Part shown: positions 1 through 34,150 of the stretch, in pieces
Numbering within the stretch: the first letter of the stretch is position 1
Layout: every line of letters begins with the position of its first letter
DNA from: Desulfobacterales bacterium RIFOXYA12_FULL_46_15
GTDB lineage: Bacteria; Desulfobacterota; Desulfobacteria; Desulfobacterales; Desulfobacteraceae
DNA length: 34,150 nt
Direction of reading: 5' to 3'
Assembly (NCBI GenBank): GCA_001799395.1
Contig: MGTJ01000171.1
Span: 1 to 34,150 of the forward strand
Translations under genes and position numbers: made by a program
Notes under the pieces: generated by a model
Seen by the model: only the letters and a program-made list of their open reading frames with translations
Database searches by the model: none
What the model was told of the DNA's origin: nothing

Positions 1-1255
1 TGGATAGCCTTTCAAAACCATACATAGCGTCGGGGGTACATTGTTTTCCATTTTTACCGTTCCAAAAATTTGATATGCGCTCACAGATTTTTACTATTCC
101 GGTCATTTCAAAACCGTTCATGGCTTTTATGAAAGAGTCTTTATGACCCAGCATATAAAGAATTTTTTCTTCCAGGTTTGAAGCATTCAGTTGACTCCAG
201 GGGATATAATCCACCAGATGTTCGTCACTAAAGGCCTTTGCCCGGATATACTGCTCTTTCCTCGGGATTTCTCTTGGGATCACCAGGCTCATGATGTTGG
301 AGGACAGCACCTCACAGATGGTATTGTATCCTCCCATGCACACCACAAGGTCTGAAGCGGCAATGAGGGTTTCCATATCCGGGAAAAAATCATGGGCCTG
401 GATACCGAGTGCCCCGGCCCGTTCCAATACCAGTTCAGTGTCGCTTTTGGACAGAAAAGGCCCTGTGATCAGGACGCTCTGGAAGACCGGCAGGATGGAT
501 TGCTCCTTCATCCTTTCCAGCATTTTCAGATATGAATCCAGAACATGGAATCCGTCACCGCCGCCACCCGTGGTGACGGTAACCAGCTTTTCATTTTTCA
601 TGACATTCAACTGCAGCCTTAAGGCTTCCGCCATGCCTTCCTTGGGTATTTTCCGGGGGATATAGCCGGTAAAATGGAGCTTTTTTTCAATGGATGCCGG
701 TATTTTATATTCCAGAACCGGGTCATAAATGCTTTTTTGTCCATAGACCCAGACCTCGGTATAAAATTCCTCTATGGTGGAATAGATATTTTTTTTTTCC
801 CAGTCTGATATGACGGTCTGAGCATCATCCATGATATCTCTGAGTCCCAGGATGGTCTTGGTATTTTTCAGATTTTCCTTTATCCATTCAAGGGCTGGCA
901 GAACTTCTTTTTTCAAGCCCTGGGGCTCCTTGTCCACAATAAACAGATCCGGCAGAAAAGTTTTTACCGTTGCCATGATAATGCTCTGCCGGATATCCAT
1001 GGCCTGTACCGGATCAATCCGGATGGTCAGGGGAAAATATTCGTCATTTGCCTTTTTAATCATTCCCGGAATCCGGACATAATCGACATATTTGGGAAAG
1101 GTCAGCCGGCCTGCAATGGGGGAGCCGGTCAGAATCAGAATATTGGTATCATCTTTTCTCAATTGTTCGGCAATGGCCATCGTCCTTCGGATATGTCCCA
1201 ATCCATAGGTGTCGTGGGAATACATGAGAATATTGAAAGATGAAATTTTATCCAT
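1..1255 (-). CDS. Predicted glycosyltransferase (COG4671-like), 3' end outside window
   Basis: Translating the complement from the ATG at 1255 gives an uninterrupted frame of 418 codons that leaves the window at base 1, so the C-terminus is missing. The N-terminus has the pattern of GT-B glycosyltransferases: a short beta strand (FNILMYSHD), then GLGHIRR near residues 18-24, as in MurG/MGDG-synthase relatives. Around residues 230-240 there is a glycine-rich TTGGGGDG loop, and further on DLVVCMGGYNT, which resembles the acceptor/nucleotide-sugar loop of the C-terminal Rossmann domain. These features suit a cytoplasmic or membrane-associated sugar transferase; donor and acceptor cannot be read from the sequence. 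An AAGGAG lies about 14 bases upstream of the ATG, which is rather far. It lies 107 bases downstream of the radical SAM gene on the same strand and is probably cotranscribed with it. Confidence 0.8.
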   Translation of the reverse strand, partial: MDKISSFNILMYSHDTYGLGHIRRTMAIAEQLRKDDTNILILTGSPIAGRLTFPKYVDYVRIPGMIKKANDEYFPLTIRIDPVQAMDIRQSIIMATVKTFLPDLFIVDKEPQGLKKEVLPALEWIKENLKNTKTILGLRDIMDDAQTVISDWEKKNIYSTIEEFYTEVWVYGQKSIYDPVLEYKIPASIEKKLHFTGYIPRKIPKEGMAEALRLQLNVMKNEKLVTVTTGGGGDGFHVLDSYLKMLERMKEQSILPVFQSVLITGPFLSKSDTELVLERAGALGIQAHDFFPDMETLIAASDLVVCMGGYNTICEVLSSNIMSLVIPREIPRKEQYIRAKAFSDEHLVDYIPWSQLNASNLEEKILYMLGHKDSFIKAMNGFEMTGIVKICERISNFWNGKNGKQCTPDAMYGFERLS

Positions 1256-1362
1256 GGATAATTATTATTCTCCTTTGGAATGAAAGGTAAAAAATCTATT
1301 TGTATCCAAACTTATAGGCCAAGTCAAGAAATGGATGTATAACTGGATAATTCCGCAAAGTT

Positions 1363-2361
1363 TCAATTAAAAGCCTGATCCACTAGAACCAATTCCTTTT
1401 TTACGGTTTTCCGGAATGGATTGCATTTCATCCGGCAATAGGCATTGGTTTTTGACTTTATTAGAATTTCATTAAAATAGGGTCCGGTTAAAATCTCTGC
1501 CAGGGGCGTTGTCTTAAAATTAATCCGGTCATAATATTTTTCTGCCAAAGGAGGCAGAAAATCGAATAAGGCATTGTGCTCGGTAATATACATGCAGTGG
1601 GCAAAACAGCAGGGGTGGACGGTCCCGTCGGCAGCAAGATACAGGGAGCCATTGTCAAAGGGCTTGCAGGTCGCAGAGGCGTTTAAATCAACGGCTTTTT
1701 CGTCATAGGTTTGGAAAACCTCTCTTTTAATATGGAAATCAAATTGTTCAGGTCTTTCAAAGGCATTGCCGTAGTCCCTGGAAGGGATAACAAAAAATCG
1801 TTTGCAGCCTATTTCTTCAGCCTTTTGCGCAGCCTGTGCAATCTGATGTTCGTTGTGCCGGAATACGATGAATTTCCAGTGGGCAACTCCTCCCGAACCG
1901 GTAAAGGCTGAGATATTCCGGATAATCTTATTATAATCGGTTCCGATCCGATGAAGGGCATGGGTGTCTGAAAGTCCGTCAACGGAAAACACCATATTCC
2001 CATCCTTGAAAAAAGTGCCCAGCCTGGCCCACCATTTCTCATCCCGGACAGATCCGTTGGTATCTCCGCCCAACACCATATTGTGATTCAGACCCTTGAT
2101 ATACCCGGCAATCTCCACCATCTCCCTGTTGGTGGACAAATCGCCGAAATTGCCTGCAAAACTGATCCATTTCAATTGCCGGATCAGCTCCATGGGCAGT
2201 TTCTTAAAATCCGCAAGGGTGATCATGTGGCTGCCATAGGGCCTGACTTTCTGGTTCCTGCTGCAAAAGGGGCATTTGCCGATGCACAGGGAAGACATCT
2301 CAATATTCAGGGCTTTGATATGGGTTAAGGAGAGCATAGGGAATCTCAGCGGTTTTTCCAT
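1363..2361 (-). CDS. Radical SAM protein with SPASM-like C-terminal cysteines
   Basis: The 332-residue protein carries the radical SAM cluster motif CxxxCxxC at C26, C30 and C33, followed by a TIM-barrel-like sequence with a GGDTNG segment near residue 100. The C-terminal third has further cysteines (C232, C251, C252, C256, C309, C313) arranged as in SPASM or twitch domains, which bind auxiliary Fe-S clusters in enzymes that modify peptides or proteins. The family chemistry is reductive cleavage of S-adenosylmethionine to form a radical; the substrate is unknown. No peptide precursor gene is visible beside it. It is transcribed away from the ABC/M28 operon and precedes a glycosyltransferase gene. 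The start is uncertain: neither the ATG at 2361 nor an in-frame ATG eight codons later has a strong ribosome binding site. Confidence 0.85.
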   Translation of the reverse strand: MEKPLRFPMLSLTHIKALNIEMSSLCIGKCPFCSRNQKVRPYGSHMITLADFKKLPMELIRQLKWISFAGNFGDLSTNREMVEIAGYIKGLNHNMVLGGDTNGSVRDEKWWARLGTFFKDGNMVFSVDGLSDTHALHRIGTDYNKIIRNISAFTGSGGVAHWKFIVFRHNEHQIAQAAQKAEEIGCKRFFVIPSRDYGNAFERPEQFDFHIKREVFQTYDEKAVDLNASATCKPFDNGSLYLAADGTVHPCCFAHCMYITEHNALFDFLPPLAEKYYDRINFKTTPLAEILTGPYFNEILIKSKTNAYCRMKCNPFRKTVKKELVLVDQAFN

Positions 2362-2440
2362 TTTTCGGGAAGATATCTGTTTCTCGGTCCAATGTCCTAG
2401 TTCTTGACTTCCTGAATAATTTTCATTATCAATGACATAT

Positions 2441-2489
2441 TGGAATAAAACAGATAAAGAATCAATCCCCTTTATCAGTTTTTATTCCA
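2441..2489. repeat. Large imperfect palindrome between divergent operons
   Basis: TGGAATAAAACAGATAAAG (2441-2459) is repeated in inverted orientation by CTTTATCAGTTTTTATTCCA (2470-2489), with one extra A and one mismatch, around a 10-base loop. It lies in the 220-base gap between the radical SAM gene and the permease gene. It could be an operator or a leader hairpin. It is AT-rich and has no T-run outside the stem, so it is a poor intrinsic terminator. A possible -35 (TTGACT, 2404-2409) lies just to its left. Confidence 0.7.
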
Positions 2490-2581
2490 CCCCTTTTGCT
2501 TGAATTGATATCAAATCTTTTGCAGATAGGTATTCGGCAAAGATGGAGGAAGTGGCGGCAACCCATCCATTTTAAGGGATT

Positions 2582-3259
2582 ATGCAGGGAAAAATTAAAC
2601 CAAATCTTCCACAAAAGCAGGTGGTCCTGCCATTTAAGAAATCTGTTGAAATAGCTGTGAAAAGCATAAAATCCAGATTTTTCCGCACCTTGATCACTAC
2701 CATGAGCCTGATTCTGGCCATATCTTTTTATGCCTATATCAAGGTAAATCTTGATATCATCTCAAGTATTACTGTTTCCAATGATAAAGCCGCCATCCAG
2801 AGGCTTTCCCTCCAGGGAATTGAAATTCCCGGGGAAGGCCGGGCCATGGAGCTGTCCCCCCAGGAACGGTGGATACTTTTTTTATCTTTACTGGTTTGTG
2901 TTGTCGGGATTGTTAATACTCAACTGATGGCAGTTGCCGACAGATTCAGAGAAATCGGGACCATGAAATGCCTGGGCGCCCTTGACCGGTTTATCCTGAG
3001 GCTGTTTTTAATTGAAGCCGCACTTCAGGGGCTTATCGGGTCTGCCCTGGGCGGAGCGGCCGGGGCACTTATCGCCTGTCTCGGAGCCCTGGTCAAATAT
3101 GGCAGTTCCATTGCCGGCCTTGTTTCTTTGAATCAAATTTTAACCTCTGTTTTTTCAGCCGTTGTTCTAGGATGCCTGTTAAGTATTATAGGGGTTCTGT
3201 ACCCGGCCCTGCTGGCAGCAAAGATGCAGCCGGTAGAGGCCATGAGGGGAAGGGACTGA
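2582..3259 (+). CDS. Short FtsX/MacB-type ABC transporter permease
   Basis: The 225-residue protein begins with a hydrophobic segment at about residues 36-58 and ends with three more. The FtsX-family signature is clear: RFREIGTMKCLGALDRFI before the second membrane segment, and YPALLAAKMQPVEAMR after the last. FtsX/LolC/MacB permeases normally carry a periplasmic domain of about 200 residues between the first two membrane segments; here only about 50 residues remain, so this is a minimal, probably non-sensing half. It is the first gene of the operon and would pair with the FtsX domain of the 1609-residue protein and the ATPase between them. The start is weakly supported: AGGGA lies only two bases before the ATG, but a stop three codons upstream leaves no better upstream choice. 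Confidence 0.85.
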   Translation: MQGKIKPNLPQKQVVLPFKKSVEIAVKSIKSRFFRTLITTMSLILAISFYAYIKVNLDIISSITVSNDKAAIQRLSLQGIEIPGEGRAMELSPQERWILFLSLLVCVVGIVNTQLMAVADRFREIGTMKCLGALDRFILRLFLIEAALQGLIGSALGGAAGALIACLGALVKYGSSIAGLVSLNQILTSVFSAVVLGCLLSIIGVLYPALLAAKMQPVEAMRGRD

Positions 3260-3263
3260 TGGC

Positions 3264-4010
3264 GTGGAGCCGTTTATGAATCAACCAGCCAGCATTGTTC
3301 GCATATCAGGGGTGATAAAGGATTTTACCATGGGTAAAACCATTGTCCAGGTATTAAAAGGAATTGATCTTGAAATCAAAGCCGGTGAATATGTGTCCAT
3401 CATGGGGCCTTCAGGGTCCGGTAAAACAACCCTGTTCAATATGATCGGCGGACTCGACAAACCATCAGCCGGTTCCGTCTTCATAGATGAGATTGATATC
3501 TCCCAGCTTGATGCCTATGAACTGGCCTGGCTGCGGTGCCGGAAAATAGGATATATTTTCCAGACCTTTAATATTATCCAGGTCATGACCGCCCTGGAAA
3601 ATGTGACCCTGCCCATGGTTTTTGCAGGGATTCCCGATGATGAGGCCAGGGAAAGGGGGATGGAACTTCTGGACATTGTCGGGTTAAAAAAAAGATTTCT
3701 ACATAAGCCTTTTGAGCTTTCCGGCGGGCAACAGCAGCGCGTTGCCATTGCCCGTGCTCTTGCCAATGATCCGGCCATTATCCTGGCCGATGAACCCACA
3801 GGCAATCTGGACCTTGCCACAGGAGAGGAAATCATCACATTGCTGAAAATGTTGAGCCGGGATAAAGAAGTCACCATTATCTCTGCAACCCATGATTTGA
3901 AAATGCTCAATGTTTCAGACAGGGTAATCTGGATCAGTGACGGAAAGATAGAAAAAATCGAAAAAAGAGAAGAACTTTCCATTTCCCTGGGACAGATCGG
4001 TGACAAATGA
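3264..4010 (+). CDS. LolD/MacB-type ABC transporter ATPase
   Basis: This is a complete 248-residue nucleotide-binding subunit: Walker A GPSGSGKTT (residues 48-56), Q-loop Q100, signature LSGGQQQRVAIARAL from residue 152, Walker B IILADE (172-177), the D-loop PTGNLD and H-loop H210. The ADEPTGNLD form and overall length are typical of the LolD/FtsE/MacB class, which drives FtsX-type permeases by mechanotransmission rather than by substrate passage. The GTG start at 3264 is preceded by AAGGGA eight bases upstream; an in-frame ATG at 3276 preceded by GTGGAG is an alternative. The gene starts four bases after the permease stop and overlaps the next gene by four bases (ATGA), so translation of all three is probably coupled. 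Confidence 0.95.
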   Translation: MEPFMNQPASIVRISGVIKDFTMGKTIVQVLKGIDLEIKAGEYVSIMGPSGSGKTTLFNMIGGLDKPSAGSVFIDEIDISQLDAYELAWLRCRKIGYIFQTFNIIQVMTALENVTLPMVFAGIPDDEARERGMELLDIVGLKKRFLHKPFELSGGQQQRVAIARALANDPAIILADEPTGNLDLATGEEIITLLKMLSRDKEVTIISATHDLKMLNVSDRVIWISDGKIEKIEKREELSISLGQIGDK

Positions 4011-7000
4011 GGGGCAAACGAGCTGCTGATAAATGGATTTTATTATTTTTCCTGGGTTTGTTCTTTTTTTCTTATTCCGGGCTGGATGCCGCTCAGGAAG
4101 ACCATAGGCTCCAGCAGCAGCGATTTTCAGAGGTTATCCAAGAATTCTCAGGCAGTTTTGACAGAAGCAGCGGTACAAAAGGGGCTGCCAAGGCAGCGGC
4201 CTATATCAAATCTTTTTTTAAAGACCTGGGATATGAGACCGGGTCCCAGACATTTTCCATGCCTGTCCGGCTGGTGACAAAAACCTGCCTTACACTTGAA
4301 AAAACCGGCCGGTCCATGGATATATCCCCCTTTCTGTCCAATGCGATTTCTCCGGATACCCTGGCCGAACCCGGTATCCAGGTGCCCCTGGTTTATGTAG
4401 GCAAGGGGGAAATGGGAGATTTTAATCATCAAAAGATAAAAGACGCCATTGTTCTGATGGATCTGGATTCCCAGGGAAACTGGATCAATGCCCTGGCCCT
4501 GGGTGCCAAAGCCCTTGTCTATGTTTTTGAACAACCGCCGGATCGATTTTTATTTGAAGACAAGCTGGAATTGTCTCCGGTGAAATTTCCGAAATTTATC
4601 CTTTCTGCAACTGAGGCAGAATTTTTGTTGCCCGGGTATAAAACCTCTGCATTGTCCAATGAAGCTCCTCTTGTAAGGATAAGTTCGGATGTGAAATGGA
4701 CCCCTGCAGCGGTTGAAAATATTTATTGTATGGTGCCGGGCCGGGGTGACACACTCAAGGATGAATTGATTATTGTGGAAGGATTTTATGACACTTCAGG
4801 ATTTGTTTTAAAAAATTCACCCGGTGCGGATCAATCCTGTTCCATTGCCTCTCTTCTGGATCTGGCGACCTTTTTAAAAAACAACCCGCCGGAACGTTCC
4901 GTACTTCTGATCGCCACGGCCGGGCATGGCAACAGCCTTTCAGGCATGCGGGAGATGATCTGGTCCCTGGATACCAAATCCAGCCGCCTCAAAAAGATGC
5001 GGTCAGAGGTTGAAGAGCGAATTGCCGAATCTGAACAAAGCCTTGAATTACTGGACCGGTATAGCCTTAAGGAAAAGATGGACAAAGAGGAGTTGGACCG
5101 GGTTCAGAAAACCGTTCAGGATACCGTCAAAACAGGAATAGACAGTCTGAGCAACCGGTTGATGCGGCTTCGCCTTGAAAAAGATCCTGATGAAACCGGT
5201 ATTAAGCGTCTGGCCGACCAGAGAATGGTCCTGAAACGGTTTGAAAGTCGAAATGACCTTGTCGATCTGACCCGGGAGGAGGCCGATTTGATGATGTCTC
5301 TGATCCAGCCTGCCAGGGAAAAAATCGAAAACACCTGGAAAGATGCAAAGAAACATCAGCAGAACCTTATTTCAGCAAGAAAATTCAAACAAGGGATTCA
5401 GGGAAAAAATATTCTGATGATTTTTTCTTTACATCTTTCAAGCCACGGCACCGGTATCGGAGCCTTTAATGAAGGATGGCTCTATGATATCGATGATTCT
5501 ATCAATACCTTTGCGCCCTATGTGAAGATGAATGAAACCCTTCTCACCAGTGCAAATCAGGTGGCCTGCAAGCTGAATGCAAAAAATCTGTTAAAAGATA
5601 CCTTAAGGCCGTCGCTTCACCGTTCCTGGCGCAGTTATTTCAGGGATAAACCGCCCCTGGGCGGAGAGGTCAGCAATCTGGCCGGATATCCCGGACTCAG
5701 CCTTGTCACCACAGATGATGCCAGGCAATTCTGGAACACACCCGGTGATACCCTGGAAAAAGTCGATATGGTTTATGCTGCCGATCAAAGCCGGTTTATT
5801 TCCAACCTGATTGAAAAATTGGCGTCTGCTTCTGATATCTTATTTCCAAGGCCTGTCCAAAACGGATTTGCAACCCTCACAGGGAGGGCTAATTTTCTGC
5901 GGCATGGGGCCGTGTTCCCGGATGCACCGGCTCCTGGAAGCATTATTCTTTCCTTCCAGGGCCCGGGTATTTTTTATGCCATGGTGGATGATTCCGGAGA
6001 ATTTTCAATCAAGGGGCTTGCCACAAGGAATCTCACCGTGCATAAAGCCATTCTGGAAGGGTATAAATTTGATGAAACAACAGGGGATACCCTGTGGGCC
6101 ATTGATAAAAAACTGACCACCAAGGACAGGTACCGGGTCAGGATGAAAGGCAACCGGACCGAAACCGGCCTGGTGATGTTTCCCTGCACCCAGACCACCC
6201 TTCTGGACCTTCTGGAACCCAGGACCTTCCGTTATATGACCCGGTTGCAGGTATTGGATGCAAGGACTGATGCCGTCCCGGTCCGTCACTGGTACAGCCG
6301 GATCGACACCCGGTCATCCATTATCAGTTCCATCTATCTTCAGCCGGGAACCCCAATGAAACTGGCCCTGTCCGATACACTCCTGACTAAGAAATTTTTA
6401 TTGACCCATTCGGATCAGCGCCATCCTGAAGGGAACGGGTACCCTGTGGACGGGACCCCTCTCATCGCCCCCACCCCGTATCTGGCTTCAAAAGACATGT
6501 GGTCCTTACTGAATCCGAGGATCAATAATCTTGAAGACAAGGGAATCAACAGCCGGAAAATCAAAGACCTCCAGATCCAGGGAAATGAGGCATTGAAAGA
6601 GGCAAAAACCTATTTTGAACAAAAACAGTATGACCGGTTTTTCAGTTCATCCGGTAATGCCCTGGCCCTTGCCGGCAGGGTATACGATCATGTGCTGAAT
6701 ATTCAGAAGGATGTTCTCTACGGGGTCCTGTTCTACATTGTTTTATTCGCTCCCTTTGCCTTTTGCATGGAACGGATGGTCTTTGCCTTTATTAATATCT
6801 ATAAACGAATCGCCGGATTTGTCGGGATACTGGTCCTTCTGATAGCCGTCATTTACAATGTCCATCCTGCATTTGACCTGGCCTACAGCCCCATTGTTAT
6901 TATCCTGGCCTTTTTTATCATCGGCTTATCCGCTGCTGTAACCTGGATTATTTTCAACCATTTTGAAAATGAGATGAAACGGTTTCAGCAGCATGGAAAA

Positions 7001-8836
7001 AGACGTAATGAAGGGGAGATCACCCTGTTAAAAGCGTTTTCCGCTTCTTTTCTCATGGGCGTCAACAATCTCCGGCGCAGACGGGTCAGGACCGTTTTAA
7101 CCTGCACCACCCTGGTTATCCTGACCTTTACCATCATGAGTTTTACCTCTGTCAAAAGTATCCGCCAGCATTCCAGGGTTTTATACAATGATAAGACCCC
7201 TTATCAGGGGCTTCTGGTAAAACAGATCAACTGGCAGACTCTTCCGGGAAGAGCCTTTAAAATCATTGAAAATTCACTGGCGTCCCATATGATTGCCGCC
7301 CCAAGGGCCTGGCTTGAAACCAATGACCGCTCCCAGGCGGAAAGAATCCCTCTCATGGCAGGCAAAGAAATATTTGAAGCCAACGGACTTGTCGGTTTAT
7401 CCCCCAATGAATCTAATATCAGCGGGCTGTCTGCCCATCTCACCCGGGGACGGTGGTTTTCTCCCAATGACCGGTATGCCGTTATCCTTCCGGAAAATAT
7501 GGCCAGGCAACTGAATCTTCCCAATCCGGACGAAAAAGAATCTTTTATCACCCTGTGGTCCATCCCTTTTAAAGTCATTGGTACTTTTTCCGGTAAACAT
7601 TTTGATACTTTCATGGATTTGGATGGCGAACCCCTGACCCCTGCCGTTTTCCCGGATGAAGTATTCCAGAAAACCACGGAAGCGGAAGTGGATGCCATGG
7701 AATCCGGGGATGATATCCGGTCCTTTCAAAGCAGGTATAAACATATCCCCTTTGATCAGATTGCCGTTATTCCCTATGATACCCTGATTTCAATGGGGGG
7801 GAGCCTTAAAAGCATTGCATTGAAATATAAAACAAAGCCCCTGGACAATGCTTCGACCTTTCAAATGGTGGATCGATTTGGATTATGGCTTTTTTCCGGT
7901 GAGAAAAATGGGGTTTATATTTACAGCGCCAGTGACGGACTGAATTACAGCGGACTGCCCAATATTTTTATCCCCATTCTGATTTCCGTTTTTATTGTTT
8001 TGAATACCATGATCGGAAGTGTCCAGGAGCGGAAAAAAGAAATCGGAATTTATACATCCATCGGCATGGCACCCTCCCATGTGTCCATTATTTTTATTGC
8101 CGAAGCCGTATCCTATGCCGTATTGAGTGTGGTCATGGGCTATCTTCTGGCCCAGTTGGTTGTGAAAGTTTTTGCAGGGACTGCGCTGCTGAGCGGGTTG
8201 ACCGTCAATTATTCTTCCCTTGGCGGGGTCTTTGCCATGGCCATGGTCATGCTGGTGGTGGTTTTATCCGCCATTTATCCGTCCCGGATAGCAGCGGCCA
8301 TTGCCATTCCCGATGTGGAAAAATCATGGGAAATGGCCAAAGCAGAAGGCAATACCCTTTCCATTGACCTGCCGTTCCTGATCAAGGAGATTGAAGCCTT
8401 AAGCCTTTGCGGATTTCTTTATCAATTATTTGATTCCCACCGCGCCATATCCCATGGTATTTTCTCAGTGGGCAGACTGGAGGTGACCCCCTTGTCCGAA
8501 TCTCTTCCGGATGGAAAAAAGGGAATAGGGGAAGGGCTCCCGGGTGATTTTCAAATTGATTTTACAGCCTGGCTGGCCCCCTTTGATCTCGGGGTGATGC
8601 AGCAGGTTCATTTCAATATCCTGTCTTCACCGCTGTTTCAAAATTATATGGAAATCAGGCTGGCCATTGTCCGGCAGGCGGGTGAGCACAATACCTGGTG
8701 GCGGGTGAACAAAAGATTTGTTAACCTGATACGCAAACAACTGCTCATCTGGCGGGCCATGACCATGGCTGAAAAAGGCGTCTTTGCCGATCTTATGACA
8801 TCCCGGGCCGGAAAAAAGGATACAGCTATTGTTTAA
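4007..8836 (+). CDS. Fusion of degenerate M28-like peptidase domain with FtsX-type ABC permease
   Basis: This 1609-residue protein has a signal-anchor or signal peptide (residues 1-28), then an M28-aminopeptidase-like periplasmic region to about residue 620. That region is interrupted by a charged, probably coiled-coil stretch (about 325-470). The M28 metal and catalytic positions are mostly changed: the usual HxD is FYD (260-262), the bridging Asp is kept (D275), the catalytic Glu pair is H307-G308, and the last His ligand is N577. A domain resembling a carboxypeptidase regulatory (Ig-like) fold follows at about 620-710, then three membrane segments (about 905-985). A complete FtsX unit comes next: membrane segment at 1027-1049, periplasmic domain to about 1317, and three segments with QERKKEIGIYTSIGM and YPSRIAAAIAI. 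The last 170 residues are soluble and unrecognised. Its role is probably substrate sensing or binding outside the membrane, coupled to the neighbouring ATPase; peptidase activity looks unlikely. Confidence 0.85.
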   Translation: MRGKRAADKWILLFFLGLFFFSYSGLDAAQEDHRLQQQRFSEVIQEFSGSFDRSSGTKGAAKAAAYIKSFFKDLGYETGSQTFSMPVRLVTKTCLTLEKTGRSMDISPFLSNAISPDTLAEPGIQVPLVYVGKGEMGDFNHQKIKDAIVLMDLDSQGNWINALALGAKALVYVFEQPPDRFLFEDKLELSPVKFPKFILSATEAEFLLPGYKTSALSNEAPLVRISSDVKWTPAAVENIYCMVPGRGDTLKDELIIVEGFYDTSGFVLKNSPGADQSCSIASLLDLATFLKNNPPERSVLLIATAGHGNSLSGMREMIWSLDTKSSRLKKMRSEVEERIAESEQSLELLDRYSLKEKMDKEELDRVQKTVQDTVKTGIDSLSNRLMRLRLEKDPDETGIKRLADQRMVLKRFESRNDLVDLTREEADLMMSLIQPAREKIENTWKDAKKHQQNLISARKFKQGIQGKNILMIFSLHLSSHGTGIGAFNEGWLYDIDDSINTFAPYVKMNETLLTSANQVACKLNAKNLLKDTLRPSLHRSWRSYFRDKPPLGGEVSNLAGYPGLSLVTTDDARQFWNTPGDTLEKVDMVYAADQSRFISNLIEKLASASDILFPRPVQNGFATLTGRANFLRHGAVFPDAPAPGSIILSFQGPGIFYAMVDDSGEFSIKGLATRNLTVHKAILEGYKFDETTGDTLWAIDKKLTTKDRYRVRMKGNRTETGLVMFPCTQTTLLDLLEPRTFRYMTRLQVLDARTDAVPVRHWYSRIDTRSSIISSIYLQPGTPMKLALSDTLLTKKFLLTHSDQRHPEGNGYPVDGTPLIAPTPYLASKDMWSLLNPRINNLEDKGINSRKIKDLQIQGNEALKEAKTYFEQKQYDRFFSSSGNALALAGRVYDHVLNIQKDVLYGVLFYIVLFAPFAFCMERMVFAFINIYKRIAGFVGILVLLIAVIYNVHPAFDLAYSPIVIILAFFIIGLSAAVTWIIFNHFENEMKRFQQHGKRRNEGEITLLKAFSASFLMGVNNLRRRRVRTVLTCTTLVILTFTIMSFTSVKSIRQHSRVLYNDKTPYQGLLVKQINWQTLPGRAFKIIENSLASHMIAAPRAWLETNDRSQAERIPLMAGKEIFEANGLVGLSPNESNISGLSAHLTRGRWFSPNDRYAVILPENMARQLNLPNPDEKESFITLWSIPFKVIGTFSGKHFDTFMDLDGEPLTPAVFPDEVFQKTTEAEVDAMESGDDIRSFQSRYKHIPFDQIAVIPYDTLISMGGSLKSIALKYKTKPLDNASTFQMVDRFGLWLFSGEKNGVYIYSASDGLNYSGLPNIFIPILISVFIVLNTMIGSVQERKKEIGIYTSIGMAPSHVSIIFIAEAVSYAVLSVVMGYLLAQLVVKVFAGTALLSGLTVNYSSLGGVFAMAMVMLVVVLSAIYPSRIAAAIAIPDVEKSWEMAKAEGNTLSIDLPFLIKEIEALSLCGFLYQLFDSHRAISHGIFSVGRLEVTPLSESLPDGKKGIGEGLPGDFQIDFTAWLAPFDLGVMQQVHFNILSSPLFQNYMEIRLAIVRQAGEHNTWWRVNKRFVNLIRKQLLIWRAMTMAEKGVFADLMTSRAGKKDTAIV

Positions 8837-10823
8837 AGAAAGAAAAGAAGGAGAAACCATCAGGCCCAGAGCATTCATTCTTGGATGTGTTCTGGCTGTT
8901 CTCATCTGTGCGCTCACCCCTTTCAATAATGTATACAGGAATGCAACCCCCCTGGGAGGCGGTTATTTTCCCCTTGCCCCGTTTTATATATTGATCTGGC
9001 TGACCCTCATCACTGTCCTTTCCGGAAAATGGTTAAAAACAGGATACCTTTTGACAGGATTGGAACTGGTCTTTACCTGGGGACTCATGGTGCTGGTTTC
9101 AGGGATTGCCTATACCGGTTTTGCCAGAACCTTTTTTATCAATCTCACGGCCCCTTTTTATTTTTCAAGTGTTGAGAACCGATGGCAGGAGATTATCCAG
9201 CCGCTCTTGCCGGATAATTTATTCCCCCGGGGCAATGAAGCTGTTGAATTGATTTACAATGGGCTTGAGGGGGGCCGGGACATGGGGTGGATGGCACTGG
9301 CAGGCAATATCCCATGGGATGCCTGGGTCCTGCCGTTTTTTTCCTGGGGTGTTTTCATGGTCATCTGCTATTTTTTGATTCTTTGTATGATCCATATCAT
9401 CTCGCATCAGGCCATGCAAAACGAACGTATGAATTTTCCCCTTCTGATCGTGCCCAAAATGATACAGACCGCTCTGGAAGAAAAAAATCCGGGTTTGTTT
9501 TTCTGCAACCGGTTCCTTCTGGCAGGGGTCGCCATCCCTGTCTGCCTGCATTTATTGAACGGCCTGAATTTTTATTTCCCTTCCGTTCCCCAGATCAATA
9601 CTCTGGTGCTGGCCGGGTCCTATTTTCCCCAGCAGGGAATTTTCAACGGATTTATAAAACTGAAACTTTATTTTTACCCTGCATTTATCGGATTTGCCTT
9701 TCTGGCTTCCAAACAGGTGTCTTTTTCATTCTGGTTTTTTTATATCCTGGGTGCATTTTTCACAGGGATCTTATCGGTTGCCGGATGGAGTTTCCCTGCC
9801 TCGGAACTGGGAACCACCTTTGGCCCTACGCTGTCAAGCCCTGAAGAGACCCAGATGATCGGTGCTTTCATCGTCTTTGCGTTTTTTCTCGTCTGGCTGG
9901 CCCGGTTCCATTTTTGGGGGATCATCCGGAATGCTTTCACTTTTGCTCAAAAAAACGCTGAACCCGGCCAGGTTACGGATAAAATAGCTTTCTGGGGGAC
10001 AGGAATGGGATTTTTTTCCCTTGTGCTCTGGTTTTCTTTTCATGGGGTGACCATAGGGCAGAGCATTTTGATTATTGTTTTTTTTCTGTTGTTCACCATG
10101 GTAGCCACCCGGGTCGTATGCCAGGGCGGGATCACCTATTTTACCTTGACGGTTGCCCCCTTTGACGCCATCAATACCCTTTTCGGGTTAAAAATACTCT
10201 CCAATCCGGCCTTGCTCATCGGCAGCATCAGCCAGAAAATCCTGTTCCTGGATTTACGGGAATCGGTGGCTCCTTCCATTCTTCATGTGCTCAGAATCAC
10301 GAGAAGGGCAAAATCAAAGGGCCGGATTGCCGGCGCCGTTTTTTTAATGATGGTGGTCTGCCTTATGGTTTCTGCTGTTGCCATGGTCCTTCTCTGCTAT
10401 AAATACGGTATACGGGACCTTCAAATGGACTGGGCCACCCGGACCACGGTATCGGTTTATAACAATATCCTGCCGGTATTTCAGAATCATATGGAACAAG
10501 GGGCTTCCATTAAGTATTTTGCCATAGCAGGAGCCTTTGTCATGGGGCTTCTTTCGATTTTATACCACCGGTTTTACTGGTGGCCCCTCCATCCCATCGG
10601 GTATTTGATGGTGTACAGCTCGGCTATGAAGATTTTATGGTTGAGTTTTTTCATTGGATGGATGTTTAATGCATTGTGCATGAGATATGGCGGGATCGGT
10701 CTTTTTACAAAAATGCGAAATTTTTTCGTGGGACTGATCATGGGAGATTTTTTAATGGGCGGAACCTGGGCCATTATCGGCTTGTTTGCGGAAACAGGCA
10801 GTTACCAGGTCCTTCCCCTGTAA
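8829..10823 (+). CDS. Large polytopic membrane protein, DUF6785/DUF6784-like
   Basis: This 664-residue protein is almost entirely hydrophobic, with a dozen or more likely membrane segments. Recognisable family features are the ENRWQEIIQPLLPDNLF segment after the first helices, the ERMNFPLLIVPK segment near residue 200, RVVCQGGITYF in the middle, and the C-terminal HPIGYLM...LRYGG/FFVGLIMGDFLMGG-type block. I associate these with DUF6785 followed by DUF6784, a family of unknown function distantly like oligopeptide (OPT) transporters. This assignment is from memory of the motifs, not a search. Translation starts at a TTG that overlaps the end of the preceding gene by eight bases and has AAAAGGA at the proper eight-base distance. 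A transport or channel role in the same envelope process as the ABC/M28 proteins is inferred from the coupling. Confidence 0.75.
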   Translation: MFKERKEGETIRPRAFILGCVLAVLICALTPFNNVYRNATPLGGGYFPLAPFYILIWLTLITVLSGKWLKTGYLLTGLELVFTWGLMVLVSGIAYTGFARTFFINLTAPFYFSSVENRWQEIIQPLLPDNLFPRGNEAVELIYNGLEGGRDMGWMALAGNIPWDAWVLPFFSWGVFMVICYFLILCMIHIISHQAMQNERMNFPLLIVPKMIQTALEEKNPGLFFCNRFLLAGVAIPVCLHLLNGLNFYFPSVPQINTLVLAGSYFPQQGIFNGFIKLKLYFYPAFIGFAFLASKQVSFSFWFFYILGAFFTGILSVAGWSFPASELGTTFGPTLSSPEETQMIGAFIVFAFFLVWLARFHFWGIIRNAFTFAQKNAEPGQVTDKIAFWGTGMGFFSLVLWFSFHGVTIGQSILIIVFFLLFTMVATRVVCQGGITYFTLTVAPFDAINTLFGLKILSNPALLIGSISQKILFLDLRESVAPSILHVLRITRRAKSKGRIAGAVFLMMVVCLMVSAVAMVLLCYKYGIRDLQMDWATRTTVSVYNNILPVFQNHMEQGASIKYFAIAGAFVMGLLSILYHRFYWWPLHPIGYLMVYSSAMKILWLSFFIGWMFNALCMRYGGIGLFTKMRNFFVGLIMGDFLMGGTWAIIGLFAETGSYQVLPL

Positions 10824-10851
10824 TTCACTATATTGCCAGGGTCCAGCGTAT

Positions 10852-12810
10852 ATGTATGATGATAAAGAACTGAACGAATACCGGGATCTTCTAAAGCCCC
10901 CGGATCAATTCCAAGACGGGTTTAACTGGAAAACCATTGTAGGTGCCGTTTTTATCGGTTTTCTCATGATGCCCGGCAGCATGTACCTTCAACTGGTTAT
11001 CGGTACGGGGATCGGACCTGCAGCCAGGTGGGTCACCATCATCCTTTTTGCTGAAATCGCCAAGCGTGCTTATGCTGATTTAAAACAACAGGAAATATTC
11101 CTACTTTATTATATGGCCGGTGCTGCCATGTCATCTCCTTTTCAGGGATTATTGTGGAATCAGTATCTGGTTCAATCCGATGCCGCAAAAATGCTGGGAC
11201 TGACCGAATTTATCCCCTCCTGGGTGGCCCCACAGCCTGAATCCGCTTCTCTTCTTGAGAGGACCTTCCTACATCCGGATTGGCTGATTCCCATCCTGCT
11301 CCTGGTCGGGTCCCAGATCATCCAGAGAATCGATCAGTTCGGCCTGGGTTATGCCCTGTACAGAATCACTTCCGATGTTGAAAAATTGCCCTTTCCCATG
11401 GCGCCGGTGGGTGCCCTCGGAACCATTGCCCTGGCAGAATCCAGGGAAGAAAAGGCCAGGTCCTGGAAATGGCGGATTTTTTCCATCGGCGGGGTCATCG
11501 GCCTGGTTTTTGGAAGTGTATATATCCTTCTGCCTGCTGTATCCGGACTTATTTTTATGGAGCCGGTTCGTTTGATTCCCATCCCCTGGGTGGAGCTGAC
11601 ACGGCATACGGAAGGGATATTACCGGCTGTAGCCACAGGTATCCAGTTTGATCTGGGCCTTGTTTTCCTGGGCATGGTCCTTCCTTTCTGGGCTGTGATC
11701 GGAGGCCTTGTGGGGCTTCTGATCACCATGGCTCTCAACCCCATCTTATATCATAACGGGATTCTGAGAAGCTGGCATCCGGGGATGGGGACCGTTGAAA
11801 CCGTGTTTGCAAATAATTTTGATTTTTATATGAGTTTTGGTATCGGTCTCGGGCTTTCCATCGGAATCATAGGGCTTTGGCAGGTGTCCAAATCTTTCCG
11901 GGGACCTCAGAACATCCGGAATAACCTGAAACTGCTGTTTAATCCGCCGCCGGGAAGAGGGGATTTTGATTTCAGAATTGCCATTGCTATTTATTTGTTT
12001 TCCACCCTTTCCTATGTGATTCTTTGCACCATTTTAGTTCCCACATTCCCCTGGATTTTCTTTTTGATCTATGGCTTTATTTATACTCCGGTCATTTCCT
12101 ATATCACCGCGCGGATGGAAGGGATTGCCGGGCAGTTTATCAGCCTGCCCATGGTCAGGGAGGCCAGTTTCATTGCGGGCGCAAAATATTTCGGGTATCA
12201 GGGCATTGAAATATGGTATGCCCCGATTCCGTTTCACAATTATGGTGAAGCAACGGTGAATTTCAGGCAGATCGAACTCACCGGAACCAGCTTGAGAGGG
12301 ATCATCAAGGCTGAGTTTATTGTTTTTCCTGTGGTCATGATCGCCAGCCTGCTGTTTTCCCAGTTTATCTGGCGCCTGGCGCCCATTCCTTCAGTCAACT
12401 ACCCCTATGCCCAGGAATTATGGCATCTGCAGGCATTGAATACGCTTTTAATGCAGTCTTCCACCCTTGAGGGAAATTCCCTGTTTTACCAGGCCATCAA
12501 TTCAGTCACTGTATTTTCCGGCATGGGATTCGGCCTTTTGACCTATGCCATTCTTAGTTTTTTCGGATTGCCGGTGCTCCTGGTATACGGCATTGTAAGA
12601 GGCCTTGGCCAGAGCACCCCCCATGGCCTTATCCTGGAAGTAATCGGTGCCTTCCTGGGCAGGTTTTTTTTCCTGGAGCGATATGGAAAACAATGGCGGC
12701 AGTATGCCCCGGTACTTCTGGCCGGTTTTTCCTGCGGCATGGGGTTGATGGGAATGTTTGCCATGGGCTTTACGCTGATATTAAAATCACTCAGCAGCAG
12801 CAGTTTCTAA
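10852..12810 (+). CDS. Large polytopic membrane protein, OPT-transporter-like
   Basis: The 652-residue integral membrane protein has a short charged N-terminus (MYDDKELNEYRDLLKPPDQF) and many hydrophobic segments. The segments GIGPAARWVTIILFAEIAKR, DQFGLGYALYRITSDVEKLPFPMAPVGA and the LGLSIGIIGLWQVSKSFRG block are reminiscent of oligopeptide-transporter (OPT) superfamily proteins, including the PFP element after a conserved polar helix. The frame is open from 10786, but the ATG at 10852 is the likelier start because the residues before it are not hydrophobic or conserved-looking and it avoids overlap with the previous gene. It lies 28 bases after the DUF6785-like gene. Similar size and topology suggest the two proteins may act as a pair. 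Substrate unknown. Confidence 0.7.
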   Translation: MYDDKELNEYRDLLKPPDQFQDGFNWKTIVGAVFIGFLMMPGSMYLQLVIGTGIGPAARWVTIILFAEIAKRAYADLKQQEIFLLYYMAGAAMSSPFQGLLWNQYLVQSDAAKMLGLTEFIPSWVAPQPESASLLERTFLHPDWLIPILLLVGSQIIQRIDQFGLGYALYRITSDVEKLPFPMAPVGALGTIALAESREEKARSWKWRIFSIGGVIGLVFGSVYILLPAVSGLIFMEPVRLIPIPWVELTRHTEGILPAVATGIQFDLGLVFLGMVLPFWAVIGGLVGLLITMALNPILYHNGILRSWHPGMGTVETVFANNFDFYMSFGIGLGLSIGIIGLWQVSKSFRGPQNIRNNLKLLFNPPPGRGDFDFRIAIAIYLFSTLSYVILCTILVPTFPWIFFLIYGFIYTPVISYITARMEGIAGQFISLPMVREASFIAGAKYFGYQGIEIWYAPIPFHNYGEATVNFRQIELTGTSLRGIIKAEFIVFPVVMIASLLFSQFIWRLAPIPSVNYPYAQELWHLQALNTLLMQSSTLEGNSLFYQAINSVTVFSGMGFGLLTYAILSFFGLPVLLVYGIVRGLGQSTPHGLILEVIGAFLGRFFFLERYGKQWRQYAPVLLAGFSCGMGLMGMFAMGFTLILKSLSSSSF

Positions 12811-12886
12811 ATTAATTATGATGTGATATGATTATGTTCAATAATTTAACCATGAGTTTTTCGAATATTGTTAAAAAGAGGTTTTT

Positions 12887-13495
12887 ATGAAAAAAAATAT
12901 GCTGATTTTGTGTTTTTTCATGGTGTTGTTTCCATATCATTTTGCCCATGCAAAATTCCCGATTCATCTGGGCGGCTTTGTGTTGGGTGATGATATCTCA
13001 AATTACGAGAGCATGGTCGATCTGAAGACCTTCCATGAAGTACCTTTCAATCAATACCTGGAAGAAGGACAGATTATTGTGCAACCCGGATTCAAATCAG
13101 GTTTGATTGCTTATGGAATGTGCAACAGCCCTAAAAAAGTACTCAGAATAAAATTAAAATTCAGCGATTCTTCAAAAAAGTTTTTTGAAAGGCTTTTACA
13201 AAAATACAGGGAACAACTGGGTGAGCCCGATGAATATAAGGGTGATCCGTTTCAAACCATGATTGCCTGGAAATGGTCTTTTGTAAATGATCAAAAGGAA
13301 AGGATCAGCCTCATCCTTCAACACAATATCATGGTAGATGATGAAAAAATGGGAAATTCCGTAAAACTTACACTGACCAGCCGGATTGATGAAGAAAGGG
13401 AGTGTTACCTGAAAAAATTTCCGGAAAAAGAATCACAGCCGTTCCAGTTAAAAAAACCTGATAAAGAACTCTGGAAATTATTTGTTCCCTATTAA
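12887..13495 (+). CDS. Exported protein of unknown function
   Basis: The 202-residue protein has a clean signal peptide: MKK start, hydrophobic core, and an AHA site near residue 22. The mature part opens with a segment containing a GGFVLGDDI turn and is mostly beta/charged, with no cysteine pairs arranged for metal binding and no motif I recognise. The ATG is preceded by AAAGAGG at a suitable distance. It starts 76 bases after the membrane-protein operon and is followed after 15 bases by the next gene, so it may belong either to the tail of that operon or to a separate three-gene unit ending in the PqqD-like gene. Confidence 0.75.
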   Translation: MKKNMLILCFFMVLFPYHFAHAKFPIHLGGFVLGDDISNYESMVDLKTFHEVPFNQYLEEGQIIVQPGFKSGLIAYGMCNSPKKVLRIKLKFSDSSKKFFERLLQKYREQLGEPDEYKGDPFQTMIAWKWSFVNDQKERISLILQHNIMVDDEKMGNSVKLTLTSRIDEERECYLKKFPEKESQPFQLKKPDKELWKLFVPY

Positions 13496-13510
13496 AGGCT
13501 GTATTGAGAA

Positions 13511-14401
13511 ATGTTACCCGACCACGGATGTGTTAAGAAACAGCTTGCCTGGAACAGGATTGCTTTTAAGATTCCGGAAGCCTGGGAAATAGAAAGTCTT
13601 GATTATACACACCTGATTGTCAGTGAGGATGGAAATCCTAAAATTGAAATCAAATGGACAGAGTCTCCCAAGTCATTTACGCTTGAAAAACATTTAAAAA
13701 AAATTATTTCCAGATCTCAAAAACTGCTCAATATCAAGATCCGCAAGCAATCCACGCCCGATTTTTTTTTACATTCACTCCCCGGGTTTGATTTTTTTTT
13801 CTTTTCCTGGGAGAGTCCCTCTTCAAAAGGGGCCGGCACCCTTATCTTTTGCAGTCATTGCCGGAGGGTCACGCTGATTCGCTTTTTTTCCAATTTGGAT
13901 CTTACGCCAAACTCAATTCCTCATCTGGTCTTGACATCCTTTACCGATCACCCCTTAACCGGACATGTGCCCTGGCATCTGTTCGGTATGGAATTTTCAA
14001 CACCAATGCAGTTTACACTTTCAGACTACAGTTTTAAACCAGGATATTTTTTTGTCAAATTGTTATACCATAAAATCCATTTAACCGTTTTGAGCTGGGG
14101 CCCTGCTTCTTTTCTGCTCTCAGGGAAAACATTGCCTGAATTTGCCAAAGACTGGGTTCCCGGGTTGAAAGGATTTGCAACGGCAGAGACCTCAGACCGC
14201 GGCAGCTATCTTGAATGGTCTTACCGGCAAGGGCCTTTTAAAAATGCCGGTTCACTGCCGTTTTTTTCCAGGTATATGCGGTTCACGCTTTTCAGACTTT
14301 TGCAGGATACACAAAATAACAGGATATACGGGGTAAAGATTGACTCTCCTGAAACATTTGAAATCGAGTTGATGAAAGGAACCATCATCAATGGGAGTTA
14401 A
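13511..14401 (+). CDS. Two-domain protein of unknown function beside a PqqD-like gene
   Basis: The 296-residue protein has no signal peptide and no membrane helix. It appears to hold two related halves. The first (from about residue 13) begins WNRIAFKIPEAWEIESLDYTHL and continues to a KIEIKWTE strand followed by a helical KHLKKII segment. The second (from about residue 157) begins WHLFGMEFSTPMQFTLSDYSF and continues to HLTVLSWGPAS followed by LPEFAKDW. This pattern suggests internal duplication of a small beta-rich fold. I do not recognise a function. The gene overlaps the PqqD-like gene by 11 bases, so the two products are probably made in proportion and may bind each other. Confidence 0.7.
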   Translation: MLPDHGCVKKQLAWNRIAFKIPEAWEIESLDYTHLIVSEDGNPKIEIKWTESPKSFTLEKHLKKIISRSQKLLNIKIRKQSTPDFFLHSLPGFDFFFFSWESPSSKGAGTLIFCSHCRRVTLIRFFSNLDLTPNSIPHLVLTSFTDHPLTGHVPWHLFGMEFSTPMQFTLSDYSFKPGYFFVKLLYHKIHLTVLSWGPASFLLSGKTLPEFAKDWVPGLKGFATAETSDRGSYLEWSYRQGPFKNAGSLPFFSRYMRFTLFRLLQDTQNNRIYGVKIDSPETFEIELMKGTIINGS

Positions 14402-14768
14402 GGGGAAAACAGCATGGACTAAAAAAGAGGCCCTTTTGTGCATACCTGAAAGAAATACAGGATCTGAAGAGATTTTTAAGGATAACGGAGATCTGGTCCT
14501 CTCCTTTCCGGTAGTATACAAACCTTTTTTCATGCGGCTTTGGCGCATCGTTGGGGCAACCCCCAGAGAAACATTCAACCGTAAAATACAGCTTGATCGT
14601 TTGGGAGCCGATGTCTGGTCCCTGATAGATGGTAAAAGAGATGTGAAAACAATTATTAAATCATTTGCATCACTTCACGGATTGGATAACAGGGAAGCTG
14701 AAATTTCAGTAACGCTTTTTCTAAGGTCATTGGGTGAAAAAGGATTGATCAGCATAAATGATCCTTGA
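14391..14768 (+). CDS. PqqD-like protein (RiPP recognition element fold)
   Basis: In this 125-residue protein the C-terminal 60 residues match the PqqD pattern: a hydrophobic-Asp strand (IQLDRLGADVWSLIDGKRDV), the helix IIKSFASLHGL and a final DNREAEISVTLFLRSLGEKGLI helix. In PQQ and many RiPP pathways this winged-helix domain holds the leader peptide for a radical SAM enzyme. The first 60 residues are an extension of unknown role. The start ATG lies inside the previous gene, with AAAGGA about ten bases upstream. No precursor peptide or maturase lies directly beside it; the closest radical SAM gene is 12 kb away on the other strand. Many stand-alone PqqD proteins have no known role, so peptide binding is an inference. 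Confidence 0.75.
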   Translation: MGVKGKTAWTKKEALLCIPERNTGSEEIFKDNGDLVLSFPVVYKPFFMRLWRIVGATPRETFNRKIQLDRLGADVWSLIDGKRDVKTIIKSFASLHGLDNREAEISVTLFLRSLGEKGLISINDP

Positions 14769-14783
14769 AAATTTAAATTTTCA
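14766..14783. repeat. 18-bp perfect palindrome across two convergent stop codons
   Basis: TGAAAATTTAAATTTTCA is its own reverse complement. It includes the TGA of the PqqD-like gene and the TAA of the STAS gene, which are only four bases apart. There is no loop and no GC core, so it is not a standard terminator. It may simply reflect AT-rich convergent gene ends. Confidence 0.6.
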
Positions 14784-15105
14784 GCATGGCTTCATCAAGA
14801 TTTTTCTCTATTGGTAGATATCCATCAAACCCGGATATATCAAAAACCTCTCTCACATAGTCCTGAAGGCTGCAAAGGACGATGTTTCCATTCTGCCGTT
14901 TAAGGTCTTTTGTTGTTTTGAGCATTACTCTGATCCCGGCACTGGATATATAATCCAGGTTTTCAAGATTAAAAATTATCTTTTTCCGGCCATTTCCCAG
15001 GGCTGTATATATCCGGGTTTCAAATTCAGGTGATGTATTGGAGTCAAGGCTTCCTTTAACATTGAATATCTCAACCCCATTAACATTTTCTTGAAAAATT
15101 TCCAT
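14773..15105 (-). CDS. STAS-domain anti-anti-sigma factor
   Basis: This 110-residue protein is a single STAS domain, as in SpoIIAA/RsbV. The phosphorylation loop reads LDYISSAGIRVML, placing the likely phosphoserine at S55 (S54 precedes it). In partner switching the unphosphorylated form binds the HATPase kinase and frees that kinase's partner. An AAGGGA lies eight bases before the ATG. It is the last gene of the minus-strand unit, 50 bases after the kinase-like gene, exactly the partner expected. No sigma factor or PP2C phosphatase gene is present in this window. Confidence 0.92.
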   Translation of the reverse strand: MEIFQENVNGVEIFNVKGSLDSNTSPEFETRIYTALGNGRKKIIFNLENLDYISSAGIRVMLKTTKDLKRQNGNIVLCSLQDYVREVFDISGFDGYLPIEKNLDEAMLKI

Positions 15106-15155
15106 TGGTTTTATCCCTTTAAGAATTTATTTAAAAATCGGGTTATAAAGGCATC

Positions 15156-15578
15156 TTACCCGCGATATTTTTTTTTCATGATAATGATGTTTTTATTTTT
15201 TTTACGATAATACCGGCATTCATCTATAAAATGCTTTACAAAATGTATCCCCAGTCCACCAATACCTCTTTTTTCAATGGCACACCGGATATCGGGTGGT
15301 GGTAATGCATTGATATCAAACGGCTCACCGTCATCCTCCATTCGAATAACCATATCGGTATCATCACAGGACAAAGAAATATCAATATCATGTTCTTTGT
15401 TATCCGAAAAACCATGGTTTACCATATTTGTAAATAATTCTTCAAGGATCAGATCTATTTCTTTAAGCTTTCGCTGGGTGCAGTCTATGGATTCTGACAT
15501 TTTTAAAACAATTGCTTTAAGTTTTTTTAGATCTGACAGCCGGTTTTTTAATGTAATGGATAGCTTCATTTTTCCCAT
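15156..15578 (-). CDS. RsbW/SpoIIAB-like serine kinase / anti-sigma HATPase
   Basis: This 140-residue GHKL-ATPase domain has an N-box EELFTNMVNHG (residues 46-56), a G1 box EDDGEPFD (81-88) and a G2 box GIGGLGIHFV (105-114). The absence of a dimerisation/phosphoacceptor His domain separates it from two-component kinases and places it with the RsbW/SpoIIAB class, which phosphorylate STAS proteins on serine. Its likely substrate is the adjacent STAS protein. Its output partner is not obvious; without a sigma gene nearby it may control another target, such as the cyclic-nucleotide-fold protein or exporter encoded in the same unit. The start is uncertain: ATG at 15578 has no clear ribosome binding site, and an in-frame ATG three codons later follows GGGA. 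Confidence 0.92.
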   Translation of the reverse strand: MGKMKLSITLKNRLSDLKKLKAIVLKMSESIDCTQRKLKEIDLILEELFTNMVNHGFSDNKEHDIDISLSCDDTDMVIRMEDDGEPFDINALPPPDIRCAIEKRGIGGLGIHFVKHFIDECRYYRKKNKNIIIMKKKYRG

Positions 15579-15625
15579 GGCTTTTATTCTGGTGACTCCA
15601 AATCCTTGGTTACTCTAAAAAGCAT

Positions 15626-16156
15626 TTATATCAAGCTGATGCCCAGAAGATTCTTGATGCCCTCTTTTTCTTCAGATTCAAATTCAATGATACATTTTCT
15701 CTCGGCATTTGCAAGCTTTTGCAAGATAGGGCGCGTGATTTTTAAAATTGTATCGGGAAATTGATCGGCAATTTTTGTAAAAGCTTTCCGGGTCATGACA
15801 ATACATGTGGTGTCGGCCGTGGCAACCAGTGAAAACTGTTTCACCATGGGTGCCAAAAGAGAGAGCACACCTAAATAGCTTTCGGCTTTGTATTCACGAA
15901 TCACATATTCTTTATTATTTTTTTTAAGGACAAGGGATGCCGCCCCTGACAAAATATAATAAGCGCATTGATCATCATCATCTTGAAAGAAAATATAGTC
16001 TCCGGTTTTATAGGACTGCCTCTTACAAAGAAAGGCAAAGAGCTTGATAACATCCATGGAAAGACCGGAAAAAAATTCTATTTGTCTGAAAATATTAAGA
16101 TTTAATGAAAATTCACTCCTGTTTTCCGAATCACTTGTGTTCATAAGCGAGTTCAT
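15626..16156 (-). CDS. Cyclic-nucleotide-binding-fold (Crp/CAP_ED) regulator without DNA-binding domain
   Basis: This 176-residue protein contains one cNMP-binding beta barrel (about residues 23-145): FFSGLSMDVIKLF, YKTGDYIFFQDDDDQCAYYILSGAASLVL and the closing strand/helix TTCIVMTRKAFTKIADQFP. The phosphate-binding cassette is atypical: where cAMP binders have GE and later R-S/T-A, this protein has G96-V97 and Q107-F108-S109, so canonical cNMP binding is doubtful. No helix-turn-helix follows the barrel, so it is not a Crp-type transcription factor. The gene overlaps the end of the ABC exporter gene by 26 bases (alternative start 16144 reduces this to 14), which ties it to the exporter, perhaps as a regulatory subunit. 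Confidence 0.88.
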   Translation of the reverse strand: MNSLMNTSDSENRSEFSLNLNIFRQIEFFSGLSMDVIKLFAFLCKRQSYKTGDYIFFQDDDDQCAYYILSGAASLVLKKNNKEYVIREYKAESYLGVLSLLAPMVKQFSLVATADTTCIVMTRKAFTKIADQFPDTILKITRPILQKLANAERKCIIEFESEEKEGIKNLLGISLI

Positions 16157-18656
16157 AAAAATACCCCTTTTTTGCCATCAGTTCATCGTAGGTTCCCATT
16201 TCCACTATTTTACCGGCTTTTAAAAAAACGATTTTGTCATAGTCCTTTACGATATCAAGCCTGTGTACCACTGCAATCAATGTGCTCTTCCCTTTCCATT
16301 GACGGGACAGTACGTTTTGAATTCTTTTTTGAGAATTATTGTCAAGGGCTGACGTTGCCTCATCAAGGATCATTATCCGGGGTGATTTTAAAAAGGTCCT
16401 GGCAATGGCCAGTTTCTGCCGCTGGCCACCTGAAAGTTTATTCCCTTTTGTGCCGACATTGAAATTCATCCCTATTTCAATCATTTCCTCAAGAAAGCCT
16501 TCACTGATCAAGAGGGCAATAAGGTATTGATTGATTTTTTCCTGGTCTGCAGGATTGGCTGTTTTAACGATTCCAAACAGGATATTATTAAATATGGTTT
16601 GGGAATGAATATACTGGTCGTTTTTGAAAAAAGCTACGGCATGATCATGGTATTGCCTGATTTTTTCTTTAAACATAAATCTGCCTTCCAGGATCAGATT
16701 TACCATAAAGTCAGGAATAAGCGCGATTCGATGTTTTCCTGGTGAAAACCGTAACGCAAGTTCCAGTAATGCCAGGGTCTGCTTTTTTTCAAGTTGATGC
16801 AGGTTTTGATTTTTAATGGTCCTTACGACCTCTTCATATTTGTCAAATTCTTCTGTTTTTATGGGGCTTTGTTCGAAAAACAGTTTGTCTGGTGCTACAT
16901 TTTTAAGAATATCCACAGTCTGATAAGCAATTTCTTTGCCTAAAGTCAAAAGCGGCCGTTTCAGGTCTGCGTCATCGAGAAAATTAAGAAAAAACTGATT
17001 TTCCATTAGATTTTCATTTTTAAACTCATCTATTGCAGGAGCACCGAAAATAATGTTTTCTGTGATGTCGGCATAGGAAAGAAACTGATTTTCATCGAAA
17101 AATTCAACCCATTCGGCAATGGCTTCACCATATTGTTTCTGAAATGCCTGTCTCATTTTTATAATAACAGGGATAACCTCCTTTTCATTTTCACTAATAA
17201 CGGTATTTAATCCGAATCGTAACACATCTACAAACAAGCCGGATTGCTGCAGCACCTGTACAAGGTTATCCAGTTCAAGGGCGCAGTCTCCTTCAAGTGT
17301 ACACGTTTCACCATGAAGTGCCATATAGGAGTACATGAGATTCTCCTTAATGGTGCCCTCAAATATAAAGGGTGATTGTGATACCAATCCCATGTTCTGT
17401 GTAATGTCGGCCTTTGTAAGTTCGGAAATTTCCTTGGTTCCGATGGTGGCATGGCCTGATGTGTATTTGTAAAGCTGGGCAATGGAAAGGGCCAGCGAAC
17501 TTTTACCGCTTCCTGAGAATCCTACCAGGGCGACTTGTTCACCAGGGCCTATGTCCAGGTTGATATCATCCAGGAGCTTTACGCCTTCCGCGGTTTCCAG
17601 ATTCATACGGTTGATATTTATTGAACCCTCTAATTCATAGGGCTTTCGGTCATCGGATGTCAGGACGTTGTTTATCTGAACATCAAAATAGCTCATTGTT
17701 TTTTTATAATTGACTGATCCGTCCTGATAGACCTGGTAGAACTCGATCAGTTCTTTCCAGGGGTCATACAGTTTTTCCTGTGCTGACAAAAAGGCCACCA
17801 GGGCTCCCAGTCCCAATTGTCCTTTAATGGACAGATACCCGCCAATAATGAAGATGAGAAAGGGTCCCAGGTTAACAAAAAAATTGCTGGTTACCTTTAT
17901 GGCATATTTATTGGTGTTCCATTTGACTCTGATTTTCATCAAGTGGTCAACAATTCCGTCAAATTTGTTTTTTTCTATATCAAATGCACCATTGGCCTGG
18001 ACCTCATGGATACCGGCAACAGACTCGACAATTTTCGAGGATAATATCCGGGAGGAATTCATTCTTTTTCTATTATCCCGGTTCACCCGTTTTTGAATCA
18101 GCGGGATGACATATAGCATGATAGGATATAATGAAAAAGAAACGATCCCCAGCATGGGATTCAGGATAATGAGATATCCGGCAAAGGCCAGGAGGGTTAC
18201 AATGTTGATCAATGGCACGGCTATGGCCATTCCTATAAAATTACCAGGGACTGTCAGTTCATTGATAATGGAGTTTACAACCGTGCCGGGCGGGGTATTT
18301 CTAAAAAAATCCAAAGGGATTTTCAGAATATGATAGTACAATTGTTTCCGCATCTCAGCAGTAACTTTTTCACTGATTCGGGTTTGAATGATATTAATCA
18401 TCCATTTGAGCAATGAAGCCGATACAACGGCCAGAAGGTAGATCCCGCAATACTTTACCAGAAGTTCCGGTTTTCTTAGATTGATGGCTTCATTGATGAT
18501 TCTTTGCTGCAATTCAAGGGGAACCACCCGGATGGCGACCGTAATCAGAATAATGATCACCAGCAGGATCTGAAGCTTTACATTCCCATCCAATACCCAG
18601 GACGAAAGGGTTCTGTTCACGACAGGGATTTGTTTCCCCCGGGTTTTTATTTCCAA
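16131..18656 (-). CDS. ABC exporter half-transporter with long insertion in its ATPase domain
   Basis: This 841-residue protein has an N-terminal exporter-type membrane domain (about residues 25-300, TM287/288-MsbA-like) and an ATPase with Walker A GFSGSGKSS (379-387), Q427, signature LSGGQ (741-745), Walker B IMILDE (761-766) and H798. The Q-loop to signature distance is 314 residues, against roughly 80 in ordinary exporters. Three X-loop-like motifs occur in this span: TIKENL (435-440), ITENIIFG (531-538) and TIFNNILFG (687-695), suggesting extra copies of the helical subdomain were inserted. All catalytic residues remain, so the protein is probably active, likely as a homodimer. A TTG start at 18656 is supported by CGGAG about ten bases upstream. 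Substrate unknown; flanking genes are a methyltransferase and regulators. Confidence 0.9.
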   Translation of the reverse strand: MEIKTRGKQIPVVNRTLSSWVLDGNVKLQILLVIIILITVAIRVVPLELQQRIINEAINLRKPELLVKYCGIYLLAVVSASLLKWMINIIQTRISEKVTAEMRKQLYYHILKIPLDFFRNTPPGTVVNSIINELTVPGNFIGMAIAVPLINIVTLLAFAGYLIILNPMLGIVSFSLYPIMLYVIPLIQKRVNRDNRKRMNSSRILSSKIVESVAGIHEVQANGAFDIEKNKFDGIVDHLMKIRVKWNTNKYAIKVTSNFFVNLGPFLIFIIGGYLSIKGQLGLGALVAFLSAQEKLYDPWKELIEFYQVYQDGSVNYKKTMSYFDVQINNVLTSDDRKPYELEGSININRMNLETAEGVKLLDDINLDIGPGEQVALVGFSGSGKSSLALSIAQLYKYTSGHATIGTKEISELTKADITQNMGLVSQSPFIFEGTIKENLMYSYMALHGETCTLEGDCALELDNLVQVLQQSGLFVDVLRFGLNTVISENEKEVIPVIIKMRQAFQKQYGEAIAEWVEFFDENQFLSYADITENIIFGAPAIDEFKNENLMENQFFLNFLDDADLKRPLLTLGKEIAYQTVDILKNVAPDKLFFEQSPIKTEEFDKYEEVVRTIKNQNLHQLEKKQTLALLELALRFSPGKHRIALIPDFMVNLILEGRFMFKEKIRQYHDHAVAFFKNDQYIHSQTIFNNILFGIVKTANPADQEKINQYLIALLISEGFLEEMIEIGMNFNVGTKGNKLSGGQRQKLAIARTFLKSPRIMILDEATSALDNNSQKRIQNVLSRQWKGKSTLIAVVHRLDIVKDYDKIVFLKAGKIVEMGTYDELMAKKGYFYELAYEHK

Positions 18657-18746
18657 TGTTGTTATTCTCCGGATGAGTTCGTTCTGCTGTGTTTATAATA
18701 TAGTTTTATAGATTTAAAAAGGATTTTTTCAGACTTCTCAAAAGTG

Positions 18747-19259
18747 TTATAAGGAGCATTCAGTGCAAAAGGCCCCTGTCCGGTAAAGATAATAACGATC
18801 AGGCTTGACACCTGAGGGTTCGGGTAGTTTTTCCCAGGTATCGATATGGAACCGGATATTGCTGACAATCAAAGCGCCGGGTAACATTATAGGTTCCAGG
18901 AGGGGGCTGATCATATTGATTAATTTTTGGTATTCAGCATGATCACTAGTGCCGAAATCATTATGAAGCAGGGCTACCTTTTTGCCGAATAATTTTGCAG
19001 CCTTTGTCAATGTTAAGGTAATTTCGCCAATGAACATATGGTCTTCAGGTGGTGTGCATGAAGGGAAGGCTGCTATTCTCCGATCAAAAACATATATTTC
19101 ACGGTCAGGTAGTTTTTCGCGCAAATGATCATAGCTGCGCCCGTTGCCAAGGCCAAATTCAAAAACAATGCCGGGGATATCCTTGATCAATCCGGCTGCA
19201 TGATTCAAGCAGTCTCTCTGTGCTGTCATACGTCGAATAAAACTTTCCAGTTTGCTCAT
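18747..19259 (-). CDS. Small SAM-dependent methyltransferase
   Basis: This 170-residue class I methyltransferase has motif I as VFEFGLGNGRSYDHLRE (about residues 31-47) and the acidic strand-2 end as IYVFDRRIAA. The following sequence resembles the short PF12692-type S-adenosylmethionine methyltransferase family (GNGR-TYDHLR and VFDR motifs). Substrate is unknown. The ATG at 19259 has AAAGAGAG upstream. It is the first gene of the minus-strand unit; the exporter starts 90 bases later. A role in modifying the exported compound is possible but is only inferred from position. Confidence 0.8.
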   Translation of the reverse strand: MSKLESFIRRMTAQRDCLNHAAGLIKDIPGIVFEFGLGNGRSYDHLREKLPDREIYVFDRRIAAFPSCTPPEDHMFIGEITLTLTKAAKLFGKKVALLHNDFGTSDHAEYQKLINMISPLLEPIMLPGALIVSNIRFHIDTWEKLPEPSGVKPDRYYLYRTGAFCTECSL

Positions 19260-19302
19260 AATTTTAACTCTCTTTTAAAAATTGCCTTTTTCTAAAAATA
19301 AA

Positions 19303-19334
19303 AACGGGATTTGCCCTGAGGAGCAAATCCCGTT
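19303..19334 (-). terminator. Strong intrinsic terminator downstream of the porin gene
   Basis: A perfect 12-bp stem, AACGGGATTTGC / GCAAATCCCGTT, encloses an eight-base loop. On the minus strand it is followed by a T-rich tail (TTTTTATTTTTAGA), and on the plus strand by TCAATTTTTAG. It lies 30 bases after the porin stop and 44 bases before the methyltransferase start, so it separates the porin transcript from the exporter unit. Confidence 0.9.
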
Positions 19335-19363
19335 CAATTTTTAGCAAAATTTAAAAAAAATGC

Positions 19364-20602
19364 TTAAAAATTTACACCCAGGCGGAAAAGACCTTCCACT
19401 ACAGCATCGTCGTTACGATTGTCTGAATAATCGGAATCCACATAGGCTACACCACCGGATACAACAACGCCCGGCATCCAAACATAGTCAAAGTTTCCAA
19501 GTGCATAGAATCTGCTTTCCAGGATGTCGTTTTTATTGGGTTCTGCATAGGCAAGCTTGGCAAACAGAGTCAGCTCTTTAGTAGCCTGGAACTGACCATT
19601 GGCAACCAGACCCAGGGCACCTTTACCGTTACCGGAAAGATCAAAAATATCGTTTGTTACTCCGCTGAAGGTTGGGTTACCATTTGCGCCGTAACCGCGA
19701 TATCCGGTGTAAGTACCTCTGTCATAACCTAAATGGCCTGCGAAATCGATGGGGTTGAATGCAGCATCATCAGAAATGTTTGTAACCTGAACTTCATCAG
19801 AATCCACATCTTCTGCATACAGACCCAATATACCGGCTTTAAAAGCATCGGTAATGGGGGAATCAAATGATACAAATCCCTGTGTCCCGGCATAATCAGT
19901 GGTTGCGCCATTGTCGCCGCTGAATGCGGTTATTTCAGCCTTGAGAACGGCCTTGCCGAACGGAACCGTCGTATAGACTGAATAACCGTCGATGGTATTG
20001 TCAACGCTGACATTTGCAAGAGAACTCTGGTCTAATCTTGCCCATGAAAAACCAACATCATAAGCACCGGCTTTATAATCGATTCCGGCACCATAAATAT
20101 CATTGTCATCATTGGCGCCATTATCAGTTGTAGTATCACCGACCGTTCCGCCTTCAGATTCTTTGGAATAGAGGAACCGAAGACCAACAGGTTTCAGATC
20201 CACGTCAGCCATAATTCCCTGGAACTGATCACTCCAGAGGGTTCCATGTGCCCATCCGCCAGCCTGCTGACCTACATTAAATGTAAAAATGCCGCTTTTA
20301 ACCGTTACAAAAGCATAATCAACCATGATGGTATCAGTACCGGTATCCGGTCTGTAGCCGTCACCCCAGGTCATTTCATCAAAATCACCGCGGAGGGTTG
20401 CGCTGACATTGTCATTGACCAGCCATTTGAACTGAGCCCGGAATCTCTGTCTGAAATATTGAGCTTCTTCGCCTGTGCCCGGATCTTCATGAATTGCCAG
20501 TGCACGATACTGGCCGCTGGTTTTGAGCTCGCTTGCCATTGCAGGTACAACAAAGCAAGCAGAGATCATTGCGATTGCAATCACTAATGCTAGTTTTTTC
20601 AT
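19364..20602 (-). CDS. Outer-membrane porin
   Basis: The 412-residue precursor has a signal peptide (MKKLALVIAIAMISACFVVPAMA, cut near residue 23). The mature protein is rich in alternating polar/aromatic strands and Asp/Gly/Asn loops (for example the repeated GYRGYG- and DDNDIYG-type loops). It ends in RLGVNF, a final strand closing on Phe as outer-membrane beta-barrels require for BAM recognition. Residues such as RQRFRAQFKWLVNDNVSATLRGDF resemble porins described from other deltaproteobacteria. It would form a general diffusion channel for small solutes; specificity is not evident. AAAGGA precedes the ATG. It has its own promoter, a leader of about 145 bases and a terminator, consistent with a highly expressed single-gene transcript. 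Confidence 0.9.
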   Translation of the reverse strand: MKKLALVIAIAMISACFVVPAMASELKTSGQYRALAIHEDPGTGEEAQYFRQRFRAQFKWLVNDNVSATLRGDFDEMTWGDGYRPDTGTDTIMVDYAFVTVKSGIFTFNVGQQAGGWAHGTLWSDQFQGIMADVDLKPVGLRFLYSKESEGGTVGDTTTDNGANDDNDIYGAGIDYKAGAYDVGFSWARLDQSSLANVSVDNTIDGYSVYTTVPFGKAVLKAEITAFSGDNGATTDYAGTQGFVSFDSPITDAFKAGILGLYAEDVDSDEVQVTNISDDAAFNPIDFAGHLGYDRGTYTGYRGYGANGNPTFSGVTNDIFDLSGNGKGALGLVANGQFQATKELTLFAKLAYAEPNKNDILESRFYALGNFDYVWMPGVVVSGGVAYVDSDYSDNRNDDAVVEGLFRLGVNF

Positions 20603-20633
20603 CTCTTTTCCTTTTTTTAAAAAAGTTAAATTT

Positions 20634-20668
20634 TTTTTTATTGCACTCCTTTTAAATGCAATAAAAAA
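20634..20668 (-). promoter_or_regulatory. 12-bp inverted repeat in the porin leader
   Basis: Arms at 20634-20645 and 20657-20668 are exact inverted copies (TTTTTTATTGCA on plus), around an 11-base loop that on the transcript strand contains AAAAGGAG. It lies about 32-65 bases before the porin start in the untranslated leader. It could affect mRNA stability or act as a protein or small-RNA site; A-runs follow on both strands, so it is not a terminator. Confidence 0.5.
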
Positions 20669-20752
20669 CTTTTGTTGGGCCTAACCTTAAAAAATCGTTC
20701 AGAAGCCTTTTATTTCCGGCATCCCCCCTTTCTTCTCAGATTAATGCTTTGA

Positions 20753-20783
20753 ATGATAAACCATAATCCAGGATAGGTGTCAA
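20753..20783 (-). promoter_or_regulatory. Candidate sigma-70 promoter of the porin gene
   Basis: On the minus strand a perfect TTGACA (20783-20778) is followed 19 bases later by TATCAT (20758-20753). The -35 matches the consensus exactly and the -10 in five of six bases; the spacing is slightly long. Transcription would start near 20746, giving a leader of about 145 bases. Confidence 0.45.
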
Positions 20784-20848
20784 TGGAAAAATCGTATTTT
20801 TATTAAAACTTCTATTAAACTCAGCAAAAAATATGCTTAAAAAACGCA

Positions 20849-21469
20849 TTACCAGATCTTCCACCAGGGTTTTTTGCGTTCTCCCGGCTCTTGAACCGGC
20901 ATCATCCGTTCCGGATTCAACCGCCGTAAATCTTCTTCTGTAATGATTTTTTCATTTTTGTATTTCTCATAGGACGCTGTTGTACGATCAAATATTTTTT
21001 TATTGATTTTAGCAGCAACAACGTCCACTTTTGATATCAGTTTATCAAGTGTCCCGGACTGGTCAAAGAAGGTGATATATGATTTTGTCTTCAAATTCCA
21101 CACCTTTGTGTCAATACTGTAGGCACCGGCAAACTCTGTGATGATTCCTGTAATCACATAATCGGCATTTGTTTTTTCTCCGATTTTGAGAACTGCATTG
21201 CTTTCATAGATTTCCTTGATTCCGGATAGAGCTTTGTCCACAATTGATTGCCGGACAATAGTCACATTGTTTTTCCAGGAAAGTCTTGATTCAAGCATGG
21301 CCAGGATTCCGGATGTCATATAGGAAAGGTCATTTTCGGTATTTGCTTCAAAAGGGATGATGACCACTTTTTTCAGGGTGTTTACAGCGGCGATGCCTGA
21401 AGAAAAGGGGATCAATAGGGCCATCAGCAGGAGAAGAAAACTTTTTTTTACAGGATAATATTTTTTCAC
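20849..21469 (-). CDS. Exported TolB/FlgO-like small protein
   Basis: The 206-residue protein has a signal peptide (basic start, LLLLMALLIPFSSGIAA, cut near residue 27). The mature part follows the FlgO/CsgG/TolB-N pattern: VVIIPFEANTENDLSYMTSGILAMLESRL, then VTIVRQSIVDKAL, then a KIGEKTNADYVITGIITEF strand-turn. Such domains occur in periplasmic or outer-membrane assembly factors; the exact role here is unknown. A basic, proline-rich tail ends in KKPWWKIW. No lipobox cysteine is seen at the signal cleavage site. The GTG start has CGGAG eight bases upstream and lies 15 bases after gatB, with which it is probably cotranscribed. Confidence 0.75.
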   Translation of the reverse strand: MKKYYPVKKSFLLLLMALLIPFSSGIAAVNTLKKVVIIPFEANTENDLSYMTSGILAMLESRLSWKNNVTIVRQSIVDKALSGIKEIYESNAVLKIGEKTNADYVITGIITEFAGAYSIDTKVWNLKTKSYITFFDQSGTLDKLISKVDVVAAKINKKIFDRTTASYEKYKNEKIITEEDLRRLNPERMMPVQEPGERKKPWWKIW

Positions 21470-21483
21470 TGATATGCTCCGTT

Positions 21484-22914
21484 TTACATTAATTTTGTTT
21501 TCAATAAAGGAGTAACAATTTTAGGATCTGCCTTGCCCTTTGTTTTTTTCATGACCTGGCCCATAAAAAAGCTGAAAAGTTTTGTTTTACCGGTCCTGTA
21601 GGCTGCCGTTTCTTCCGGGTTTTCATTGATGACGGTCATGACGGCGGATTCAAGCTCCGAGACATCGGAAACCTGTTCAAGTCCTTTTTCCTGAACAATT
21701 CTCTCCGGGTCTTTCAGGGTTTCAACCATAAGATCAAATACGGTTTTGGCTGCATTGGCATTGATCTTCCCATTTTCAATGAGAAGGAGCAATTTTGAAA
21801 CAGCTTCTGCAGTGACCGGCGATTCGGTGATGGGTATGCCTTTTGTGTTGAGCATACCCAGAAGGATGGTCATGACCCAGTTGGCTGCCTGCTTTTTATC
21901 CTTGAGAGGACCGGCTGCTTTTTCAAAGAAATCAGCCAGCGCAAGGGTCGAGGTCAATACTCCTGCATCCGTATCGGAAAGGGCATATTGTTTTACAAAC
22001 CGGGATAATTTTGCATCCGGCAGTTCAGGCATTTCCTTTTCAACAGCTTTGATCCATGTTTCATCTAAAATGAGCGGAACAAGATCGGGGTCAGGGAAAT
22101 ACCGGTAGTCATGGGCTTCTTCCTTGCCTCGCATGGAAACGGTTTTATTTTTCGATGGGTCCCAGAGCCGTGTTTCCTGGATAACGGAGTTGCCTTCGCT
22201 TAAGACATAAGCCTGGCGTTCTATTTCATAGGTAATGGCTTTTTCAATATGCTTAAACGAGTTCAGGTTTTTTAGTTCGGTGCGAGTGCCGAATTCTTTT
22301 TTACCCAGGGGTCTTAAGGATATATTGGCATCACACCTAAAACTGCCTTCCTCCATATTGCCGTCACAGACATCAATATATTTGAGGATGTTGTGGAGTT
22401 TTCTTAAATAAGCGCCGGCTTCTTCTGCCGATCGTATATCAGGGTCGCTCACGATTTCGATAAGAGGGACGCCGGTTCTGTTGAGATCCACCATGCTTTT
22501 GGACCGTGCCGGATCATGGATGAGTTTCCCTGCATCCTCTTCCATGTGAATTCGCGTAATACCAATTTTTTTTAAGCCTGACATATTTGTCTCAATTTCA
22601 AGAAAACCGTGTTCTGCAATGGGTGCGGCATACTGTGAGATCTGGTAACCTTTGGGAAGGTCCGGGTAAAAGTAGTTTTTACGGTCAAACCGGCTTTCCC
22701 GGTTGATCCGGCAATGGGTGGCGAGGCAGGCTTTGATGGCAAAGCTGACGGCCAGCCGGTTCAAGACCGGCAGGACCCCGGGCATTCCGGTACAGACCGG
22801 GCAGGTATTGGCATTGGGGGGTTTTCCGAATTCAGTTGAGCAACTGCAGAAAATTTTGGTTTTTGTTTTAAGTTGCGCATGGACTTCAAGGCCTATGACC
22901 GGTTCAAACTGCAT
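21484..22914 (-). CDS. gatB: Aspartyl/glutamyl-tRNA amidotransferase subunit B
   Basis: The 476-residue protein is of normal GatB length and begins [23 protein letters not shown]. The zinc-binding cysteines CSCSTEFG...[17 protein letters not shown] (residues 23-52), the [15 protein letters not shown] segment and [14 protein letters not shown] are GatB signatures. A C-terminal GatB/YqeY tRNA-binding domain ends in KGKADPKIV. With GatA and GatC (not in this window) it transamidates Glu-tRNA(Gln) and/or Asp-tRNA(Asn) in the cytoplasm. Its presence fits a non-discriminating GluRS, such as the gltX product encoded at 28887-27472. The ATG is preceded by an AGGAAAAG about ten bases upstream. Confidence 0.97.
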
Positions 22915-22977
22915 GTGAAATATCTTTTCCTGTTAATATATTGCATTGCCGTTAAATAATAACATCCTTATATAGCC

Positions 22978-23003
22978 TTGATATTTTCAATAATCAATAT
23001 AAT
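22978..23003 (+). promoter_or_regulatory. Possible promoter for the DUF2065-queA-tgt genes
   Basis: A perfect -10 box TATAAT lies at 22998-23003 in the 194-base gap after gatB. The -35 is weak: TTGATA at 22978-22983 is only 14 bases away, shorter than usual. Transcription would begin near 23010, about 100 bases before the first gene. Confidence 0.3.
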
Positions 23004-23108
23004 TTTTATTGCATAAAAAAGGCCGAAACTATAAAAATGATACCGACTGATTCAACTGTCACACGGATCAAAACAGGATTGGGAAAAAGGACTCGAAAAA
23101 AGGATCGG

Positions 23109-23305
23109 ATGAATATGAAGTTTTTTTTATGTGTCATGGGTATGGTCATGATTGTGGAAGGCTTACCGTACTTTGCATTTCCCTCGAAAATGAAGGAAAT
23201 GGTTCTTATGATGGTTGGCCTTGATGACGAAAAGCTAAGAAAATTCGGATTTTCCCTTATGCTGACCGGGCTTTTTCTTGTTTATTTTGTGATGAAAGGA
23301 TTCTG

Positions 23306-23306
<1 letters not shown>
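23109..23306 (+). CDS. DUF2065 (YjeT-like) small membrane protein
   Basis: The 65-residue protein starting MNMKFFLCVMGMVMIVEGLPYFAFP matches the DUF2065/YjeT pattern: a first membrane helix ending in VEGL, the short loop with FPSKMKEM, then LRKFGFSLMLTGLFLVYFVMKGF as a second helix. The frame is open from 23037 but the upstream residues are charged and non-homologous; the ATG at 23109 follows AAAAAGGA (four-base spacing), while the ATG at 23115 gives ten. Function is unknown; in enterobacteria the homologue lies near hflK/hflC. Here it is the first gene before queA, which it overlaps by one base (TGATG). Confidence 0.85.
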
Positions 23307-25529
<2,223 letters not shown>

Positions 25530-25545
25530 GGAAAGTTGAGATATC

Positions 25546-25899
25546 ATGCATGAAATGGGAATCGCCGAACAACTGGTGCAAATAGCTTTGGATGCCATTC
25601 CAAAGGATATTAAAAATCCAAAGGTGGACATTATCCATCTTAAAATCGGAAAGCTTGCTTCTGTCGTTGAACACAGCCTTACCTTCTGTTTTGAAATCAT
25701 TACAAAGGATACAGCCCTTGAGAATGCACGGCTTGAAATTGATTTTGTACCGGTGAGGGTTCACTGCAAATCCTGTGATCACTCCTGGGAGGTAACCGGG
25801 CCTGTGTTCCAATGCCCATTTTGCAAGGACGGCGATGTTGAAATGATCAGCGGCCGGGAAATTGAAATTATCTCCCTTGAGCTTGAAGAAACCCCTTAA
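25546..25899 (+). CDS. hypA: Hydrogenase nickel-insertion protein HypA
   Basis: The 117-residue protein begins MHEMGIAEQLV with the invariant nickel-binding His2 and Glu3. The zinc finger is present: CKSC (residues 66-69 region) and CPFC further on. The length is normal for HypA. It passes nickel to NiFe hydrogenase large-subunit precursors together with HypB, encoded next. A GAAAG-type site precedes the ATG. No hydrogenase structural genes are in the window. Confidence 0.96.
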   Translation: MHEMGIAEQLVQIALDAIPKDIKNPKVDIIHLKIGKLASVVEHSLTFCFEIITKDTALENARLEIDFVPVRVHCKSCDHSWEVTGPVFQCPFCKDGDVEMISGREIEIISLELEETP

Positions 25900-25933
25900 A
25901 CCAATAAATCCTTAATCGGAACGGAAAAGAACA

Positions 25934-26608
25934 ATGGAAATCAAAATTCAAAAAAAAGTTCTGGAAGCCAATGAAACAGAGGCTGAAAAAAACAGGAAAT
26001 TTTTCAAAAAAGAAAATGTGTTTGTTCTGAACATGATGTCCTCTCCCGGCTCCGGAAAGACAGAAACCCTCTGCAAAACGCTGACAAGACTGATGCCCGG
26101 GATAAGGGCAGGGGTGATAGTGGGCGATATCTGTACCACCAACGATGCGGACAGGCTTGTTAAAACAGGGGCCAGGGTCATCCAGATCAATACGGATCAG
26201 TTCGGCGGGGACTGCCATCTTTCAGCACCGCTTGTCATGGATTCGGCACGAAAAATAGGATGTGAAGACATTGATCTTCTGATCGTTGAAAATATCGGGA
26301 ATCTGGTCTGTCCGGCAGAGTTTGATATTGGTGAAGATTCAAGGGCTGTGGTGTTAAGCGTTACCGAAGGAGAAGACAAACCCTTGAAATATCCCTTGAT
26401 GTTCCGGGTGGCGGATGTGGCTATTTTAAATAAAATTGATCTTCTGCCCTATCTGGATGTGGATAGAAACCTTGCTGTAGATAATATGAAAAAAGTACAC
26501 CCTCACCTCCCGGTATTTGAAATGTCGGCCAAAACTGAAGAAGGATATGAACCCTGGCTTGACTGGCTGAAAATAAAAGTGTTTGAAAAAACAGGAAAAG
26601 GGCTTTAG
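25934..26608 (+). CDS. hypB: Hydrogenase nickel-insertion GTPase HypB
   Basis: The 224-residue GTPase has a P-loop SSPGSGKTE (36-44), the dimer nickel/zinc site C94-H95 and C126, and the base-recognition motif NKID (166-169). The N-terminus lacks both the CxxCGC high-affinity nickel motif and a histidine-rich stretch, so this is the minimal form that relies on the G-domain metal site. It lies 34 bases after hypA and 24 bases before the Memo-family gene. Confidence 0.96.
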   Translation: MEIKIQKKVLEANETEAEKNRKFFKKENVFVLNMMSSPGSGKTETLCKTLTRLMPGIRAGVIVGDICTTNDADRLVKTGARVIQINTDQFGGDCHLSAPLVMDSARKIGCEDIDLLIVENIGNLVCPAEFDIGEDSRAVVLSVTEGEDKPLKYPLMFRVADVAILNKIDLLPYLDVDRNLAVDNMKKVHPHLPVFEMSAKTEEGYEPWLDWLKIKVFEKTGKGL

Positions 26609-26632
26609 GAAAAAAAAAGAAAGGGGGGAGCC

Positions 26633-27487
26633 ATGGAAAATAAAAAAATGGCCTTTAGCGGGTCCTGGTATCCGGCAACGGCCCGTGAATGTGAATCATC
26701 CATAGAAAAATTTTTAAGGGAAAAACAAGGTCCTTTGAAGGGTTCTTTTATCGGCGGCATTGTTCCCCATGCAGGCTGGTATTTTTCAGGCTCCATTGCC
26801 TGCAGGGTCATTGCTTCGCTTAAATCAGATGAAAAAACAGACACCATTGTCCTGTTCGGTGCCCATATGCATAAGCAGTCCGAACCCTTTATCCTGAGCC
26901 ATGGTGCAGTTGAAACCCCTTTTGGAGATATCGAGGTGGATACGGAACTTGCGGATAGAATCTGCGATAGCATCAGTATCAAAAAAAGACCTCCATCCAA
27001 ATTTCCGGACGAGAACACCCTGGAACTTCAGATCCCCTTTATCCGGTATTTTTTTCCTGGGGCAAAAATTGTAGTCATGGGGGTTGCCCCCTCTTTTTTT
27101 GCATCCGTCATCGGGTGTACGGCAGCAGAGGAAGCCGGGCGGTTGTCAAAAAAAATCAGGATTATCGGCTCAACAGACATGACCCATTATGGGCCTGATT
27201 TCGGGTTCACAACTGAAGGATCGGGTCAAAAAGCCCTTGAATGGGTGAAAAATATAAATGACCGGTCTGCCATGGAAGCCATGATAAGGATGGATGAAGA
27301 AAAGATTATCAGGGAGGGTCTTTCCCATCAAAATATGTGCTGCCCGGGTGCTGCCGCTGCCACGGCAGCGGCAGTAAAAAAAATGGGCGCAGTCAGGGCT
27401 GTTCAGCTTGACTACGCCACAAGTTTTGAAAAATCGGCTTCCGCAAGTTTTGTCGGATATGCCGGGATTCTTTATGCCTTATCCTGA
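26633..27487 (+). CDS. amrB: AmmeMemoRadiSam system protein B (Memo family)
   Basis: The 284-residue protein has the Memo fold markers: GSWYPA near the N-terminus, VPHAGWYFSG (H46), FGAHMH (H78, H80), TDMTHYGPDF (H185) and CCPGAAAA (C236/C237). These correspond to the metal-site His/Cys residues of the human Memo protein. Members are often encoded with an AMMECR1-domain protein and a radical SAM protein; neither is adjacent here. Biochemical function is unsettled; a redox or radical-linked role is proposed for the system. GAAAGGGGGGA lies before the ATG. The 3' end overlaps the convergent gltX by 16 bases. Confidence 0.92.
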   Translation: MENKKMAFSGSWYPATARECESSIEKFLREKQGPLKGSFIGGIVPHAGWYFSGSIACRVIASLKSDEKTDTIVLFGAHMHKQSEPFILSHGAVETPFGDIEVDTELADRICDSISIKKRPPSKFPDENTLELQIPFIRYFFPGAKIVVMGVAPSFFASVIGCTAAEEAGRLSKKIRIIGSTDMTHYGPDFGFTTEGSGQKALEWVKNINDRSAMEAMIRMDEEKIIREGLSHQNMCCPGAAAATAAAVKKMGAVRAVQLDYATSFEKSASASFVGYAGILYALS

Positions 27488-28887
27488 ATAAACCGGACAG
27501 CCTTTCTGATTCTCTTTATTGTTTTTTCTTTGCCAAGCACCAGCAGCATTTCAAATATACCGGGGCTGACCGTTGTTCCTGTGACGGCAACCCTCAGGGG
27601 CTGGGCAATTTTTCCGAATTTATGCCCGGTTTCCTCAATAATGAATTTGAAAACAGTTTCAAGGGCTTCATGGGTGTAGGGGTCAAGGGTATCTATCATT
27701 TCTGCAGATTTTTCCAGAACAGGGAGCATGTCCGGCAATAGAAATTTATCTGCTGCGGTTTTATCATATTCCACTTCGTCCTTATAATAGAATGCAGCTC
27801 CTTCTGCCATTTCAACAAGGGTTTTACTCCTCGGCTGAAGGGTCTGAATGGCTCCTATGGTAAAGGCATCATTTTTGGCCTCAATGCCCAGATCGTTTAA
27901 GTGAAAGAGCAGGGGACCGGCCAGTTCTTCAGGCGTTTTTTTCTGGATATGTTTTGAGTTTAAGGCCATGAGCTTATCCGTGTCAAACATGGAAGCCGAC
28001 CTTCCCAGGTGTTCAAGGTCAAATACGTCAATAAGTTCGGCCCGGTCAAAAAATTCCTGATCCCCATGGGACCATCCCAGCCTTACCAGGTAATTGATCA
28101 TGGCATCGGGTAAAAATCCCATTTTCCGGTATTCCCCCACAGACATGGCTCCATGCCGTTTGCTCAACCTTGTTTTGTCGGAACCTAAGACCATGGGGAC
28201 ATGGCCGAAAATCGGCATGTCGGCTCCCAGGGCCGAATAGATAAGCATCTGCTTGGGCGTATTGATTAAATGGTCATCCCCCCGGATAATGGTATTGATC
28301 CCCATGGTGATATCATCAATGACCACAGCCAGGTTATACATGGCAGAGCCGTCGCTTCTGCGGATAATGAAATCATCAATTTCAGAATTCCGGAATGCAG
28401 TATCTCCTTTGACAATATCTTCAACAACTGTGGCTCCAGAGTCAGGGGTTTTCAGGCGGACCACGGTATCAGGGCCTTTTTTAAGATTTAAATTCCTGCA
28501 TTTCCCGTTATACATGGGTTTTAAGCCTTTGGCCTTTGCCTCTTCCCGCATAGCATCCACTTCGTCCGGGGTGCAGGAACAATAATAAGCATGACCGGAT
28601 TCAATGAGTTTTTCAATATATTCATCATAGATATGATATCTCCGGGTTTGAAAATAGGGGCCATCATCCCAGTCAATGCCGAGCCATTCAAGTGATTCCA
28701 ATATGGCATCCACGGATTCACTGGTGGACCTGGCCGCATCCGTATCTTCTATTCTCAAGACAAATCTGCCTTTGGTTTTTCTTGCATACAGCCAGTTAAA
28801 GAGTGCGGTTCTGGCTCCGCCGATATGAAGATAACCGGTCGGAGACGGGGGAAAGCGTGTAACAATGGGTTTTATTGGGGGGTTCAT
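27472..28887 (-). CDS. gltX: Glutamyl-tRNA synthetase
   Basis: The 471-residue class Ib synthetase has PSPTGYLHIGG (HIGH variant, residues 15-24) and SDKTRLSKRHG (KMSKS variant, 236-246). Three of the four zinc-ligand positions of the E. coli type are kept (C103, C105, C130); the fourth is not a His. It charges tRNA(Glu), and because gatB is present it probably also mischarges tRNA(Gln). The ATG has GGAG five bases upstream. It is monocistronic and converges on amrB. Confidence 0.98.
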   Translation of the reverse strand: MNPPIKPIVTRFPPSPTGYLHIGGARTALFNWLYARKTKGRFVLRIEDTDAARSTSESVDAILESLEWLGIDWDDGPYFQTRRYHIYDEYIEKLIESGHAYYCSCTPDEVDAMREEAKAKGLKPMYNGKCRNLNLKKGPDTVVRLKTPDSGATVVEDIVKGDTAFRNSEIDDFIIRRSDGSAMYNLAVVIDDITMGINTIIRGDDHLINTPKQMLIYSALGADMPIFGHVPMVLGSDKTRLSKRHGAMSVGEYRKMGFLPDAMINYLVRLGWSHGDQEFFDRAELIDVFDLEHLGRSASMFDTDKLMALNSKHIQKKTPEELAGPLLFHLNDLGIEAKNDAFTIGAIQTLQPRSKTLVEMAEGAAFYYKDEVEYDKTAADKFLLPDMLPVLEKSAEMIDTLDPYTHEALETVFKFIIEETGHKFGKIAQPLRVAVTGTTVSPGIFEMLLVLGKEKTIKRIRKAVRFIQDKA

Positions 28888-28970
28888 GGGATCTCCGTAA
28901 AATAAATATTGTGTAAAATCGAGCCCTTAAGTATCATAAAACTTTGATTAGAGCAACAGGGTTTAATTTC

Positions 28971-28999
28971 TTGACTCTTTTTTTAAATTAGGGTAAATA
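28971..28999 (+). promoter_or_regulatory. Candidate promoter of the rpmF-acpP operon
   Basis: TTGACT (28971-28976) is followed after 17 bases by TAAATA (28994-28999). The -35 matches consensus in five of six bases; the -10 is weaker. It sits in the 179-base gap between the divergent gltX and rpmF, about 60 bases before the rpmF start. Confidence 0.4.
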
Positions 29000-29066
29000 A
29001 ATGTGTTTTATTCCATAAGCAGTATATGGTGGATAATCAATAAAATAATATAGTTAGGAGAAAACA

Positions 29067-29255
29067 ATGGCAGTACCCAAGCAGCGGAGCTCTAAAGCAA
29101 GAGGCAGAAAGAGGCGGACACATTACAAAGTAAGCGCACCCACAGTCGGTGTATGCCCTGAATGTCAGGAACCCAAACTTCCCCATGCAGCCTGTCCTGA
29201 ATGCGGCGCTTACAAAGAAAGAAATGTAAAACCTACAGTAGAGAGTGAAGAATAA
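29067..29255 (+). CDS. rpmF: Ribosomal protein bL32
   Basis: The 62-residue protein begins [19 protein letters not shown], the universal L32 start. It has the zinc-binding pair CPEC (near 28-31) and CPEC (near 41-44), so it is the zinc-containing form. A strong AGGAG lies before the ATG. It is the first gene of the downstream core operon, followed by acpP after 23 bases. Confidence 0.98.
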
Positions 29256-29278
29256 ACAAAGGAGCCAGTCTAATTATT

Positions 29279-29512
29279 ATGACTGTTGAAACAAAAATAA
29301 AAAAAGTGATTGCAGAAAAAATTCCGGGTCTGGATGTCGAAGACATACTCCCGGAAGCATCCCTGATTGAAGATCTGGGCGCAGACTCCCTGACCATTGT
29401 TGAGCTGATCATGTCAATGGAGGAAATTTTTGATATTGAGATTGATGATGAGGATGCAGAAAAACTGATCACAGTCCAGGACGCCATTGATTTCATCAAG
29501 GCAAAATCCTGA
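29279..29512 (+). CDS. acpP: Acyl carrier protein
   Basis: The 77-residue acidic helical protein has the phosphopantetheine site [10 protein letters not shown], with Ser37 as the attachment residue. Length and sequence fit the fatty-acid ACP rather than a polyketide carrier. It is unusual in lacking fabF directly after it; rpiB follows by 15 bases. Confidence 0.97.
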
Positions 29513-29527
29513 TCATCAGGAAAGCAT

Positions 29528-29968
29528 ATGGATAAGGAAAAGCCCATTATTATTGGAAGCGACCATGCCGCCTTTGAATTAAAGGAAAAAATCAAAGGGT
29601 ATCTTCTGGGAAAAGGATTTCAGGTGGAAGATGCAGGGACACACAGCATCGCTTCGGTCAGTTATGTCGATTATGGAAAAAAAGTGGCTGAAGCGATTTC
29701 CCAAGGCCGGTTTTCCCGAGGGATTCTACTTTGCGGCACAGGGCTTGGCATGTCCATGGTGGCCAACCGGTTCCGAAATGTCAGGGCAGCACTCTGCTCT
29801 GATATTTTTTCCGTAAAAATGAGCCGGATTCATAATGATTCCAATATTCTTGTCCTGGGTGGACGGATACTGGGGGACATTCTTGCGTTTGAACTTGTTC
29901 AGACCTGGCTCGATACCGGATTTGAGGGCGGGCGTCACCTGGAACGGATTCAAAGTATGGACGCCTGA
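29528..29968 (+). CDS. rpiB: Ribose-5-phosphate isomerase B
   Basis: The 146-residue protein has the RpiB start IIIGSDHAAFELKEKIKGYL, the active-site segment LLCGTGLGMSMVANRFRNVRAALCSD and the closing HNDSNILVLGGRILG. It interconverts ribose 5-phosphate and ribulose 5-phosphate, feeding nucleotide and riboflavin synthesis; both ribE-pathway genes and glyA lie downstream in the same operon. The ATG is preceded by AGGAAAG. Confidence 0.97.
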   Translation: MDKEKPIIIGSDHAAFELKEKIKGYLLGKGFQVEDAGTHSIASVSYVDYGKKVAEAISQGRFSRGILLCGTGLGMSMVANRFRNVRAALCSDIFSVKMSRIHNDSNILVLGGRILGDILAFELVQTWLDTGFEGGRHLERIQSMDA

Positions 29969-30040
29969 TAAGGCGGAGCAGTGGATATCGGGTGCAAACC
30001 AAGGGTATGTTTTCTAATGACAGGCAAAAGGGATCATTAT

Positions 30041-31279
30041 ATGGGGTATATAGAACAAACAGATTCTCAGGTTGCAAAGATAATTGAGCAGGAGGCAGAC
30101 CGCCAGGAATACGGTTTGAACCTGATTGCTTCGGAAAATACCGTCAGCCGGGCGGTAATGGAAGCTCAAGGCTCCATCCTGACCAATAAATATGCAGAAG
30201 GATATCCTGCCCGGAGATATTATGGGGGATGTGAATTTATAGACCAGGTGGAAGATCTGGCCATAGAGAGAGCCAAGCGGCTCTTCAATGTTGAATATGC
30301 CAATGTCCAGCCCCATTCCGGTTCCGGGGCTAATATGGCTGCTTATTTTGCCCTGCTGAACCCGGGGGATAAAATCCTGGCCATGGATCTTACCCATGGC
30401 GGTCACCTTACCCATGGCGCTGCCGTCAGTTTTTCAGGCAAACTCTACCAATTTGCCCATTACGGCCTGTCCCCGGAAACGGAAATGATTGACTTAAATC
30501 AGGTCGAGACCCTTGCAAAACAACATCGTCCGAAACTGATTGTGGCCGGCGCCAGTGCCTATCCGAGAATCATCGATTTTAAAGGATTTTCCCAGATTGC
30601 AAAATCAGTCGATGCCCTTTTTATGGTAGATATGGCCCATATTGCAGGGCTTGTGGCTGCCGGGGTTCATCCAAGCCCGGTCGGGTTTGCCGACGTGATT
30701 ACAACCACCACCCATAAAACCCTCCGGGGGCCTCGCGGCGGGTTGATTCTGTCTTCGGAAGAATTTGCGAAAAAAATATCCAGCCAGATTTTTCCCGGTA
30801 TCCAGGGGGGACCCTTGATGCATGTGATTGCAGCAAAGGCAGTGGCCCTGAAAGAGGCCATGGGTGAATCTTTTAAAAATTATCAGCGCCAGGTTGTGAA
30901 AAATACGGCTGTGCTGGCCGGCGTGATCATGGAAAGAGGATATAGGCTTGTTTCCGGTGGAACAGACAATCATATGGTGCTGGTGGATTTCAGCGGAAAA
31001 GAGATTTCCGGAAAAGATGCTGAAGAGTGTCTCGGGAAAGCCGGGATTACGGTGAATAAGAATTCAGTCCCCAATGAGAAGCGCAGCCCTTTTGTTACCA
31101 GTGGTATCCGTATCGGAATGCCGCTTGTGACATCAAGGGGAATGATGGAGGACGCTGCCAGGGAAGTCGGGTCCTATATCTGTGATGTTTTAGACGATGC
31201 ATCAAAGGTTGATGCTGTGAAAAAGAAAGTCAGAGATCTTTGTGCAAGCTATCCTTTGTATAAAGAGAACCAGGCATGA
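30041..31279 (+). CDS. glyA: Serine hydroxymethyltransferase
   Basis: The 412-residue PLP enzyme contains [12 protein letters not shown] near the N-terminus, the GGHLTHGA segment and [14 protein letters not shown] with the PLP lysine K226. The frame is open from 29981, but the family start (short segment before LIASEN) and an AAAGGGA about eight bases upstream favour the ATG at 30041. It converts serine and tetrahydrofolate to glycine and methylene-tetrahydrofolate. Its stop overlaps the next start by four bases (ATGA). Confidence 0.97.
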
Positions 31280-31752
31280 CGGAACCATCTTCTTCAGCCC
31301 TGTCATCAGACAGACCTACCTGGCACGAATATTTCATGGGAATCTGTGATCTTGTCTCCAGCCGGTCCACCTGTATTCGAAGAAAGGTCGGCGCAGTGTT
31401 GGTCAAGGAAAAACGGATATTATGTTCAGGCTATAACGGTGCTCCCGCCAATGTCCCCCACTGCCGGGAGACCGGGTGTTTAAGGGAAAAACTGAATGTG
31501 CCTTCAGGGGAAAAACATGAACTGTGCCGTGGTGTCCATGCAGAACAGAATGCCATTATCCAGGCAGCCTTTCACGGTATTCCCGTAAACGGCTCTATTC
31601 TTTACTGCACTAACCAGCCGTGTTCCATCTGCGCAAAAATGATTATCAATGCCGGAATTCTGGCTGTGTATTACCGGGATGAATATGAAGATGCATTAAC
31701 CCTTGATATGTTTGACCATGCAAAAGTAAAGTTTGTTCGGCTTTCCACCTGA
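31276..31752 (+). CDS. Deoxycytidylate (dCMP) deaminase
   Basis: The 158-residue zinc deaminase has HAEQNAI (H88, E90) and PCSICAK (C116, C119), the catalytic zinc site. An extra group of His/Cys residues (C50 to C68 region, C84) resembles the second zinc site of T4-type and ComEB-type dCMP deaminases. It makes dUMP for thymidylate synthesis, which uses the methylene-tetrahydrofolate produced by the upstream glyA product. Confidence 0.94.
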
Positions 31753-31770
31753 TCTGAAAAAGAGACAAAA

Positions 31771-32277
31771 ATGAAATGCCCATTTTGCGGAAATAGAGAT
31801 ACAAAGGTGATTGATTCGCGTCCGGGCAAGTTTGAATTTGAGATCCGGAGGCGAAGAGAATGCCTCGACTGCACCCGCCGGTTCACGACCTATGAACGGC
31901 TTGAACAGATCCCGGTCATGATTGTGAAAAAAGACAGTCGCAGGGAAGAATTCAACCGGGAAAAAATTCTTGCCGGAATCATGAAGGCCTGTGAAAAGAG
32001 AGCGATCAGCATGGATCAGATTGAAGCCATGGTGGATGAAATTGAGCAGGGCCTGCGGGAGCGCAATGACCGGGAAGTCCCTTCCAAAATAGTGGGCGAA
32101 AAAATCATTGAAGCCTTAAAAAAAGTCGATGATGTGGCCTATGTCCGGTTTGCTTCTGTTTACCGGGAATTTAAAGATGTGGCTGATTTTATAGAAGAAT
32201 TGAAAGGACTGCTTCCCAAAGACTGCCTGCCGGCTGAATTTAATGTAATTCCGGATAAGACCCATGACCGATCATGA
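31771..32277 (+). CDS. nrdR: Transcriptional repressor NrdR
   Basis: The 168-residue protein has the zinc ribbon MKCPFCGNRDTKVIDSR...RRRRECLDCTRRFTTYER (C3, C6, C31, C34) and an ATP-cone domain (VIVKKDSRREEFNREKILAGIMKACEKR). It represses ribonucleotide reductase genes in response to ATP/dATP. It follows dCMP deaminase by 18 bases and overlaps ribD by 14, an arrangement common in this type of operon. Confidence 0.98.
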   Translation: MKCPFCGNRDTKVIDSRPGKFEFEIRRRRECLDCTRRFTTYERLEQIPVMIVKKDSRREEFNREKILAGIMKACEKRAISMDQIEAMVDEIEQGLRERNDREVPSKIVGEKIIEALKKVDDVAYVRFASVYREFKDVADFIEELKGLLPKDCLPAEFNVIPDKTHDRS

Positions 32278-33361
32278 ATACATGCAAAAAGCCATATCGC
32301 TTGCAAAAACAGCAAAAGGCTTTACATCTCCCAATCCCTGCGTGGGTGCAGTGGTGGTCAAAAACGGTGCTGTTATCGGGCAAGGGTATCACCGGAAGGC
32401 CGGACTTGCCCATGCCGAAGTGGAAGCCATTGATGATGCCGGACCAGACTCTGCCGGCGCAACCCTTTATGTGACCCTTGAACCCTGCAACCATTTTGGA
32501 AAGACCCCTCCCTGTACGCATAAGATTCTCCAGTCAAACATTAAAAAAGTAGTGGTGGGCTGCAACGATCCTAACCCCTTTGTCAACGGCGGCGGCATCC
32601 GGTTTCTTGAAGAAAATGGGGTTGAAGTGGTCACAGGGATTTTAAAGGAAGAGGCAGAAATTCTGATCGAAGATTTTATCTGGTATATCAAGAATGATAA
32701 AAAACCCTTTGTCATCCTGAAAACAGCCTCTACCCTGGATGGAAGAACGGCAACAGCCGTTGGGGATTCCAAATGGATCACGGGCAGGGCTTCAAGGGCC
32801 TTTGTCCATCAGATCCGCCATGAGGTGGATGCAATCTTGATCGGATCAGGAACCCTGCATGCGGATGATCCTTCCCTTACTTCAAGAATTGAAGGCCTTG
32901 AAACCAGTGATCCTGCAAGAATTATCCTGGATACCCATTTAAGCATAAAAGAAAATGCCCGGGTGCTGACCCAGAAATCCAATGCAAAAACCATTATTGT
33001 CACTCACCTTAAAGCCTTAGAAGAAAAAAGAGCCTTTTTTGAAAAAAAAGGAATTCAGATCATTGATGTGCCCTTGAAAGAAGGAAGGCTTGATTTAAAC
33101 GAACTCATGATTAAATTAGGCCAGATGTCGTTTTTAAGTGTTTTGATCGAAGGCGGCAGCACTGTGGCCGGAGCAGCCTTACAAACCGGGATTGTGAATA
33201 AGGTGCTGTTGTTCATGGCACCGCGGATTCTTGGCGGCAGTGACGGCAAACCCATGTTTGAAGGCAAGGGGCCAAAGCTGATAAAAGATGCTCTTGAGTT
33301 GAAAAATATGAGTGTCACCCGGTTTGAAAATGATATCCTGGTGAGCGGATATTTGAAATAA
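32264..33361 (+). CDS. ribD: Riboflavin deaminase/reductase RibD
   Basis: The 365-residue bifunctional enzyme has an N-terminal deaminase domain with HAEVEAI (H50, E52) and LEPCNHFGKTPPC (C75, C84) and a C-terminal reductase domain with TLDGRTATAVGDSKWITG and LIEGGSTVAGAAL. It carries out the second and third steps after GTP cyclohydrolase II in riboflavin synthesis. Translation begins inside nrdR. Confidence 0.98.
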   Translation: MTDHEYMQKAISLAKTAKGFTSPNPCVGAVVVKNGAVIGQGYHRKAGLAHAEVEAIDDAGPDSAGATLYVTLEPCNHFGKTPPCTHKILQSNIKKVVVGCNDPNPFVNGGGIRFLEENGVEVVTGILKEEAEILIEDFIWYIKNDKKPFVILKTASTLDGRTATAVGDSKWITGRASRAFVHQIRHEVDAILIGSGTLHADDPSLTSRIEGLETSDPARIILDTHLSIKENARVLTQKSNAKTIIVTHLKALEEKRAFFEKKGIQIIDVPLKEGRLDLNELMIKLGQMSFLSVLIEGGSTVAGAALQTGIVNKVLLFMAPRILGGSDGKPMFEGKGPKLIKDALELKNMSVTRFENDILVSGYLK

Positions 33362-33414
33362 GGTTGAAGATTTTTTGACAGCTCAAAGGGTAAAAGAGTT
33401 TAGGTTAAAGAGAA

Positions 33415-34083
33415 TTGTTTACAGGAATCATAGAAAGTTTTGGAGCCATCAAACGGATCGAATCCAAAGGGGAGGGTAAAATCCTTTCCATCGGCTGTGA
33501 TCTGGATCTGTCTGCAACAAAGATAGGGGATTCCATTGCCGTTAATGGGGCCTGTCTTACCGCCGTCAGTGTTGAGAAACATGGATTTAAAGTGGATATG
33601 GCACCTGAGACGGTTGAACGGACAACCTTTAAACATATGACAGTAGGGTCGAGGGTGAATATTGAACGGGCCCTGAAATTTTCAGACCGGATCGACGGGC
33701 ATCTGGTGTCAGGCCATATTGATGGAACCGGAATTATTTCCTCCATCCGAAGAAAGAGCAATGCCCTGATATTCAGGATCAATGTTCCGGCAAAGCTTGC
33801 TGAAGACATGATCGAAAAAGGATCGGTTGCTGTTGAAGGGATCAGCCTTACCATCAACCAATGCACGGATAAGGATTTTGAAGTGAGTATCATTCCCCAT
33901 ACGGCCGGTATTACCACCATCGGTCATAAAAAGGTGGGAGATGCCGTCAATATTGAAACCGATATGATTGGAAAATATATAAAGAAAATAATATCAAAGA
34001 GAAATTCCTCAAAAAATGATGCATTGCCTGAAGGTAAAAATGATATCAGCACGGAGCTTCTCGCAAGGAATGGATTTTTATAA
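33415..34083 (+). CDS. ribE: Riboflavin synthase, alpha chain
   Basis: The 222-residue protein starts at a TTG that gives the invariant N-terminus MFTGIIESFG. It has two lumazine-binding repeats, the first ending with GACLTAVSVE and the second starting HLVSGHIDGTGII. The C-terminal tail after KYIKKI is longer than usual by about 20 residues. The TTG has only a weak AAAGAG upstream, and lies 53 bases after ribD, so translation may be modest. Confidence 0.97.
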   Translation: MFTGIIESFGAIKRIESKGEGKILSIGCDLDLSATKIGDSIAVNGACLTAVSVEKHGFKVDMAPETVERTTFKHMTVGSRVNIERALKFSDRIDGHLVSGHIDGTGIISSIRRKSNALIFRINVPAKLAEDMIEKGSVAVEGISLTINQCTDKDFEVSIIPHTAGITTIGHKKVGDAVNIETDMIGKYIKKIISKRNSSKNDALPEGKNDISTELLARNGFL

Positions 34084-34101
34084 GATTAAGGATTGAGAAA
34101 C

Positions 34102-34150
34102 ATGCCTCATTTGACAATAGAACAGGCCATAGAAGAAATCAGAAAAGGGA
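34102..34150 (+). CDS. ribBA: Start of a ribBA-type gene (DHBP synthase), cut by window edge
   Basis: The ATG at 34102 opens MPHLTIEQAIEEIRKG, which fits the first helix of 3,4-dihydroxy-2-butanone-4-phosphate synthase, just before its conserved G-x-x-V-I-x-x-D-D segment. Position after ribD and ribE supports ribB or a ribBA fusion, but only 16 residues are visible so the C-terminal part cannot be judged. Confidence 0.7.
   Translation, partial: MPHLTIEQAIEEIRKG

Follow-up and report, generated by a model that had tools for sequence, protein, structure and literature searches.

Several described systems resemble parts of the locus analysed here. Characterised eukaryotic OPT transporters are known as importers, and barley YS1 belongs to the OPT/YSL family (PF03169). 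The M28 peptidases have inactive relatives, such as nicastrin and the transferrin receptor. Exopolysaccharide and glycolipid loci (Pel, xap and Wzx/Wzy types) share with the present one GT4 and MurG-like GT28 glycosyltransferases, a deacetylase-like protein and an ABC exporter; pel- and xap-like pathways in Desulfobacterota are covered by a study in whose main text a word search for FtsX, M28, oligopeptide and glycosyltransferase gave no hit (PMC10553843). Type VII ABC systems (LolCDE, MacAB-TolC, FtsEX-EnvC and YbbAP-TesA) likewise combine a LolD/MacB-class ATPase with FtsX permeases; in the excerpted part of PMC12646458, their function is set by a partner protein and they typically pass no substrate across the membrane.

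The window, meaning the whole stretch of 34,150 nucleotides that was analysed, contains the following features:

2–1255, minus strand: GT28 C-terminal (MurG-like) glycosyltransferase (Pfam Glyco_tran_28_C, 1.1e-15), cut by the contig end; start of a divergent glycan operon
1363–2361, minus strand: radical SAM/SPASM protein, outside the conserved set
2582–3259, plus strand: B, short permease of the FtsX type whose periplasmic domain is replaced by a ~42-aa loop (Pfam; hydropathy-based transmembrane spacing)
3264–4010, plus strand: C, LolD/MacB-class ATPase (TIGR02211)
4007–8836, plus strand: D, 1609 aa, M28-like region and FtsX permease
4124–5866, plus strand: degenerate M28 region of D, residues 40–620 (alignment to canonical M28 proteins)
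8829–10823, plus strand: E, DUF6785 + DUF6784 membrane protein (PF20581, 3.2e-148)
10852–12810, plus strand: F, 652-aa membrane protein, extremely conserved, outside Pfam families
12887–13495, plus strand: G, N-terminus hydrophobic and signal-like, without a convincing match in Pfam or the PDB
13511–14401, plus strand: H, fast-evolving, without a convincing match in Pfam or the PDB; conservation of C114 and C117 is 90% or more
14391–14768, plus strand: I, PqqD-like (PF05402, 3.3e-08; 34.2 bits, cut-off 23.4)
14773–15105, minus strand: STAS anti-sigma-antagonist-like protein, neighbouring regulation
15156–15578, minus strand: RsbW-like HATPase_c_2 protein, neighbouring regulation
15626–16156, minus strand: cNMP-binding-domain protein, adjoining the exporter gene
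16131–18656, minus strand: MsbA-like ABC exporter, ATPase domain with an insertion of ~260 aa

The first-pass annotation had described B–F as a five-gene set with spacings of 4, −4, −8 and 28 bases, and all five open reading frames are present on the plus strand with matching coordinates and intergenic gaps. The five genes are part of a larger set: it comprises about 16 genes, the same-strand run goes on beyond F through G, H and I (gaps of 76, 15 and −11), and the glycosyltransferase at 2–1255 lies on the opposite strand. The start of F was placed at the ATG at 10852, where its homologues begin; the mechanical ORF list has 10786. Promoter-like sites between 2200 and 15200 number 24, against 19.7 (sd 4.6) in shuffles, and terminator-like sites 31, against 18.5 (sd 4.1); the latter are scattered through open reading frames on both strands and were therefore not counted against a single transcript. 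Judged from the sequence, the five-gene operon is real.

F relatives in genome contigs were represented by the best 80 of 225. Of the named loci, 57 extend 8.3 kb or more upstream of F, and in 53 of these B, C, D and E lie there on the same strand; D, E and F are common to the same 20 of 297 genomes of the phylum, even where they are unlinked. Together these counts indicate that the arrangement is not due to chance. The earlier proposal that links the ABC machine to the OPT-like pair is thus upheld, and the large membrane proteins are rarely found apart from the ABC/M28 genes (4 of the 57 loci depart). B–F are the predicted inner-membrane core of the ~16-gene set, which is, from these comparisons, inherited as a block across sulfate-reducing bacteria. 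D is apart from E–F in genomes G348, G307 and G162, and F is apart from both D and E in G129, so that a single physical complex is not proven. Within the genus of the window the distribution is patchy (11 of 26 genomes, its own included), and plasmid sequences gave no match to E. Cultured carriers include Desulfospira joergensenii DSM 10085 and Desulfogranum marinum DSM 2058 (named loci L083 and L134). In four loci B sits just past 9 kb upstream of F; a 9-kb limit gives 49.

Comparison of the 20 carrier genomes with 40 genomes hand-picked from the 277 without the system revealed further co-inherited genes. A second, MurG-like GT28 protein (at least 183 bits) and the MsbA-like exporter each occur in 20/20 carriers and 0/40 others, the DUF2334 deacetylase-like protein in 18/20 and 0/40 (absent from G267 and G330), and G in 17/20 and 0/40 (undetected in G083, G129 and G162). 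Completeness is at least 90% and contamination no more than 5% in 59 of these 60 genomes; the one outside these limits, G083, is a carrier. Contig G000:C14 carries more genes of the kind found in the divergent glycan operon (GT4, His phosphatase, GT28, DUF2334), and some relatives (for example locus L159 with L022) show the order GT28-GT4-GT4-His phosphatase-GT28-DUF2334-B-C-D-E-F. The extended upstream stretch carries at least one glycan gene in 15 of 20 loci and at least three in 11; in 15 named loci an exporter homologue separates F from G/H, on the same strand in nine of them. Unlike exopolysaccharide and glycolipid loci, the labelled recurrent neighbour families include no standard export hallmark: no initiating transferase, Wzx/Wzy, Wzm/Wzt, synthase or outer-membrane exporter was found among them, and the pathway as drawn below is therefore incomplete.

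The ABC machine is of the type VII kind in its ATPase and FtsX domains. B and D carry FtsX domains (Pfam, 2e-16 and 3.5e-12), and C matches TIGR02211 at 223.3 bits (2.5e-66), under the LolD equivalog cut-off of 307.75; it also matches the MacB model (1.2e-64), short of that equivalog cut-off, and B misses the LolC/LolE equivalog cut-off (50.9 bits, cut-off 362.45). D is ordered as a signal or anchor, ~875 aa presumed to be extramembrane that hold the degenerate M28 domain, three transmembrane helices, the FtsX permease and a C-terminal domain. Its permease has, by hydropathy, four transmembrane segments with a TM1–TM2 loop of ~270 aa, compared with ~42 aa in B. In contrast to the described type VII systems, the permeases are thus very unequal, with B nearly devoid of a periplasmic domain, D carries ~875 aa before three extra helices, and the locus adds glycan genes, a pair of OPT-like membrane proteins and an M28 domain that is inactive. 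As in those systems, where a partner sets the function in the part of PMC12646458 excerpted, E–F is the proposed partner. From this domain make-up, B–C–D would on balance act by mechanotransmission on the periplasmic side.

Peptidase_M28 is recognised on D by Pfam (26.7 bits, cut-off 21.3), and its active site was examined by aligning three canonical M28 proteins of relatives with 57 D sequences, the one from the window and 56 named ones that are 1500 aa or longer. The zinc His, the catalytic Glu, the third-motif Glu and the last His are replaced in 57/57, as is the second Glu (Asp in two); the bridging Asp is aligned in 55 sequences, across a one-column gap. As in M28 peptidases and their inactive relatives, the first-motif Asp and the TPxD turn are kept in 57/57. 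A catalytic M28 peptidase is ruled out by this loss, and the degenerate domain could serve for binding, as the first-pass annotation proposed. Taken with the lost active site, the co-inherited partners, among them glycosyltransferases, an MsbA-like exporter and a deacetylase-like protein, argue for a substrate that contains a glycan and not for the peptide or lipoprotein suggested at first.

The label "OPT-like" had been given to both E and F; it holds for E and probably also for F. The E alignment comprised the window sequence and 61 of 75 homologues. An AlphaFold2 model of E (pLDDT 74.4, pTM 0.80) placed barley YS1 (7wsr/7wst) at Foldseek ranks 1–2 with probability 1.00 and TM 0.49–0.57, with rank 3 at 0.15; the best E-value was 2.9e-3, nothing passed E 0.001, and the rmsd was 11. 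Against the OPT profile, hhalign gave E 87% locally and 89% globally, near full length, although no OPT hit appeared among its Pfam matches at E 0.01 and the PF03169 cut-off was missed. For F, the local hhalign match was 56%, compared with 0.2% for the reversed sequence and at most 3.2% in 12 block shuffles; the local matches of both proteins exceed their reversed and block-shuffled controls. Aligned end to end, F and OPT gave 0.1%, so that the local match alone supports F as an OPT relative. Neither OPT nor any other Pfam family was detected in 27 F sequences; one F, from G129, reached 18.7 bits against the OPT cut-off of 25.8, and AlphaFold2 on 64 sequences returned a low-confidence model (pLDDT 38.9). 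E is thus a distant OPT relative, and F, from its sequence, probably is. Unlike OPT/YSL transporters, the two are different proteins that occur as a pair tied to an ABC machine. Homology between E and F themselves was unsupported (hhalign 0.3% and 0.5%); both merely resemble OPT. Searching the PDB by sequence yielded no convincing relative of E, F, G or H.

F evolves more slowly than GlyA and Tgt, two housekeeping enzymes encoded in the same genomes: its identity across the phylum is 69–82%, theirs 47–63%. In the alignment of the window F with 63 of 79 full-length named homologues, 67 positions carry a charged or polar residue that at least 97% of the 64 sequences keep; most of the homologues left out have a start that is extended or unclear. 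Recent spread is ruled out as the cause of this conservation, given that F is no less saturated at fourfold sites (38% identity) than B, C, D, E and G (27–40%).

The gene set is almost certainly one functional unit, to judge from its linkage and co-inheritance, and its product very probably contains a glycan; that the unit makes such a product with B–C–D as its ATP motor is the reading that we moderately favour. A mechanism is proposed where cytoplasmic glycosyltransferases (two GT28, two GT4) would build a short glycan, probably lipid-linked, the His phosphatase and the DUF2334/NodB-type protein would act on the glycan or its precursors, and the MsbA-like exporter would bring the glycan to the outer leaflet. 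ATP hydrolysis by the type VII machine (ATPase C with a heterodimer of small B and large D) would drive movement outside the membrane, D would use its degenerate M28 domain to bind the glycan molecule or a carrier without cutting, and the OPT-like pair E/F would be the membrane partner, most likely a path or enzyme that passes the glycoconjugate on. That E–F is an export-side translocase or enzyme and not an importer is plausible, if somewhat short of an even chance. More tentatively, the system might represent a new class of export machine for envelope glycoconjugates, in which a type VII ABC motor and an inactive M28 receptor drive an OPT-like heterodimer that would itself export a lipid-linked glycan or glycopeptide or act on it as a membrane enzyme.

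M28 and PqqD-like families handle peptides, and since D and I carry such domains and E has an OPT fold, E–F could instead import an oligopeptide, glycopeptide or metal chelate, with the degenerate M28 domain as receptor and the ABC machine as gate. We consider such uptake unlikely: the genes inherited along with the system encode biosynthetic glycosyltransferases and an exporter, and type VII machines typically lack transmembrane substrate passage, according to the excerpted part of PMC12646458. Peptides also figure in a scheme where I and H–G handle a precursor, which would then be glycosylated, leave through the MsbA-like protein and undergo maturation by the membrane machine. Of 80 named loci, 48 have I immediately behind H (many others end early), a radical SAM/SPASM gene adjoins the locus in the genus of the window, and the NHLM bacteriocin exporter model is the exporter's second-best NCBIfam match; however, the best is MsbA, the radical SAM gene is not beside the locus outside that genus except for one weak match in locus L067, and no precursor peptide was identified (small ORFs were not searched systematically), which leaves modified-peptide secretion rather improbable.

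OPT relatives are transporters, and this, together with the co-inherited ABC exporter, speaks against FtsEX-like signalling, in which the ABC machine would regulate an envelope enzyme and E–F would be that enzyme or an anchor, with no transport; although the FtsX permeases, the nearby STAS/RsbW/SpoIIE-type switch genes and the enzyme-like retention of the 67 charged or polar residues of F fit it, we hold it to be very improbable. Finally, an orphan transporter operon could have come to lie beside an unrelated glycan cluster, as might be suggested by genes that are unlinked in some genomes and by the 5 of 20 loci whose extended upstream stretch has no labelled glycan gene, but unlinked genes still co-occur and the second GT28 follows the system without exception in the genomes compared, so that mere neighbourhood is scarcely credible.

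As the first-pass annotation had supposed, no description of a system combining these parts emerged from the open-access literature (titles and abstracts of the best-ranked matches). A conserved, apparently undescribed system of sulfate-reducing bacteria is thereby named, DUF6785/DUF6784 gain a genomic partner set, and F constitutes a protein family new to Pfam that is kept at the high identity given above. To our knowledge, an OPT fold in export and an ATP-driven OPT pair would each be the first of their kind, if the tentative export-machine reading is true. The proposed mechanism, if correct, would add a bacterial route for envelope-glycan export and put the OPT fold to a new use.

The five ORFs of the operon, B to F (window 2582-3259, 3264-4010, 4007-8836, 8829-10823 and 10852-12810, all +), and the spacings of 4, −4, −8 and 28 bases reported in the first-pass annotation are borne out on the window sequence. 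Domain searches place FtsX domains on B and D, with Peptidase_M28 as an additional match of D, and identify C as a LolD/MacB-class ATPase and E as a DUF6785 and DUF6784 protein; a Pfam scan matched no family for F. The operon extends past F to G, H and the PqqD-like I (gaps of 76, 15 and −11 bases), and a MurG-like glycosyltransferase gene, truncated by the contig end, lies at the left window edge. A Radical SAM/SPASM protein is encoded between two divergent operons (1363-2361), and close homologues at that place were seen at loci of the same genus only.

Relatives of F in named genomes were found with conserved F peptides as a scan and tblastn as confirmation, and the best 80 of 225 were used. 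These 80 loci are mutually related, in part overlap with the genome sample of the presence counts, and bear record titles naming Desulfobacterota or broader groups (Deltaproteobacteria, Proteobacteria, Syntrophobacterales); the F of one named locus (L078) is 95% identical. Among these best 80, E adjoins F in 76 of the 77 whose upstream sequence spans 1.9 kb or more. The gene-neighbourhood check proposed in the first-pass annotation found the joint occurrence of B to F, with B, C, D and E upstream of F in 53 of the 57 loci that have at least 8.3 kb upstream (49 by a stricter count); of the exceptions, L094 and L129 are without B, L137 has E only and L123 has none. Downstream, where 8 kb or more of sequence is available (45 loci), two or more of G, H and I follow F in 39. 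This linkage is a direct observation. At locus L076, E-F stand without B-D nearby, the end of D lying about 12 kb before E on the same contig, and their neighbours, as read from the sequences, resemble a glutamate synthase small subunit and a heterodisulfide reductase.

Across 297 genomes of the phylum, E above the cut-off, F, and D at 600 bits or more are each present in 20, and these are the identical 20 genomes, from 12 families. A 21st match of E (G058) fell under the cut-off; any match of D occurs in 196 genomes, the best beyond the 20 reaching 46 bits in the FtsX part. D is apart from E-F in three of the genomes (G348, G307, G162), F is apart from D and E in G129, and contig ends obscure the linkage in G267, yet D, E and F are all there in each; the set therefore seems to come and go as one unit. 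Within the genus, E occurs in 11 of 26 genomes, own genome counted (the G016 copy is partial, at a contig edge). None of 14 control genomes yielded E.

Neighbour clustering revealed a gene order GT28-GT4-GT4-His phosphatase-GT28-DUF2334 that adjoins B in several relatives, is divergent from B in members of the window's genus, and lies at other sites in others; in the window's own genome, GT4, His phosphatase, GT28 and DUF2334 genes are on another contig (C14). A GT28 or DUF2334 gene lies upstream of B in 24 of 41 named loci among the best 80 of 225, where usually only 1-2 kb is available; extended upstream stretches (8.6-19.9 kb) carry at least one glycan gene in 15/20 and at least three in 11/20. 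An MsbA-like exporter gene lies between F and G/H in 15 named loci of the best 80, on the same strand in nine. In the window, the corresponding features are:

16131-18656, minus strand: MsbA-like ABC exporter whose ATPase domain contains some 260 extra aa
15626-16156, minus strand: separate cNMP-domain protein beside the exporter

When the 20 genomes with E-F were compared with 40 without, a second GT28 of at least 183 bits was found in 20/20 versus 0/40 (weak matches in 8/40, the best 79.8 bits), DUF2334 in 18/20 versus 0/40, the exporter at E 1e-60 in 20/20 versus 0/40 (16 candidates scored per genome) and G in 17/20 versus 0/40; Fisher tests on this co-occurrence ignore kinship and are a rough guide only. 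Two genomes of one genus, G330 and G267, have three G matches each and are both without the DUF2334 gene. Four loci of one family (L170, L171, L188, L192) have two extra genes beside the second GT28 gene, one read as Cys-rich and the other as methyltransferase-like, and a GSCFA-family gene adjoins the glycan operon at L160:1320-2279 and likewise in several relatives. STAS and RsbW-like genes (window 14773-15578), which in relatives have a MASE10-HAMP-SpoIIE gene close by (L079:17850-19316), are predicted to form a partner-switching module next to the exporter.

Three canonical M28 proteins from relatives were aligned with 57 D sequences, namely that of the window and 56 homologues. None of the 57 keeps the zinc His, the catalytic Glu, the second Glu (Asp in two), the third-motif Glu (His in 56) or the last His. 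All 57 retain the first-motif Asp and the TPxD turn, and 55 retain the bridging Asp, aligned across a one-column gap. The domain is degenerate and presumably serves in binding. By hydropathy, D starts with a signal or anchor sequence, followed by some 875 residues that presumably lie outside, by three TM helices and by the FtsX unit; in B the usual periplasmic domain is mostly missing.

E and F had been called OPT-like in the first-pass annotation. The structure model of E (pLDDT 74.4, pTM 0.80) has barley YS1 as its best PDB matches, with probability 1.00 (rank 3, 0.15), at an rmsd of 11 and with no E-value under 0.001. Local profile comparison with seven OPT proteins gave 87% for E and 56% for F, against at most 0.2% for reversed alignments, 11.6% (E) and 3.2% (F) for 12 block shuffles each, and 2.7% for two other membrane families; compared end to end, E gave 89% and F 0.1%. 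The E and F profiles did not match each other.

F is 69-82% identical to the window's copy in 19 other genomes, versus 47-63% for GlyA and 51-63% for Tgt in the same genomes. In the 37 loci where all genes from B to I are intact, the median identity with the window's copy is 81% for F, 74 for C, 54 for E, 51 for B, 46 for D, 40 for G, 39 for I and 23 for H. Fourfold sites are about equally saturated in F and the other genes, so it is selection on the protein that keeps F conserved.

Type VII ABC machines work on the periplasmic side and are defined by their partners, and for one, YbbAP-TesA, extraction of hydrophobic molecules from the membrane has been proposed, according to the parts of PMC12646458 consulted. 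A mechanism is proposed in which the B-C-D motor would follow the same logic, with the degenerate M28 domain of D as receptor and E-F as its membrane partner. The substrate would be a glycan-containing molecule that the co-inherited transferases synthesise and the MsbA-like exporter flips; we infer this product, as well as the direction and contacts of the machine. In the open-access literature searched, no paper names DUF6785 or DUF6784, and none of the papers listed by the other searches describes the gene set; for Desulfobacterota polysaccharides, the consulted parts of PMC10553843 treat pel-like, xap-like and capsular pathways. F, G and H appear to belong to no Pfam family and the remaining parts to known superfamilies; that the gene set is a categorically new machine is a less probable reading.
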